The notes below the pieces were generated by a model, which ran no database searches, was not told where the DNA came from, and worked only from the letters and a program-made list of their open reading frames with translations. The position numbers were made by a program, and so were the translations under genes. A stretch of 64,000 nt of DNA from Oceanospirillaceae bacterium (GTDB lineage Bacteria > Pseudomonadota > Gammaproteobacteria > Pseudomonadales > Oceanobacteraceae). Shown here piece after piece: positions 1-64,000 of the stretch. Positions within the stretch are counted from its first letter, which is position 1. Each line of letters begins with the position of its first letter. The stretch is from positions 25,692-89,691 of the forward strand of contig PBNY01000093.1 of assembly GCA_002723385.1 (NCBI GenBank), given 5' to 3'.

Positions 1-327
1 CAGGGCAAACAGATACGAGCCACAGAACTGGGCAGCGCCCTGATCAACACCCTGCCGGAATCCACCACCGTGCCGGACATGACCGCCCACTGGGAACGAC
101 AACTGAGTGATATCAGTGACCGACAGCTGAACTATCAGGGCTTTATGAACCCGTTACAGAACCGCCTGCAACAGCTGGTTGGGGAAGCCGCACAAATTGA
201 TACCCAGGCGTTTGCGGGCATCAGGATGAACACACCATCCCGGAAAAAGAGGCGACAGGGCAAGCCTTCCAGCGTAAAAAAGAAGTCACCAACTCGTCAG
301 AACGTCCGAAGCAAGTCTGAGCACTGA
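1..327 (+). CDS. topB: DNA topoisomerase III, C-terminal fragment
   Basis: The window opens inside this gene, so only the last 108 residues are visible, read in frame from base 1 to a TGA at 325-327. The block ATELGSALINTLPE followed by WERQLSDISD and a YQGFMNPLQNRL segment matches what I remember of the late cleavage-core region of type IA topoisomerase III. The catalytic tyrosine and Toprim domain lie upstream of the window. The tail is rich in Arg and Lys, typical of a DNA-contacting C-terminus. The family relaxes and decatenates DNA through a transient single-strand break. The 5' end and operon context cannot be seen. No terminator hairpin is evident after the stop. Confidence 0.8.
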   Translation, partial: QGKQIRATELGSALINTLPESTTVPDMTAHWERQLSDISDRQLNYQGFMNPLQNRLQQLVGEAAQIDTQAFAGIRMNTPSRKKRRQGKPSSVKKKSPTRQNVRSKSEH

Positions 328-870
328 ACACAGATCAATATTTCTTCGAACTAATTGGTCAAACCTGTCTCAATATGCTCATGACTTTCATGGCCAGAAG
401 CACCTGTTTCTGGCTATTCTGACTGAGTGGGAAGCCTGAAAGCGCTTTCGATATCCCAGAAAGGATGGAGAACAGGATGCCCAGAATATTCTTGTATGTT
501 GGATTGTTGCTCCTGCTCGACCTTACTTCCGACAGGTCTGAGGTTGCATCATTTTCCAATCAGCTCGATGAGCTACAGGTACAGTCCGAACCTGCTGATA
601 TTCGCTTGCTGGCGGATATTGATACCGATCAGGATTCGATCCAGGGCTCTGCTGACTTCAGAAAGCCATGCTGCTCCATAAGCTTGCAGCCAGGGCATCT
701 ATTACCACTGACTCCGTTTACCCCACTGCATTTTCTTCATATTCGGGCACCCCCTGTTTTCAGCGTTTGATAACGATCTACCGGTTATGCCGGTTAGCAA
801 TACCAATACATCAATCGACATCAAACGCTGCCGGTCTGAACCAGGCCTGCAGCCATAAGGAAACCTGACT
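328..870. other. Intergenic region, no supported gene
   Basis: About 540 bases lie between topB and the CBS-domain gene. Short open frames exist on both strands, but none has a convincing ribosome-binding site together with a recognisable protein. The minus-strand frame at 359-559 ends in a helical, basic stretch that could be a decayed fragment of a larger gene, which I cannot identify. A nested palindrome (761-830) is the only clear structure. Confidence 0.5.
761..830. repeat. Nested inverted repeat upstream of CBS gene
   Basis: CAGCGTTTGAT at 761-771 is perfectly repeated in inverse orientation at 820-830, and the match extends imperfectly inward (CGAT on both arms). A second small palindrome, ACCGG-TTATG-CCGGT, sits between the arms at 780-794. 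This could be a cruciform, a regulator-binding site for the downstream gene, or the footprint of a mobile element. No T-run follows it, so an intrinsic terminator is unlikely. Confidence 0.5.
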
Positions 871-1425
871 ATGACTCATTTAACTCTGCATTCCGTATCA
901 GCCATTGACGAGCTGGCCTGGCCTGAAAGCCCCTTTCAGCTGACTCTGGAAAGCCCGGCAACTACTTTTTTTACTGACTTTACCGTGAGTGAACCATTGG
1001 TAATCAAGTCAAATATCAAAGCTGCTGCGGCCCGCAAGGTCATGCTGAAAACACATGTACGTCTGAAACTGGTGGTGAACGACAAGAAACAGTTCGTGGG
1101 GATCATTTCATCGGAAGATCTGAGTGAACAAAATCTGCTCCGCACTGCCGGAGCCATGAATCACGATGATCTGATGGTGACTGACCTGATGACCCGTAAA
1201 CAGGACTTGCTTGCTCTCAGTCTGACAGAAGTGGATCAAAGCTCTATCGGGGATATTGTGAACTTCCTGAAAGACAATCATCGCCAGCATTGTCTGGTCA
1301 TTGATGGTGCTAACCATAAAATACGCGGCATTTTTTCAGCCAGTGATATATCCCGGAAACTCAAGTTACCTGTGAATATTCAGGAGCAATCCAGCTTCTA
1401 CAAGGTGTTTGCAGCAGTCTCCTGA
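871..1425 (+). CDS. CBS-domain pair protein
   Basis: The 184-residue protein carries two tandem CBS motifs. The first is centred on LKLVVNDKKQFVGIISSEDL (about residues 68-87). The second is centred on HCLVIDGANHKIRGIFSASDI (about 140-160). CBS pairs usually bind adenine nucleotides and sense energy state; no catalytic domain is attached here. AAGGAAACC lies just upstream of the ATG at 871, a good ribosome-binding site. It is a single gene, separated from topB by 540 bases and from the nif genes by a REP array, so a nif role is not indicated. Its physiological target cannot be told from sequence. Confidence 0.8.
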   Translation: MTHLTLHSVSAIDELAWPESPFQLTLESPATTFFTDFTVSEPLVIKSNIKAAAARKVMLKTHVRLKLVVNDKKQFVGIISSEDLSEQNLLRTAGAMNHDDLMVTDLMTRKQDLLALSLTEVDQSSIGDIVNFLKDNHRQHCLVIDGANHKIRGIFSASDISRKLKLPVNIQEQSSFYKVFAAVS

Positions 1426-1433
1426 CTCTAGCG

Positions 1434-1468
1434 GAACGGCGGCCAGTCAGCAGACTGAGCTGCCGTTC
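1434..1468 (+). terminator. Hairpin after the CBS gene
   Basis: The arms GAACGGC...GCCGTTC enclose an inner perfect stem CAGTC-AGCA-GACTG, giving one long hairpin nine bases after the CBS stop codon. No T-run follows, so it may stabilise the 3' end or act as a weak or factor-assisted terminator. Confidence 0.5.
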
Positions 1469-1570
1469 AAGCAGATTCCATTCAGGATTCAGCAACGCAC
1501 TGACTTACCTAAACCCCAAATTGTCTTACATACAAAAAACCAAGCGTTTATGGAAAGATTGACGCATTTC

Positions 1571-2083
1571 CAACGCTCCTACGGTTTGGAATGTTGTTGA
1601 TTCTTGTAGGGGCGACCTCCCATGGCTACCCGTTGTATGTTCCGGGCCGGGATGGGACCCGGCCCCTACGTATGAATCTGTTTCTCCGCCCGTCTCAACC
1701 GATTAACGTATTTTCATCGATCTCGTAGGCGCGACCTCCCATGGTCGCCCTACGTATGTTCCAGGCCGGGATGGGACCCGGCCCCTACGTATGAATCTGT
1801 TTCTCCGCCCGTCTCAACCGATTAACGTATTTTCATCGATCTCGTAGGGGCAACCTCCCATGGTTGCCCTACGTATGTTCCAGGCCGGGATGGGACCCGG
1901 CCGCTACGGTTTGGAATGTTGTTGATTCTTGTAGGGGCAACCTCCCATGGTTGCCCTAGGTATGTTCCAGGCCGGGATGGGACCCGGCCCCTACGGTTTG
2001 GAATATTGTTGATTCTTGTAGGGGCAACCTCCCATGGTTGCCCTTGGTATGTTCCGGGTCGGGATGGGACCCGGCCCCTGCGT
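1571..2083. repeat. REP-like hairpin array 1
   Basis: Five paired units are visible. Each has a GTAG head followed by stem GGGCGACC (or GGGCAACC), loop TCCCAT and stem GGTCGCCC (or GGTTGCCC), then about 10-15 bases later an opposing hairpin GGGCCGGG-ATGGGA-CCCGGCCC ending in CTAC. A 119-base block starting at 1672 is repeated almost exactly at 1791, so the array grew by tandem duplication. The head and hairpin layout is that of repetitive extragenic palindromes mobilised by RAYT proteins, one of which is encoded at 11.9 kb. The array lies at the 3' end of the nifHDK operon. Confidence 0.85.
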
Positions 2084-2152
2084 TTGAGTGTATTTATTCA
2101 TCGCCGTGCATATGGATGTATCTACCCTTGGCTTTCAATGGCCCTGAACCAA

Positions 2153-2407
2153 TCAGTCACTTTCGCCCCATAGATATTCGTCGATTTCTTTCATCAGAAA
2201 TGCGTTGTCGGAGACGTTGGCAGCGACGGCTTCGGCTTCTTCACGAGTGTAGCCATGCAGGGTAAAGCTGGTACTTCCAGCTGGGTCACCGTCGTAGACC
2301 AGCTGGATAATCAGCAGCCAGTCGTCCATGGAGTGGGTGGGACGGAGTTCAATGGCGGCCTGAAGTCGGCCTTCAAGCAAGGTGATGTAGTGTTGCGATT
2401 CATCCAT
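2153..2407 (-). CDS. Small nif-operon protein, unknown
   Basis: This 84-residue acidic protein is the last gene of the nifHDK transcription unit. Its ATG overlaps the hemerythrin stop codon by one base (TGATG), which suggests translational coupling. It contains a segment DDWLLIIQLVYDG that looks like a beta strand, followed by a helix GYTREEAEAVAANVSDNAF. No cysteines, membrane segments or known motif are visible. I do not recognise the family. The position argues for a nif-linked role, possibly with the hemerythrin upstream. A REP array follows about 70 bases after its stop. Confidence 0.65.
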   Translation of the reverse strand: MDESQHYITLLEGRLQAAIELRPTHSMDDWLLIIQLVYDGDPAGSTSFTLHGYTREEAEAVAANVSDNAFLMKEIDEYLWGESD

Positions 2408-2814
2408 CAGCTCGCCTCGTGCACGATGTCCGAGTAGACCTTGAGGTGTTGAACCAGTGCGGCGTCCATAGTGGTGACGTGAAGGCTGAACCAGCCCGGC
2501 AGTGTTTCCATGGCGTAGGCGCGACAGAAGTTGATGCGTCCGCGGTCCAGTCGGGTCAGGAACTGTTCGAAGTCGCCCAGTACCCGCCGGTGTTCGCCCC
2601 GGTGTTCCGCTATCGCCGGATACTGGCTTTCTTCCATCAGCTGGTTTTCACGCTCGAAGTGGGCTTTTACTTCGTCGGCCAGCTGCCTGAACAGGGCCGG
2701 GAATTCCGCATTGGATGCCTCCAGCACCTGATGCAACAGTTGCTCAAAGTTGGCGTGATCGCTGTCGATTTCCGGGTTGCCCAGCGCCGGGGCCAGGGTG
2801 TGGGAGGTTTCCAT
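2407..2814 (-). CDS. Bacteriohemerythrin
   Basis: The 135-residue protein has the complete di-iron ligand set of hemerythrins: His20 (DSDH), His52 and Glu56 (HFERE), His71 and His75 (HRGEH), and His112 with Asp117 (HVTTMD). Hemerythrins bind O2 reversibly at a non-heme di-iron centre. In a nif operon the likely job is to scavenge or deliver O2, or to protect Fe-S assembly, but that is inference. It is coupled at both ends to its neighbours, with one-base overlaps. It is a standalone cytoplasmic domain without a signal peptide. Confidence 0.92.
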   Translation of the reverse strand: METSHTLAPALGNPEIDSDHANFEQLLHQVLEASNAEFPALFRQLADEVKAHFERENQLMEESQYPAIAEHRGEHRRVLGDFEQFLTRLDRGRINFCRAYAMETLPGWFSLHVTTMDAALVQHLKVYSDIVHEAS

Positions 2815-3356
2815 TATTGATTGATCCTCTCTGCGTCCGGGTAGAGTTCTTCATCGTCGGTTTCTTCCGACAGTGCCAGCGCCAGTTGGTACACCACGCT
2901 GCTGCCGATTTCGTCGTCGGTATCCAGCTCCTGAAGCTTGTTGAGTACGGCCTCGGCACGGGCGATATTGCCCTGCCGCAAGCTGACAAACCCCAGCGCT
3001 TTCATGCTGTAGAGGTAGCAGCGAACATCTCCGGTTGCGCCTTTCCAGCTAGCCGATGTGGCCGTCAACTGTCGCCAGTCCCGGTCGATGCCAACCCGTT
3101 CTGCCGCTTGTGCCAGCACCTTGCAGATCAGAGCTTCGGCCTTGTCGTGTTGACCGTCATAGGCGTACATTTTGAACAGCGCAACCTGGGTTTCGAGCCG
3201 ATGTGGCAATTGCTCTATCACGATCTGTAACAGGCGTTCGGCCCGTTGCCAGTCATGCGTCACGTCGATCGGTTCTCGCATCAGTCGTTGCAGCTCCAGC
3301 GACGCCAGGGTGTCCTGATGAATCGGTGTATCCGCAAACAGGTCACGAATCTGCAT
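2814..3356 (-). CDS. TPR-like nif-associated protein
   Basis: This 180-residue protein is mostly helical, with repeats of TPR character, for example around WQRAERLLQIVIEQLPHRLE, HDKAEALICKVLAQA and GNIARAEAVLNKLQEL. Such helical pairs normally hold partner proteins together. It begins 14 bases inside the preceding gene and its TAA overlaps the hemerythrin ATG, so it belongs to the nifHDK operon. I recall TPR-like proteins of similar size near lrv in other diazotrophs, but I cannot give a tested function. A chaperone or scaffold role in nitrogenase maturation is inference only. Confidence 0.7.
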   Translation of the reverse strand: MQIRDLFADTPIHQDTLASLELQRLMREPIDVTHDWQRAERLLQIVIEQLPHRLETQVALFKMYAYDGQHDKAEALICKVLAQAAERVGIDRDWRQLTATSASWKGATGDVRCYLYSMKALGFVSLRQGNIARAEAVLNKLQELDTDDEIGSSVVYQLALALSEETDDEELYPDAERINQ

Positions 3357-3819
3357 GGTCGACTCCTTGTTGATCGGCTGGCTGCCTAACGGGTAATAAC
3401 CCCTGTTCCCTGAGCCGTGCCTTGAAGCGTTTCATCACCGGGCGGGAAATCGCGGTTTCTGCCAGTACCCGCGTTTCATAAATCTGATCCCGAATCTCTT
3501 CATCCAGTCGACCGTGCTGGGCCTTCCACGACAGCGCTTTTGCAATGCGTCGATGAATCGGCTGACCCAGGTGAATGCCCTTTTGCTGTCGCACAGCCAG
3601 ATAAAGATGCGTCATGATGACCTTTTCCACATCCGGCATTTTGCATTTGCCATCCAGTACCTTGAGCATTACCGCGGTGGCGCAGTCCACTTCCGGCGGT
3701 GTGAGCACATGCTCTGCTACCCAGTCGAGAACCTGAGTGGCATTCGGGCCCTGTCCCGGCGTCCGCGATGCATTGGACGAGCTGCTGCTCCCACCGCTGC
3801 TGATGTTCAGGCTTAACAT
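3343..3819 (-). CDS. Nif-operon protein, unknown
   Basis: The product is 158 residues. Residues 1-25 are a Ser/Gly/Asn-rich, probably disordered leader. The rest is helical with two cysteines spaced far apart (DCATAVML and GKCKMPD). The conserved-looking block LGQPIHRRIAKALSWKAQHGRLDEEIRDQIYETRVLAETAISRP is basic and helical. The ATG overlaps the lrv stop codon (ATGTTAA), showing operon membership. I do not recognise a family with certainty. Its position between lrv and a TPR-like gene suggests an accessory role in nitrogenase maturation or protection, which is inferred from context. Confidence 0.65.
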   Translation of the reverse strand: MLSLNISSGGSSSSSNASRTPGQGPNATQVLDWVAEHVLTPPEVDCATAVMLKVLDGKCKMPDVEKVIMTHLYLAVRQQKGIHLGQPIHRRIAKALSWKAQHGRLDEEIRDQIYETRVLAETAISRPVMKRFKARLREQGLLPVRQPADQQGVDHADS

Positions 3820-4553
3820 GCGGTTGCGGACAGACGGCGAGCGACTGCCTCCCTTACCTCGACGTCCTCGTCATTCACCAACGGTTGCAGTGATTCCAGT
3901 GGCGCATTGGCCACGGCTTCGAGCCTGACCATCCAGTCCGGGTCTTGCAGCATCACCACCACATCTTCACCTGTCAGACGCGACGCCACGATTCGCCGCA
4001 CTTCGGATTCCTGATCCCGTGCCATCATGGCCAATGTTTCGGTGGGAAGCCGCTCGGCCACTCGTTTGCGCACCTGGCGGTCAGGGTCTCGGATAAAGCG
4101 GAACAATCGGCCTGCCGGCAAGCGCTGAACCACGTAGGTGCGCACCAGATAGTCATCGTCTGTGGCCATCTCTTCGATCTGTTCAGCAGGCAAGCGATCT
4201 GCGACGGTGATGCGTACTTCCCTGTCCGGGTCTTTCATCATGGCGTGTAGCTGATCCGGCGGTAGCCGATAGGCCACTGCCCGACGCACGGCCTCATCCG
4301 GGTCGCGAATCATGCTGGCGATTGCCGCGACGGGTACGTAGCGAACGGCGATGGCACGACGCTCCCAGAAACCGTCGTTCAGGTATTTCGGGGCCAGCTC
4401 AGGGTTGTAACGCAGGAAGCGGTCGATCTGGCGGCCGCTGTCGACCACCACACAGACATCACCGGGCACACAACGGCCCGCCAGCAGCAAGCTGGCGCGG
4501 TAACGACATTGTCGGCAGTCGCCGATGGGCGTCAGATCGTTATCGTCATTCAT
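3813..4553 (-). CDS. lrv: LRV (leucine-rich-variant) 4Fe-4S protein
   Basis: The 246-residue protein begins with a four-cysteine cluster site, Cys13, Cys16, Cys28 and Cys34 (GDCRQC...GRCVPGDVC), followed by at least eight repeats of about 24 residues built on D-P-D-x-x-V-R-x-x-V-A-x-R-L-P. This is the layout of the A. vinelandii LRV protein, whose N-terminal domain holds a 4Fe-4S cluster and whose repeats form a right-handed solenoid. The start at 4553 was chosen because AGGAG lies eight bases upstream; an in-frame ATG 72 bases earlier lacks a good site. The exact function is unknown, but the gene is a recurrent nif-cluster member. Confidence 0.9.
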   Translation of the reverse strand: MNDDNDLTPIGDCRQCRYRASLLLAGRCVPGDVCVVVDSGRQIDRFLRYNPELAPKYLNDGFWERRAIAVRYVPVAAIASMIRDPDEAVRRAVAYRLPPDQLHAMMKDPDREVRITVADRLPAEQIEEMATDDDYLVRTYVVQRLPAGRLFRFIRDPDRQVRKRVAERLPTETLAMMARDQESEVRRIVASRLTGEDVVVMLQDPDWMVRLEAVANAPLESLQPLVNDEDVEVREAVARRLSATAC

Positions 4554-4584
4554 GTCCGGTCTCCTGACGGTTAAAAGATTGTGA

Positions 4585-4851
4585 TCAGTCTTCCACGCAT
4601 TCGGCAAACACCAGACCGGAAGCAATTTCCTCGTCGTTGGTCAGCGTCGAGCAGTGGTCTCTGGAATCCACCAGATAAAGCTTGAACGTCGGTCGTTCGA
4701 GGTAAGGTTTGCCGACGTTGATGTCGTCTTCCATACACCAGGTGAAGTGATGGCCTTCGTACTGGTCTCGCAATTGGGACAGTGTCTGTTCGCTCAGTCC
4801 CTGTTGCTCCACGAACTCAGTCATGGCGAGAATGTCTTGCGGGTTCATCAT
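4585..4851 (-). CDS. DUF6129-like nif-associated protein
   Basis: The small acidic protein (88 residues from the chosen start) contains LSQLRDQYEGHHFTWCMEDD and PTFKLYLVDSRDHCSTLTND blocks that I associate, from memory, with a short conserved family found only in nif clusters (DUF6129). GGGAGAG precedes a run of three possible ATG codons; the one at 4851 has the best spacing. The gene overlaps the end of nifY by about 35 bases and precedes lrv. One Cys in each block is conserved-looking. No enzymatic function is known to me. Confidence 0.75.
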   Translation of the reverse strand: MMNPQDILAMTEFVEQQGLSEQTLSQLRDQYEGHHFTWCMEDDINVGKPYLERPTFKLYLVDSRDHCSTLTNDEEIASGLVFAECVED

Positions 4852-5560
4852 GATCATCTCTCCCGGAAAGGGTCGAATTGGACGTGTCTGGTCTGCTACT
4901 GCCTCGCATTAGGTTGTCCATCCAGGGCGGCGGACTGCCCGACATCACATCCTGCAGCGATGCCAGCAATCGATCGGCGGTTTGCGGTACCCCGACTCGC
5001 AATGGATGTACTCCGGCACGCACCACACTGGCAGCAGCGGTTGCCCCCAGAGTCAGTGCACACAGCACATGGCAGTCGCCAATCAGGCAGGCGCGGGCTT
5101 CGAACCGCACGCTGGCGTTGCCACTGACGGTGACTTCGCGGATATCAATCAATCGGGCTTCCTGTACCGACACCTGATAGATCAGAAAACGGGCACAGGT
5201 GCCGTAAGCGGCGTCGATTCGATCACTGCGATTGGAGGCACAGGCGACCCGGATTGATCCAGGCATGTCGCCATTGCGGTAGGTCCGGGTTGGCGGCAAG
5301 GTGGCACGCATGTCGACGCCGTGACCGCGCAAACTGGCCAGCGCCTGACGCAGTTGCTCATCCTGATAGCCGTGCAGTTGTCGTCCACCCGATTGCCTCA
5401 GGCGCTTGAGCCGCAGCTTTTTGACCCGCTCAACTGTCAACGGTAGTCCAACGGCGCGAATCAGAATGGATACCCAGTCATCCAGCTCGATACCCGGCAA
5501 TGACCGGCTGGCCATTCCAATGCGCAACGCCATGTCATCGCTAAGGCGATGCGGGGCCAT
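4817..5560 (-). CDS. nifY: NifY, nitrogenase/FeMo-co-binding accessory protein
   Basis: The 247-residue protein has an N-terminal helical domain (LSDDMALRIGMASRSLPGIELDDWVSILIR) and a C-terminal NifX-type domain from about residue 98 (SIRVACASN... through GVHPLRVG). This is the NifY/NafY plan. Such proteins hold cofactor-free dinitrogenase open or carry FeMo-co during maturation. The start lies three bases after the nifT stop, matching the nifHDKTY order of Klebsiella and Azotobacter. A paralogue, NafY, is encoded at 13.4 kb. The tail after residue 225 is low-complexity and Asp/Ser/Arg-rich. Confidence 0.88.
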   Translation of the reverse strand: MAPHRLSDDMALRIGMASRSLPGIELDDWVSILIRAVGLPLTVERVKKLRLKRLRQSGGRQLHGYQDEQLRQALASLRGHGVDMRATLPPTRTYRNGDMPGSIRVACASNRSDRIDAAYGTCARFLIYQVSVQEARLIDIREVTVSGNASVRFEARACLIGDCHVLCALTLGATAAASVVRAGVHPLRVGVPQTADRLLASLQDVMSGSPPPWMDNLMRGSSRPDTSNSTLSGRDDHDEPARHSRHD

Positions 5561-5563
5561 GGG

Positions 5564-5785
5564 TTACTCTCCAACGCCCCGACGGGCGCGGATGGTGATC
5601 GGCAAATCCGGCTTGCCCGGCAATTTGTCGATGATGAAACTGGTGCCATCGGTCAGGGTCAGCTCGCCACCCCAGGCATCGTCGGAATCGAATTCAACGG
5701 AAGCGATGGTGTCTTCCAGATCTTTCTTGGGAACGTACAAGGTCAACACACCTGCATCGTTCTCGCGCAGCATTACGTTTGGCAT
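5564..5785 (-). CDS. nifT: NifT/FixU family protein
   Basis: At 73 residues the length is right for NifT. The beta-rich sequence MPNVMLRENDAGVLTLYVPKKDLED and the ending DLPITIRARRGVGE are typical of the family. The gene follows nifK and precedes nifY as in other gammaproteobacteria. NifT is dispensable in the organisms tested and its molecular function is unresolved. About 134 bases separate it from nifK; that gap is GC-rich with short inverted repeats but shows no clear promoter. Confidence 0.92.
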   Translation of the reverse strand: MPNVMLRENDAGVLTLYVPKKDLEDTIASVEFDSDDAWGGELTLTDGTSFIIDKLPGKPDLPITIRARRGVGE

Positions 5786-5919
5786 GGGAAAATCCTGTTG
5801 GCAGAGTTGGGGAATGCAGAAAAAGCCACGAAGAAGCGGATTCTTCGCGGCCTTCCAGACCCGGCTGACGCCGGGCGATCAACAGGGAGCTGGCACAAGG
5901 CCGGTAGCTCCCGGCCAGA

Positions 5920-7500
5920 TTAACGTACGAGGTCGTAGTTATAGTCTGTGGTCTGCATGCCACGAGTCTCGTCGTCCAGACGCTCCAGTACAGAGTTAAC
6001 CAGAGTGGTCAGAATCTGCATGGCACCTTCATAGCCCAGAGTAGTCTGGCGATGCAGGTGGTGACGGTCGAAGATCGGGAAACCGATACGGATCAGAGGC
6101 ACTTCGTGCTCTTTGCCCTTGTACAGGGTGTCACGCTGGATGAACTTGCCGTAGCTGTTGCCAATCATGAAGTCTGGCTTGTTGGTGAACACCAGTGAAC
6201 GCATGTGCCACAGGTCTTTACCGATGTGAACTTCACAATCTGCACCTTGTGGGTACTCGGTCAGCATCGCATCCATGGCTTTCTTCCAACGCTTGTTGGC
6301 GTTGTTGGCCAGGATGTGAGTCGGCTCGCAACCCAGCTCCAGCAAGAACTTGGTCATGCCCATCACGTAGTCAGGATCGCCCCACAGGCCGAACTTCTTG
6401 CCGTGCAGCCAGGTGTGGGAGTCGGTCATCATGTCAACCAGACGGCCACGCTCTTTCTCCAGCTCGGCAGAGATTGGCTTGCCAGTGATCTTGCTGACCA
6501 GCATCAGGAATTCGTCAGTCCAACCCAGCCCCATTGGGATGTGGAAGTTCTTCTCTCCTGGTGCCTCATGCTTCCAGGTGTTCTTAACCAGCTTCAGGCT
6601 CTTGGTAGACTGCCATGGCTGCAAGAAGATGGTGTTCAATGCGTTAGGCGCATCTTTCATCTCGTCCTGGGTAGTGCCGCCAGCGTACATGCGGAACTGG
6701 CCGTCAGCCGGGGTATCCAGCACTTCTTCAGGATCGGACAGCAGCGTGATGTCTACGTCCATGTCCTTCATCATGCGCTTGATCACACGGAAGTTACCCA
6801 GATAGGTTTCAAAGCCCGGCACGATGTTCAGTTTGCCGTTGGAACCTACTTCCTTGTCTTCCATGTAGTTCAGCGTGAAGTAGCGGGCAATACCTTCAAA
6901 CATGTTGTCCCAGCCCGTGGTGTGGGAACCAACAAATGATGGCGTATGCGCGTATGGCGTTGGGTATTCCTGAGGAATATGGCCTTCATTCTTGGAGTTG
7001 TTGATGAAGGCGTTCAAGTCATCACCAATAACCTCGGCCATACAGGTCGTGGAAACAGCGATCATGTCTGGCTTGTAAGTCGCCTTACAGTTTTCCAGAC
7101 CGTCTTTCATGTTCTGCTGACCACCGAATACCGCTGCGTCTTCCGTCATGGAGTCGGATACACACGCAATCGGCTCCTTGAAGTGACGGTTGAAGTAAGT
7201 ACGGAAGTAAGCAACACAACCCTGGGAACCGTGCACGTATGGCATGGTTTTCTCAAAACCCAGAGAACACAGGACTGCACCCAGAGGCTGACAGGCTTTG
7301 GCCGGGTTCACGGTCAAGGCTTCGCGCTGGAAGTTCAGTTCCTTGTACTCTTCGCTCGTGGTCCACAGGAAGGTTTCGTCGATTTTTTCCTGGGAGTGGG
7401 CTTCTTCGAAATTGGCTTTCTTCTCTTTCAGCATGTCCTTGTATTCGTCTTCACGAAACAGAGGATAGCTAGGCTTAATATTGTCGACTTGCTGACTCAT
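5920..7500 (-). CDS. nifK: Nitrogenase MoFe protein beta chain
   Basis: The 526-residue protein is the beta subunit of dinitrogenase, which with NifD forms the alpha2-beta2 tetramer that reduces N2. The P-cluster ligands are present at Cys70 (NPAKACQPLG), Cys95 (HGSQGCVAYF) and Cys153 (STTCMAEVIGD), at the same numbers as in A. vinelandii. The length is close to the Azotobacter protein (about 523), so it belongs to the short-N-terminus beta class rather than a longer one. It ends 134 bases before nifT and starts 88 bases after nifD, across a strong hairpin. Confidence 0.98.
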   Translation of the reverse strand: MSQQVDNIKPSYPLFREDEYKDMLKEKKANFEEAHSQEKIDETFLWTTSEEYKELNFQREALTVNPAKACQPLGAVLCSLGFEKTMPYVHGSQGCVAYFRTYFNRHFKEPIACVSDSMTEDAAVFGGQQNMKDGLENCKATYKPDMIAVSTTCMAEVIGDDLNAFINNSKNEGHIPQEYPTPYAHTPSFVGSHTTGWDNMFEGIARYFTLNYMEDKEVGSNGKLNIVPGFETYLGNFRVIKRMMKDMDVDITLLSDPEEVLDTPADGQFRMYAGGTTQDEMKDAPNALNTIFLQPWQSTKSLKLVKNTWKHEAPGEKNFHIPMGLGWTDEFLMLVSKITGKPISAELEKERGRLVDMMTDSHTWLHGKKFGLWGDPDYVMGMTKFLLELGCEPTHILANNANKRWKKAMDAMLTEYPQGADCEVHIGKDLWHMRSLVFTNKPDFMIGNSYGKFIQRDTLYKGKEHEVPLIRIGFPIFDRHHLHRQTTLGYEGAMQILTTLVNSVLERLDDETRGMQTTDYNYDLVR

Positions 7501-7559
7501 GATCTTCTCTCCTCCCGCGCCACGTATTGGTGGTCTGGCGGGTAATGGGAACCAGGTCA

Positions 7560-7577
7560 GGCGGAGCAGGCTCCGCC
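7560..7577 (-). other. Hairpin between nifD and nifK
   Basis: GGCGGAGC and GCTCCGCC form a perfect eight-base inverted repeat with almost no loop, placed between the nifD stop and the nifK start. It has no T-run and probably acts on mRNA processing or stability rather than termination. Confidence 0.5.
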
Positions 7578-7588
7578 CGTTCGTTCAA

Positions 7589-9070
7589 TCAGGCGGATGC
7601 TGCTACGGATTCGTCGGCTTCTTCAGCAGACTTCTTCCAAGGCGCTTGCAGTTGCTTCCAGCATGGGTTGTTCAAGGTCATATCCATATCGCGGGCGAAG
7701 ATGGCGAAACCATCAAAGCCGTGATAAGGGCCTGAGTAATCCCAGGAGTGCATCTGACGGAAAGGCACGCCCATCTTCTGGAAGATGTACTTTTCCTTGA
7801 TACCGGAACCGATCAGGTCAGGCTTGACCTTCTTAACGAACTCTTCAAATTCGTAACCGGTGACGTCGTCGTACAGCAGAGTCGCGTCGCCCATTTCCTT
7901 CAGGGTACGGTCGTAGTCATCGTTGTGACCGAACTCGTAACCGGTACCAACAACTTCCATGCCCAGATCTTCATAAGAGCCGATCACGTGGCGAGGACGC
8001 AGACCACCGATGTACAACATCACGCGCTTGCCTTCCAGGCGAGGACGGTATTTGGCAACCACCGCTTCCCACTCAGGCTGGTACTTGGCGATGACTTCTT
8101 CACACTTGGCCTGGATCTTCTCATCAAAGCGGGCAGCGATGGCACGCAGCGATTCGATGGTCTTGGTTGGGCCGAAGAAGTTGTATTCCATCCACGGAAT
8201 CTTGTACTTCTCTTCCATGTGACGAGAGATGTAGTTCATGGAGCGGTAGCAGTGAACCAGGTTCAGCTTCACTTTCGGCGTCAGTTCCATCTCAGCGATG
8301 GTGCCGTCACCCGACCACTGAGCGACAACGCGCAGACCCATTTCTTCCAGCAGGATACGAGAAGACCAGGCATCACCACCGATGTTGTAGTCACCAATGA
8401 TGGCAACGTCGTAGTCAGTCTTTTCGAAGCTGTCGTCTTCGTCACGCGCACCCAGTGCCCAGTCACGAACCGCATCGTTCGCAATGTGGTGACCCAGAGA
8501 CTGAGACACACCACGGAAGCCTTCACAACGAACCGGGACCACAGTCTTGCCGTGTTCAGCAGTTTTCTTCTTGGCAACGGCTTCGATGTCATCACCGATC
8601 AGACCGATCGGACATTCTGACTGGATGGAAATACCCTTGTGCAATGGGAACAGGGTTTCGATCTCGTCGATCAGCTTCGCCAGCTTCTTGTCACCACCGA
8701 AAACAATGTCCTTCTCCTGGAAATCCGAGGTGAAGTTCATGGTGACGAAGGTGTTCACGCCAGTGGTGCCGATGTAGTAGTTACGACGACCCGCACGGCT
8801 GTACTGACCACAGCCCACAGGACCGTGAGAGATGTGGATCATGTCCTTGATAGGACCCCAAACCACACCCTTCGAACCGGCGTAAGCACAACCACGAATG
8901 GTCATTACGCCTGGCAGGGATTTCTTGTTAGAAGTAATACACTTCTTGGATTGCTCCAGCTCCGGATCATTTGGAGTCAGGTGCTTGGCACGATCTTTCT
9001 TTGCTTTTTCTGGATAAACCTCGAGCACTTCCTGAATCAAGGATTCCACTTCATCACGTGACATGGCCAT
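7589..9070 (-). CDS. nifD: Nitrogenase MoFe protein alpha chain
   Basis: The 493-residue protein is the alpha subunit of molybdenum dinitrogenase. FeMo-co ligands are Cys274 ([10 protein letters not shown]) and His441 (QMHSWDYSG). P-cluster cysteines are Cys61, Cys87 and Cys153. Gln190 and His194 (GVSQSLGHH), which line the active site, are present; numbering is one less than in A. vinelandii. AGGAGG lies six bases before the ATG. The protein looks fully functional and of the Mo type, not VnfD or AnfD, since length and ligand context match NifD throughout. Confidence 0.98.
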
Positions 9071-9142
9071 TTGGGGCCTCCTGTAATTTCTGACGGGTAA
9101 CAGATCGGGCTACGCGGAGTCAGGGTGCGTAACCCGGATTCC

Positions 9143-9164
9143 GACGGGGCCAATCTGCCCCGTC
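9143..9164 (-). other. Hairpin between nifH and nifD
   Basis: GACGGGGC (9143-9150) and GCCCCGTC (9157-9164) form a perfect eight-base stem with a six-base loop in the 151-base nifH-nifD gap. Such hairpins commonly protect the abundant nifH transcript or attenuate readthrough into nifDK. No T-run is seen. Confidence 0.55.
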
Positions 9165-9221
9165 CCGAGTTTGGATCCGACCGCTTGCAGCAGTCAGGCC
9201 CGGCAGGAAAGCTACGAGAGC

Positions 9222-10109
<888 letters not shown>

Positions 10110-10225
10110 CTAAGAATATTGCGCGTGGACCTTTGCCTTCGAGTAAGCATGTATTGCCGGTAACCGATTGCTCGGGTCATGGACGTGCACCTCTCCATAC
10201 ACACCCACCAACAACACAATGGGTA

Positions 10226-10242
10226 TTGCAGTGCTTGTGCCA
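10226..10242 (-). promoter_or_regulatory. Sigma-54 promoter of nifH
   Basis: On the minus strand TGGCAC-AAGCA-CTGCA gives the invariant GG (10241-10240) and GC (10229-10228) spaced by exactly ten bases, matching the -24/-12 consensus. The transcript would start near 10216, leaving an untranslated leader of about 119 bases before nifH. Confidence 0.85.
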
Positions 10243-10339
10243 GCCACACCAGAAACAGGTAACTCATTGTTTTTTAAAGATATTGTAAATTCAGTGCGAC
10301 ACAGACAGGCGGTTCCCTGTCCGACAAACCACGTCTGGT

Positions 10340-10355
10340 TGTCATACACACAACA
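10340..10355. promoter_or_regulatory. NifA upstream activator site, nifH proximal
   Basis: TGT at 10340-10342 and ACA at 10353-10355 are separated by exactly ten bases, the NifA enhancer pattern. It lies about 98 bases upstream of the nifH -24 element. Confidence 0.75.
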
Positions 10356-10403
10356 AGGGTGTGGGTATTTCAGACAAGAGAAGAAACATCAGAAAAGAGG
10401 AAT

Positions 10404-10419
10404 TGTCGGGGTTGTGACA
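10404..10419. promoter_or_regulatory. NifA upstream activator site, nifH distal
   Basis: TGT at 10404-10406 and ACA at 10417-10419 with a ten-base spacer form a second NifA-type site about 162 bases upstream of the promoter, 64 bases from the proximal site. Confidence 0.7.
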
Positions 10420-10456
10420 ATGCAGCGGCCGGGTTCTGGTTGGCCTTCACATATCC

Positions 10457-10762
10457 GTAGGGACAGCCCCCTGCGGCCGTCCGCATCATCGAATTAACAC
10501 ACCAACATCAGGCGACCGTGGGAGGTCGCCGCTACGAAAACGATGAAATAAACCCGTAGGGGCGGGTCCCACCCCGACCCGACAGAACCGAAAAAGGCGA
10601 CCATGGGAGGTCGACACTACGAAAACGATGAAATAAACCCGTAGGGGCCGGGTCCCACCCCGGCCCGACAGAACCGAAAAAGGCGACCATGGGAGGTCGC
10701 CACTACGAAAACGATGAAATAAACCCGTAGGGGCTGGGTCCCCGGCGGCTGTCCAACTTTCA
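10457..10762. repeat. REP-like hairpin array 2
   Basis: The array starts with a different hairpin class at 10457 (GTAG head, stem GGACAGCC, loop CCCTGC, stem GGCCGTCC). Three units of about 85 bases follow, pairing an inverted GGCGACC...GGTCGCC hairpin, a conserved spacer (GAAAACGATGAAATAAACCC) and a GTAGGGGCCGGG-TCCCAC-CCCGGCCC hairpin. The last unit at 10727 is chimeric: it begins as GTAGGGGCTGGGTCCC and ends with GGCGGCTGTCC, the 3' half of the first class. It lies between the nifH enhancers and the SIR2-like gene. Confidence 0.8.
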
Positions 10763-10770
10763 GAAAATGC

Positions 10771-10786
10771 TGGCGCACTTATTGAA
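10771..10786 (+). promoter_or_regulatory. Weak sigma-54-like element before SIR2-like gene
   Basis: TGGCGC-ACTTA-TTGAA has the GG of a -24 element and a TTGA in place of TTGC at -12, with correct spacing, and would start transcription about 55 bases before the chosen ATG. No matching TGT-N10-ACA enhancer was found close upstream. Treat it as a possibility only. Confidence 0.3.
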
Positions 10787-10853
10787 ACAACCCCTGTTAG
10801 CAACCACGCAAATTACCCTGGCTGCAGCCAGTTTGATCTCAGGGAGACTTACC

Positions 10854-11708
10854 ATGACAGCATCGCCCGAACTGCTCGACACGCTGATCACAGGCATCGA
10901 AAGTGGCGACATCATTCCCTATCTGGGGCCGAATGCCCTGGACGGTGTGACGGAAAAAACCTCAGGAAATCCAATACCTGCGGACAGTGACAGCCTGATT
11001 CTGGCTATGAACAAGGGCCAGCCGATGGCCCCTCGCCTGATGTACGAATTCCCCCGTGCCGCGATGAATCTGGAGAACAAGAAGGGCCGTAAATTCATTG
11101 AGCGTTTCCTGACAGAGACCTATGCTGACAAGCAGTGGACTACGTCGCGATTGCATCAATGGCTGGCGGAACGTTCGATTCCCTACATCATCGACATCAA
11201 CCGCGACACCCAGCTCCAGCAAGCCTGGGCTGATCGTCCGCACGTATTGATTTGCGGTATCGCACGTCTCACAGGGCAGGATTTCCGTTACCGTATTTAT
11301 CAGTACCAAAGCGGCGAATATAAGGAAGTCTCTGCCGATCAAGCAGACGTGACCTTGCCGATTCTGTTCAAACCGATGGGCACACCACTGCCCGATCCGA
11401 ACTTTGTTGCTTCTGACGCAGACTACGTCGATTACATCACTGAGCTGATGGGCGGTTTTGCGATTCCGCCGTTCCTGAAGGAATACCGTCCAGGCAAGCA
11501 ATACCTGTTTATGGGACTGCGCATGACGCGCGACACTGAGCGCATGGTGCTGAGCGACATCATCTACGCCGCCGGAGAACCTGCCGGATGGGTATTACTG
11601 CCAAATGCAACCGACAAGGAAAAGCGTTTTTGCGACAAGAAAAATCTGGTCATTGTCGATGCCGACTGGACTGAACTGCTGGACAAGCAGGTTGCGGAAG
11701 CGGTGTAA
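10854..11708 (+). CDS. SIR2-like domain protein, nif-adjacent
   Basis: The 284-residue product starts at the ATG preceded by AGGGAGACTTACC; a longer in-frame start at 10767 has no ribosome-binding site and begins inside the REP array. The opening LLDTLITGIESGDIIPYLGPNAL resembles the nucleotide-binding start of SIR2-like (NAD-binding) domains. A central region DRPHVLICGIARLTGQDFRYRIYQYQSGEY and a C-terminal LPNATDKEKRFCDKKNLVIVDADW complete a Rossmann-like pattern. SIR2-like proteins bind or hydrolyse NAD. It lies divergently beside nifH, so a nif-linked regulatory role is conceivable, but that is inference. Confidence 0.65.
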   Translation: MTASPELLDTLITGIESGDIIPYLGPNALDGVTEKTSGNPIPADSDSLILAMNKGQPMAPRLMYEFPRAAMNLENKKGRKFIERFLTETYADKQWTTSRLHQWLAERSIPYIIDINRDTQLQQAWADRPHVLICGIARLTGQDFRYRIYQYQSGEYKEVSADQADVTLPILFKPMGTPLPDPNFVASDADYVDYITELMGGFAIPPFLKEYRPGKQYLFMGLRMTRDTERMVLSDIIYAAGEPAGWVLLPNATDKEKRFCDKKNLVIVDADWTELLDKQVAEAV

Positions 11709-11724
11709 AAACGACGAAACATCA

Positions 11725-11834
11725 GGGCAACCATGGGAGGTTGCCCCTACGGGATCATCTAGGCTGATCAAATAAAACACCACCACCAAACATAAATTCA
11801 AATTCCGTAGGGGGCTGGGTCCCATCCCGGCCCA
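11725..11834. repeat. REP-like pair (array 3)
   Basis: An inverted unit GGGCAACC-ATGGGA-GGTTGCCCCTAC at 11725-11750 faces a GTAG-headed unit at 11807-11834 (stem GGGCTGGG/CCCGGCCC, loop TCCCAT). The pair lies between the SIR2-like gene and the RAYT gene. Confidence 0.75.
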
Positions 11835-11931
11835 TTGCACAACCCACCACCTCAAAATACGAAATTCTTCCGAGGCGGATGCCTCCCAATCACTGCTAGT
11901 CTTGGCGTTTTCGCACACGAAAGGATTCATT

Positions 11932-12438
11932 GTGAAAACCCGACAATCCCTGCGTCTGAATCACTATGATTACGCCACTCCCGGCGGATATTTCCTGACG
12001 ATCTGCACCCTCCACCGGCGATGCATACTGACCGAACCTTACGAGCAATCTTTTCGCCCCAATGAATTCGGCGACATGATCGAAACCGTCTGGTTTGAGC
12101 AATCGTCCTTTTACCCAGGTGTTACGCCTGGAGATTTCGTGGTCATGCCAAACCATGTGCACGGCATATTGTGGCTGGACGAAAAGAATGTCCTCAACCT
12201 TGGTAGCCTGGTGGGTCGTTATAAATCGGTGACGACCCGCAGGTTCAAGGATATGGCCAGATATGAACCTCTGGAGTCAGGCGTTCAGAAGCTGTGGCAG
12301 CGGAATTACTGGGAGCACGTGATCAGGAATGAATCCGACCTTCACAGGATAAGGGAATACATCAGAGATAATCCGCGAAAATGGAATGAGGATAGATTGA
12401 ACCCAAATGGACTTCAAAACCGACCTCACATCGATTAA
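11932..12438 (+). CDS. REP-associated tyrosine transposase (RAYT, Y1 family)
   Basis: The 168-residue protein has the HUH motif at His75-Val-His77 (MPNHVHGIL) and the presumed nucleophile Tyr143 (RIREYIRDNP), the signature of Y1 transposases of the RAYT group. The YWEHVIRNESDL segment is also typical. These enzymes cut single-stranded REP hairpins next to a GTAG tetranucleotide. The start was placed at the GTG at 11932, which has AAGGA seven bases upstream; an in-frame ATG ten codons earlier has none. REP hairpins with GTAG heads flank the gene on both sides, so it is the likely mobilising enzyme for all arrays in the window. It appears intact. Confidence 0.92.
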   Translation: MKTRQSLRLNHYDYATPGGYFLTICTLHRRCILTEPYEQSFRPNEFGDMIETVWFEQSSFYPGVTPGDFVVMPNHVHGILWLDEKNVLNLGSLVGRYKSVTTRRFKDMARYEPLESGVQKLWQRNYWEHVIRNESDLHRIREYIRDNPRKWNEDRLNPNGLQNRPHID

Positions 12439-12448
12439 ATCGCGAAAC

Positions 12449-12787
12449 GGGCAACCATGGGAGGTTGCCCCTACTAACCATCAAGGTTATCGAACACAAA
12501 TTTCGTAGGGGCCGGGTCCCACCCCGGCCCGACAGAACCGAAACAGGCGACCGCGGGAGGTCGCCGCTACGAAAACGATGAAATAACCCCGTAGGGGCCA
12601 GGTCCCATCCCGACCCGACAGAACCGAAAAGGCGACCGTGGGAGGTCGCCGCTACGAAAACGATGAAATAAACCCGTAGGGGTCGGGTCCCACCCCGGCC
12701 CGACAGAACCGAAAAAGGCGACCGTGGGAGGTCGCCGCTACGAAAATGATGGAATAAACCCGTAGGGGCCGGGTTCCACCCCGGCCC
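12449..12787. repeat. REP-like hairpin array 4
   Basis: The first inverted unit has stem GGGCAACC/GGTTGCCC. Four GTAG-headed GGGCCGGG-type hairpins alternate with three inverted GGCGACC-type hairpins, separated by the same GAAAACGATGAAATAA spacer seen in array 2. The array fills the space between the RAYT stop and the stop of the last nifB-operon gene, to within about ten bases of both. Confidence 0.85.
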
Positions 12788-12797
12788 ATTGTCAAAC

Positions 12798-13358
12798 CTA
12801 CACTGCGCCGTGAATCTCACGCACCGCGTTGTTGGTGAAGGTGACCGCTTCTTCCAGGGTGGCGACGGGTGACTTGCTGCTGTAGGTTTTCAACTCGGCA
12901 AACATGGTTTCGAGCTTTTCACCCGGCTTCTGTTTTTTGAAGTCGCTTTTTTCCATTCGCAGTTCTTCCATTGCTTCGTTCCATGGCACACCTTGTACCA
13001 GTGGAATCAGTACCAGGCTGATACCGTCGACTTCCACCTGAATCGGGTTGGTCAGGTTGACGACAAAGAACATCGCTTTCATATCAGCGGCGAAATCTCC
13101 TTTGTACTTTTCCAGCAGCATGGGCAGGTATTCCATCTTGTCCAGACCGCCGATCAGCATGTTGATCTTCTCGTCAGCCAGGATAACGGCTTCGCGCAGC
13201 ACGGTTTTAGGCGGCTTGGTGTGACCCTTTTCGTCACCGACTTCACCGGGCACCACCACCAGATCACCGCGGTAAGCCATCTGTTCACCGCCTGGGGTAG
13301 CTTCCAGGAAGTTCATGTAGAACAGGTTTCCTGTTTCTTTATAGGTATTGAGCAACAT
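12798..13358 (-). CDS. Last gene of nifB operon, unknown
   Basis: This 186-residue protein is read from an ATG with AGGA nine bases upstream, 30 bases after nafY. It opens with a beta-rich region (TGNLFYMNFLEATPGGEQMAYRGDLVVVPGEVG) and has a central hydrophobic stretch MKAMFFVVNLTNPIQVEVDGISLVLIPLVQGVPW. It ends in a charged helix-rich part (EELRMEKSDFKKQKPGEKLETMFAELK). There are no cysteines and no signal peptide. I do not recognise the family. Co-transcription with nifB and nafY suggests a role in cofactor synthesis or nitrogenase maturation, by context only. Confidence 0.7.
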   Translation of the reverse strand: MLLNTYKETGNLFYMNFLEATPGGEQMAYRGDLVVVPGEVGDEKGHTKPPKTVLREAVILADEKINMLIGGLDKMEYLPMLLEKYKGDFAADMKAMFFVVNLTNPIQVEVDGISLVLIPLVQGVPWNEAMEELRMEKSDFKKQKPGEKLETMFAELKTYSSKSPVATLEEAVTFTNNAVREIHGAV

Positions 13359-13388
13359 AGTGTTTGATCCTGAGTTAGGGAGTTGGGC

Positions 13389-14120
13389 TTATTCGTCGGC
13401 GTCAGAAGCAAACCGAACCCGGTCTTCAGCGCTGACGCCCATAATTTTTGATAACCATGGCGGTGGTGCGCTGACCATGACGCGTTGCAGTCGCGCCAGT
13501 TCGGAAGGTGCATCGGTGGCTTCTTTCACCTTGATGGGGTAGATGCCAGTACGTACGACCTTGGCTGCAGCTGGCCCGCCAATGGATTGCACGTACAGCA
13601 CCTGACAGTCCTTGATCAGCTCGGCTCGAAAGCCGTTGCGGTCGTCAGACAGGTCGGCTTCGATGGCCGAGCGCACGTCGATCAGCTCGCACACATCGGA
13701 CGTCATCTGATACACCAGATACCGCAGGCAGGAACCAAAATGACCGTTGATCTGCTCGCCGTTATTGGTCGCGACGGCAATGCGAATCGATCCCGGCAGG
13801 TCGCTTGTTTCCGGTTTCATCTGAGGCAGTTCTTCTTCTTCGGCTTCTCCCCAGAGAATGCGTACGGCCTCCTTGATCGCTGGCAAACCGAGGCTGATGT
13901 CTTCACCGTCTTCTTCGCCGTCGGCGCTGCCAAAGCCGGAATTGAGGTCGGTCACTGTAATGGTGGTGAGCGACGTTTCATCCAGGTCGCCGTCGATGCG
14001 ACGCCACAGGATTTCCAGCAGCTGGCCAACGCTGATCTCTGGCAAGGCTCTGGCCGCCATGGCGATTCTGAGCGCGGCTTCGCGGCTGATCTGACTGTCG
14101 GTTGTTTGAGCAGCTTCCAT
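13389..14120 (-). CDS. nafY: NafY, FeMo-co/apo-dinitrogenase binding protein
   Basis: The 243-residue protein has an N-terminal helical domain (ISREAALRIAMAARALPEISVGQLLEILWRRIDG) and a C-terminal NifX-type domain starting at about residue 107 (GSIRIAVATNNGEQINGHFGSCLRYLVYQ). The GHFGSC segment carries the His implicated in cofactor binding in this family. A Glu/Asp-rich linker joins the domains. It resembles NifY at 4.8 kb in plan, but its position behind grxD/bolA matches the minor nif cluster gene nafY. The start at 14120 was chosen because GAGG lies eight bases upstream; a GTG three codons earlier does not. Confidence 0.85.
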   Translation of the reverse strand: MEAAQTTDSQISREAALRIAMAARALPEISVGQLLEILWRRIDGDLDETSLTTITVTDLNSGFGSADGEEDGEDISLGLPAIKEAVRILWGEAEEEELPQMKPETSDLPGSIRIAVATNNGEQINGHFGSCLRYLVYQMTSDVCELIDVRSAIEADLSDDRNGFRAELIKDCQVLYVQSIGGPAAAKVVRTGIYPIKVKEATDAPSELARLQRVMVSAPPPWLSKIMGVSAEDRVRFASDADE

Positions 14121-14147
14121 AATGGGCACCTCGCGTTTGATAACTGC

Positions 14148-14411
14148 TTAAAGTGAGATGGATGTCAGCGTCGACTGCCGAGCCGACAATTCCGCCGTGG
14201 TACAGGCGTCGACCGTCAGTGCGTGCAAACGGCCACTGGCCAGTTCCTCACCGAACAAGCGCAGAATTTGCTGCTGGCGAGCCACAGGCCGCAACTCGGC
14301 AAACTCATCACTGACCACCAGCACGCTGAAATTGCAGTCTTCGCCACTGACTTTCACGCTGGCGTCTGGCAACAAATCGGTGATGCGACGACTGACCTCC
14401 TGGCCGTTCAT
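14148..14411 (-). CDS. BolA/IbaG family protein
   Basis: The 87-residue protein has the BolA core: ITDLLPDASVKVSGEDCNFSVLVVSDEF, RQQQILRLFGEEL and GRLHALTVDACT with the late His that can ligate a bridging 2Fe-2S cluster. BolA proteins form heterodimers with monothiol glutaredoxins to handle Fe-S clusters. Its ATG overlaps the grxD stop (ATGA), so the two are translationally coupled, which fits that partnership. A nif-dedicated Grx-BolA pair for cluster delivery or iron sensing is the simplest inference. Confidence 0.85.
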   Translation of the reverse strand: MNGQEVSRRITDLLPDASVKVSGEDCNFSVLVVSDEFAELRPVARQQQILRLFGEELASGRLHALTVDACTTAELSARQSTLTSISL

Positions 14412-14743
14412 GCTTCCGCCTCGTCGATACTGGCGAGTGCTTGCTTCAGGCTGCCATCAGCGGCCATGTTGACAACGATGTCACTGCCACCGATCAGCTC
14501 GCCCTGAATGAACAGCTGCGGGAACGTCGGCCAACCGCTGACGGCAGGCAAGCGCTCACGAATGGACGGATTGGTCAGTACGTTCACAAAGGCAAAGTCT
14601 TCCGCACCAGCGGCGCGCAGGGCCTTGATCGCTGCAGCGGAAAAGCCGCATTCAGGCGCATCCGGGCTGCCTTTCATATAGATCAGCACGCTCTGCGACG
14701 CGATTTGCTGACGGATGATTTCGGGTACATCGGGCTTGTTCAT
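14408..14743 (-). CDS. grxD: Monothiol glutaredoxin, GrxD type
   Basis: The 111-residue protein carries the monothiol CGFS site at residues 32-35, in SPDAPECGFSAAAIKAL, plus the WPTFPQLFIQGELIGGSDIV segment that holds glutathione. Monothiol glutaredoxins carry a glutathione-bound 2Fe-2S cluster and pass it to apo-proteins. The canonical P-x-x-P-x-CGFS context is slightly altered to PDAPECGFS. The gene lies between rhdN and bolA, as in the A. vinelandii minor nif cluster, where a nif-specific glutaredoxin is known. Confidence 0.9.
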   Translation of the reverse strand: MNKPDVPEIIRQQIASQSVLIYMKGSPDAPECGFSAAAIKALRAAGAEDFAFVNVLTNPSIRERLPAVSGWPTFPQLFIQGELIGGSDIVVNMAADGSLKQALASIDEAEA

Positions 14744-14756
14744 GGATTGAGTCCTC

Positions 14757-15533
14757 TCAGGCCGCCACGGAATGGTGGGCGCTTGTCCAACGGTTGAATT
14801 CCTTCAGCACCCGACGGCTGGCGGCGACATCAGCAGCCGCGAATCCGTCCAGTGTGGTGAGATGCGTGCTGGCGCCGTACGACAACAACAGGCTGACGAC
14901 CGCTGGCATATCCAGCGACATGGCCAGCATCAGTGCGGTGGCACCGTTATCGTTTTGTTGATCGAGATTGATCCCGGCCTGAACCAGAGCGCTGATCAGG
15001 GTCATATCGGCACTTTGAACGGCCATCCACAGGGCATTGGTACCATCACCACTACAGAGGTCGATGGACGCCCCGGCTTCCATAAGCTCCAGCGCCAGCT
15101 CGGCACGCCCCAGACGGCACAGCTGCATCAATGCGGTTTCGTTGTTGTGGCTGCGATGATCCAGATTGGCGGGATCAAAACCGTTCAGCAGCTGCCATTC
15201 GATCAGCTCATCACTGAGGTCTTTCAGCGCGCCACGGAATTCCGGGAACCAGGCTTCGTAGCCGCCTTCAAGGCTGTAGCAGCTGGTAAAACCAAAATCG
15301 CTGAACAGCTGCGCCATGTCCTGGCTGCGGTGGCCGTGATAGCAATAGATCAGAATCGGCACAGAACGCGCAGTGTGCTTGAGCAGCGCCCGCAGGTTCA
15401 GGTCGTTCAGGTGCAGTGCGTGGGGATGATGTCCGGCCAGGTAGGCGCGGTAATCCCGCATGTCCAGAAGCAGAATGTCGCCGTTTTCAAGCATCTGTTC
15501 GGCTTCCGGGATAGAAACGTTGGTCCACTTCAT
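14757..15533 (-). CDS. rhdN: RhdN, rhodanese with ankyrin repeats
   Basis: The protein (258 residues from the start used) has an N-terminal rhodanese domain with the active loop CYHGHRSQ and catalytic Cys at about residue 64. Three to four ankyrin repeats follow from about residue 125 (NNETALMQLCRLGRAELALELMEAGASI, DGTNALWMAVQSAD, NGATALMLAMSLD). This fusion is what I remember of RhdN in the A. vinelandii nif region, proposed to move sulfane sulfur. The ATG at 15533 has GGAGG eight bases upstream; another ATG two codons earlier is too close. It lies ten bases after nifQ. Confidence 0.88.
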   Translation of the reverse strand: MKWTNVSIPEAEQMLENGDILLLDMRDYRAYLAGHHPHALHLNDLNLRALLKHTARSVPILIYCYHGHRSQDMAQLFSDFGFTSCYSLEGGYEAWFPEFRGALKDLSDELIEWQLLNGFDPANLDHRSHNNETALMQLCRLGRAELALELMEAGASIDLCSGDGTNALWMAVQSADMTLISALVQAGINLDQQNDNGATALMLAMSLDMPAVVSLLLSYGASTHLTTLDGFAAADVAASRRVLKEFNRWTSAHHSVAA

Positions 15534-15548
15534 GGTCATTCCTCCGGT

Positions 15549-16205
15549 TCAGGTTTCTGGGCCAAAACAGTCGCTGTAGGCGCTGCATTGGTCGCAGCTG
15601 GGCGCACGACACACATAGCCACCACCCAGCTCACACAATTGTTTGTAAAAGAACTTCTTCCACTTCATGTCACGGTCATTCCGTGCCGCCAGTACCGGGA
15701 AGTTGGCGCTGAGCAGATCGTTCAGTTCCTGTCGGGATACCAGCCCCAGGTCGCGCCACAAGTGACCGCCCCCCAGGCATCCGGCCGCGACCACGCTGGC
15801 TATGGCGACTTCGCTGTCGTCGTTATTGGCGCGATGTCCGAGCAACAGATTGCGGAGCTCCTCCCACTCGTCGAGGCGCATCTCCAGCAGTTGCTGACGC
15901 AGGTCGGACGCCTGGCGCTCACGCTCGGCCTCGGTGTCATGCAGCAGCTCGTCATAGAGGCGATAGCGTTTGCCAGCGGCCATCCAGTGGAATTCCGAGG
16001 TCGACAGCCCCAGAAAGTGCGGCAGACAGGTCTTGTCACGACGCTGGCTGCGCAGAATCTGGCGAAACCAGAACTGGTTGCGTGCCAGTTGCTCGGCTTT
16101 GGCCGAGCTGGACGCCAGTGCATTGGTCTTCAGTTCGTTCATAAGGGGTACCAGCCAGTCCGTCACCGGACGAAAGGTCTGACGAAGGTGCACAACAGCA
16201 TTCAC
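15549..16205 (-). CDS. nifQ: NifQ, molybdenum donor for FeMo-co
   Basis: The 218-residue protein ends in the NifQ cysteine motif C-x4-C-x2-C-x5-C at residues 199-213 (CRAPSC..C...C), which binds a Mo-Fe-S cluster and supplies molybdenum to FeMo-co synthesis. The central LRNLLLGHR and HLWRDLGL segments are also family-like. Translation starts at a GTG that overlaps the nifO stop codon by four bases (GTGA). All family cysteines are present, so it should be functional. Confidence 0.93.
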   Translation of the reverse strand: MNAVVHLRQTFRPVTDWLVPLMNELKTNALASSSAKAEQLARNQFWFRQILRSQRRDKTCLPHFLGLSTSEFHWMAAGKRYRLYDELLHDTEAERERQASDLRQQLLEMRLDEWEELRNLLLGHRANNDDSEVAIASVVAAGCLGGGHLWRDLGLVSRQELNDLLSANFPVLAARNDRDMKWKKFFYKQLCELGGGYVCRAPSCDQCSAYSDCFGPET

Positions 16206-16648
16206 AGGGAATCCTCCGTTTCACGACAGGCGGCAGGGTTGCCGTCCTGTGGCGTTATCGAATGGCGGCAACCTTCATCGGGTTGGCCGTCGTTTGCTTC
16301 CAGCTCCCGGCCCAGCAGGTGAGCCAGTTGTTCGCGATCAAATCCACAGCCAAACCAGTCGTCCAGCCTGAGCAACGGGCGGCGAATCAGCAGCGGCTGC
16401 TCACACATCAGCCGCAGTGCCTCTTCCTCTGACAGCGCGACCACGTCCACTTCGCCCGACTTGATGGCCGGAGCCGTCATGTTGAAACGCTCTGGTAACG
16501 CCAGACCGCTGAAGAAAGGCTTCAGCGTCTCTGGTGTCCAGGGTGTGGTCAGCAGGTTGTGTTCTTCCATGGACACCCCTGCCTGCTTCAGTAACCGCCG
16601 TTGACGCAGGTTGGTCTTGCAACCGGCCTTGCCGTAGAAATGCAGCAT
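16202..16648 (-). CDS. nifO: NifO, ArsC/Spx-like nif protein
   Basis: The 148-residue protein has a thioredoxin-fold start LHFYGKAGCKTNLRQRRLL with one Cys at position 10, followed by PAIKSGEVD and a PLLIRRPLLRLDDWFGCGFD segment, both typical of the ArsC-like family. In Azotobacter NifO lies between fdxN and nifQ, exactly as here, and affects molybdenum allocation to nitrogenase. GAGG lies seven bases before the ATG. The last 30 residues are a Glu/Cys-containing tail of unknown role. Confidence 0.88.
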   Translation of the reverse strand: MLHFYGKAGCKTNLRQRRLLKQAGVSMEEHNLLTTPWTPETLKPFFSGLALPERFNMTAPAIKSGEVDVVALSEEEALRLMCEQPLLIRRPLLRLDDWFGCGFDREQLAHLLGRELEANDGQPDEGCRHSITPQDGNPAACRETEDSL

Positions 16649-16657
16649 GGTGATGCC

Positions 16658-16936
16658 TCAGCGCGCCTGGATTTCAGCCATGGCTTCGGCCATGCGCTCT
16701 GGTGGAATACCGGTCAGTGATCCGGGTGGATTCACCGCCGCGCCGCTGGCGTCCAGGATTGCCTCTTCAATCGGGCAAATGCTGGCGCATTGTGGGTGGG
16801 CGTAGTCGCCCTCACACTCGGTGCACTTGCGTGCATTGATCTTGAAATGTGGCTTGCTTTCGTAGATGGCGTCGCTCGGGCAGACGTCGTAGCAGGCCCA
16901 GCAGTTCACACAGGTATCAACAATTGCCAATGCCAT
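16658..16936 (-). CDS. fdxN: FdxN, 2[4Fe-4S] ferredoxin
   Basis: The 92-residue ferredoxin has two cluster sites: Cys9, Cys12, Cys15 and Cys19 (CVNCWACYDVC) and Cys38, Cys41, Cys50 and Cys54 with the eight-residue insertion between the second and third Cys that marks the nif/fdxN type. It lies 12 bases after nifB. In A. vinelandii FdxN supports NifB-co synthesis as an electron donor, which fits the position here. The C-terminal third is a helical extension. Confidence 0.93.
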   Translation of the reverse strand: MALAIVDTCVNCWACYDVCPSDAIYESKPHFKINARKCTECEGDYAHPQCASICPIEEAILDASGAAVNPPGSLTGIPPERMAEAMAEIQAR

Positions 16937-16948
16937 GATGAGTACTCC

Positions 16949-18454
16949 TTATGCTCGGGCCAGTTCGGCGTGTTCCGGGGTCTCGTCCAGACGACCGTCC
17001 ACACGCATCTCTTCGTACACCGCCATCACCGCCTCTTCTATCGGCTCCATGGCGTGTTCGCCATTCGGCTGGATTCCGGCGTCTTCAAGCTGCGACCATG
17101 GCTCGTAGCCAATCTTCGAACAGAGCACCGCCTCACAGCCGTGCAGGGAGCGAATGGAACCAGACAGCGCGCTTTCCTTGTCACCGCAGGTGTCATTGCC
17201 GATGCAGTACTGATCCACCTTGCGGTGGCCGATAAAGCGGACGCCCCTGGAAGACGCTTCGTACACAAGGAATTCGGTCGCGTGACCAAAGTGCTGATTG
17301 ATCAGACCGCCGCCACTGGTGGCTACGGCCATTTGAACCGGACGGGTGTTAGCAACAGGTTCGGAGGACGGTACACTGGCCGCAGCCAGACGGGCACGCT
17401 TGGCGTCTTTCTCTTCCAGCTCTTCGAGAATGCCCGCATGAATCACAGCGCGGGTCTTCATGGCTTCGTCGTAGTTGATGTCCATCTCGGCAATCTTGTC
17501 GAGGGTGAACTCTTCACCACGGTCTTCGCCCAGCAAACCAACGGCATCGGCACGGCACTGGCGACAATGACGCATCATGTTCATGTCACCGGCACAGGCG
17601 TCTTGCAGATCCTGCAGTTCTTCCGGTTCCGGGCCGCGCTGACCCATGATGCCGTAAAACGTACCGTGCTCCGCTTCGGAGATCAGTGGCATCACGTTGT
17701 GCAGGAAGGCCCCCTTCTCTTTCACAATGCGGCTGACTTCCTTGAGGTGATCGTCGTTCACACCCGGAATCATCACAGAGTTGACCTTCACCAGGATGCC
17801 GCGCTCCACCAGCATCTCCAGACCTTTCTGCTGCTGTTGAATCAGGATTTTGGCAGCCTTGCGGCCATAGATGCGCTTGTTGTTCCAGTAAATCCACGGA
17901 TAGATACCCGCGCCGACTTCAGGGTCCACACAGTTGATGGTGATGGTGACGTGGTCGATGTTGTGTTTGGCCAGTTCGTCTACTGCATCCGGCAACGCCA
18001 GACCGTTGGTAGACACACACAGCTTGATGTCCGGCGCCTGCTCGCTGAGCATGCGGAATGTCTCGAACGTACGTTCAGGATTCGCCAACGGATCGCCGGG
18101 ACCTGCGATGCCCAGTACCGTCATCTGAGGAATATTGGCCGCCACGGCCTTGGTCTTCATCACGGCTTCTTCAGGCGTCAGCAGTTCAGACACCACACCC
18201 GGACGGGACTCGTTTGAACAGTCGTATTTGCGGTTGCAGTAGTGGCACTGGATATTACAAGCCGGAGCCACGGCCACGTGCATACGAGCAAAATAGTGGT
18301 GTGCCTCTTCCGAGTAGCACGGGTGGTTTTTCACCTTGTCGCGGATCGCATCCGGCAGGGCAGCCATTTGATCATTGTCACTGCCACAGGAACCGGAAGC
18401 ACAACTGCTGGCGGTTTCGTTGGCGTCGTCTTGTCCGAGCACAGTTAATTCCAT
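16949..18454 (-). CDS. nifB: NifB, radical SAM NifB-co synthase
   Basis: The 501-residue enzyme builds NifB-co, the 8Fe-9S-C core of FeMo-co. The radical SAM motif CNIQCHYC is at residues 66-73, preceded by the cluster-binding HPCYSEEAHHYFARMHVAVAPA segment. A GAGDPL-like GPGDPLANPERTF and the MRHCRQCRADAVGLLGED block follow, and a NifX-like domain occupies the C-terminus (from about residue 370). The start at 18454 has GAGGAG eight bases upstream; an in-frame ATG 20 codons earlier would overlap the sigma-54 promoter. It heads a nine-gene operon. Confidence 0.97.
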   Translation of the reverse strand: MELTVLGQDDANETASSCASGSCGSDNDQMAALPDAIRDKVKNHPCYSEEAHHYFARMHVAVAPACNIQCHYCNRKYDCSNESRPGVVSELLTPEEAVMKTKAVAANIPQMTVLGIAGPGDPLANPERTFETFRMLSEQAPDIKLCVSTNGLALPDAVDELAKHNIDHVTITINCVDPEVGAGIYPWIYWNNKRIYGRKAAKILIQQQQKGLEMLVERGILVKVNSVMIPGVNDDHLKEVSRIVKEKGAFLHNVMPLISEAEHGTFYGIMGQRGPEPEELQDLQDACAGDMNMMRHCRQCRADAVGLLGEDRGEEFTLDKIAEMDINYDEAMKTRAVIHAGILEELEEKDAKRARLAAASVPSSEPVANTRPVQMAVATSGGGLINQHFGHATEFLVYEASSRGVRFIGHRKVDQYCIGNDTCGDKESALSGSIRSLHGCEAVLCSKIGYEPWSQLEDAGIQPNGEHAMEPIEEAVMAVYEEMRVDGRLDETPEHAELARA

Positions 18455-18503
18455 CGTCTCAGCTCCTCTGTAGCGGGTAATCACGGGTTGGTTACAGAGC
18501 TGT

Positions 18504-18519
18504 TGCAATGCCAATGCCG
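18504..18519 (-). promoter_or_regulatory. Sigma-54 promoter of nifB operon
   Basis: On the minus strand GG (18518-18517) and GC (18506-18505) are ten bases apart within CGGCATTGGCATTGCA, matching -24/-12. Transcription would begin near 18493, about 39 bases before the nifB ATG. Confidence 0.75.
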
Positions 18520-18569
18520 AAAGACAGAGCCTTGTTTTTTATGAAGTTTTTATTATTGCGACAGAGGTT

Positions 18570-18585
18570 TGTGGGCTTTGGGACA
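18570..18585. promoter_or_regulatory. NifA upstream activator site, nifB proximal
   Basis: TGT (18570-18572) and ACA (18583-18585) with a ten-base spacer lie about 52 bases upstream of the nifB -24 element. Confidence 0.65.
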
Positions 18586-18604
18586 CGACAGACAGAAGGC
18601 GGAT

Positions 18605-18620
18605 TGTTGGAAACAAGACA
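18605..18620. promoter_or_regulatory. NifA upstream activator site, nifB distal
   Basis: TGT (18605-18607) and ACA (18618-18620) with a ten-base spacer lie about 87 bases upstream of the -24 element and 35 bases from the proximal site. Confidence 0.65.
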
Positions 18621-18677
18621 AAGAAAATCCCGCAGAGGCGAGAGTAAAACCAGAACAGGCAGGGGTGAAACCCAAAT

Positions 18678-19004
18678 GGGCCGGGATGGGACCCGGCCCC
18701 TACGGGAAACCTCAACAAAATAAAAAAACACGATCGTTGGGACATCACGGGCCGGAATGGGACCCGGCCCTGCGGGAAACCTCAACAAAATAAAAAAACA
18801 CGACCGTAGGGGCGACCTCCCATGGTCGCCCGAACCGTTGGGACATCGCGGGCCGGGATGGGACCCGGCCCCTGCGGGAAACCTCAACAAAATAAAAAAA
18901 AGCGATCGTTGGAACATCACGGGCCGGAATGGGACCCGGCCCTGCGGGAAACCTCAACAAAATTAAAAAATCGCAATCGTAGGGGCGACCTCCCATGGTC
19001 GCCC
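18678..19004. repeat. REP-like hairpin array 5
   Basis: Four GGGCCGGG(A)-type hairpins and two GTAG-headed GGGCGACC-TCCCAT-GGTCGCCC hairpins alternate, joined by a conserved AT-rich spacer GGGAAACCTCAACAAAATAAA. Two copies have an A in place of G in the stem (GGGCCGGAATGGGACCCGGCC). The array separates the nifB promoter from phoX. Confidence 0.85.
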
Positions 19005-19032
19005 GAAACAACGACGATATATTTTGCAAATT

Positions 19033-19050
19033 CTGTACAGTAATCGTCAT
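19033..19050 (+). promoter_or_regulatory. Possible Pho box upstream of phoX
   Basis: CTGTACA-GTAA-TCGTCAT resembles two PhoB half-sites (consensus CTGTCAT) with the usual four-base gap, each matching about five of seven positions. It lies 86 bases before the phoX ATG, where a PhoB site would be expected. Confidence 0.35.
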
Positions 19051-19136
19051 CATCTTGATGCGATAATTATTTAAAACTGGTGTACACCAATTAAACGTCA
19101 GCCAACATTGCATGCACAAACCAAAGAGTTATTTTT

Positions 19137-20996
19137 ATGGCGAACAAAAACATTCCTTTCCAGACGGTATTAAATCAGCGCCTGTCACGGCGTAACTTTC
19201 TGGTGGCAAGCAGCACTCTGGTTGCTGCCGGTGCCATGTCTGGTTGCCATTTCACCCAGCCTCAGTCAGCCGACGCCGCTGCCCCTCACCTGTCGTTCAC
19301 CGAATTGCCGCAAGGGCTGGATAAAACCCTCTCGGTGTCGCCCGGTTATACCCCGCAGGTACTGATTCGCTGGGGCGATGCCCTGTTTGACGGCGTGGAC
19401 GACTTTGATCCGCAGAACCAGACCGCCGAGCGTCAGGCAAAGCAGTTTGGTTTTAATAACGACTTTATCGGCTTCCTGCCATTGCCGCTGGGCAGCCAGA
19501 ACTCCGATCACGGCTTGCTGACGGTCAACCACGAATACACCAACGCCACCATGATGTTCCCCGGCTCGCCGAAACCCGCTGCGCTGGACAAGGCCCAGAC
19601 CGACGTCGATATCGCCGCCCATGGCTTGTCGGTGATTGAAATCAAAAAGCACGACGGCCAATGGCAGGTGGTGAAAAACTCGCCCTACACCCGCCGTATT
19701 ACCCCGAATACGCCAATGCAAATGAGCGGTGCCGCCGCTGGCAGTGACCGCTTGCGTACCGCGATTTCCCAGGACGGTGTTCACACCCTGGGCACTTACG
19801 GCAACTGTGCCGGTGGCGTGACGCCGTGGGGCACGGTGCTGACGGGTGAAGAAAACATCGACAATATGTTTGCCGGTGACTTCAGCGACAGTGCAGAGAA
19901 AGAGAACTACGAGCGCTTTGGAATGGAAGCCAAAGGGCGTAAAAGCTGGGCCAGTCATTACCCGCGCTGGGACATGAGCCAGCAGCCGAACGAGCCGCTG
20001 CATATGGGCTGGATCGTCGAGATTGATCCTTATGATCCGAACTCCATCCCGCAAAAACGCACCGCACTGGGCCGCTTCAAACACGAAGGCTGCAACGTCT
20101 TCATCACCAAAGACCAGCACGTGGTTGCCTATACCGGCGATGACCAGCGCTTTGAGTACCTGTACAAGTTCGTTAGCAAGAACCGTTACCAGCCGGATGA
20201 TCGCGAAGCCAACAAACAACTGTTGTCTGAAGGCACCCTGCACTGCGCCAGATTCCACGACGACGGCACCGTCACCTGGCTACCGCTGGTCTACGGCCAG
20301 GGCCCACTGACCAAAGCCAACGGCTTTGACAGTCAGGGCGATGTCTACCTCGATGCTCGCAAGGCCGCTGACTTGCTCGGCGCCACTCCGATGGATCGCC
20401 CGGAAGACGTGGAAGTGAACCCGGCCAACGGCAAGGTCTACGTGATGCTGACCAACAACAGCGAACGCCAGGACGACCAGACCGATGCTGTGAACCCGCG
20501 CGCCAACAACCGCGCCGGACAAATCGTCGAGTTGATCGCTCCGAATGGCGACCACACCGCCGAGCGCTTCAACTGGGAGATGCTGTTACTGGCCGGTGAA
20601 CGCAATGATCCGTCCACCAACTACCACCCGGACACCACCGAAAACGGCTGGCTGGCCTGCCCCGACAACTGCGCCTTCGATCAGCAAGGCAACCTCTGGA
20701 TCGCCACCGACGGCGCAGAGAAATTCGGCATTGCCGACGGCATCTGGGCCTGCCCGGTTGAAGGGAGAGAACGCGGATTGACCAAACGCTTCCTCAGAAC
20801 CCCGGTGGGCGCCGAACTCTGCGGGCCGTTCTTTACCCCGAACGACAAGAACCTGTTCTGCTCGATCCAGCACCCTGGGGGTAAAAGTACGTTTGAAAAC
20901 CCGTTGACTCGCTGGCCTGATTTTGACGACAAGATGCCACCACGTCCTGCCGTGGTTGTGGTCACCAAAAACGACGACGGCGTCATCGGGGGATAA
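19137..20996 (+). CDS. phoX: PhoX family alkaline phosphatase
   Basis: The 619-residue protein has a Tat signal (SRRNFLV at residues 17-23 followed by a hydrophobic stretch) and belongs to the DUF839/PhoX family. The metal-site motif NCAGGVTPWGT with Cys224, followed by LTGEEN with Glu238-Glu239, is present, as are later acidic residues of the propeller (MDRPEDVEVNP). PhoX enzymes are periplasmic Ca/Fe-dependent phosphomonoesterases common in marine bacteria. MSGC at 34-37 could also be a lipobox, so it may be membrane-anchored. It is a single gene between REP arrays and is not obviously part of a nif operon. Confidence 0.88.
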   Translation: MANKNIPFQTVLNQRLSRRNFLVASSTLVAAGAMSGCHFTQPQSADAAAPHLSFTELPQGLDKTLSVSPGYTPQVLIRWGDALFDGVDDFDPQNQTAERQAKQFGFNNDFIGFLPLPLGSQNSDHGLLTVNHEYTNATMMFPGSPKPAALDKAQTDVDIAAHGLSVIEIKKHDGQWQVVKNSPYTRRITPNTPMQMSGAAAGSDRLRTAISQDGVHTLGTYGNCAGGVTPWGTVLTGEENIDNMFAGDFSDSAEKENYERFGMEAKGRKSWASHYPRWDMSQQPNEPLHMGWIVEIDPYDPNSIPQKRTALGRFKHEGCNVFITKDQHVVAYTGDDQRFEYLYKFVSKNRYQPDDREANKQLLSEGTLHCARFHDDGTVTWLPLVYGQGPLTKANGFDSQGDVYLDARKAADLLGATPMDRPEDVEVNPANGKVYVMLTNNSERQDDQTDAVNPRANNRAGQIVELIAPNGDHTAERFNWEMLLLAGERNDPSTNYHPDTTENGWLACPDNCAFDQQGNLWIATDGAEKFGIADGIWACPVEGRERGLTKRFLRTPVGAELCGPFFTPNDKNLFCSIQHPGGKSTFENPLTRWPDFDDKMPPRPAVVVVTKNDDGVIGG

Positions 20997-20999
20997 GGC

Positions 21000-21360
21000 G
21001 GGCCGGGGTGGGACCCGGCCCCTACGGGAAATCTCAACAAAATAGAAAAATCACAATCGCAGGGGCGAACAGAAAAATCGCAATCGTAGGGCGACCTCCC
21101 ATGGTCGCCTGAATTGGGAAGCCGGCTGAGGTATCGGGCCGGGGTGGGACCCGGCCCCTACGGGAAATCTCAACAAAACAGAAAAATCGCAATCGCAGGG
21201 GCGACCTGCCATGGTCGCCCGAATTGGGAAATTGGCTGAGGTATTGGGCCGGGGTGGGACCCGGCCCCTACGGGAAATCTCAACAAAATAGAAAAATCAC
21301 AATCGCAGGGGCGAACAGAAAAATCGCAATCGTAGGGGCGACCTCCCACGGTCGCCCTAC
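21000..21360. repeat. REP-like hairpin array 6
   Basis: Three GGGCCGGGG-TGGGACCCGGCCCCTAC hairpins and three GGCGACC-type hairpins alternate over three near-identical blocks of about 125 bases (shared spacer GGGAAATCTCAACAAAA). Two blocks contain a truncated hairpin (AGGGGCGAACAGAAAAATCG) that looks like a deletion product. The last hairpin overlaps the nifA stop codon. Confidence 0.85.
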
Positions 21361-22949
21361 AACTTCCGTACGTTGATCTTCATCGTCTGAATCCGGTAGG
21401 CGATTTGGCGTGGTGTCATGCCCAGCAATCGCGCAGCCTTCGCTTGTACCCAGCCAGTTTGTTCGAGAGCGGCAATCAGACGTTCGCGTTCATCAATGTC
21501 CGGGTTGTTCAGATCGATATTGGAGCTGCTGGTTTCCGTCACCACCGTCGGGCTGACGACTGCCGGTCTTGCTGCGGTTGGCAGTGCGATAACATCGGTG
21601 TCGATGGTGTCGCCTTCGGTCATGACTGCTGCCCGTTCGAGGCTGTTTTCCAGCTCCCGGACGTTGCCCGGCCAGTCGTGCCCCATCAGCATTCTGACGG
21701 CACCGTCGGTCAGGCGCAGTTTGCGGCCCTGATTTCTGGCGATTTTTTCGAGCAGGAAGTTCGCCAGTTCGGGGACATCCACCAGCCGCTCACGCAGCGG
21801 CGGCAGGCGAATGGTCATCACGTTGAGGCGGTAATACAAATCCTCGCGGAACTTGCCCTTGTCGACTTCATCCGCCAGGTTGCGATTGGTCGCGGCGACG
21901 ATGCGCACATCAACTTTAATGGTTTGGGTTCCGCCGACCCGTTCCAGCTCTCCTTCCTGCAACACCCGCAACAGCTTGGCCTGGAACAGGGGGGAAATCT
22001 CGCCGATTTCATCGAGGAACAGGGTGCCACCATTGGCTTGTTCAAAGCGGCCCTTGCGCTGTTTGACGGCGTTGGTAAACGCGCCTTTTTCGTGGCCAAA
22101 CAGCTCGGACTCCAGCAGGTTCTCTGGCAACGAGGCGCAGTTCAGACACACAAACGCCTGATGCGCACGCGGCGAGTTGTAGTGGATGGCGTTGGCGATC
22201 AGTTCTTTACCGGTACCGGATTCACCCAGGACCAATACGGTGCTGTCCCATTTGGCCACCCGACGCACCTGATCGAACACCTGCCTCATGCCATCGGAAT
22301 GCCCCACGACCATGTTGTCGAAGCCGTATTTTCCGCGTACTTCCCGACGCAGTTCGTCGCGTTCGCGAGCGATGGTGTGGCCTTCTTCGACGTGCACCAG
22401 CAGCCGCACGGTTTGCGACAGCAAATCGGCCACCACTTTCATAAAGTCCGAACGTTCAGGCAAGAATTCATCAGCAGGAACATCTGGCTGCGCCGCTAGT
22501 ACGCCAATGGCATTACCAGCCGGATCGCGAATCGGCACGCCGATAAACGGCAGTTCGAGATCGTACACTTCCAGCCGGTCGAGGAATCTGGGCTCGCTGG
22601 AAATGCGCCCCAGTACAATCGACTGGTTCATTTCCAGAATTCGGCCAACGATGCCTTCGCCCGGCTTGTAGCACACCTGCGGCGGCTTGGCCTTGCCCTT
22701 GTCGCTGGCCCGGTACATCGCGCCGACCTGGAGCATACTGTTTTCCGGATCGTAGAAATTCACCACCCCGAACTGCAGCCCCATGTCGTGATGGATGGTC
22801 GACAGTATGGTGTTGATGGTGTCCTCGATCTGTTTGGCTCGTGAAAGCACGCCCGTCAGCATGCAAAGACAACGGTACTGCTTTTCCAGTATTTCACTGC
22901 GACTGTTAAACCCGGAACCGGTCGTTGCAAAACGCGTGTTAGTCATCAC
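21357..22949 (-). CDS. nifA: NifA, sigma-54-dependent nif activator
   Basis: The 530-residue enhancer-binding protein has a GAF domain (about 30-185), an AAA+ domain (215-445) and a C-terminal HTH (about 500-525, [18 protein letters not shown]). Walker A is GESGTGKE (242-249) and Walker B is TLFLDEIGE (309-317). The sigma-54 contact loop at 289-294 reads GAFTNA instead of the usual GAFTGA. No interdomain Cys-x4-Cys is present, which is the class controlled by NifL. The gene starts 17 bases after nifL, at a GTG nine bases from GGGAGG (an ATG follows directly). Its TAG stop is formed by a REP unit. Confidence 0.97.
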
Positions 22950-22966
22950 TTCTGGTCACCTCCCTG

Positions 22967-24556
<1,590 letters not shown>

Positions 24557-24693
24557 TCAACTGACGCTGTAGTAACGCTGACGCCGTTGTCATCGCTACG
24601 TTGTATGAGCAGAAACCAGGGGTACAAACCATTGAGTACCCTTTACCTCGGATGGCCTGATCCACTGCTTTACGAACTATTCAATCAGTAACC

Positions 24694-24709
24694 AGCAAGG
24701 AGTATGCCG
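24694..24709 (-). promoter_or_regulatory. Sigma-54 promoter candidate for nifLA
   Basis: On the minus strand CGGCAT-ACTCC-TTGCT has GG (24708-24707) and GC (24696-24695) exactly ten bases apart and a perfect TTGCT. The expected start is near 24683, about 145 bases before nifL. It points away from the rnf promoter. Confidence 0.65.
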
Positions 24710-24730
24710 CCGGTTTTTGGGTGCAAATCC

Positions 24731-24746
24731 TGTTATTTGGCCGACA
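24731..24746. promoter_or_regulatory. NifA-type activator site, nifL-rnfA region, 1
   Basis: TGT (24731-24733) and ACA (24744-24746) are ten bases apart. The site is 22 bases from the nifL -24 element, too close to activate it, but about 170 bases upstream of the rnf promoter. Confidence 0.65.
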
Positions 24747-24759
24747 AAACCCGGTTTTT

Positions 24760-24775
24760 TGTTGCCTTCGTGACA
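24760..24775. promoter_or_regulatory. NifA-type activator site, nifL-rnfA region, 2
   Basis: TGT (24760-24762) and ACA (24773-24775) are separated by ten bases, 29 bases from site 1 and about 141 bases upstream of the rnf promoter. Confidence 0.65.
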
Positions 24776-24802
24776 ATCCTGTTAACAGCCCAAAGTGCGC
24801 TT

Positions 24803-24818
24803 TGTTGTAAACCCGACA
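24803..24818. promoter_or_regulatory. NifA-type activator site, nifL-rnfA region, 3
   Basis: TGT (24803-24805) and ACA (24816-24818) are separated by ten bases, about 98 bases from both the nifL and the rnf -24 elements, an ideal position to serve either. Confidence 0.7.
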
Positions 24819-24915
24819 ATTCATGGGGTCTTGTTTGACACAAGTCTGAGCTGCAGCCCCGGAATTTATTGATCTGCCTCAATTCGTGTGTGGCAAACAT
24901 CACAGGCCGATGCCG

Positions 24916-24931
24916 TGGCACAGGAAATGCA
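24916..24931 (+). promoter_or_regulatory. Sigma-54 promoter of rnf operon
   Basis: TGGCAC-AGGAA-ATGCA gives GG (24917-24918) and GC (24929-24930) exactly ten bases apart, close to the full consensus. Transcription should begin near 24942, about 48 bases before rnfA. Confidence 0.85.
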
Positions 24932-24989
24932 ATTTTGCTCTCAGGCGGTGCACAACCGTCCGTTTTGTGACATTGCGGAGGAAAGGCTT

Positions 24990-25562
24990 ATGGAATATCT
25001 GTTGCTGCTGATCAGTACCACGCTGGTCAACAACATCGTGCTGGTGAAGTTTCTTGGCCTGTGTCCCCTGATGGGGGTATCGGGCAAGTTGTCATCGGCC
25101 TGGGGCATGAGTCTGGCAACCACCTTTGTACTCACGCTGTCTGCCCTGCTCAGCTGGCTGATTGAGCACTGGTTGCTGCAGCCACTGAATATCGAGTTCC
25201 TGCGCATCTTGTCCTTCATTCTGATCATCGCGGCAGTGGTGCAATTCACCGAAATCAGCATGCGCAAGCTGAGTCCGTTGTTGCACCAGTCTCTGGGCAT
25301 TTTTCTGCCGTTGATCACCACCAACTGCGCGGTATTGGGTGTCGCGCTCCTGAACATTAATGAACACCACGACCTGCCCCAAAGCCTGATGTTCGGGCTC
25401 GGCTCGGCGCTGGGTTTCATGATCGTGATGGTGATGTTTGCCGGTATGCGCGAGCGGCTGGAGGGCGCCAACGTGCCTGAGCTGTTCACCGGTACCCCCA
25501 TCAGCCTGATTAGCGCCGGTTCGTTATCACTGGTGTTCATGGGCTTCAGCGGCATGTTCTGA
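24990..25562 (+). CDS. rnfA: Rnf complex subunit A
   Basis: The 190-residue protein has six predicted membrane segments and the [14 protein letters not shown] and [12 protein letters not shown] motifs, whose two half-membrane cysteines bind an intramembrane 2Fe-2S cluster in RnfA/NqrE. Rnf couples NADH-ferredoxin electron flow to ion movement and here should deliver reduced ferredoxin or flavodoxin to nitrogenase. The ATG at 24990 has GGAGGAAAGG just upstream. The gene heads the seven-gene rnf operon. Confidence 0.95.
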
Positions 25563-25584
25563 CCACAATCAAGGGAGATTCACT

Positions 25585-26112
25585 ATGTTGATCGCAACTC
25601 TGGTTCTGACTCTGATGGGCCTGGTGCTCGGCACCTTGCTGGCTCTGGCCGCCCGTTATATGGCGGTGGAAGACGACAACCCCATGACCGGCGAAATCGA
25701 AGACCTGCTGCCCGGCAGCCAATGCGGCCAGTGTGGTTTTCCTGGCTGCGGGCCAGCAGCGGAGGCCATTGCCAACCGCGAAGCCGACGTTACCTGCTGT
25801 CCTCCCGGAGGCCGTGCGCTGGCCGAGACTCTGGCCAAAATGATGGACATCGACCTGTCGACACTGGGCGACGCGGCTGAACCACAGCTGGCCGTCATCG
25901 ATGAAACCCTGTGTACCGGCTGTACCCGCTGCTTCAAGATCTGCCCGACTGATGCCATCGTCGGTGCCAGCAAACAGATGCACGTGGTGGTGAACGAAGC
26001 CTGTACCGGCTGCGAACAGTGTATGGAAGCCTGTCCGGAAGACTGCATCAGCATGACCACCGAGGAAATGGACCTGACCCGCTGGCACTGGCACAAGCCA
26101 GAGGCGGCCTGA
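25585..26112 (+). CDS. rnfB: Rnf complex subunit B, ferredoxin-like
   Basis: The 175-residue protein has an N-terminal membrane helix, then the RnfB Fe-S domain QCGQCGFPGCGPAAEAI with a later CC for a 4Fe-4S cluster, and two ferredoxin clusters, CTGCTRCFKICP and CTGCEQCMEACP. This is the cytoplasmic electron entry or exit subunit. It lies 22 bases after rnfA and one base before rnfC. Confidence 0.95.
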   Translation: MLIATLVLTLMGLVLGTLLALAARYMAVEDDNPMTGEIEDLLPGSQCGQCGFPGCGPAAEAIANREADVTCCPPGGRALAETLAKMMDIDLSTLGDAAEPQLAVIDETLCTGCTRCFKICPTDAIVGASKQMHVVVNEACTGCEQCMEACPEDCISMTTEEMDLTRWHWHKPEAA

Positions 26113-26113
26113 T

Positions 26114-27592
26114 ATGTTGGGATCCAAACGCTACCGAGGCGGTGTCCACCCGGTTGGGCACAAGGCCGACAGTCGGGATGACAGCATCCTGACCGATGTT
26201 CCGCTACCTCCAATGCTCTATCTGCCGTTGTGTCAGCACACCGGCGATGATGCGCTGCCGCTGGTGCAGATCGGCGACCGGGTTCTGAAAGGCCAGAAAG
26301 TCGCCAAAGCCAATGGCCGTTTGTCGGCCAACTTGCACGCACCGACCTCCGGCATCATCAAGGCCATCGACACCATCACCATGCCGCACCCCAGTGGTTT
26401 GCCTGCCCGAGCCATCTGGCTGGAGCCGGACGGTCAGGAACAATGGACCGAACTGACACCTCACCCCGATCCCTATTCCATCCCTCATGAAGCACTCGCG
26501 GGCATGGTGGAAGACGCCGGGATCGTCGGTATGGGGGGTGCGATTTTCCCCGCTGCGATCAAACTGCGTCAGGGTCGCCGGTTCGAGATCAAGACCTTTA
26601 TCGTCAACGGTAGTGAGTGTGAGCCGTACCTCACCACCGACGACAAGCTGATGTGCGAACGCGCCAAAGAGATCGTCGAAGGGGCCAAGCTGGTTCGCCA
26701 CATCATCGAGGCCTATCGCACCGTCATCGCGATTGAAGACAACAAACCCGAAGCGCTGGCGGCAATCCGTCAGGCCGCCGAAGGCATTGGTAGCATCGAA
26801 GTGGTGGCGGTTCCGGCGCGTTACCCGATGGGATCGGCCAAGCAGCTGATTCAGGCCGTCACCGGACACGAAGTACCGGCCGGTTCGCGCAGCAACGACA
26901 TCGGTGTACTGGTGCATAACGTCGCCACGGTGTACGCCATTCAACAGGCGCTGATTTACGGCAAGCCGCTGATTTCCCGCGTGACCACGGTCGCCGGTGG
27001 CTGCATTGCCGCGCCACGCAACGTCGAAGCCCTGATCGGCACGCCTGTACAGCATCTGTTCGACAGCTGCGGCGGCGTCACCTCTGCCCCCTCGCGCTTG
27101 CTGATGGGCGGGCCGATGATGGGACAAGTATTACCCACCGCCGACGTGCCGCTGATCAAGGGCAGCTCCGGCCTGCTGGCGCTGACTCGCAAGGAAGTGA
27201 ACGAACACGTTCCGGCACCCTGCATTCGCTGTGGTCGCTGCGTCAACGCTTGCCCCATGGGACTGCTGCCGCTGGAAATGGCCAGCACCTCGCGCAAGGA
27301 CGACTTTGAAGGCGCTCAGGATGCCGGCCTGCGTGACTGCATTCTGTGCGGTTCCTGCGCCTACGTCTGCCCGTCGCACATCCCACTGGTGCAGTACTTC
27401 GAGTACGCCAAGGGCGAAATCCGCGACCGCCGCGTCGGTGAGCAAAAAATGCTGCGCACCAAAGAACTGGCGGACGCACGCAAGGCGCGGATAGAAGCCG
27501 AAAAAGCCGCCAAGGCGGCGGCGAAGAAAGCCAAGAAGAAAAAAGCCAAACCGGCGAAGAAACCCGAACCCAGCAGTGAGGAAACGGCATGA
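26114..27592 (+). CDS. rnfC: Rnf complex subunit C
   Basis: The 492-residue protein contains the SLBB and NADH/FMN-binding fold (GMGGAIFPAAIKL; FIVNGSECEPYLTTDDKL) and two 4Fe-4S motifs near residues 373-420 (CIRCGRCVNACP, CILCGSCAYVCP). It provides the NADH-oxidising site. The C-terminus is a short Ala/Lys-rich tail, shorter than the long repeats of enterobacterial RsxC. Its stop overlaps the rnfD start (ATGA). Confidence 0.95.
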   Translation: MLGSKRYRGGVHPVGHKADSRDDSILTDVPLPPMLYLPLCQHTGDDALPLVQIGDRVLKGQKVAKANGRLSANLHAPTSGIIKAIDTITMPHPSGLPARAIWLEPDGQEQWTELTPHPDPYSIPHEALAGMVEDAGIVGMGGAIFPAAIKLRQGRRFEIKTFIVNGSECEPYLTTDDKLMCERAKEIVEGAKLVRHIIEAYRTVIAIEDNKPEALAAIRQAAEGIGSIEVVAVPARYPMGSAKQLIQAVTGHEVPAGSRSNDIGVLVHNVATVYAIQQALIYGKPLISRVTTVAGGCIAAPRNVEALIGTPVQHLFDSCGGVTSAPSRLLMGGPMMGQVLPTADVPLIKGSSGLLALTRKEVNEHVPAPCIRCGRCVNACPMGLLPLEMASTSRKDDFEGAQDAGLRDCILCGSCAYVCPSHIPLVQYFEYAKGEIRDRRVGEQKMLRTKELADARKARIEAEKAAKAAAKKAKKKKAKPAKKPEPSSEETA

Positions 27593-28680
27593 ACACGACC
27601 GCTGCGGCAGCCGTGACTGCCTCCCCCCACGCCCACGACCGCTCCGGTGTCGACCGCATCATGCTGAATGTGTGTCTGGCGCTGGTGCCAGTGACCGGCT
27701 TCGGTATCTACCTGTTTGGCTTGCCAGCCCTGTTGATGTGGATGCTCTGCATCGTCTCGGCACTGGCCAGTGAAGCCCTGTGCCTGTGGCTGCTGCAACA
27801 CCCCATGAGCCGGTTGCTGGATGGCTCCGCTGTTCTGACCGGTTGGCTGCTGGCCATCACCCTGCCACCGTGGAGCCCCTGGTGGGTCGCGGTGGGCGGT
27901 TCGGCCTTCGCCATCATCATCGGCAAACAGATTTACGGTGGCATCGGCCAGAACCTGTTTAACCCGGCGCTGCTCGCCCGGATCGCCTTGCTGATTTCAT
28001 TTCCGGTGCCGCTGACGACCTGGGCCATTCCCTATCTGAACCCGGATCTGGGTCAGTCTATCCAGATCCTGCTGGGCAATATGCCAACCCTGATTCCCAC
28101 GCCAGATGCCCTGACCGGCGCCACGTGGCTCGGTGACAGCAAAGCGGCGATGAAAGCCGGTGGCGATATGACCGAATACCTGTCGTCTCACTTCAACGTC
28201 ATGGACGCCATGATCGGTGAGCGCCTCGGTTCCATGGGAGAAACCTCCGCGCTGCTGGCACTGCTCGGCGGTGCCTGGTTGCTGAAGCAACGTATCATCA
28301 GCTGGCACATTCCGGTTTCCCTGTTGGGCACTCTGGCAGTACTGGCTCTGGTCACCAGCACCAGCGAGCCGGAACGCTACGCCCCGGTCGGCTTCCATCT
28401 GTTGAGTGGCGGTGTACTGATTGGCGCTTTCTTCTTCGCCACCGACTACGTCACCAGCCCGACCACCAAACTGGGCCAGGTGATTTTCGGCATGGGCTGC
28501 GGCCTTCTGATCTTCACCATCCGCACCTGGGGTGGCTTTCCGGAAGCCGTGGCGTTCGGGATTCTGTTCATGAACTCCCTCACCCCGCTGATTGACCGGG
28601 TCACCAAACCTCGCGTCTATGGCCGTAATCGCCAGGGCGACGTGATCAAGCATGTACCGGCCCAGCGCCGGGTGAACTGA
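27589..28680 (+). CDS. rnfD: Rnf complex subunit D
   Basis: The 363-residue membrane protein has multiple hydrophobic segments and the LTGATW motif at residues 175-180, whose Thr carries covalent FMN in RnfD/NqrB. The GQNLFNPALLARI segment and the late FFFATDYVTSPTTKLGQ are family-typical. The start overlaps rnfC by four bases. Confidence 0.94.
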   Translation: MNTTAAAAVTASPHAHDRSGVDRIMLNVCLALVPVTGFGIYLFGLPALLMWMLCIVSALASEALCLWLLQHPMSRLLDGSAVLTGWLLAITLPPWSPWWVAVGGSAFAIIIGKQIYGGIGQNLFNPALLARIALLISFPVPLTTWAIPYLNPDLGQSIQILLGNMPTLIPTPDALTGATWLGDSKAAMKAGGDMTEYLSSHFNVMDAMIGERLGSMGETSALLALLGGAWLLKQRIISWHIPVSLLGTLAVLALVTSTSEPERYAPVGFHLLSGGVLIGAFFFATDYVTSPTTKLGQVIFGMGCGLLIFTIRTWGGFPEAVAFGILFMNSLTPLIDRVTKPRVYGRNRQGDVIKHVPAQRRVN

Positions 28681-28691
28681 GGATCACCACC

Positions 28692-29336
28692 ATGAGCAAT
28701 TTGGGTTCCGTACTGAACCACGATAACCCCGTTTATCAGGCCATGTTGCTGTCGGTATCGTGCGCCATTGTCAGCCTGGCACTGATCGGCGGCTATCTGG
28801 CCACCAACGACCGCATCATCGAGCTGGAATTACAGGATCAGCTCAACACCCTCGGGCAGGTACTGCCTGCCGATCGATACGACAACAATCCACTGGAAGA
28901 ACAGTATTCACTGGATGACGACCGCCTGCTGCAACCGGCACAACTGATGCTGGCGCGCCGCGCGGGAGATATCAGTGCCATGGCCTTGCAACTGCGCGTT
29001 GCAGGCTGGGGCGGCCCGATGGATCTGCTGGTCGCGATCGAGCCCGACGGCACCATTCTGGGAGTGCGCGTGGTGCGCCACAAGGAAACCCCCGGACTGG
29101 CCGACAACATCGAAATCGCCAAAAGTGACTGGATCACCGTGTTCGACGGCAAGTCACTGGCCAACACCCCGACACGAGCCTGGGCGGTGAAAAAAGACGA
29201 TGGCGACTTCGACCAGTTCACCGGCGCAACCATCACCCCGCGAGCGGTGGTGAAAGCGGTGTATACCGCGCTGGAATTACAACAATCCTGGCTTGCCAGC
29301 CATAAAAACGGCCCACAGCAGGAGACCCAACCATGA
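28692..29336 (+). CDS. rnfG: Rnf complex subunit G
   Basis: The 214-residue protein has one N-terminal membrane helix (residues 15-37) and a periplasmic FMN-binding domain with FTGAT at 176-180, whose final Thr is the expected FMN attachment point. [12 protein letters not shown] is also typical. The stop overlaps the rnfE start by four bases. Confidence 0.94.
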
Positions 29337-30001
29337 ACTATCCGCAACTGTTTAAAGACGGCCTCTGGGACAACAACGTCGCCATGGGCCAGATGCTGGC
29401 CCTGTGCCCACTGCTGGCGGTCACCACCAGCGCCACCAATGGCCTCGGCATGGGCATCGCCTCGCTGGCGGTGCTGATTCTGACCAATACCCTGATTTCA
29501 GCGGTACGCGGAGTGATCAGCCCGCAGGTACGGATTCCGGTACTGATCGTGATGATCGCCACCGCCGTGACCCTGACCGACATGGCCATCAACGCCTGGA
29601 TGCACGACCTCTACAAGGTGCTGGGCCTGTTTATCGCCCTGATCGTGACCAACTGTGCCATCTTTGGTCACGCAGAAAGCTTCGCCAGCAAACAACCGGT
29701 AATACCGGCACTGGCCGACGCCATCGCCATGGGACTGGGCTTTACCTGGGTACTGGTTGCAGTCGGCGCAATGCGCGAAGTACTCGGCAGCGGCACCCTG
29801 TTCGCCAACGCTTCCCTGCTGCTCGGCCCCGGCTTCGCCTGGCTGGAAACCACCATCTTCAGCACCAGCCCCGACATCCTGATCGCCATCCTGCCACCCG
29901 GAGCCTTCATGGCCCTCGGCTTCCTGATCGTGATCAAACGCCTGATTGACCAGCGCCTGCGCAACCGCGAAGAGGCCGGACTGGTGCAAATGCAACACTG
30001 A
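29333..30001 (+). CDS. rnfE: Rnf complex subunit E
   Basis: The 222-residue membrane protein is the partner of RnfA, with [16 protein letters not shown] and [14 protein letters not shown] motifs that supply cysteines to the shared intramembrane 2Fe-2S site. Six membrane segments are apparent. It begins inside the rnfG stop. Confidence 0.94.
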
Positions 30002-30011
30002 GGACACGGCC

Positions 30012-30275
30012 ATGGAAATCAGCGTTATCTACGCCACACTGGAACAACAACCCTGGATCAACCTCGACGTCCCGGACGAATGCACCATCCGCGAAGCCTT
30101 TGAACTCAGCGGACTGGCCGAACGCTTCCCCGACATCGACATCGAAAACAGCCGCGTTGGCATCTTTGGCAAACTCGGCACCCTCAGCACCGCCCTCAAA
30201 CCCGGCGACCGGGTCGAAATCTACCGTCCCATCATCCGAAACCTGGATGAAGACGACGACGATGATGACGATTGA
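30012..30275 (+). CDS. rnfH: RnfH, ubiquitin-like rnf-associated protein
   Basis: The 87-residue protein has the beta-grasp pattern of the RnfH family (ISVIYATLEQQPWINLDVPDECTIREAFELSGL ... GIFGKLGTLSTALKPGDRVEIYRPI) and ends in a run of Asp. It is the last gene of the nif-type rnf operon, as in A. vinelandii. The ATG at 30012 was chosen from protein homology and from its place ten bases after rnfE. Its molecular role is unknown. Confidence 0.88.
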   Translation: MEISVIYATLEQQPWINLDVPDECTIREAFELSGLAERFPDIDIENSRVGIFGKLGTLSTALKPGDRVEIYRPIIRNLDEDDDDDDD

Positions 30276-30310
30276 TGCCACAACCGGCATCAGAAACCCC
30301 ACTCAAAAAA

Positions 30311-30342
30311 CCAAAAGGGCAGCAAAACGCTGCCCTTTCTGG
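30311..30342 (+). terminator. Intrinsic terminator of rnf operon
   Basis: AAAGGGCAGC (30314-30323) and GCTGCCCTTT (30329-30338) form a perfect ten-base stem with an AAAAC loop 38 bases after rnfH. The arms provide the flanking A and T runs of a bidirectional terminator. Confidence 0.85.
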
Positions 30343-30410
30343 TTTGGAATGGTGCTCAGAAAACCATAAAATCGAGAACGACGCTCCGCTAGAGTCAGCC
30401 ATAAAAAGCG

Positions 30411-30418
30411 TATACAAT
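30411..30418 (+). promoter_or_regulatory. Possible tRNA promoter -10
   Basis: TATACAAT followed by a GC-rich discriminator (ACGCCGCC) resembles a stable-RNA -10 region about 40 bases before the first tRNA-like sequence. The -35 is poor. Confidence 0.35.
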
Positions 30419-30456
30419 ACGCCGCCTTGCGCAGAGGCATCGACCCTGCAAGCGAT

Positions 30457-30524
30457 CCGCCCGTAGCTCAGCTGGATAGAGCGTCGCCCTCCGGAGGCGA
30501 AGGTCGGTTGAAAAATGAATCCGG
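30457..30524 (+). pseudogene. Broken tRNA-Arg copy
   Basis: The acceptor 5' strand (CCGCCCG), D arm and CCG anticodon arm are nearly identical to the intact tRNA-Arg 115 bases downstream. After GGTCGGTT the T arm is interrupted by an extra GAAAAAT and the 3' acceptor strand and CCA are missing, so no functional tRNA can form. Confidence 0.75.
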
Positions 30525-30571
30525 AGAGCAAAAGTCAATTCGCACCAGTCGGTTTGACTTCAATCTGATAC

Positions 30572-30648
30572 CCGCCCTTAGCTCAGCTGGATAGAGCGTC
30601 GCCCTCCGGAGGCGAAGGCCAGAGGTTCGAATCCTCTAGGGCGGGCCA
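30572..30648 (+). tRNA. tRNA-Arg (CCG)
   Basis: A complete 77-base cloverleaf is visible. The acceptor is CCGCCCT/AGGGCGG with discriminator G and encoded CCA. The D arm is GCTCAGCTGGATAGAGC. The anticodon stem TCGCC/GGCGA encloses loop CTCCGGA with anticodon CCG, and the T arm is AGAGG-TTCGAAT-CCTCT. It decodes CGG. Such tRNAs are common integration sites, and an island with a tyrosine recombinase follows. Confidence 0.96.
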
Positions 30649-30928
30649 TTTCTCTAAAAACGACCTTTACCCCAAGTGACCAAAAAACAGCGATTTTAAG
30701 TCCGGTGACCAAACGGTGACCATTTGGTGTCCACGGCTTTACTGATCTAATTATTGATAGGCGTGATTTTGACCTTTGCCCTTTTTTTGAATGATTGGGC
30801 CAGTGTCCCTGTTGGAAAGATTCTTTTGGTACTTTCGAGGCTGCATGTTCTTGCTTCTGTTGAATCAGACAGCGGGTTCGCAATCCTGCAAGTTTTTCCC
30901 CGCTATCATCATTAATCCGTAGTTATTC
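30649..30928. other. Intergenic stretch, island boundary
   Basis: The 280 bases between the tRNA and the first island gene hold no supported gene. A repeated GTGACC/GGTGACCA pattern at about 30677-30723 is the only visible structure. Confidence 0.4.
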
Positions 30929-32122
30929 TTAATCGTAGATAAGAGATGCTGTCTCTGGATCGTACCGAAGCCCCTCAATCTTCCCGGAACGGATCAAACC
31001 GACAGCTTCATCAATCATCTGAATAGGCAGTAAAAACCACTCTCTCGGCCTCACAGGTTTACCGAAGCGATCGTTGATCACCAGCTCTAGTTGAGCGGGA
31101 GCAAAAATTTTGTGGAGCAGGTTTTCGAGTTTGGTTCTGTTGATTCCTGCTATTTTGTATTCCGCCACCACTTCAACTTCTGCGAGCAGGTAGGTGGCAT
31201 CGTGAGCCGCATTGGCTATTCGGGTTTTAACCTTGCCACCTGTAACGCCAATCTTGTGGATCAACTCTCTGTGCTGTGCGACGGTTGGGTGATCTGAATA
31301 ACTTCTCAGAACGTATATGGTCCCGCTTTCAATGTCATCTTCTTCCCACTGGTCGCTAAACAGAGGCCCAGCATCCGTTTCTGTTACCCTGCGACCCGTA
31401 TCGTCCTTATAGAGAGCGCGTTGAAGAGAGCGAAGTAGCAAATTACTTTCAGTCCCATTGGAGTAAACGACTCGCAGGCGAGCATCATTTTCACCATTGG
31501 GCGCTTTGATGGTTTCACCAACTTCTGCCACGTACGCCAGTTGCCCTCCCAGAATGAACAAGTTGCTTTGCTCGATACTGGCATCCTGTTTGAAGCGACG
31601 GGTCTCTCTTATGCCATCTTTGAGCTCGCGCTCGATACGCTCAAAAATGGACTGATATTGCTCGAAGTCATCACAGATATCACGTTTGGCAATTTCTTCT
31701 GCTTCTCGTTTCTGAGCCGTGCTTCGAACGTGCTTCAGCTCGCTTAAGGCACCACCGGTAATACCTTCCAGTTCAGAGAGCAGTTCATCATCAGAAGCGT
31801 TATCAACGCTGTAAGACGATGAGTCTTCGCTCACGCCTGAGCTGGCAGTATAAACAGCCGTAAGTAGCCCCTGATGATCAAGAGACGACAACAGCTCATG
31901 GTATTCCGTCAGCGAGCGCAATCGCTCCAGGCGGGTGGCGTACAATCGCTCAAAAATATCCCGATCTTCGCCATGCTGCGGGCGCTTTTTATGTTCTTTG
32001 TAAAAGCGTTGAATGTCTTCAAAACCGGCAACAATTCTCTGCTCTTTGACAGACAGGCTTTGCTTCTTCTCTGATTTGGCGAAGTCACTCAATTCTGAAC
32101 GCAGATCATCAAGATCCATCAT
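30929..32122 (-). CDS. GIY-YIG nuclease family protein
   Basis: The protein (397 residues from the chosen start) has a C-terminal GIY-YIG domain of the T5orf172 kind. TIYVLRSYSD (about 268) and KIGVTGGKVKTRI (about 290) give the two strands with the catalytic Tyr and Arg, followed by a NRTKLENLLH helix with the conserved Glu. The N-terminal two-thirds is helical and charged with coiled-coil character. ATG 32122 has GAGGG five bases upstream and overlaps the helicase stop by 14 bases. It is probably the nuclease of the adjacent four-gene defence cassette, by context. Confidence 0.82.
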   Translation of the reverse strand: MMDLDDLRSELSDFAKSEKKQSLSVKEQRIVAGFEDIQRFYKEHKKRPQHGEDRDIFERLYATRLERLRSLTEYHELLSSLDHQGLLTAVYTASSGVSEDSSSYSVDNASDDELLSELEGITGGALSELKHVRSTAQKREAEEIAKRDICDDFEQYQSIFERIERELKDGIRETRRFKQDASIEQSNLFILGGQLAYVAEVGETIKAPNGENDARLRVVYSNGTESNLLLRSLQRALYKDDTGRRVTETDAGPLFSDQWEEDDIESGTIYVLRSYSDHPTVAQHRELIHKIGVTGGKVKTRIANAAHDATYLLAEVEVVAEYKIAGINRTKLENLLHKIFAPAQLELVINDRFGKPVRPREWFLLPIQMIDEAVGLIRSGKIEGLRYDPETASLIYD

Positions 32123-34190
32123 AGCGGCCCTCATCTTTATAACGAACAAACGCAGCAGCACCTTCTGCCATGCGTTTTTCCCAGGCGTCCACTGCGCTGA
32201 TCGAAGGTAAACGGCCTCGTTCCTTCTTGAATTTCACGGCCCGGATGGCCAAGTCTTTGGCTTCATCCGGGCTTAAACGTGTGGTTTTTGCTGCAATTGC
32301 AGCAGCTACCTGTTTCAAGCTTTCTTCACTCATGGTCTTCGACAGAATGGAGTAGGCCTCTCCAAAGGGATTAATCTGATCGATCAGATCAATGTCCAGC
32401 TCCCGAACGTCCATGGTGTACTTGCGAATACCTTGGATCAACGCGGTATTCGGCCTTGGCTCGGTATCACTGCCGTCACCAGTCGTTGGCAGGTCATCGT
32501 TTTCAGCGATGTCCAGAGCCACTTGCTTACCCTGCTGAATCAAATTCAGTGCTGCGATGGCGTGCTGGCGAACGGATTCCTGATCGTCATCGTCCAGTTC
32601 GGGGTAACGCTCTTTTATGATTTTTCCCATACGAACCTGGGTTAATTCTTCAGGCACCATCTCTTCGTCGAATAATCCTCTCTCGACGGCCGTTTTATCT
32701 TGTACAAAGCTGGCAATCACTTCATTCAAGTCTTCCCTGCAAATACGAACGGCTTCTTCACTTTTCGGGGTAACAAGCCCGTTGATTTCAATTTGCATCT
32801 GGCCTGTTTCTTCATTGAAGCCAACATTGGTTTTGGATGGGTCATAGCCTTCGTCACCATAATCAAAACCATCGGTTGCTTCATTGGTGGGCGCTTTGGG
32901 GCGGAATTCAAATCTTGGCGCAAGCACCTGCTCCATCAGCAAGCTTGCGGCAATGGCTTTCAACGTATCGTTGATGGCTTCGGTTACCGCTTCTTCACTG
33001 GCGTCCGGCTCTGCAATCAGATTGGTAAAGCGAGCTTTGCTTTTGCCAGGGGCGTCACGAGTTGCACGGCCAATAATCTGCACCACTTCAGTCAGACTGG
33101 AGCGATAACCTACCGTCAGAGCGTGTTCACACCAGATCCAGTCAAAGCCTTCTTTGGCCATGCCCAGAGCAATGATGATATCGACATAATCCCGGTTATT
33201 TTTCTGGGATGAATCTTTGAGTGCTGCAGAAACCTTGTCGCGATGCTGGGCATCATCGACCAGATCGGCAATTTTCAAAATTCGGCCGGATGGCGTTTTG
33301 ACCAGCTGAAAGCCCGTTTCAGGATCGACACCTTGCCATTCACCCAGTTCCTCAATGATGTGCTCAACCTCGCGAATCTTGTCTTTGGTACTTTCGCGGG
33401 AGTTCACACTGGGAATATGGATGATAGTTTTTTCATCCGGGTCCAGAACCTTGAGCAAATCATCGGAGTACGGGCCGGTGTAGAAGAAGTAGCCAATATC
33501 GAGCTTTTTCAGGTACTGATAGCCATTCAGTTGCTCGTAATAGGTATAGGTCACCGTTTCAAAACGGGCTTCATCTTCGGGCGACAGTACCGCTTCGGCG
33601 TCTCCTCGGAAGTAAGACCCTGTCATCGCAACAATATGGACTTTATCCCGAGACATCAGCTCAGCTAGCTGGGAACCAAGACGGTTTTCAGGGTTGGCCG
33701 ATACATGGTGGAATTCATCCACCGCGATTAGGCAATCATCAAAGACATCGATGCCGAATTTTTCCACCGCATTGCGGAATGTTGCGTGCGGGCAGACCAA
33801 CACCTGATCGTCGCTGTTTAAAAACGCTCCAACGGAATTCGCCTTGCTGCCATCACCCGGGTGGTTACACAGGTTCCATTTTGGCTCGACATGCCAATCG
33901 GCCCAAAAGCCAAATTCCGACAGTGGTTCATCCGCAAAGCTGGAACCAATGGACTTTTCAGGCACGGTAATGATGGCTTTACGGATCCTCTGATTGTGTA
34001 ATTTATCCAGTGCGATAAACATCAAGGCTCGGCTTTTACCCGACGCCGGAGGTGATTTGATCAGTAAATACTGTTCACCACGTCGTTCGTAAGCGCGTTC
34101 TTGCATCGGGCGCATGCCCAGCTCGTTTGATTTGTTTGACTGGCCACTCTGTGCGTAAGTCACAGACACTGCAGGCACATTGTTTTTCAT
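32109..34190 (-). CDS. SF2 DEAD/DEAH-type helicase
   Basis: The 693-residue protein has Walker A SPPASGKS (46-53), a DEFH Walker B (158-161), motif III AMTGS (about 188-192) and motif VI QIIGRATRD (371-379), so it is an active-looking superfamily 2 translocase or helicase of the restriction-enzyme type. The C-terminal 300 residues are helical and unassigned. It overlaps the GIY-YIG gene by 14 bases and lies 137 bases after the AlbA-type gene, across 10-base direct repeats. Confidence 0.88.
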   Translation of the reverse strand: MKNNVPAVSVTYAQSGQSNKSNELGMRPMQERAYERRGEQYLLIKSPPASGKSRALMFIALDKLHNQRIRKAIITVPEKSIGSSFADEPLSEFGFWADWHVEPKWNLCNHPGDGSKANSVGAFLNSDDQVLVCPHATFRNAVEKFGIDVFDDCLIAVDEFHHVSANPENRLGSQLAELMSRDKVHIVAMTGSYFRGDAEAVLSPEDEARFETVTYTYYEQLNGYQYLKKLDIGYFFYTGPYSDDLLKVLDPDEKTIIHIPSVNSRESTKDKIREVEHIIEELGEWQGVDPETGFQLVKTPSGRILKIADLVDDAQHRDKVSAALKDSSQKNNRDYVDIIIALGMAKEGFDWIWCEHALTVGYRSSLTEVVQIIGRATRDAPGKSKARFTNLIAEPDASEEAVTEAINDTLKAIAASLLMEQVLAPRFEFRPKAPTNEATDGFDYGDEGYDPSKTNVGFNEETGQMQIEINGLVTPKSEEAVRICREDLNEVIASFVQDKTAVERGLFDEEMVPEELTQVRMGKIIKERYPELDDDDQESVRQHAIAALNLIQQGKQVALDIAENDDLPTTGDGSDTEPRPNTALIQGIRKYTMDVRELDIDLIDQINPFGEAYSILSKTMSEESLKQVAAAIAAKTTRLSPDEAKDLAIRAVKFKKERGRLPSISAVDAWEKRMAEGAAAFVRYKDEGRYDGS

Positions 34191-34280
34191 AATCCAGATA
34201 TCCTTCCAGGCTTTCGCCAGTCCTAAAAACTTCAGCTATCGGGCCGTTCTATCAGGGTTAAAAAAGCGCGCATAAAAAGC

Positions 34281-34317
34281 TCATAACCGCGCATAACCGC
34301 GCATAACCGCGCATAAC
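34281..34317. repeat. Short tandem 10-base repeats
   Basis: CATAACCGCG is repeated almost four times head to tail in the gap between the helicase and the AlbA-type ATPase genes. A related half-copy (GCGCATAA) sits about 14 bases earlier. The spacing of about one helical turn suggests a protein-binding or slippage site. Confidence 0.65.
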
Positions 34318-34326
34318 TGAGAAGCC

Positions 34327-35988
34327 TCAGCTTTCAGGGAGGATGTAGTAAGCACCTCGTTTTTCACCCTGTTGCTGTAGCCGACCATCTTCTCTTAACG
34401 CTTTTAGTAACCGGGTTGCTTGATCTTTGCTCAGGTGACAGAGATCCATCACCTCTTGACGCTGTACTCTCCCATGATGCTGAACATGCGACAGCACCAT
34501 CTGCTCATTCTGCAAACGGCTAAATCCGGCCTGACGGGTATAAGCCACTTTATCGCCTTTGGCTTTGTACATAGCGGCAGACAGGGTATAGGTTCGGCCA
34601 CGGGTTTTTCCATGAGCCTCGACCAATCCGGCCTCAACCAAATGCTCAACAGTACGCTTGGCAAGGCTGATATCCTGCTGGATCAACGTTGCCAGCTCAT
34701 CCAGGTCAGTTCGTTTTTGATCGCGTAGGGCTGACAGCACAATCAGGCTGTTGATCGGCAGGTGACCTTGAGCTTTCTCTTGCTCAACCACCAGCTGCAG
34801 AAACACCTCGTCAGCATCAACAGTTTCCAGTTTCAGAATCACACTGTTGAAATCGGTGCGGCTGTAATCCGGTCTGGGTCGGCCAAACCGCAACATGCCA
34901 CGGTAGATTTTATCGACACCCCGGCCAGAGCGTTCGACCACGCCAATGCGTTTCATCACATCCGCCAGTTGTGGATTGCGGGGGCGTGGTTCGGTGCTGA
35001 GCAGGTTATCCAGTGTGACGCCTTCAACCAAACCACCGGGATTGCTGATGGTTAAGCCCAGGTCATCGAGGCGAACATGTACCGCACCTAACTTGTGATA
35101 GTCACGATGCACCAGAGCATTGGCGACGGCTTCACGGAAGGCCCCCATATCGACTTTGGGCACCGGCACCCGAAACAGCCCTACCTGCACTTCTCGCTCC
35201 GGGTTGTAAGCCTTGAAGTTGGTCTCCAGCCACTCCAGCATTTTCAGTAGTGGAAAACGGCGGAATTCATTCATCCGAACGTCTTCACGTTCCAGCACCT
35301 GAAAGGCCAATTCATGGGTAGACACCCGTTCTCTTAGTGCGTGCTCACGGCCAATCACCAGCAGGCCAGTAAGGGTTGGAAGACGCGAGCCTGTGGAGGT
35401 TCGGGCGGTAAAACCCAGCGTGGCATCCAGCTGATCATCGTCGAGCTCCAGCAGCACCCGATCACCGCCATAACTCTGAATGGCCTGACGCAAACGTTCA
35501 CGCTCCAGCGGGTCAAAATCGGCGGTAGTCGCACCCGATACAATCTGGGCAGAACTGTCCGACAAGCCGATACGAGAAGCATGGCTTTGGCGTTCGTGCG
35601 GCAACATGGCGACACATTCTGGTGTACCGTCTTGCTTCAATCGGCGGCGCAGATACTGGCCTGCCGTCGTCGCAATTTCTGAATGAATCGCTTTGGGTAC
35701 GGTGATTCGCGCTACCTCAAGGCCGTTCACTTCAACCGCTTCGACGTTTACCTGTAAAGCAGGCGATGTACGGGCAGCAATCAGGCCGGTTAAACCGGAC
35801 AAGTTGGCGTGGGCTTCGTGCAAACCTGTAGGCGTACCGTCATCTTCCACGCCCAGCCAAAGCTCACCGCCTTCAGAATTAGCCAAACACGCCAGCGCTT
35901 GAACCAGTTCGTCATCACGCAGGCGTTTGCGGTCGCTTTTGAATTCCACCGTGAGAGATTCTTTCAAAGGAATTGGATTTTCTGTCAT
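34327..35988 (-). CDS. AlbA_2/Schlafen-type ATP-binding protein
   Basis: The 553-residue protein starts with an AlbA_2 domain (ESLTVEFKSD, ACLANSEGGELWLGVEDDG, residues 10-125), followed by a GHKL-type ATPase region with FREAVANALVHRDY (284-297) and SNPGGLVEGV. Winged-helix domains complete the C-terminus (about 420-545). This is the plan of the ATP-binding HTH proteins often annotated next to restriction-modification genes. Its ATG overlaps the methyltransferase stop (ATGA), so the two are coupled. Its exact biochemical role is unknown. Confidence 0.82.
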   Translation of the reverse strand: MTENPIPLKESLTVEFKSDRKRLRDDELVQALACLANSEGGELWLGVEDDGTPTGLHEAHANLSGLTGLIAARTSPALQVNVEAVEVNGLEVARITVPKAIHSEIATTAGQYLRRRLKQDGTPECVAMLPHERQSHASRIGLSDSSAQIVSGATTADFDPLERERLRQAIQSYGGDRVLLELDDDQLDATLGFTARTSTGSRLPTLTGLLVIGREHALRERVSTHELAFQVLEREDVRMNEFRRFPLLKMLEWLETNFKAYNPEREVQVGLFRVPVPKVDMGAFREAVANALVHRDYHKLGAVHVRLDDLGLTISNPGGLVEGVTLDNLLSTEPRPRNPQLADVMKRIGVVERSGRGVDKIYRGMLRFGRPRPDYSRTDFNSVILKLETVDADEVFLQLVVEQEKAQGHLPINSLIVLSALRDQKRTDLDELATLIQQDISLAKRTVEHLVEAGLVEAHGKTRGRTYTLSAAMYKAKGDKVAYTRQAGFSRLQNEQMVLSHVQHHGRVQRQEVMDLCHLSKDQATRLLKALREDGRLQQQGEKRGAYYILPES

Positions 35989-38771
35989 GACCGACCTCGT
36001 TTGGACTTCTTGCCGGTCGTATCAGCGGCTGTCTCTGCTGTTATTTTGGTGTACAGCTCAAACAGCTTTTCCAGTCGTTCGGTGTCGTTGCGGAAGCGAC
36101 GGCCAATATAGATACGTTCCAGCACTTCGTCGTTACGCTCATGGGCCTCTCGCAGGTCTTGCGGCATGGCATCCGGTTTGTAGAGATCGGCAATGGTCGC
36201 TGGAAAATGTGCTTCTCGCGCCAGCAGAATATCTTCCGCGCAGCGGGTAAGGTCAGCTTTGTTTTTTTCGGTCAGTCTGGGCACCGGAAAGGTATTCCAG
36301 CCCAGTGTGTTGGAATAGCGGAAATCTGTTTTCATTTTGCCGCAGACTGTGCCGATCCAGACCAGGTGAATACGGGAGGCGATCAGGGCCATATTCCAGA
36401 GAGGGACGTCATACATTGCAAATGCCAGATTGGAAATCACCGACCGCTCTGGTAATACACCAACAGGTAAGTACTGCCTGGTTTCAGAACTGACCTGAGG
36501 GACAATCATTGACACGCGCTTTCCAACGGCTTGGATTTGGCGAAATCTATGTGGGTAACTAGCCGCTGGACGAGTCTCAGCTGCTTTACTATTACTACGA
36601 AATGCTGCTACCGAAAGTATACGATTACGAATATCAGCTATTTTTTCAGCCTTAAGCCGCTGTTCATCTTCGATCCACAAGCAATAACGTTCCAGGCCCC
36701 TAATATATTCAGCAGCTCCAAAATATGGGCGTATATATTCTCCAGCCTCAGGATAAGAGTTTAAAAGAGACTTTCTCTCATCAGCATCCAACGACAAATA
36801 GCCATTATCTGTTGGTTTATTTCCCCACACTAGATAACCACGGTCTTTTGGAGACTTTGATATTGATTGAACAATAATGTTTTCAGAACTAACAAGATAC
36901 GCATTAATTTCATTACACTGCTTTTCAATCGTTGAGTCATCCTCACCAATCGAAAACAGTCGACGCGGAAACCGTGGCGAAGCAGAGATACCGATAATCG
37001 CAACGGTAACCCCAGCGTTATTCTTAGCGAGGTTTTTCCATTTGAATGAGGTATGGGCAAACTCAATTTGGCAGCCGGTTTCAAACACCTCTGGCCACAA
37101 AATCGGCACCTGCTGACCTTGGCAAATTGAATTGGTGGATACGAAGGCCGCAGCGGCTGTGTTACGCGAGCAATAGTCAGCCGCCTTCATAAACCAGCCC
37201 GCGACGTAATCCAGCGACTTCCAGCTTTTGGCGCGTTTTTCAAAAATCCCCTGCAAGTCGGCTTTTTGCTCTTTGGACTGCCAGGTCGATCCCAAATACG
37301 GAGGATTGCCGCAGATATAGACTTCGCCGCCTTCGTTGTCGAAATTGATCTCGGCCTGGTCAAGCGGGCTTTGGAACAAGTCATCAGCATACAGTTTTAC
37401 ACTGGTGCCTTGAGATGGACAGGCGGATTCCCAATCCACTTGCAGGGCATTGCCACTGGTAATCCAGTTTTGATGATTTAACGGCAGAAACTCCACCAGC
37501 GCTTCGCGTTGCCCTCGGTAGGCCACATCGCACTGATACTCAGCAATGATCAGTGCCAGACGCGCGATTTCAGCCGAAAAGTCCCGCAGTTCAATACCGC
37601 GAAAATTATTCAGTGGTATCTCACTTTTCTGGCCTTGCTCGCCTCGGCGTTCATTGATGGTGTTTTCAATTTCACGCAGTTGTTTGTAGGCAATCACCAG
37701 GAAGTTGCCAGAGCCACAGGCCGGGTCGAACACCCGAATACGCGCCAAACGCTTGCGCAGGTTTAGCAGCTTGCGGGCGTTGTCTCCGGCGTCTTCCAGT
37801 TTCTCACGCAGATCATCCAGAAACAGTGGATTCAGTACCTTCAGAATATTGGGCACGCTGGTGTAGTGCATGCCCAGTTCGCCCCGTTCTTCGTCATCGG
37901 CGACCGCCTGGATCATAGAGCCGAAGATGTCGGGGTTAATCTGGGTCCAGTCGAGGTTGCCGATATGCAGCAGATAAGAGCGTGCAATTTTGCTGAAACG
38001 CGGGACATCTGCACTGCCGGAGAACAAGCCGCCGTTTACATACGGGAACTGATCTGCCCATGGGCGCAGGCCAGATTCAGCACGGTCATGGATTTTGGTG
38101 TTCATGGCCCGGAATATTTCACTGATCACTTCGTGGGTGTTCGATGAATCCCGTGAGCTCATCTGTTCTATCGTGGCGGTGAACAGATCGGTGCCATGAA
38201 AAATGTGCGTGTCTTCAGCAAAAAAGCAGAAAATCAGCCGGGCCATAAAGTGGTTCATTTCATGGCGTTGATCGGCGGTTGCCCAGTCCGGGTTATCTTG
38301 CAGTAATTCAACGTACAAGCGGTTCAAGCGACTGGTGGCCCGAATATCGAACGAGCTGTCGCGTATTTGCTTAATCGTAGTAATGCCCGCCAACGGCAGG
38401 AAAAAGCCGAAGTGATCGGGGAAACGTGGGTATTCGCAGGCGATGGTTTCGCCAGTTTCCAGCTCTTCCGCTTCGAAGGTTTCACCATCAGTAGCCAGAA
38501 TGAATTTGGCTTTGGCCTTTTTCGTTGCCGGGCTTTCACGCAGTTGAGTCAGGGCATTGCCAACGCCACCAGATTCAGCAATCGCGATCTGGATATGATT
38601 GGTTTGCAGAACACCGCCTACGTCAGAGCGGTTACTGGCACCCCTTTGCAGTTTTTTGATGGTGGTTTCTTTATTGCCAAAAGCGCGCAGAAACTCAAAC
38701 GGAAAGACTTTTTCATCAAACGGCTGTTCGGCCAGTTCTGAAATCGCGACTTCAATCTCTACCGCGTTCAC
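35985..38771 (-). CDS. MmeI-like (type IIG-family) DNA methyltransferase
   Basis: The 928-residue protein matches the MmeI family in length and order. It has an N-terminal region, a helical spacer, a SAM-binding motif DPACGSGNF (349-357), an amino-methyltransferase motif NPPY (489-492), and a target-recognition region from about 600. In MmeI the N-terminus contains a D...ExK nuclease site. Here the equivalent stretch (VGGVLQTNHIQIAIAESGG, 51-69) shows no ExK, so the cleavage domain may be lost. Restriction could then fall to the GIY-YIG and helicase genes downstream. This is inference from motif inspection. Confidence 0.85.
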   Translation of the reverse strand: MNAVEIEVAISELAEQPFDEKVFPFEFLRAFGNKETTIKKLQRGASNRSDVGGVLQTNHIQIAIAESGGVGNALTQLRESPATKKAKAKFILATDGETFEAEELETGETIACEYPRFPDHFGFFLPLAGITTIKQIRDSSFDIRATSRLNRLYVELLQDNPDWATADQRHEMNHFMARLIFCFFAEDTHIFHGTDLFTATIEQMSSRDSSNTHEVISEIFRAMNTKIHDRAESGLRPWADQFPYVNGGLFSGSADVPRFSKIARSYLLHIGNLDWTQINPDIFGSMIQAVADDEERGELGMHYTSVPNILKVLNPLFLDDLREKLEDAGDNARKLLNLRKRLARIRVFDPACGSGNFLVIAYKQLREIENTINERRGEQGQKSEIPLNNFRGIELRDFSAEIARLALIIAEYQCDVAYRGQREALVEFLPLNHQNWITSGNALQVDWESACPSQGTSVKLYADDLFQSPLDQAEINFDNEGGEVYICGNPPYLGSTWQSKEQKADLQGIFEKRAKSWKSLDYVAGWFMKAADYCSRNTAAAAFVSTNSICQGQQVPILWPEVFETGCQIEFAHTSFKWKNLAKNNAGVTVAIIGISASPRFPRRLFSIGEDDSTIEKQCNEINAYLVSSENIIVQSISKSPKDRGYLVWGNKPTDNGYLSLDADERKSLLNSYPEAGEYIRPYFGAAEYIRGLERYCLWIEDEQRLKAEKIADIRNRILSVAAFRSNSKAAETRPAASYPHRFRQIQAVGKRVSMIVPQVSSETRQYLPVGVLPERSVISNLAFAMYDVPLWNMALIASRIHLVWIGTVCGKMKTDFRYSNTLGWNTFPVPRLTEKNKADLTRCAEDILLAREAHFPATIADLYKPDAMPQDLREAHERNDEVLERIYIGRRFRNDTERLEKLFELYTKITAETAADTTGKKSKRGRS

Positions 38772-39004
38772 GCAGTGGCCCCTTGCTCATGGGTATGGTC
38801 AGTATCGGCAACCAGCTCCAGCAGCTCTGAGATATCGCATCCCAGGTATACACACAGCTGCTCCAGTACGTCGAACTCCACACGCACAGCGGTTTCCTGA
38901 TACAGCCGGGTAATGGTTCCACGATTGATGCCGGTGTCTCTGGCAACATCTGCGATCTTCAGTTTCTTCTCGCCCATGATACGAGACAAATGACACTTAA
39001 TCAT
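38768..39004 (-). CDS. XRE-family regulator
   Basis: The 78-residue protein is a single Cro/CI-type HTH (LKIADVARDTGINRGTITRLYQ) with the VLEQLCVYLGCDISELLEL segment typical of small phage-like regulators. Its stop overlaps the methyltransferase start by four bases, suggesting it controls expression of the cassette in the way C proteins control restriction-modification genes. A TTG two codons upstream is an alternative start. Confidence 0.85.
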   Translation of the reverse strand: MIKCHLSRIMGEKKLKIADVARDTGINRGTITRLYQETAVRVEFDVLEQLCVYLGCDISELLELVADTDHTHEQGATA

Positions 39005-39024
39005 CCTCAACAGCCCTTTTTGAT

Positions 39025-39092
39025 CTACAGCAGAGCAAAAGTGCTTGCAGAAGATCTTACCTGAGTTATTATGCTCTACAGGAGATCAAAAG
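39025..39092. promoter_or_regulatory. Direct-repeat operators and promoter between XRE gene and excisionase-like gene
   Basis: CTACAGCAGAGCAAAAG (39025-39041) is repeated as CTACAGGAGATCAAAAG (39076-39092), 15 of 17 bases identical, 51 bases apart. Between them lie TTGCAG (39045-39050) and TATTAT (39067-39072) with a 16-base spacer, a plausible promoter toward the excisionase-like and integrase genes. The repeats are likely binding sites of the XRE regulator. Confidence 0.6.
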
Positions 39093-39134
39093 ATCCCGCT
39101 GAAAGTTAATTTATCTTACTTGAGGATGAAGGTT

Positions 39135-39350
39135 ATGTCACAGACCTATCTCACCACTGAAGAACTGTCCGCTCGTATCAAGTACGACGCCCGCACCATT
39201 CGTAACCAGTTGAAGGACTCGGTATTGCTGGAAGGCATTCACTACGTTCGCCCATTTGGTGGACGCAAGATCTTGTACATCTGGGAACGTATCGAGCAGG
39301 ACATGTTTAAAGCACCTGCAATCGACACACTTGTCGCTGGTCTTCAGTAA
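39135..39350 (+). CDS. Excisionase-like small HTH protein
   Basis: The 71-residue protein reads TYLTTEELSARIKYDARTIRNQLKDSVLLEGIHYVRPFGGRKILYIWERIEQDM, a MerR/AlpA-like winged HTH typical of phage and island excisionases. It lies 11 bases before the integrase. GAGG lies nine bases before the ATG at 39135; an ATG three codons upstream is less well placed. Confidence 0.7.
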   Translation: MSQTYLTTEELSARIKYDARTIRNQLKDSVLLEGIHYVRPFGGRKILYIWERIEQDMFKAPAIDTLVAGLQ

Positions 39351-39361
39351 GGAGGTGCCCG

Positions 39362-40582
39362 ATGGGAGCAGTGAATACACGCAATGGCACATTGCAGATT
39401 GATTTCCGCTATCAGGGTGAACGTTGTCGTGAGCAAACCCGACTGACAGACACCCCATCCAATCGCAAACGAGCCAAGAAAATTCTGGAGCGTATTGAAG
39501 CCGAGATCACACTGGGGACATTCAACTACAGGGATTACTTTCCGAAGAGTAAACGGGCGGATGTCTTTGATGAAAAAGCTCAGCAGCGAGAGGCAGCTAA
39601 ACAACGACTGGGATTGTCTGGAAACACGACGGAGTTGCCATTATTCGCAGAATTTGCCGATATCTGGCTGGCCGAGAAAAAAATCGAGTGGCGAGACAGC
39701 CACTTGATAACGGTGATTTCCAACCTGAACAGCTATGTGCTGCCAGAGTTTGGAGAAAAGAGAGTCAACGACATCACCAAAGCCGACATCCTGAATTTTC
39801 GTTCAACACTCGCCAAAGAACCGAAGCGAAAAGGCAGTCCACTGAAGGCTCCAACCATCAATAAGGTGATGACACCATTACGAATGATTGTAAATGAGGC
39901 CGCTGACCGGTACGAGTTTACGTCGCCCTGGAAGGGAATTAAATCCCTGAAAATCCAAAAGGTCGATGTTGAACCCTTTACGCTCGAAGAAGTTCAGCAA
40001 ATCCTGGCTCACGTACGAGCCGACTTCCGGCCTTATTACACTGTCCGCTTCTTCAGCGGTATGCGTACCGGTGAGATTGACGGCTTGCAATGGAAGTACG
40101 TTGATTTTGAGCGACGTCAGATCCTGATTCGGGAAACTGTCGTCAACGACCAGCTGACGTACACCAAGACTGATGGCTCACAGCGTGAGATTCAGATGTC
40201 CCAGCCAGTGTTTGACGCATTGAAGGAACAACACGCAGTAACCGGTGGTATGCAGTTTGTATTCGCTACCCGCAAAGGAACCCCGCTCAATCACAACAAC
40301 GTGACCAAGCGCGTTTGGTATCCATTGTTGCGGTATTTGGGTTTGAAGGAGAGACGTCCTTACCAGACTCGACACACTGCTGCGACACTGTTGCTAGCGG
40401 CGGGCGAAGCTCCGGAATGGATCGCTCGTCAGATGGGGCATACCACAACGGAAATGCTGTTCCGGGTGTATTCACGCTACGTTCCTAACCTCACCCGGCA
40501 GGATGGTTCCGCGTTTGATCGTTTGCTGCAACAACAAGGCATCCAGACACAGATCACTCCTGATAAAACGGAGGATCTGTAA
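39362..40582 (+). CDS. Tyrosine recombinase (island integrase)
   Basis: The 406-residue protein has an Arm-type N-terminal domain, a core-binding domain (about 95-185) and a catalytic domain with Arg235 (SGMRTGEIDGL), Lys269, Tyr334-x2-Arg337 in PYQTRHTAAT, His360 (RQMGHTTTEM) and Tyr370 (FRVYSRY). Tyr replaces the usual first His of H-x-x-R, as in some phage integrases. It is probably the integrase that inserted the island at or near tRNA-Arg, but it lies about 9 kb from the tRNA rather than beside it. GGAGG precedes the ATG. Confidence 0.92.
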   Translation: MGAVNTRNGTLQIDFRYQGERCREQTRLTDTPSNRKRAKKILERIEAEITLGTFNYRDYFPKSKRADVFDEKAQQREAAKQRLGLSGNTTELPLFAEFADIWLAEKKIEWRDSHLITVISNLNSYVLPEFGEKRVNDITKADILNFRSTLAKEPKRKGSPLKAPTINKVMTPLRMIVNEAADRYEFTSPWKGIKSLKIQKVDVEPFTLEEVQQILAHVRADFRPYYTVRFFSGMRTGEIDGLQWKYVDFERRQILIRETVVNDQLTYTKTDGSQREIQMSQPVFDALKEQHAVTGGMQFVFATRKGTPLNHNNVTKRVWYPLLRYLGLKERRPYQTRHTAATLLLAAGEAPEWIARQMGHTTTEMLFRVYSRYVPNLTRQDGSAFDRLLQQQGIQTQITPDKTEDL

Positions 40583-40840
40583 ATGAACCGCGCTCGTAAC
40601 AACAAACTTTGGGTATCTGACCGCGCGCACAATGTGGCTGAATGGTTGATCCATATTCATCGAGTACAAAATGGCTACGGACTGGCTCCTTATCTCGGTG
40701 TGCAACCGTATCTCGACAACTACAATGCTGTACGGCTGTGGGTGCAGATAAAATTAACCCGGCGTCCTCCAGAGCTGCAAACCCTTGGGGATGTCAGAAA
40801 GGCCTTCCGACGGTTACTGCCCGTGGATAAAGGCGAGTGA
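40583..40840 (+). CDS. Small island protein, unknown
   Basis: The 85-residue basic protein follows the integrase stop directly. It contains NVAEWLIHIHRVQNGYGLAPYLGVQPYLDNYNAVRLWVQIK, which suggests a helical fold, but I recognise no family. Its TGA overlaps the next open frame. Co-transcription with the integrase suggests an island-maintenance role, by position only. Confidence 0.5.
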   Translation: MNRARNNKLWVSDRAHNVAEWLIHIHRVQNGYGLAPYLGVQPYLDNYNAVRLWVQIKLTRRPPELQTLGDVRKAFRRLLPVDKGE

Positions 40841-40869
40841 CCATCAACGGAAAAACTGACAGGTGTTTG

Positions 40870-41073
40870 ATGAAAACAAAAATCCATCCAAACAGAGTGG
40901 TTGAGCTTGATCCGAGGATGCTGGAAGACCTTGGTATCAAGCTTGGTGACAAGGTCGATCTCTACCTGCGTGATGCCGACTCAATTTTCCTCGTCAAATA
41001 CGGGACGAGAAGGCAAGAATGGGGCGAGCCAGCCGCGACCGTCACTGTCTTTGAATACCCTGGGGGAGAGTGA
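40870..41073 (+). CDS. AbrB/SpoVT-like swapped-hairpin protein
   Basis: The 67-residue product starts MKTKIHPNRVVELDPRMLEDLGIKLGDKVDLYLRD, closely resembling the AbrB-type DNA-binding hairpin found in antitoxins (with the LGIKLGDKV signature). AGG lies six bases before the ATG. No obvious toxin gene is adjacent, so it may be an orphan antitoxin or a small regulator. Confidence 0.6.
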   Translation: MKTKIHPNRVVELDPRMLEDLGIKLGDKVDLYLRDADSIFLVKYGTRRQEWGEPAATVTVFEYPGGE

Positions 41074-41100
41074 CTGTAAGGTCTGAACTGTGTTGACTCA

Positions 41101-41130
41101 GACCCAATCTGACAGTGCCCAGATTGGGTC
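41101..41130. terminator. Strong inverted repeat after island genes
   Basis: GACCCAATCTG (41101-41111) and CAGATTGGGTC (41120-41130) form a perfect 11-base stem with an eight-base loop, 27 bases after the AbrB-like stop. No T-run follows, so it could be a factor-dependent terminator or a recombination site. Confidence 0.5.
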
Positions 41131-41325
41131 GAGGCTGTTATATGAGCTAGGAGCTTGCCTCCCTCTCCTGGTAAAACCCAGCTACTTAGACATAAAAATA
41201 ACCTTTAAAATCAATAACTTGAATTTTTTTTGAAATTTTCCAGCCATTCTCCTAGCTGATCACAGATCTGTACTGAAATATTGTGATTCCACCCAATCAC
41301 GGGTTTATTCAAAGGAGATTTCTTT

Positions 41326-41454
41326 ATGGCTAAATCATCTAGCGGTTCTCAGAGCGGTCGCGGCCAATCCAGTCACTCTGGCCCCGGCGGTAACTGGCCA
41401 AGCACAACAGGCAATCCGTCTGGCGGTGGTCGTGGTAACGCACCTTCCAAGTAA
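41326..41454 (+). CDS. 42-residue Gly/Ser-rich peptide
   Basis: An ATG with AGGAG nine bases upstream opens a 42-codon frame made almost entirely of Ser, Gly, Asn, Pro and Arg, with the central motif GPGGNWPSTTGNPSGGGRGN and no hydrophobic segment. The good ribosome-binding site and the position 50 bases before a HicA-like gene make it likely to be real. It could be a partner of the next two genes, for example a disordered antitoxin. I recall similar GNWPSTTGNPSGG peptides in other bacteria but know no function. Confidence 0.6.
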   Translation: MAKSSSGSQSGRGQSSHSGPGGNWPSTTGNPSGGGRGNAPSK

Positions 41455-41504
41455 TTCAAGCACTGTGATATCGGCTCATTTTATGGGTCGATATCAAGGA
41501 AATC

Positions 41505-41711
41505 ATGATGAAAAAATTATCTGCCAACAAAGATATCGACAAGTTTGTTCGAAAGCTATTACGCTCTGGCTGGTCATTAGTACGCACAAAGCGCCACCCT
41601 GTAATCAAAGCTCCATGCGGGAAGCGAATCGCTGTGCCTTCAAGTCCTGGTGTAGCTAGGGCATATGATGAATTCACTCACGCCTTACAACGGCTCCAAA
41701 CTCAAGGATGA
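41505..41711 (+). CDS. HicA-like toxin-family protein
   Basis: The 68-residue basic protein contains LLRSGWSLVRTKRHPVIKAPCGKRIAVPSSP, which resembles the dsRNA-binding-fold core of HicA mRNA interferases (GW...H...G..VP), with His32 as the candidate catalytic residue. No HicB antitoxin follows; instead the stop overlaps the ankyrin gene (ATGA). AAGGA lies six bases before the ATG. Function as a toxin is inferred from family resemblance only. Confidence 0.6.
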   Translation: MMKKLSANKDIDKFVRKLLRSGWSLVRTKRHPVIKAPCGKRIAVPSSPGVARAYDEFTHALQRLQTQG

Positions 41712-43894
41712 AAATAATGATGCAACCTCCTTTCTATACTCTAATGGAAATGGTACGACTGATTTGCAATGCGTTTGACATAGGGCGCTCAATCAAGAAA
41801 GACCTAGACAATAAAGCACAGGATAGATATACCTCTTTACCTGAAGCGATGGGGTACTTTGAACAGCCAGATTTGAAACAAGAACTAACTTGGATTGTTG
41901 GATCAGAGGAAATAGCTGATAGTATCATTATTCAAATCGAAATTGGATTAAAGCAATACATTCGTATAATTAAAGAAACCAATGGCAATGGCATCAGCCG
42001 ACCGAATATGATGCTTATAATCTTCAGAGTATTTGCATATTTTCTGGTTACAGGAAAATTAAACATTAGAATATCAAAATACCGAGTTTCTATACTTGAT
42101 GAAAAGACTGGGTTATGCAGCAGTGCACTTCCAGTATTACTTGAACGCTTGGAAAAAGAATCTCTTACATGGCAGTCAATGTTGATCAATGAATCAAAAG
42201 ATGTCAGGGATAAAGTATCAGGATGGAAAAATGGGGAACATCTACCTGAGCTGTCTTCCATCAAACTTTTGATGAATGAACCAGGAATGGTAGATGAGCG
42301 CTCGGCCATTGTTTTGGCAAGAGCCTGGGATTATCTAATTAGAGAGTATGAGCAAATCGACTGCTCCCCATCCGATTGGTTACCGGAATCCCGTATGGAA
42401 TTTTATAACCAGCTCATAAAATCAACCGCAATTGAAAAAGATATTTTTGAACCTCATGTAAAATTAGTACAGGGCTTTCTAAAACACTCAAATACTACAG
42501 CAGAGCAAGCTAATTCTGCAGTGAAAAATATGAGAGCCATTGTTAAAGAAAACAGCAATCCATATTTCAATGATATGTACTGTGACTGGGATCAAGCACG
42601 TATTTTCATCAAACAAGAAAAATATAAAGAAGCACTTGATCTTTACAAGTCAGCCATTGACAAATCCATGTATTGGAATTGTCTTCAGATAGATGATTTA
42701 TTACACGAAGCGTTGTTAGCGGCATCAGCTATAGGGAAAGATCGTACTTTCTGTAAGAAAATCAGAAAATCACAGATAACATTTGGTTCTGCTTTGCCTT
42801 ATCAGGATACTAAATTTGATAGCAAAAAATATAACGATCACATTCAAGATTGGGAAATAGATCGCTATGAAGAAGAGTTTCATAGAATACACAAACCCCA
42901 AAATTTAACTCCTCCCAAGAGTAAAAAAGGCCCTCTCACGTTTTTGTTTGATGACGTTGATGGTGTGCGCTACGACTATAAGAAACCAGACAAGATGATA
43001 AAAGTGCCTTGTCGAAATGGATATAAGAGAATGCCTCAATTGGTATATGCTGTAACATATAATCATTGGGATCAATTCTGCCGCCTCTTAGATCACGGTG
43101 CCAATGTCGACAAATTAACTACATCATCAGAATCAGCCCTATTAATGGCATTAGAGAAAATAGCTTTTGATAGCATACCAACTGGACAAGCAGACGTCCG
43201 ATATTTTGACAAACTAATCAAATTTCCACATAGTGATAATACGTTAAACACTCTGACTGAAAAGAGAAGAATTTCATTACTCGATTCCGCCATTCGTTCC
43301 TGCAAACCGACAGTTGTAGAAGCTGTTCTGGAACTTGGGATTGATATTGACTTGGTTGCGGCAACAGATCGTTGTACCCCTTTGTATCAAGCTGTTGGTT
43401 TACTGCATACATTAGAAAATCCTCAGAAACTTTATGACAAGATAATTTCCGCACCTCAATCATATGACGCCGTGCATCGAGATGCATTCCAACGATATAC
43501 AAACGACCTTTTTGCTACTGATGGGTTCATAAAGTCTATTAACGAGATGCATAGTAATGAGCAATGGAAAGCACAGCTCCTTAAAGTTCTGCATCATGTT
43601 ATGTACGAACGTAATGAAAGAATCTCAATCACCGGGCTGATAGAAATAATAAAATTGCTGATATCCAAAGGAGCCAACACAAACCAAAAGCATACTTATC
43701 CATTGCAAGGTTATACGCCGCTGATGTTAGCTGTAGAATTTGGGCTTTCCAGTATTGTAGAGCAAATGTTAAAGAATGGTGGTGATCCAACGATAACGTA
43801 TTACGATCAAAATCTCTATAAGCATCTTAACTGCATTGATATTGCAAACCTATTCAAAAATTATGATTTAGCAAGGAAGTTAGCGTTGTCTTAG
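41708..43894 (+). CDS. Large ankyrin-repeat protein
   Basis: The 728-residue protein has an N-terminal helical region (1-330), a TPR-like stretch around NPYFNDMYCDWDQARIFIKQEKYKEALDLYKSAIDKS (about 290-325) and ankyrin repeats in the C-terminal third (MPQLVYAVTYNHWDQFCRLLDHGANVD; SLLDSAIRSCKPTVVEAVLELGIDID; GYTPLMLAVEFGLSSIVEQMLKNGGDP). No catalytic motif is visible. It is much more AT-rich than the flanking genes, a sign of recent transfer. The ATG overlaps the HicA-like stop by four bases, so the pair is coupled. No family name is assigned. Confidence 0.75.
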   Translation: MKIMMQPPFYTLMEMVRLICNAFDIGRSIKKDLDNKAQDRYTSLPEAMGYFEQPDLKQELTWIVGSEEIADSIIIQIEIGLKQYIRIIKETNGNGISRPNMMLIIFRVFAYFLVTGKLNIRISKYRVSILDEKTGLCSSALPVLLERLEKESLTWQSMLINESKDVRDKVSGWKNGEHLPELSSIKLLMNEPGMVDERSAIVLARAWDYLIREYEQIDCSPSDWLPESRMEFYNQLIKSTAIEKDIFEPHVKLVQGFLKHSNTTAEQANSAVKNMRAIVKENSNPYFNDMYCDWDQARIFIKQEKYKEALDLYKSAIDKSMYWNCLQIDDLLHEALLAASAIGKDRTFCKKIRKSQITFGSALPYQDTKFDSKKYNDHIQDWEIDRYEEEFHRIHKPQNLTPPKSKKGPLTFLFDDVDGVRYDYKKPDKMIKVPCRNGYKRMPQLVYAVTYNHWDQFCRLLDHGANVDKLTTSSESALLMALEKIAFDSIPTGQADVRYFDKLIKFPHSDNTLNTLTEKRRISLLDSAIRSCKPTVVEAVLELGIDIDLVAATDRCTPLYQAVGLLHTLENPQKLYDKIISAPQSYDAVHRDAFQRYTNDLFATDGFIKSINEMHSNEQWKAQLLKVLHHVMYERNERISITGLIEIIKLLISKGANTNQKHTYPLQGYTPLMLAVEFGLSSIVEQMLKNGGDPTITYYDQNLYKHLNCIDIANLFKNYDLARKLALS

Positions 43895-44058
43895 AGTTTC
43901 AAGACAATCATTTCGAATAAGAAAGTACTAACCTCCCTCTAGCTTTTATTATTATTTGACACCGAAAGGGGGAATAAATCAGCATCATGCTCATGAAAAA
44001 TCTGAAAGTGGTGACGTGAGTGCCCCCTTTTTAACAAAGGCCTAAAAAACCACAGGCA

Positions 44059-44730
44059 CTAAACCAATCGAATTCGACTCGACTCCCACTTCCTCAACAC
44101 CGCTTCCAGAAACCACCTTGGCTGTTCGCGGTTAATAGCCGCCTCGTCGAGAATCAGGGTTTGAGCATCCATCTCGCCCAAAAAAGTCAGCTTACGCGAA
44201 TTATCAAAGAAATAGGCGCGGTCGCAGTGTTCCAGCATGCCCCGAAGGTTTGTGAGTGATCGCGCATAGCGGCCCCGGATTTTATCTTCCGGTACATCAT
44301 GCCCGCCCATATCAACTCGCTGCGCCACCCGGCTCACGTTCAGATCGGCGGCGTTCGTACAAACGAAATACAGAGACGTACGAAACCCTTTTTGTCTGGC
44401 GCTGCGGACAAATTCAATGTGACCCGCATGACTCATCACGGATTCGTACGTGAAGGGACGCCCGCAATCAACCCAGTCTTGCCTCAGACCCATCGCAATC
44501 TGTTGCGCCAGTTTGCTGCGTTGATCATTCTCCTGAGCTGGTGTGCACGAGGCGTTCAGGCTTTGTAGATCCAGATGGATATGTTTGGCAATGTCATCAG
44601 GGTTCAGATATTGGCCCAGACTGATCGTCGGGTGTTCTTGCATCAGATAATTGGCAAGCGTGGTTTTGCCCGATCCGTTGGGGCCCGCGATCAAGCGAAG
44701 GCGGGGCTTTTCTTCTCTCTGCTGGTTCAT
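44059..44730 (-). CDS. Zeta-toxin-like P-loop kinase
   Basis: The 223-residue protein has a P-loop AGPNGSGKTT (15-24), a NPDDIAKHI segment and FTYESVMSHAGHIEFVRSARQKGFRTSLYFVCT, the layout of zeta/PezT-type kinases. Known members phosphorylate UDP-N-acetylglucosamine and poison wall synthesis; others have unknown targets. Its start overlaps the stop of the small gene upstream (ATGA), the classical antitoxin-toxin arrangement. Confidence 0.8.
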   Translation of the reverse strand: MNQQREEKPRLRLIAGPNGSGKTTLANYLMQEHPTISLGQYLNPDDIAKHIHLDLQSLNASCTPAQENDQRSKLAQQIAMGLRQDWVDCGRPFTYESVMSHAGHIEFVRSARQKGFRTSLYFVCTNAADLNVSRVAQRVDMGGHDVPEDKIRGRYARSLTNLRGMLEHCDRAYFFDNSRKLTFLGEMDAQTLILDEAAINREQPRWFLEAVLRKWESSRIRLV

Positions 44731-44966
44731 AAGCTGAGTTCATCCCTCAATGTGAACGTCTCCGACGTCTCCAGCTGTTTGACGACGTCTTCTGTTCCAT
44801 CCGGGTTGCATTTCACCAATTCAGTCCCTCGTATATAGGTATAAGCAACCGAGGCTTTCTCAGCTCGTGATATTTCTGTCCTGGAAGCGCGATACGCATC
44901 ATTGTGAAAGACTTTTGCTTCGCCTGAGAATTTTCGGCGATCTGCTCTACTGGTTTTGGAAGCCAT
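44727..44966 (-). CDS. Putative antitoxin partner of zeta-like kinase
   Basis: The 79-residue protein starts with a basic helix (SKTSRADRRKFSGEAKVFHNDAYRASRTEISRAEKASVAY) and ends in an acidic strand region. AGGAGA lies eight bases before the ATG. The four-base overlap with the kinase gene suggests a toxin-antitoxin pair. I do not recognise the family. Confidence 0.6.
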   Translation of the reverse strand: MASKTSRADRRKFSGEAKVFHNDAYRASRTEISRAEKASVAYTYIRGTELVKCNPDGTEDVVKQLETSETFTLRDELSL

Positions 44967-45147
44967 GCATCACTCTCCTGACTGAATCGGCGGGACTGTT
45001 CATTGTACGATCAAGCAGCTTCAGGAATCGAATCCAGGGCTGGTTTTTAGGGCCTGCAGCTTTGCCCCGTTGCCTTCTATCGGATACAGGAAAATCTCAT
45101 TTTTACGCCAAGCATCGCTTCTGGATCCGTTGCCGTTGCCTTCTGCT

Positions 45148-47055
45148 CTACGGAGCGGTTCCCTTATCAATTCTAAGTGGTACAGAGATCGCGTGAGACG
45201 CCATTTCAGTTACAGGCAGTGAAATACTAGAATCATTAAGTGCCCAGCTTGCATATTTTTTATTTAGTTTTCTATAATTCAATCGAGCCGAGAAAGTTAT
45301 TGGAGACCTAGCCCAAAATGGTATTTCTACATTATATGAAAACGACTCGCTTTTACCTGACTTAACAACCCTATTATAGACATTGCCAACCTGGCGAAAC
45401 AAGTCGTGCTTCCAAACAATATCCCCAAATTTATCAATAGGCTTTGAAGCTAAAAAGTGAGAATCCTCGTCAACATACCCATTAATTATCTTTCCAGACG
45501 AAAAAAACTCTTTCCCAGATCCATCGATAGCAACAAATTCAATCCAAACTTCATTTATATCTGTCGTTCCTCCTGGAAAGTTATGACCAACAAGGTTGTT
45601 TGAAACAAGAACTGAAATATCTATAGTTTTACCTGCATATACTATACTTTTATTCCTAGCATAGATTTTAGAGTCATCGTTCAGTTGAATTATTTCCTCC
45701 TGATCATCAAAAAAGCGTGGTTCTTGTATCCTAAGCCCCACCACATTGGACATTAAGAACTTTTTAGACAACCTTAATTGGTTTAGATCCTGATTTAAAA
45801 ATGGTAAGGCTGTATTAGCCCCTAAAAACCGATGTGACGTACGCTTCTTTCTATCCTCTATATTAATCATATGACAATCCACACAACTCTTACTTTCTAG
45901 TGTAGAGTGACTTGCCAAATTTTTTCCGGAAAATGGGCTTTCAAGCCAAGCAGAATACTCATCTTGCATTTTGAACCAAGTCCAATTATTTATTTTCTCA
46001 TCCATAAATTGAACATGACACGATGAACACAATTCAGGCTGATCCAAGATATCCTTCCGCATTTTCATTTTATGAACATCAGGATAAAAATATATTAATA
46101 AATAATATAATTTCTTTAAAAGTTTCGAATCCACCTGCGAAAACAAATAGGTTTTCGAGGCATCCAACTCGTAATTAGCCATTCCCTGAGTGCCATTAAT
46201 TTTAGATATTCCATGACAAGACATACAACTTACACCCTGGTTGTGGCTCACACTACCTTTAGTGCCACCATGAAATCCGTCACTCCCTAGTTGACCAGAT
46301 AATAATGCAATAGGGGAATGGCATCCCTCACAATATCGAGCTGCGGGAATACCATGATCGCGCACAAGTAGATCGATATTTTTAATGTAGAAAGGGTCAC
46401 TTGAGGCTTGGCTGTGAACAGAGCTTTCCCATTCCAAGAACTCTTCATAATGACAGAGGCCACATTCATTAGAGTTACCAATAACTTCTTCGGGTACAAA
46501 CCTGTTATTGACGGTCGTTGTTAAGCTTGGCAAGAAAGGACTTTCGCCATAGGGATATGAGTATTCAGACACATCGCCATATTCAAAAAAAACAAGACTA
46601 TTCTCTTCATCCAAAACAAGAAGGACAGCTAGAAACAAAAACACCAAGACTACATATGTGGCCAAAATACCGCTTTCAAAACAAGGTTCAAATTCAACTT
46701 CACGAGTTTCAGTGAAGCAATAAAAAGAAATAACCACCAAGAAACAGAAAATAAAAGAATGTATGGATACCAAATATTCTAACCAGCCTCCCTGCCAGCC
46801 AAAACCATATAAAAACCAAACCACAACATATATTAAAAAAAGAATTCTTCTAAGGATGGAATTCACTCTAATAAAACCACCTGTCCCCGAAAACAATACA
46901 ATCAAATAGAGAAACAACAAGCCAAAAAATGAAAAAACATATACTAACCCAATCCCTTGAGCAAAAAAAAGCTCCCCAGGCAACAAATAAACCACTATTC
47001 CAGAAAAAAAACACAAATTCAAAACGTAGTTAAAAGCCACATAAAATATATTCAT
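45148..47055 (-). CDS. Membrane-anchored pentaheme cytochrome c
   Basis: The 635-residue protein has about five hydrophobic helices in the first 150 residues, then five CxxCH heme-binding motifs at 198-202, 242-246, 277-281, 343-347 and 391-395 (CGLCH, CEGCH, CMSCH, CSSCH, CVDCH). The remaining C-terminus is a beta-rich domain with no heme. The HYEEFLEWESSVHSQA and EYSAWLESPFSG segments resemble the cytochrome c554/multiheme family. It should be exported and electron-active at the cell surface or in the periplasm. It starts directly after the FG-GAP gene stop (TAAATG), so the operon is tightly coupled. The redox partner is unknown. Confidence 0.85.
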   Translation of the reverse strand: MNIFYVAFNYVLNLCFFSGIVVYLLPGELFFAQGIGLVYVFSFFGLLFLYLIVLFSGTGGFIRVNSILRRILFLIYVVVWFLYGFGWQGGWLEYLVSIHSFIFCFLVVISFYCFTETREVEFEPCFESGILATYVVLVFLFLAVLLVLDEENSLVFFEYGDVSEYSYPYGESPFLPSLTTTVNNRFVPEEVIGNSNECGLCHYEEFLEWESSVHSQASSDPFYIKNIDLLVRDHGIPAARYCEGCHSPIALLSGQLGSDGFHGGTKGSVSHNQGVSCMSCHGISKINGTQGMANYELDASKTYLFSQVDSKLLKKLYYLLIYFYPDVHKMKMRKDILDQPELCSSCHVQFMDEKINNWTWFKMQDEYSAWLESPFSGKNLASHSTLESKSCVDCHMINIEDRKKRTSHRFLGANTALPFLNQDLNQLRLSKKFLMSNVVGLRIQEPRFFDDQEEIIQLNDDSKIYARNKSIVYAGKTIDISVLVSNNLVGHNFPGGTTDINEVWIEFVAIDGSGKEFFSSGKIINGYVDEDSHFLASKPIDKFGDIVWKHDLFRQVGNVYNRVVKSGKSESFSYNVEIPFWARSPITFSARLNYRKLNKKYASWALNDSSISLPVTEMASHAISVPLRIDKGTAP

Positions 47056-50000
47056 TTAAAACAAGCCTTCATTGTTCACCTTAATAAAAGCTGAAAGATA
47101 TTTCTTCTTATCGTCATCGGAAACAGATAGCAGAATATTAAAAAACTCCCTATTCAGATCGATACACTTGCTCAAGTTATACAGAAATAGATCTATTTCT
47201 TCACGATCTACAGACTCATACAAACTTACTAGATCCATCTTCTCAAGATTCGTACCACAGACACCAAAGTACCAAGATGTTGAGAATTTATGATACCCTG
47301 ATTCGCTCATAAATTTCTTAAGTTCAAGGAAATCCTGAACATCGTAATATCTAACGACATTAATCCAAAAATCTTCTGTTAAAGTTTGAAAACCTTTCTT
47401 ATCAACATATTCACGTATAGCTTCATGTGAGAAAACAACAAATTTCGACAGGCATGCAATTTCTTCAGGTGAAAACCCAGTAATATCCGAGAAATCTTCC
47501 GAATTCAACTTATCAACATCAACATCAACATATTTACAATATTTTAAAAAATCCTCATTCGAAAGAACACTTATACTTTCATATAACTCCTGATATAATA
47601 AAGAAGATTGAATATCACTAACATATGACAAGACCTTATATTCGTTACTATATAAAACCTCAGACAATATAGTATGCGCTTCGGAAGAAACAACAGATCC
47701 GGCTGGAATCATCTTCGAAATATTTTTGAGCATCACTTCTGGCGATGCATTTAGGACTCCTAACAAAGTCTTTTTTTTAGATGGATCAATATATCCCCAA
47801 AATGGCATAATAGAGGAGTATATACGCCAAAAACCAGAATTTGAATATTCGACTGACGAAAACTTAATGATGAATCCACCATCACTCTTAAGCTCCACTG
47901 AATTAATTAACAAATCAACTACATCGTAAAGAAAAGAATAATTTACTTGAAATCCAAACTTGCTTACATTGTTAAAATAACCGGCTATTCCATAGCTATC
48001 ATCCAAACTAACCTCATCGTTATTTACTAGATTTCCAACTAGCAGAATATTATAATATGGATAATACAGAGCATCCGAGGACTCATACTTAGATTTTATA
48101 TAAACAGTCGATATTTTATTATCTGTTTCAATCAAAGCATTTAAAAAACATCTCTTAGAATCCATAGAATCTGTACTTTCTATAAATTCTAGAATCTTGC
48201 TCTCAATTAATCCCTCAGTTACGATCATAGCTTCTTCCTGAATCAGTATTTTTTGAATACCAACAGCTCCTTTACAAACCACATTTGTGTTTTCTTTCCA
48301 CTTTTCCAGAGCTGCGATCAAAAAATAGCCGGAAATTTCATATTCCGTTTCAAAAATCCATTCCAGGGCAGAAACAACGTCGCGTTCAGAGTCCGACTTT
48401 AATAGAGTCGATATGATAGGAAGCATAGATTCCGACTTGATATTCATCAAAATTCTAAAAATAAAATAGTCAAAATAATTGGAATTGGTTTTGGCAGCAC
48501 TAATAATACTTTTTAAGTCAGATTGACCATTTAGAAAAGAATTCACCGATTCCAAAATATCATCTCCGTTTAAAAAATAGTCATCCCCCTCTTTGTTTTC
48601 CATAATTTCTTTTGAAAAAACATCTATATCAATATCATTTAAAGCACCATTTTTTGAACCAAACACTTTTAATTCTTCGAGCGATTCCTTTTTTATTAGT
48701 GGAATATTATTTCTACAGTCACTTTGACCAAAAATAGAAAAATACCCCCAAGGATGTATTTCCAACTTTCTTTGACTTGACTTGACTTGAAAATATTCAA
48801 TATCTTTCGGACAATCCAAGGTCAGCCATTCTTCAGGGTCAGTAGTATTTACATAGAAAGCCCCAAAACCATTATTTGAGGTAGACAATAAATCCCAATC
48901 CCCATCATTGTCGGCATCCAAGCTAACTACACTTCTATGAGATTGATACTCATCCCATCCTCTTAAGTCAAAGCTATCAAATTTATACATTTCGAAATCA
49001 GCAGCTTGGTAAAATCTAAGCGGCTGGCCAACCGAATGTAAAGCCGACTCAGGCAGATTACTTTTTGATCCATTTGAAACTACTATATCGGTAGATCCGT
49101 CCGAGTTAAAATCTTTAGCCACTGAGGACCATGCTTGAAGAGCGTAGTCATTTAACTCATTTAAACCCGACGAAACTCCAACATCCGTAAAACCTTCAGT
49201 ACCTCTAATCAATAACTTTCGCGCGCTATGCATATTGCTACCAACGAAGTAGTCTATTCTCCCATCTAGATTTGCATCTAGTGCAGAAACAGTAGAAGCA
49301 TTTTTGAGGCCATTAAGATCAGAATTAGGATCTATTTTGAACTGTCCCGATTGATTCCTTAACAGCAATGAATGATCAGGTGGCAAGTTGATAACTAACA
49401 AATCCAAATAGCCATCAGAATCATAGTCTCCAGATATTGCGCCAATACTCCTAGTAGATACACTTTCAACAAGTGCTGTATTAGATTTCTTGGCGAAATA
49501 CCCCCCCCCCTGATTGATCAATACGACATCCTTATCCGGCCTATATAAAGTCAAGTCTTCATCAATATTATTGGGTCTAAATGCTGCTTCACTTTCAAAT
49601 ACCTTCTCTCCTTTTTTGAAACCAGAAACTCGAGAGACATACAAATCCATCAGTCCATCCATGTTAAAATCAAATATGGTTGCCCCGACAGACCAACCTT
49701 CTGTTCCATCTACAAATCTAACGTCAAATTCTGCATCACCGTTATTAATATAAAGTTGATCCAGACCATCGTTACTGATATATATATCATTATCACCGTC
49801 ATTATCGAAGTCATATATCGTACAGTTAGTTCCATTAGAGCCTTTGATCCCACCAGAAGCTGTCTTATTAAGAAAGTACGGATGATTTCTAATTTGCGTT
49901 ATATTTAAATACAACTGATGAGTATTCCCTTTAAGCCACCAAGATGGTTTTCCATATAGTCTCCCGGAGCCATTTCCATTAACAAAGAAAACATCGACCA

Positions 50001-50196
50001 GTCCATCAGAGTTCAAATCTGACACACACACACCGGCTCCGTACATATCTTTTGCCGAACTTATGTACCTCGACTTGGAGTTATGAAAAAAATACAAACC
50101 TGACTCCAAAGTATATTCTTTAAAGATAGACACATTTGACTTAACATCAGGACATAAAAATATAAAGCACAACGGTAACAGTAGTCTAATACTCAT
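47056..50196 (-). CDS. FG-GAP/VCBS-repeat exported protein with G10 tract
   Basis: The 1,046-residue protein has a signal peptide (MSIRLLLPLCFIFLCPDVKS) and at least six FG-GAP-type calcium-binding repeats in the first 450 residues, each with DxNxDGxxD loops (DLNSDGLVD, DFDNDGDND, DFNMDGLMD, DYDSDGYLD, DANLDGRID, DFNSDGSTD, DADNDGDWD). The C-terminal half is helical and unassigned. Codons 229-231 lie in a run of ten G on the coding strand (GGGYF), a likely slippage site. AT-rich codon use differs from the nif region. Ligand-binding or adhesion functions are typical of such propellers. Confidence 0.8.
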   Translation of the reverse strand: MSIRLLLPLCFIFLCPDVKSNVSIFKEYTLESGLYFFHNSKSRYISSAKDMYGAGVCVSDLNSDGLVDVFFVNGNGSGRLYGKPSWWLKGNTHQLYLNITQIRNHPYFLNKTASGGIKGSNGTNCTIYDFDNDGDNDIYISNDGLDQLYINNGDAEFDVRFVDGTEGWSVGATIFDFNMDGLMDLYVSRVSGFKKGEKVFESEAAFRPNNIDEDLTLYRPDKDVVLINQGGGYFAKKSNTALVESVSTRSIGAISGDYDSDGYLDLLVINLPPDHSLLLRNQSGQFKIDPNSDLNGLKNASTVSALDANLDGRIDYFVGSNMHSARKLLIRGTEGFTDVGVSSGLNELNDYALQAWSSVAKDFNSDGSTDIVVSNGSKSNLPESALHSVGQPLRFYQAADFEMYKFDSFDLRGWDEYQSHRSVVSLDADNDGDWDLLSTSNNGFGAFYVNTTDPEEWLTLDCPKDIEYFQVKSSQRKLEIHPWGYFSIFGQSDCRNNIPLIKKESLEELKVFGSKNGALNDIDIDVFSKEIMENKEGDDYFLNGDDILESVNSFLNGQSDLKSIISAAKTNSNYFDYFIFRILMNIKSESMLPIISTLLKSDSERDVVSALEWIFETEYEISGYFLIAALEKWKENTNVVCKGAVGIQKILIQEEAMIVTEGLIESKILEFIESTDSMDSKRCFLNALIETDNKISTVYIKSKYESSDALYYPYYNILLVGNLVNNDEVSLDDSYGIAGYFNNVSKFGFQVNYSFLYDVVDLLINSVELKSDGGFIIKFSSVEYSNSGFWRIYSSIMPFWGYIDPSKKKTLLGVLNASPEVMLKNISKMIPAGSVVSSEAHTILSEVLYSNEYKVLSYVSDIQSSLLYQELYESISVLSNEDFLKYCKYVDVDVDKLNSEDFSDITGFSPEEIACLSKFVVFSHEAIREYVDKKGFQTLTEDFWINVVRYYDVQDFLELKKFMSESGYHKFSTSWYFGVCGTNLEKMDLVSLYESVDREEIDLFLYNLSKCIDLNREFFNILLSVSDDDKKKYLSAFIKVNNEGLF

Positions 50197-50215
50197 AATG
50201 AGGACACGACCATAT

Positions 50216-50548
50216 CTATTTTTCTAATAAAATTATCTTCCCTGCAGCCTGGTCATATTCAGCCAACAAAGCTCCCAATTCTTCCTTAATCGCTTCTCTA
50301 CTCTCCCCATCTTCAATCTTAGACAAAGAAGCTTTCAATACTTTTATTTTAGTCACTTTATCTTTCAGGTTGAATTCACTGTTAGAATAAAATTCTTTGT
50401 TCTCATCTATTGCAAGTCCAACTGATCCATCACTAATTTCATTTTTAATCCGGTTGGATATATTTTTCTCTTCTATTCCATCCCCAGAAAATCTAATTAT
50501 TAGAACAAAAGTAATAGCAACAGCCCCAAAAATCAGATATTTAAACAT
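50216..50548 (-). CDS. Small membrane-anchored coiled-coil protein
   Basis: The 110-residue protein has one N-terminal membrane helix (MFKYLIFGAVAITFVLIIRF) and a charged helical remainder (KVTKIKVLKASLSKIEDGESREAIKEELGALLAEYDQAAGKIILLEK). Its start overlaps the stop of the giant Ig-like gene by eight bases. No family is recognised. It may act as an assembly or anchoring factor within the surface operon. Confidence 0.65.
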   Translation of the reverse strand: MFKYLIFGAVAITFVLIIRFSGDGIEEKNISNRIKNEISDGSVGLAIDENKEFYSNSEFNLKDKVTKIKVLKASLSKIEDGESREAIKEELGALLAEYDQAAGKIILLEK

Positions 50549-53500
50549 TGGATTCCCTCAGTAAACTATCCAAAAAATCTTTAACCAATTGATCAAATTG
50601 CAAAAATACAACTTCAATCCAACTTGAAGTTGTAAAAGACATAGAAAAACTATCAACCTGATCATTACCTGCCAGATCTTTCATCCCACTTACCGCCAAA
50701 CGGTAATCGCTTTCTGGCAATAACAGGGTAGTTGGACGAATGACGACGTTACTGCCTGAGATATCAATTTCTATTGATTGCTCAACACCCGAAGCATCCA
50801 CCAGTTGAATACCGCTCTGCTCCCACTTTCTCAATGGCTCATCAAACGTGACACGCAACACCGCATTCAATGGCACGTTCTCGCTGCCTTCTGAGATGCT
50901 GCTGGACATCACCGCTGGGCCGGTCACATCTTCTTCATAAGCAGTCGTAACTGATCGGCTTGCGCTACTGATAGCGTTACCACTCAGATCCCTCAGGTTA
51001 TAACCGTAATAGCTGTAGCTTCTGCCCGCCAACAGAACGTCCGCTGGAATAATTTCGATCCGACGTCCGTCTTCCAACAAACGGATGTCTGTGGGAACCC
51101 TGTTATTGGTTTGATTATCCCGGAGATAAATGCCACTGCTGGTAACGCTGATCGGGTCAATTGGCTCACTGGCTTCCCAGGCCAGGATTGGATTACGAGG
51201 GATGGTACCTGTTACCAAGGCTGTCAGGCTTCCTCCGTTGAAGTCGGGACCCGATCCCGTGGTGAAGCTTACACTCCCTCCTGCGACTTCATTGCCCGCC
51301 AAATCCATACCGGATGGTACAGGTTCTGTTACCTCACTTTCCGCGATCAAAACGCCTCGTCGCTCATAACGCATTACCTGGTTATCTTCACTGAACCTCA
51401 GGTTATTCAAGTCCGGGTTGCTCACTTCCAGGCTCAGAGGACTCATGCTTTCATCAAAACGCACCGCGTAAGCCGCCAGAGTACCAACCTCTCGGGCACC
51501 CTCTGTCGGACTCATGGAGACCATCGCCGGTGAACGGTCATCCGCCTCGAGATAGTCCCCCGTTGTGAAGTCTATGCGAGTGGAGTAAGACGTATCAGCA
51601 TCTGTGTCCACTACATCATCCAGGTACAGGTAATACTCACTGTTCGCTGACAGCAGCCCATCCGGCTCGACGATCAGTACCCGACTGTTGCCATCCAGGC
51701 GTGAGCTGATGTCCATTTCATTGCCATCGCTGTCTTTGAGGGAAATCGTGCTGCTATCCAGTGTGCTATCGTCCAGTTCTTCTGAATACAAAACAGCCAA
51801 TAAGGGGTTTAACGGTACATTGTCTTGATTATATGCAATCGAGTAGACCAATGGATAAGGGCGGGTGCCTATTCCTTCACTGAGCGATTCGGTATAGAAG
51901 TAGCTGTTGTAATCTTCGTAATGCCCGGCCAAATCCCGTACATCATTGAGATACACTTCAATATAGGCACCTTCCGGTAATGTGGCATCTGCTATAAATT
52001 CAATGGTGCGCTGGTCATCTCTCACGGTCACCGTTCCGTTGACTTCAACGCCATCCGCCAGGATACGTAACCCAGCTTCCACCGTGTCCACTCGTACCGC
52101 CTCGTCCATCACCAACAATATGCTGTCAACATCCGCCTCTCGACTGCTTCTTGATGGAATTTGAACACTAACTGATGGACCACTGCGGTCGACACTGCTT
52201 GCTTCTCCCGTGATAAAGCTGTGGAACGTCTCTTCCAGCAAGTTGCCCGATAAATCACGCAAACCCTTTCTCAATACAACGCTGACGATGCTATGCGCTG
52301 GCAAGTTGGCATCCAGTACCACTTCTCGACCGTCTGTGGAGCGACTGACACTTGGGCTGATGATCTCACCGTTGCTATAAAACATCAGATATTGGTTAGT
52401 CAGATAGGTCGAGCTCATCGGCTCACTAAAGCTCAGATGCACTTCCGTGCCCGGATCAATATTGACGCTGCCCGCTGCGGGCGACATGGCCAGCAGCGTG
52501 GGCGCTTCCGTATCTTCTACGGTCTCTGTGGTGAAGCGAACATCGACATAACGTCTATTACCCGCCAGGTCTTCAACATACTCCGATCCATAATAGAACA
52601 GTCCGCCGAGCATGGGTTCTGTCAACGTAAAGGTGGCGACGTTGCCCTCCAAATGCCATTCACCCGATAAGGGGAGACTAGTGGAATTGGTGTAGGCTGA
52701 TGGAATTGGCAAGGTACTGAGATCCACCGGTTCATTGAACGTCAGGACAATCTCGCTGGCCGCTACGGAAACGTCTTCCTGATAATGCTCCGGCGTCATG
52801 GATATCAAACTTGGCGCTGTCGTGTCGAATACGCTGCTGTTCGACGTGGTGAACTGGACAACATTATCCGAATCAATCACTAGCGCATTGCCTGCGTAGT
52901 CACAAACATCCAGCTGTAATTGGTACTCCGTGCTGACCGCCAAGTCGGACTCAGCCGTTAAAGTCAGTGTTTGGCGATCGTTACTCAGTTCATCCAGTGT
53001 CAAAGGAATGGTGTCATTCTCTGACACCAGACTGGCACTGCCAAAACAGTCTCCACCAATCGGTTCATTCAATGTGACAACCCATTGGGCATTAACCGGT
53101 ACGTCGCTTGCTCCTGGCGAGACACTGCTGAATATCAACTGTGGAGCCGCCTCATCCTGGCTATTGCCTGTTGTGAAAGAGGTGTAACCACCGTAGAAAT
53201 TGTTACCCGCCAGATCCCAGAGATACGCGGATGAATAGGAGCTATTGCCCGCTCCCAAACGATAAACGTGCCCAGCTTGCAACGGTTCTGCAAGTTCAAA
53301 GGTAACGGACAAGCCGTCTTCACTCAGTACTGGAGTTCCATCAAGGTATCGATTAAGAGTGTCGTCATAGAGTTGCATGGCACCGGCTCGAACCGAGACA
53401 GGGTCCAATCGTTCACTGACGGTCAGCGACAAGCGGGTATTGAGTGGAACGTTTTCGGCTCCGGAATCTATCGACCAACTGCGGATCTTACCTCTTACGA

Positions 53501-56500
53501 GATCATTTGTTCTGCCAATCTTGAAGTTGATAGTACTAGTTTCTTCTATTTTATTACCACTTAGGTCCTCAATATTCCCAATATTTAATGTATAAGACTT
53601 ATCTGCCTGATAACCATCAACTGGCGAAATTGAAACAGCTGACCTTTTATTATCTATTGACTTATAACTATCAATATTATTTCCAGCCTCGTCGAGTAAA
53701 ACAAATTGATCCAGGCCTAATACATTAATAGCTTCATCAAAACGGATAGATAATTTTGCATTTAGCGGTATTTCTTCCTGATCATTTAAAAAACTTACCC
53801 CCAAGATATTAGGTGCTGTTCCATCAGCATCAAATGAAGTTGTAAAGTAAGAATAAAAACTGGAGCCCATTTTATTTCTGAAAGAATCTTTAACTGAACC
53901 ACTAATGGATATTTTATGCCGCCGGCCCAATTTTAATGGCTGAGCAGGGATCAATGATACAATCGTTTTATTGTCATCCAAAACAACAAAAACGCTAATC
54001 GTATCCCCAGTAACCGTATCCTGTACCTGAATGTTACTTTCATTAATAGACTCGGCATACATGGGCTCCGAAAACTCTATCGTGATCTGAGAGTTGATGG
54101 GAACAAGGTCGGAGTTATTTCCGGGCGAGTAAGTCACCACTGAAGGAAGCTCAGTATCCAAGCTATCACCAGTAGTGAAGCTAAATATCACTTCATCTAT
54201 TTCATTACCTGCATCATCTTTAAGACCACGAACAATCACAGTATGCAAGCTCGTATCTGTCATTAAATCAACAGGAGAAACCGTTACAGATGTACGATCA
54301 GAGGATAAGGAAACACTGACATCACGCTGCTGTCCATTACTGGCATCGCCCTCGTAGAGAATTATATTACTAGAGGATATCGATGAACGACGTAATGGTT
54401 CTGTAAATTCAATAGTTAGTTGACTATTTTCTGGGATATCAGTAGCAGTATCTTCAGGCCAGTTAAGAAAAACTTCAGGGGCCGTAATATCCGGGTTATT
54501 GGGGTCTGTATCGTTGTTTAACTCCGTTAAGTCATCTATTCCATCTCCGTCAGAGTCGTCTTGGAGAGGAGAGATTCCCAAACGTACTTCCAAGCCATCA
54601 GGTATTCCGTCCTTATCTGTATCGTAATTTTCAGGGTTCGTTGTGTATCGGGTAATTTCTTCTTCATTACCCAAACCATCTCCATCGGTATCTTGTTCTA
54701 CGGCTAATTCCACCTCAACTTCGGAACTGTTGCCTCCTGCGTCATTGGCAATAACTTTCAATATTGAAGTTGCTTCACTACTATTACTCGTCAGGAAAGC
54801 TTGATATGGCGAAACCGTATCCACAACCTTTTGTACACCATCTAGCCAGAACTCTACAGAAGCAACCGTCAAATCATCTGATGCCGACACAGCAACCAGC
54901 TTTGGCACATCCATTACAAAAACGTCGAAGTTAGTTGGCTTGGTTAGCTCAATTGTCGGTTGTATTTGATTTCCATCTGTATTTTGCTGAAATTGAGCAA
55001 TTACAAGTAATGCATTACCTGACTTCCCATACCTGGCAGATATAGAAGCATCCCTAATCTGATAAATGTAATGTGAGTCCACCGATACAGCACGAGATGT
55101 CCTTCCGGAAGAGTCAACATCAGATATATCGATTAAGGTTGTCGAATCAACGTTCTCTTTAGAAAGCATCAAAATAGAGTTCTGAAACCTCTGATCGGAA
55201 GAGAAATAATAGGGAGACTGGCTATTTATTGCCTGATTGGGAAAATAATCTACCGAAGAATTTAATACCTGAGGAGAAACAGGGTTTTCAAGGTCGTAAA
55301 GAAGATATCCACTGGATGATCTTGATATAAAGAGCCTCGTCCCGTCTAACAAGACGTCTCTAATATTATTAGAAGCGATACTAGTTACCCATACAGGCGA
55401 ACGAAGTGAAGACACATCTATTATTCGAGCAGCATTGTCGGTGGCTACAACAGCCAAATCATCTGAGACCGATATACTACCTACCTGGCCGAGTCCCTCC
55501 AGTGTGGAAAATTCTGTCGGCTTATCTGGCTTTACGACATCCAGTATTCGTAAACCTGCATCCTGGCAGGCGAGAAACACGAACTCATCATTGACCTCAA
55601 TATCACGGACAATATCACCCGGATTATATTCCCCGTATAACTCTGGTGTATTTGGATTCGAGATATCCAAAATACTCAATCCGTTCTGCGTATCCGACAA
55701 ATAGATACGGTCACCCGATATTTTCACAGAAATGGCCGTACCGTACGTTTGATAGTTGGCTAATATAATTGGTTCTTCCTTGTTACTAATATCAACCAGG
55801 ACCAATCCCGAATCACCGGCAGCCACTGCTGCGATATTACCTTGAACATCAATGGCGTTAGCGAAGCCAGGCAAAGCAAGTGTCGCAACACCCACAGGTG
55901 TAAACTGTTCCACAGTGACAGGAACATCCACGAATTCGTCACCTAACGTCACCTGAATACTGGTTTCACCCGACGAAACAGCAGAAACAAGCCCCTCGGA
56001 ATCCGCGTTTGCTATGGTCGCAGCTGAGGATTCATACAGGGTGCCAAATCTGGAAGGTGTCACATCCAATCTAGAACCATCACTCAACAACGCTGTAACC
56101 TGAATTTGAAGATTTGACTCGGTAGAGAGATTACCAAGATTCAATGAAACCGAGTCAGGAAAGACTGAGAGAGCGACAAGGGCACGAGTATAGTTGACAT
56201 CACTGGCATTTATCGGTGACGTTTCCAACGACACTTCCAAACCATCATTGATGCCATCGCCGTCGGAATCCGCCAAGAGAGGATTCGTAACGAAGCCATC
56301 GCCTCCGGGAATCATTTCCTCTCCATCCTGAATACCATCGCCATCGGAATCGGGATTATTTGGGTCTGTACCTAATTCATATTCATCCAATGAACTGAGG
56401 CCATCGCCATCCTGGTCTTCCCTGGCATCCACTGGGTCGTTCGGATTCAGCCCCAGAGTTATTTCAACATCGTCCGGGATTCCATCGCCATCTGAATCCC

Positions 56501-57086
56501 CTCCCCCGGCCACTTCAACCCGGATAATCGCTACCACTCCGTCCTTGCGCACGGTGACCATAGCGGTGCCAGACGAGACTGATTGCATCCAACCGTTCGC
56601 ATCAACCGTTACGATAGCCGGATTACTGGAGATAAAGTTAGTGCCATCAACCGCGTCCGAAGCATCTCGACTGGTTCCAGAAGCAAACTGTGCCAATACC
56701 TTGAGTCGCCGGCGCTGAGCTGTGGTATCAAATATGACTGGTTGGCTGTTCAGAATTTTGAGGCTTTGCGGCACTTCAGCTGCTTCACTCAGATAAAACT
56801 GACCAACCTCAGTTTGCTGGCCAGTTTGCACTTCAAAGTAATCCGATTGACCAACCAGAGTCTTACCATCGCGAATACAAGTTGCCTGGGCGCGCACACG
56901 CCCCATAAAGGACGGGATATTGGTTAATTCAAAACTGCCATTATCACGAGCTTGAACCGAGCGATTAAGAATAGTGATTGTGCAGGTGGAATCCACCAGC
57001 AATGTGGATTCCGCAGCATATACAGTGCTACTGCCTCCACACAATGCTAATAACAGAACACAGATATAATTAATTAACCTGAACAT
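50541..57086 (-). CDS. Giant Ig-like (Big_5) surface protein
   Basis: The 2,181-residue protein begins with a signal peptide (MFRLINYICVLLLALCGG), then a carboxypeptidase-regulatory-like region, a Big_2-type domain, thrombospondin type-3 calcium repeats (DSDGDGIPDD, DQDGDGLSSL and others near residues 200-290), LVIVD-type beta-propeller repeats (about 400-680), more calcium repeats, and a long run of about eleven SbsA/Big_5-like Ig domains with the recurring PVNAxxxVxF(N/D)EPL pattern. No catalytic site is evident. The start at 57086 has AAGG eight bases upstream and lies one base after the RHS gene stop. A structural, adhesive or matrix role is likely. Confidence 0.82.
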   Translation of the reverse strand: MFRLINYICVLLLALCGGSSTVYAAESTLLVDSTCTITILNRSVQARDNGSFELTNIPSFMGRVRAQATCIRDGKTLVGQSDYFEVQTGQQTEVGQFYLSEAAEVPQSLKILNSQPVIFDTTAQRRRLKVLAQFASGTSRDASDAVDGTNFISSNPAIVTVDANGWMQSVSSGTAMVTVRKDGVVAIIRVEVAGGGDSDGDGIPDDVEITLGLNPNDPVDAREDQDGDGLSSLDEYELGTDPNNPDSDGDGIQDGEEMIPGGDGFVTNPLLADSDGDGINDGLEVSLETSPINASDVNYTRALVALSVFPDSVSLNLGNLSTESNLQIQVTALLSDGSRLDVTPSRFGTLYESSAATIANADSEGLVSAVSSGETSIQVTLGDEFVDVPVTVEQFTPVGVATLALPGFANAIDVQGNIAAVAAGDSGLVLVDISNKEEPIILANYQTYGTAISVKISGDRIYLSDTQNGLSILDISNPNTPELYGEYNPGDIVRDIEVNDEFVFLACQDAGLRILDVVKPDKPTEFSTLEGLGQVGSISVSDDLAVVATDNAARIIDVSSLRSPVWVTSIASNNIRDVLLDGTRLFISRSSSGYLLYDLENPVSPQVLNSSVDYFPNQAINSQSPYYFSSDQRFQNSILMLSKENVDSTTLIDISDVDSSGRTSRAVSVDSHYIYQIRDASISARYGKSGNALLVIAQFQQNTDGNQIQPTIELTKPTNFDVFVMDVPKLVAVSASDDLTVASVEFWLDGVQKVVDTVSPYQAFLTSNSSEATSILKVIANDAGGNSSEVEVELAVEQDTDGDGLGNEEEITRYTTNPENYDTDKDGIPDGLEVRLGISPLQDDSDGDGIDDLTELNNDTDPNNPDITAPEVFLNWPEDTATDIPENSQLTIEFTEPLRRSSISSSNIILYEGDASNGQQRDVSVSLSSDRTSVTVSPVDLMTDTSLHTVIVRGLKDDAGNEIDEVIFSFTTGDSLDTELPSVVTYSPGNNSDLVPINSQITIEFSEPMYAESINESNIQVQDTVTGDTISVFVVLDDNKTIVSLIPAQPLKLGRRHKISISGSVKDSFRNKMGSSFYSYFTTSFDADGTAPNILGVSFLNDQEEIPLNAKLSIRFDEAINVLGLDQFVLLDEAGNNIDSYKSIDNKRSAVSISPVDGYQADKSYTLNIGNIEDLSGNKIEETSTINFKIGRTNDLVRGKIRSWSIDSGAENVPLNTRLSLTVSERLDPVSVRAGAMQLYDDTLNRYLDGTPVLSEDGLSVTFELAEPLQAGHVYRLGAGNSSYSSAYLWDLAGNNFYGGYTSFTTGNSQDEAAPQLIFSSVSPGASDVPVNAQWVVTLNEPIGGDCFGSASLVSENDTIPLTLDELSNDRQTLTLTAESDLAVSTEYQLQLDVCDYAGNALVIDSDNVVQFTTSNSSVFDTTAPSLISMTPEHYQEDVSVAASEIVLTFNEPVDLSTLPIPSAYTNSTSLPLSGEWHLEGNVATFTLTEPMLGGLFYYGSEYVEDLAGNRRYVDVRFTTETVEDTEAPTLLAMSPAAGSVNIDPGTEVHLSFSEPMSSTYLTNQYLMFYSNGEIISPSVSRSTDGREVVLDANLPAHSIVSVVLRKGLRDLSGNLLEETFHSFITGEASSVDRSGPSVSVQIPSRSSREADVDSILLVMDEAVRVDTVEAGLRILADGVEVNGTVTVRDDQRTIEFIADATLPEGAYIEVYLNDVRDLAGHYEDYNSYFYTESLSEGIGTRPYPLVYSIAYNQDNVPLNPLLAVLYSEELDDSTLDSSTISLKDSDGNEMDISSRLDGNSRVLIVEPDGLLSANSEYYLYLDDVVDTDADTSYSTRIDFTTGDYLEADDRSPAMVSMSPTEGAREVGTLAAYAVRFDESMSPLSLEVSNPDLNNLRFSEDNQVMRYERRGVLIAESEVTEPVPSGMDLAGNEVAGGSVSFTTGSGPDFNGGSLTALVTGTIPRNPILAWEASEPIDPISVTSSGIYLRDNQTNNRVPTDIRLLEDGRRIEIIPADVLLAGRSYSYYGYNLRDLSGNAISSASRSVTTAYEEDVTGPAVMSSSISEGSENVPLNAVLRVTFDEPLRKWEQSGIQLVDASGVEQSIEIDISGSNVVIRPTTLLLPESDYRLAVSGMKDLAGNDQVDSFSMSFTTSSWIEVVFLQFDQLVKDFLDSLLRESNV

Positions 57087-57087
57087 A

Positions 57088-60000
57088 TCAATTACCTTGG
57101 AAGAATCTTTTCCCAGAATCAAAGGCAAGTTTAAGTAATGGCCACTGATCCTCCAGTAGGCCACCTCCTACTCCATTCGCAAGGCCACCCAATACATTAT
57201 CTTTGAACTTTTCTTTATTACACGGGTCGGCAAAGTCCCCACGGGGGATAAGCAGCTCAGACATTGCAGCGACCGTACCTCCCACACTGCTTTGAATAAC
57301 AGCATTGGATAGCCTTCGGCTTACTGGGCCGGCCCCTGCTATAACTGCAGCTTTCCCAATCGGGCTAAAACCAACGGCACTCATCACAGCGGCCTCTGCA
57401 GCTTCACGTAAAACATCCTTAGCATCAATAGCAGATACATCGCCCCCATTGTCCTGATACTGTTTAACCGCTTCTGTCATTCCGGCCAAAAGAGCATTCG
57501 CTCCTATATATAAACAATGAGGACATAACCCATAAGGATCTACTCGATTCACAGGTTGATTATTCACATATCCATATAGACCGAGGCCACCAGCGAGACC
57601 TAATGAATCAACTTGGGAGTATCGACCTACAGCTGAATCATAAATCCGAGTGTAATTGTATATCCCCCCATATTTATTAACATATTGTCCGGGCATCCTT
57701 ACCCGATAATCGATCCCATTAGAATCGCCAACACCAAACGCATCTGATGCAAACTCCCAGGCCGGCTTTTTATCAGAGTCATATAGTACTCTTGGCATCC
57801 CTATTTGATCTGAAAACGCATAGTAGACATCAACACCATTATCACTACTGACGATATAGGCCAATGGCGTCCAGCCCATATATATATGCCAACGCTGCTC
57901 TATCAAAACGCCTGAGACATCTAACCAGGTTTCACTCACCATGCGACCTACTTGATCGAAGTGGAAAACGATGAATCCATCTGCTGTTTGAGTAATACGC
58001 CGTTGGCCATTAGCGTGGTAAAAATACTTCGGGCCACTATCCACCATTGCCAGACGATTTCTCGCATTATATGTGTACGAATGAGAGCCATCTGTTAGCG
58101 TGTTACCATTGTCATCGTAGGTTCTGGAATATCCCCCAACACTCATTAACTGGTTGCTATCGTCACTGTATTGATATGCTTCTTCAGTAACATGAGTGCC
58201 TTGTTTCGTTATCTTTGCCGTTCGATTCCCCAGAGGGTCATAGGTGTATTCAATAGATTGCTCGAAAAGCCGCTCTGTCACTAACCGATTCGCCGCATCG
58301 TACTCATAGTGGCGATTGAGATTTTCGCCACTGTAGTCTCTTATTTCGACAAGGTTTCCAGCTCCATCGTACTGATAATGAGCCTCTTGCTCATCGCCGA
58401 GCAGCTGGCTAGTAAGCCGGTAATTCTTATCGTAGTTTCGGCTGAGTTCCATTCCATTACCCATCACCATAGAATTTATTGGGCCATGAGGTAAATAGTT
58501 GATATCTGATATTAAAGGCAGGGCCGAACCGGACTGTTCCGATTCGGAAGGAGGCGTGATAGATATTCCAGACACCTGCCCCATTTGATCTCTTTTCCAA
58601 TGAACGATCAGATCGCCAGGATAGTGCACCTGTACTACCCGATTATTATCGTCATACTCATAGCCAATCTTTTGGCTGTAGGTGAGCCCATCTATGGTAA
58701 TTGCATGCTTGTCTTCCAAAAGGTTACCATTAAAATCATAACGATAATAACTATTCCCAGTTTCATCCTGCACTCGGGTCAGTCTGCCTTTACCATAGTT
58801 ATCAAAAGCCGGTGATGCGTCATTTTTACTAAAGGCGTCAAACTCGTATTTGATATTCAGATCGGGGCTATCTGGGTAGCTTGAGGCTATTAAACGATTG
58901 ACAGCATCATACTGATAATGGGTGACAACGGATCTTGCATCCGTCATTTTAATTACGTTACTTGCATTATCGTATTCATAAGTTGTAATACCACTGTCAG
59001 GGCTTATTCTTTTTATAACCTCACCAAATATGTTGTATTCATATTGCGTAGTTAGACTGCGCTGGTCACTAACAGTTTTCACCTGACCAGCTTCATCATA
59101 GGTCAAACGAGCTGTTTCATTTAGTGCGTTGGTAGTACTTATCAGTCGATTTAATGAATCAAAGCCAACGGACGTATTATTACCCGCACCATCGTTTGAG
59201 AGAATTTGATTACCAGCCTTGTCGTATCCATAATATTTGGCATAGCCATTATCACCTAACATCTCTATAACACGACCAAGTTCATCGTAAATTGAAACAC
59301 GTTCATAGGTGATATTTCCGCCTGCATCTTTTATCTGTTGCTGAGTAACATTACCCATACTATCTAGAAGATATTCCGTTCTGCGTCCAAGGCTGTCTTC
59401 CTGAGCTACCAGCCTTTGGGCTTGATCGTACTCAAAATTAATTATTTGGCCTCCTGGTTGCCGTAGCTCTTTTACTTGTCCAGACAGGTTGTAAAGAATT
59501 TCTGTAATCTGAGATGCGGTAGTGACTTTGGTTAGCCAGCCACGATCGTTGTATTCGAGAACGGTCTCAATTCCATTGTGATCAATCAAACGTCTTGGTT
59601 GCCGGAAAGCGTTGTAATCCTGGAATTGAGTTATTAACCCAACGGCATTTGTTTGGGACAATAGATTTGAATTTGAATCGTAGCTAAAGGTTGATACGTC
59701 TGAAATATCTGTTCTTGGACCATCAACGGATAATAGCAACCCTTGTTCGCTATAGTCGTATGTTGTCTGCCTGCCTCCTCTATTGAGGGAGGTAACTCTT
59801 CCTGAGGCATCATATTCGTAACTAATTACTAACCCATTTGCGAGAGTAACACTCTCTATCAGTGCCTTTGATTCTTGCCAGGTCCATTCAGTAGTGCGTT
59901 CTGCTTGAGTACCAGATGCCTCGACCATTTTCGTTTTCAAGCCACGGTCGTTGTACTCGTACCTTGTAGTGGAGCCATTCCAGTCAGTGTGGCTTGCCAG

Positions 60001-63000
60001 AGTTCCATCATCAAAGTAGGTATACATTTGGTTGGCCGCCAAACAATAAGCTGATGAATGGCCCTCAACATTTTTAATACGCTTTTGCCCTGCAACCTCA
60101 ATAAAGTTATAGGTAGTCTCTTTACCCAAAGGGTTTCGGACGGTGACAGTTTCATCAGCGTTGTAGATCACGCGGTAGCTGTCTGTTCCATTTGCATGCT
60201 CTGTCAAAATTCCTCGACCACGATTATCGTACTGGTAAGTCGCAAAACGGTTTCCGTTTTCGTCGGTGATTCCAGTTAATGCAGTCGGAAAACGTTCGTC
60301 TTCGTAGTGGTAAATCTTTTGACTTTGATCGGGGTAGGTAACGGAGGTGATTACCTTCGGTGAGTCACTCCATTGGTAAGTAAAGAGCAGGTCATCTATT
60401 TCAAATTTGGTGACGTCACCCAATTCATCTCGTGTGACTTGGGCTGAATTCCCCAATCCATCTTCAATGATAGTAATAGAGCCGGAATGACTGAAGCTTT
60501 GTGTATAACCATCTACATTTCCTATTTTTATTATTTGACCCGACTCATTGAAGAGCTGAAATTCTCCATCAGGAAATTCCAGCCTGTATCCTGAACCATC
60601 ACGTACCTCGGCTTCTACCAAGGTAACAAGGGGATTTATATTGGACCTCCAAGGCTGATCAGGACTATTACAAACCTCTGTTGAGTTAGGGCAACTCTCA
60701 CTGGCGATAAACCGGTAGTCGGTTCCAGAAGAGCTGATTACCTTAATAACATCAGAGATGATCCCCGTCTGTTCAGAGTGTGCATTATAACGAACAAGGG
60801 AATAGCTAAAGGGGTCTCGCCACTTACCATCCGCGCTGTTGTAATAGCGCTCCATTGCAATCGGCAACGGTCCAATCCCAATGAAATCAGTTTCACTCTG
60901 GTACTTGTTACCAGTGGTGAAATCAATCGGGTTACCCGCACAATCATCTGGATTAGGTTTTTTCGCCGGTGCAGGTATTGCATCGCAGTGGTTACCACAA
61001 CTTGCGGTATCGCCACTATCGGCGGGCGGTAGAGGAGCATGCCAACCTGCTTTGACAACACCGACTCCAGTATTGGATTCGATAACACTGCCATCATCCG
61101 ATACGGTTCCAAACCCGATAGAAACAAATTCTTCCAGATCATGATCATAAGAATACATCTCAACCTGGGCGCCAATTTTATGTCCATCGGTATTGGGCAC
61201 CGTCAGAGGAGCTGGAGGATCAAACATAGCTCCCGTGGGTTGAATAGTAACGATTAGCTGAGGCTGAGAGCCATTAGGAGGAAGCATCGGAATTTTGTTG
61301 GCATTGACAGGCGTTACCGATACATAACCCTCCCTTTCTCCCGTTGGAAAGGTAATTGAGTCTTTTTCGATTTCGAGTTTAAAACCGGGGAGTTCGTCCA
61401 AGGTTAATACAACATCTTCCTTGCCGGCATAGACAGCATTCTCGGTATTAACCTTCACCATATATATGGGAGTCGCCAAGGGGTTATTCACCCCGGGAAC
61501 AGTTACAATATTGTACGAAAGAGTCGGATATTCTCCCGCTATCGTGGTAGTTGAACCGTCTGCAATCAAATGCACGGGACCAACTGGCGCTTCTGTTATT
61601 AGAAATTGCCCTTGTTCATCTGTGACTGCTTGTCTTGTGCTCCCTTCAGCGCGGACGGTAACTCCAGGAAGAGGCTGATCCTGATTATTGACAACTGTGC
61701 CAGATATCGACGTTTTTCCTACTTCGCCCGCTACAAATGCTGTCGAGAAGAAGCTTACTTTTCTGGTCGTGGTACCCTCGCCATCAAGCAGATAAGCAGT
61801 TACCTTTTGCCGATCCAAGCCTGTAACTGCACCTAAAATATATTTGACCGACGCTCTGCCATCAGCGTTTGTCATTGTCGTATATCGGTTCGAACCGTCT
61901 GCGAATATACCGCCACCTTCTTCAACGACAAACTGCACCTGAGAATCGGGCACCAAGTTGTGACCTTCATCTGTCACTACAACAATCAAGGGAAGCGGTA
62001 AAGGTTGGAGAACAGCGCCTCTCTGATTATGGCCACTGTTCACGCTGATTTTCGTACCCGGCTTTGCCAGGGCCGATAATCTGAACACTGCCTCACCATC
62101 TATACCAACTGTTTTAGCAGTTACCTGGTGATTGCCTGAACCAGCAGTTGTACCTAAACGATATCGGACTTCTGCTTTACCGTTCGCATCTGTTCTGGCG
62201 ACTAACGCTCTAACAGTTTCGAAACCATCGATTAGCTCTCCATCACCCGCTGTCACTCTAAAACTAACTTCAGTTTCTGCTAATGGAGTACCGTCAGCAT
62301 TTGTTACCCCCACTTCCAAACCGTCGTCCAGTTCCTCTCCGATATATCCGGATTGAAAAAGGCCTGCAAGTTTTTCGATGCTTCCTCCCGATGGCGGCAC
62401 ATACTGCAAATTAATTGTCAGAATCTCTTCGTTACCAACTTCGTCCATGGCAACAAGCGTTATCTCATTGTTACCCTCGAGCAATTCATAGTTGGAGATA
62501 ATGTAACTCCGGTTTCTTATAACACCTTCTATTCCATTAGCCCGGACACTCGCCTTTCCTTCTGATACGGTTCCCTTAACCAAGTCGTTTACAAGCCCCG
62601 TAAGACTGATTACTTTTTCATAAACGACCTGGCCATCCTTGTGTGACTCCAAGGTCAAATGCGGTGGAGTTAAATCCAGACTTACTGCCAAGGTATCCGT
62701 TACCTGCGTTGGTCCCTCAGCCAAGCGCGCTATAACAGTGTTATACCCTTCATCCAAGGTAACAGTGGCCGTAAATGTTCCATTCATCATCGGTTCAACG
62801 CCAATGCCATTGATAGTTAAAGTGGCATGAGGATCACTTACCTGGCCTGCAACAGCTAAATATCTGTTCCCGACGGTTATCTGAGAATCTGGGGAGTTAA
62901 ACCTGACAGACAAATCCGGCTGTTCGATTGGGTCGAATCCATCACAATCTTCATCAACACCGTTATTTGGAATGCTTGTAGCTCCCGGAAATGCTAATGA

Positions 63001-63726
63001 ATTGGAATCATCGCAATCACCGGCTTCCACTGTGAAGCCATCGCGATCAACATCAGAAAAACTGGTATTCGTACCAACCAATCCATCACAGTTTTCATCA
63101 ATGAGGTTTCCAACAACTTCCAAAACGCCAGGGTTGATAGACACATCATTTTCATTGCAATCTCCTTCCGCTGCAGAAAATCCATCGCCATCCAGATCCA
63201 ACAAAGTCGTGTCAATCAGGTCGGAACCATTGCAGTCCTCGTCAATGCCGTTATTCGCGATCTCGGTTTGGCCAGGGAATATGGCGGCGGAGTTGTCGTT
63301 GCAGTCACCAGTTGCAGGCGTGTACCCATCTTCATCGACATCCAACAAAGTCGTGTCAATCAGGTCGGAACCATTGCAGTCCTCGTCAATGCCGTTATTC
63401 GCGATCTCGGTTTGGCCAGGGAATATGGCAGCGGAGTTGTCGTTGCAGTCACCAGTTGCGGGCGTGTATCCATCTTCATCGACATCCAACAAAGTCGCAT
63501 CAATCAGGTCGGAACCATTGCAGTCCTCGTCAATGCCGTTATTCGCGATCTCGGTTTGGCCAGGGAATATGGATTCATCTAAATCATTACAGTCTTCCGT
63601 TATAACAAAACCATCTTGATCCTGATCTGAAATGGTGGGAGAGTCGCTCGAACCTGTCCCCCCACCACCACAACCAGTTGCAATTAAGACGAAGAGCGTA
63701 AAAGAAATAAGAAGTATTGGCTTCAC
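57088..63726 (-). CDS. RHS-repeat lipoprotein with MopE metal-binding repeats
   Basis: The 2,212-residue protein starts at a GTG with GGAAG six bases upstream, giving a lipoprotein signal [19 protein letters not shown]. About five MopE-type motifs follow (DxDxDGxxxxxGDCxDxxxxxxPGxxExxxxGxDEDC), then Ig-like domains. Next come a DUF6531-type region ([24 protein letters not shown]) and about 30 YD/RHS repeats. The RHS core motif is near residues 2070-2100 ([38 protein letters not shown]). The last 115 residues are the variable tip, with no recognised toxin motif. It is probably surface-exposed, and may shed or present its tip. Confidence 0.85.
63211..63640 (-). repeat. 144-base tandem repeats encoding MopE motifs
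   Basis: Three consecutive copies spaced exactly 144 bases apart (48 codons; anchors at 63211, 63355 and 63499) are nearly identical in DNA, much closer than the other MopE motifs of the same gene. The repeat unit is recent and copy number could vary by recombination. Confidence 0.85.
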
Positions 63727-63800
63727 TGCTAACTTCCGTGTTACTTGATGTGTACAAAAGAGTACCAGAACTGAAGTCAACAATTTCCGCCATTTTGATA

Positions 63801-63984
63801 TTAATTACACATAACAACCAGATCAATTATAATTTTTATATCTACTCCCAATATCCAGCGTCGCAACGTAGATTTTCCAACATCCAGCGACTTGCACGCG
63901 TCAGAAACAGAATATTCGTAATCAAGCACCAAGCTGGCTGGTTCGAGTTTGAACTCGGGAAAAGGAACGACGTTGTCTTTTCAT
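63801..63984 (-). pseudogene. IS3-family orfA transposase remnant, frameshifted
   Basis: Minus-strand translation from ATG at 63984 begins MKRQRRSFS and, after a frame change, continues EFKLEPASLVLDYEYSVSDACKSLDVGKSTLRRW, the HTH of IS3-group OrfA. A base is gained or lost just after the RRSFS codons, so the frame is broken. The similarity fades after RRW, and the sequence runs into the RHS gene's upstream region. The rest of the element is not visible; the right window end cuts off any 5' flank. Confidence 0.75.
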
Positions 63985-64000
63985 TGAACACCTCTCTGGC

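Follow-up and report, generated by a model that had tools for sequence, protein, structure and literature searches.

The five genes at positions 45148-63726 of the analysed window (the whole 64,000-nucleotide stretch from an Oceanospirillaceae bacterium) seem to be a variant of a recurring, apparently unnamed cluster. Genes lying side by side in this cluster encode a pentaheme cytochrome, predicted to sit in the membrane, and a propeller protein of CRTAC1 type; the two would likely form a periplasmic electron-transfer unit that is predicted to serve giant modular surface proteins. We consider this reading plausible, if narrowly short of probable. Its observed base is the pairing of the two genes, a conserved core in one giant protein, the predicted c552-like and CRTAC1-like folds, and four histidines kept in the membrane anchors of the cytochrome's relatives.

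Organization of the Locus

All five frames are open, as determined by a reading-frame check (Table 1). The cytochrome and FG-GAP genes abut with a gap of 0 bases, 19 bases separate the FG-GAP gene from the small gene, the small gene and the Ig gene share 8 bases, and a single base lies between the Ig and RHS genes. The single-strand set and the junctions described in the first-pass annotation thus hold. The same is true of the domains named there, since Pfam finds RHS, MopE-type, Big_5, LVIVD, TSP3, FG-GAP_3, and heme domains. The Ig frame is taken from an ATG, with a longer GTG frame from 57164, and the RHS frame from a GTG, with a longer TTG frame from 63783. Neither promoter-like sites (29 vs. 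a mean of 42.3 in shuffles) nor terminator-like sites (14 vs. 13.8) are enriched in 44700-64000; co-transcription is therefore neither demonstrated nor ruled out by these counts. The window ends with the contig, and the upstream side of the RHS gene lies beyond view.

Table 1. The five genes of the cluster in the window.
Feature	Coordinates	Strand	Basis
Pentaheme cytochrome c, 635 aa	45148..47055	-	frame, Pfam, CXXCH count, helix prediction
CRTAC1-type FG-GAP beta-propeller protein with HEAT-like helical C-terminal half, 1046 aa	47056..50196	-	Pfam, fold
Small orphan protein, 110 aa	50216..50548	-	frame, homology search
Giant Ig-like/LVIVD/TSP3 protein, 2181 aa	50541..57086	-	Pfam
Giant RHS protein: MopE-type motifs, conserved core, RHS C-terminus	57088..63726	-	Pfam

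Recurrence in Other Genomes

A first pattern scan, for which the window cytochrome was the only query, yielded no relatives. Among 7997 scored candidates, 256 relatives were identified at E ≤ 0.001, the best full-length ones being 39-40% identical. An alignment of 35 cytochromes led to 66 loci in a species-genome collection, 54 of which are canonical (at least 280 bits against the window cytochrome), the other 12 being distant or fragments. Of the canonical loci, 46 extend at least 2.5 kb upstream, and in 42 of these an FG-GAP gene adjoins the cytochrome gene. The loci lacking it are L050, L051, L053, and L058; the first three encode short cytochrome forms (370-447 aa) and have neither giants nor propeller. 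Where at least 8 kb is available on both sides (29 loci), the propeller is present in 25, the giant core in 20, and an Ig-type gene in 10, and these counts are lower bounds because sequence was available only up to 10 kb from the cytochrome. One or both giants occur in 23 of the 29; of the six loci without giants, four are devoid of the propeller gene as well.

Relatives of four of the five genes are found together in eight loci, on a single stretch each, and in L102, where core, Ig, propeller, and cytochrome genes lie on one strand in the window order. L049 and L037 resemble this order, the core gene there being only a cut piece. The core gene is oriented away from the paired propeller and cytochrome genes at many loci. 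The recurrence of the four genes as a cluster is more than chance. Co-occurrence of all five families, as suggested earlier, holds for these four; the small protein had no match but itself in a search of 5.8 billion sequences that gave 22 scored candidates. The four-gene clusters bear out the idea that a multiheme cytochrome and giant surface-type proteins belong to one recurring set. The titles of records carrying cytochrome relatives include Alteromonas, Catenovulum, Methylomonas, Methylobacter, SAR324, and others. An early hint at methanotrophs finds its counterpart in nine loci from Methylomonas-, Methylobacter-, or Methylococcaceae-titled records (L011, L020, L028, L034, L035, L036, L039, L040, and L046).

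No conserved accessory genes emerged outside the set: the ten neighbours tested are mostly housekeeping genes, and they include a secretin gene in L043 and a gene for a giant cadherin/propeller protein in L009. A small secreted-type protein is encoded just before the core gene in 8 of 10 loci of ORF cluster f4 and in 4 of 4 of f7 (e.g., L040 11679-12395 and L004 5525-6124). PEP-CTERM is recognized in the L040 member by PF07589 and in L004 and L010 by eye; a search for PEP-CTERM neighbours in the window's own genome gave none, as did the controls, and is hence uninformative. In L059 (Cyclobacteriaceae title) and L062 (Polyangia title), a distant cytochrome gene is followed by a same-strand FG-GAP gene. 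L007 (11954-13897) and L008 (11974-13923) each carry a second cytochrome gene of the family directly behind the first, with a single propeller gene before them; the second copy in L008 has all four heme-b-type histidines. The cytochrome frame of L054 (9531-11571), from a record with the title Candidatus Endobugula sertula, is split into overlapping pieces, one of 298 and one of 389 aa.

A sample chosen without the cytochrome comprised 276 genomes of the class, the window's own included. The cytochrome was detected in 10 (E ≤ 1e-30) and the propeller in 9, all of them among those 10 (hypergeometric 4e-16, or 1e-14 without the window's genome), an overlap favoured by the propeller query, which came from a canonical cluster and prefers propellers of that type. 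The giant core is present in five genomes: three have a full-length canonical cytochrome (the window's own, G076, and G255) and two have no cytochrome at E ≤ 1e-30. The other seven cytochrome genomes have a second form, with frames of 905-1025 residues and a TPR C-terminus in all three scanned. Its gene lies near a propeller gene on one contig in G277, G261, and G056, and on a different contig in G143, G218, and G307 (three of the six TPR-type genomes with both); G099 gave no propeller match. The TPR-tailed cytochromes of L080, L084, L079, L100, and L101 make up a second subfamily, and in L100 and L101 the cytochrome gene is followed by a CRTAC1-like gene and then by one for a TPR protein.

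The Cytochrome and Its Anchor

The cytochrome has exactly five CXXCH motifs, at residues 198, 242, 277, 343, and 391, preceded by five predicted membrane helices and followed by an Ig-like domain with a VGHNFPGG motif. Pfam assigns cytochrome c554/MtrC-type heme domains, and the predicted fold appears c552-like, the C-terminal Ig-like domain included. Other multiheme cytochrome folds are not among the fold matches listed, and this excludes none of them. Because of the five helices at its start, the protein is unlikely to reside at the cell surface.

The anchors of relatives keep four heme-b-type histidines. The window anchor lacks three of the four, or all four in another alignment, and is the only one among the complete sequences aligned to have lost them; thus it does not qualify as a membrane diheme cytochrome b (b561/DUF4405-like) with four transmembrane histidines. 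The loss could represent decay. The window protein retains H214, H328, H408, H491, and H550 along with all five CXXCH motifs. Pfam lends little support to a heme-b anchor: DUF4405 matches 7 of 35 members and Ni_hydr_CYTB 5 of 35 (E ≤ 0.01), and both fall below the cut-off in P0122. A link between the RHS tail and heme-b loss was discarded, since none of the four histidines is missing in L008 or L023, both of which have RHS tails.

The Giant Proteins

Pfam reveals nine RHS stretches in the RHS protein, with Rhs_assc_core, and five stretches of the MopE-type motif PF11617 (141 bits vs. a cut-off of 27), whose copper binding is putative. By eye, the start of the protein looks lipobox-like; a crude pattern finds a lipobox in 3 of 28 relatives. 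The conserved part is a core of 669 residues (285-953, in the frame from 63783) with 39-56% identity to 28 other proteins. The N-termini before the core vary from 143 to 970 residues, and it is this region that carries the MopE-type motifs in the window. The tails of 26 other full-core proteins fall into one linked class of 19, four of RHS type, and three single ones, all four RHS-type tails being cut by the end of the fetched stretch. Neither element emphasized in the first-pass annotation can therefore define the set: the RHS-type tail recurs in only 4 of the 26, and MopE motifs in 6 of the 28 other core proteins by regular expression. The Ig protein contains ten Big_5 domains besides LVIVD and TSP3; between clusters, the first 800-900 residues of this protein stay conserved and the Big_5 repeats vary.

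The Propeller and Small Proteins

The propeller protein carries the FG-GAP_3 domain, and its predicted fold is a CRTAC1-like FG-GAP propeller. UnbV_ASPIC is matched by 19 of 24 aligned members (E ≤ 0.001) and not by the window copy, which is 20-22% identical to 25 others, the all-pairs median of those being 24%. Distances correlate between the genes with r of 0.67-0.84, values that are confounded by shared ancestry. The small protein has one N-terminal hydrophobic stretch, the remainder being charged. L011 and L049 have other small genes, unrelated by eye, in the interval from the Ig gene to the propeller gene.

Origin of the Set

The five genes were probably acquired by horizontal transfer, as inferred from the near-absence of the cytochrome and the propeller in the family, the foreign GC3 of the set, and the restriction and integrase-like genes nearby. 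In 43 other genomes of the family there is no full cytochrome ortholog, only two distant partial matches, and the propeller yields four weak partial ones. GC3 is 0.27-0.45 in the five genes vs. 0.73 in RsxC (26114-27592; nearest named relative Oceanobacter mangrovi, 80% identity) and 0.78 in the gene that follows it. The RsxC match makes a host from the marine Oceanobacter group probable. A mosaic origin, with a lower-GC cytochrome half and a higher-GC giant half, is not claimed, because the GC3 difference of about -0.11 lies within the -0.137 to 0.179 of 34 other loci. A tblastn search for plasmid carriage with the relative P0010 returned seven records, all with partial matches of 24.5-27.8% identity and none covering 80%. 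The 34327-44730 region is island-like and holds a type IIG restriction-modification gene and, by eye, AlbA/Schlafen-type, integrase-like, ankyrin-type, and zeta-toxin-resembling P-loop proteins. At the contig end (63830-64000), a short stretch in a broken frame resembles, by eye, the start of an IS3-type transposase orfA.

Comparison with Known Systems

Cytochrome c552 of Thermochromatium tepidum (PDB 5ZE8) shares five CXXCH motifs and, by prediction, the fold with the window cytochrome; the matched part begins at its chain residue 35-41, which leaves no room for a five-helix anchor. We know of no propeller or giant partner of c552. The window protein scores 33.1 bits against the OmcA/MtrC decaheme model (TIGR03507; cut-off 209.3), having five heme motifs rather than ten, and 21.9 bits against NrfA (PF02335), below the cut-off of 24.1. 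The window propeller has the predicted fold of CRTAC1/ASPIC-UnbV proteins; unlike them, it shows a long HEAT-like helical half and regular cytochrome pairing, and it misses UnbV_ASPIC. In a published parallel, CRTAC1-family genes adjoin hydrazine-synthase-like genes, so that there too such a gene neighbours multiheme cytochrome genes (PMC12758564); in the part of that source available to us, the cytochrome proteins and the organisms differ from those of the present cluster. MopE and multiheme surface cytochromes occur in one organism, Methylococcus capsulatus, and the accessible part of its description presents no such five-gene cluster (PMC4831470). RHS-core proteins share the repeats and the associated core with the window protein, in which no toxin domain known to Pfam or PADLOC is found and the RHS part is one of several exchangeable tails. 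Apart from the PMC12758564 parallel, as far as that source was seen, neither the cytochrome-propeller pairing nor the cluster was found in the open-licence literature, in agreement with the initial impression that no system of such composition has been described. Each part belongs to a known kind; what is new, as judged by the literature searched, is the pairing and the cluster.

Proposed Function and Alternatives

In the relatives, electrons would pass from quinol to two b hemes in the anchor and then to five c hemes on the periplasmic side. The propeller/HEAT protein would act as a scaffold on which a target docks, the giant protein being part of that target; the giants, the other recurrent partner, are candidate electron recipients. 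The window anchor would no longer bind heme b. With the b step lost, the cytochrome either depends on some other carrier or is in decay; we assume a soluble periplasmic carrier, the membrane serving as a tether only. A bolder version, possible but rather doubtful, envisages an as yet undescribed membrane redox complex of seven hemes. A single cytochrome chain would hold two b and five c hemes and pair regularly with a propeller of CRTAC1 type, and the complex would wire or mature giant surface proteins whose tails are exchangeable; the window would then hold a rewired form that dropped the b hemes and has an RHS-tailed partner.

An extracellular electron-transfer or nanowire-like apparatus, in which the pentaheme protein exports electrons as proposed for ExtKL and cable bacteria, seems unlikely. 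The c552 fold match and a weak match to the ExtKL model are consistent with it, the more so as ExtKL, Gsu2801, and cable-bacteria pentaheme proteins are reported to form a single family, structurally homologous to c552 as well as to AvECN, a nanowire protein of archaea (PMC11976967, seen in part). However, the match to ExtKL (NF040886) is 28.8 bits vs. a cut-off of 250, Pfam detects no outer-membrane barrel in the set, the cytochrome has its five membrane helices at the N-terminus, and the family as described in that part of the source has neither an anchor fusion nor a propeller partner (PMC11976967). Less credible still is a role in giant-protein maturation, in which the cytochrome, joined by a DsbA-type partner at some loci, would control whether the cysteine-rich tail is in the thiol or the disulfide state. 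All 26 relatives measured have a core free of cysteines (that of the window has one), 10-52 cysteines follow it in 22 relatives without an RHS tail, and an ORF cluster with a DsbA-like L040 member is found in four loci. Yet the window RHS tail has few cysteines, the RHS-tailed L008 and L023 retain the heme-b histidines, and DsbA-like genes are rare in the set.

A decaying island of large genes gained together and now drifting in the host is improbable: the unique heme-b ligand loss, the low identity of the propeller, the foreign composition, and the mobile-looking neighbours would agree with it, whereas the five intact frames and the retained CXXCH motifs and five histidines speak against it. 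That the locus is a contact-dependent or polymorphic toxin system carried by an RHS protein appears very improbable. The RHS repeats with Rhs_assc_core and the exchangeable C-terminal tails recall such loci, and the contact-dependent action suggested in the first pass was based only on the RHS fold and variable tails; no toxin domain known to Pfam or PADLOC is found, the gene directly behind the RHS gene encodes the Ig protein, and most relatives lack the RHS part. Capture of copper or another metal by the MopE-type motifs, the cytochrome adjusting the metal's redox state, is the least probable of these explanations: the five motifs and the cytochrome relatives in methanotroph genomes argue for it, but so few core proteins elsewhere carry the motif that it hardly fits the cluster.

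Metal-reducing and nitrogen-cycle bacteria are the best-known sources of multiheme cytochromes. If the proposed electron-transfer unit is real, the membrane b/c fusion with its propeller and giant partners would hint at an unrecognised use of periplasmic electrons. The predicted fusion recurs in marine and methane-oxidising bacteria, among others, and the precise genes and residues are now named for testing.
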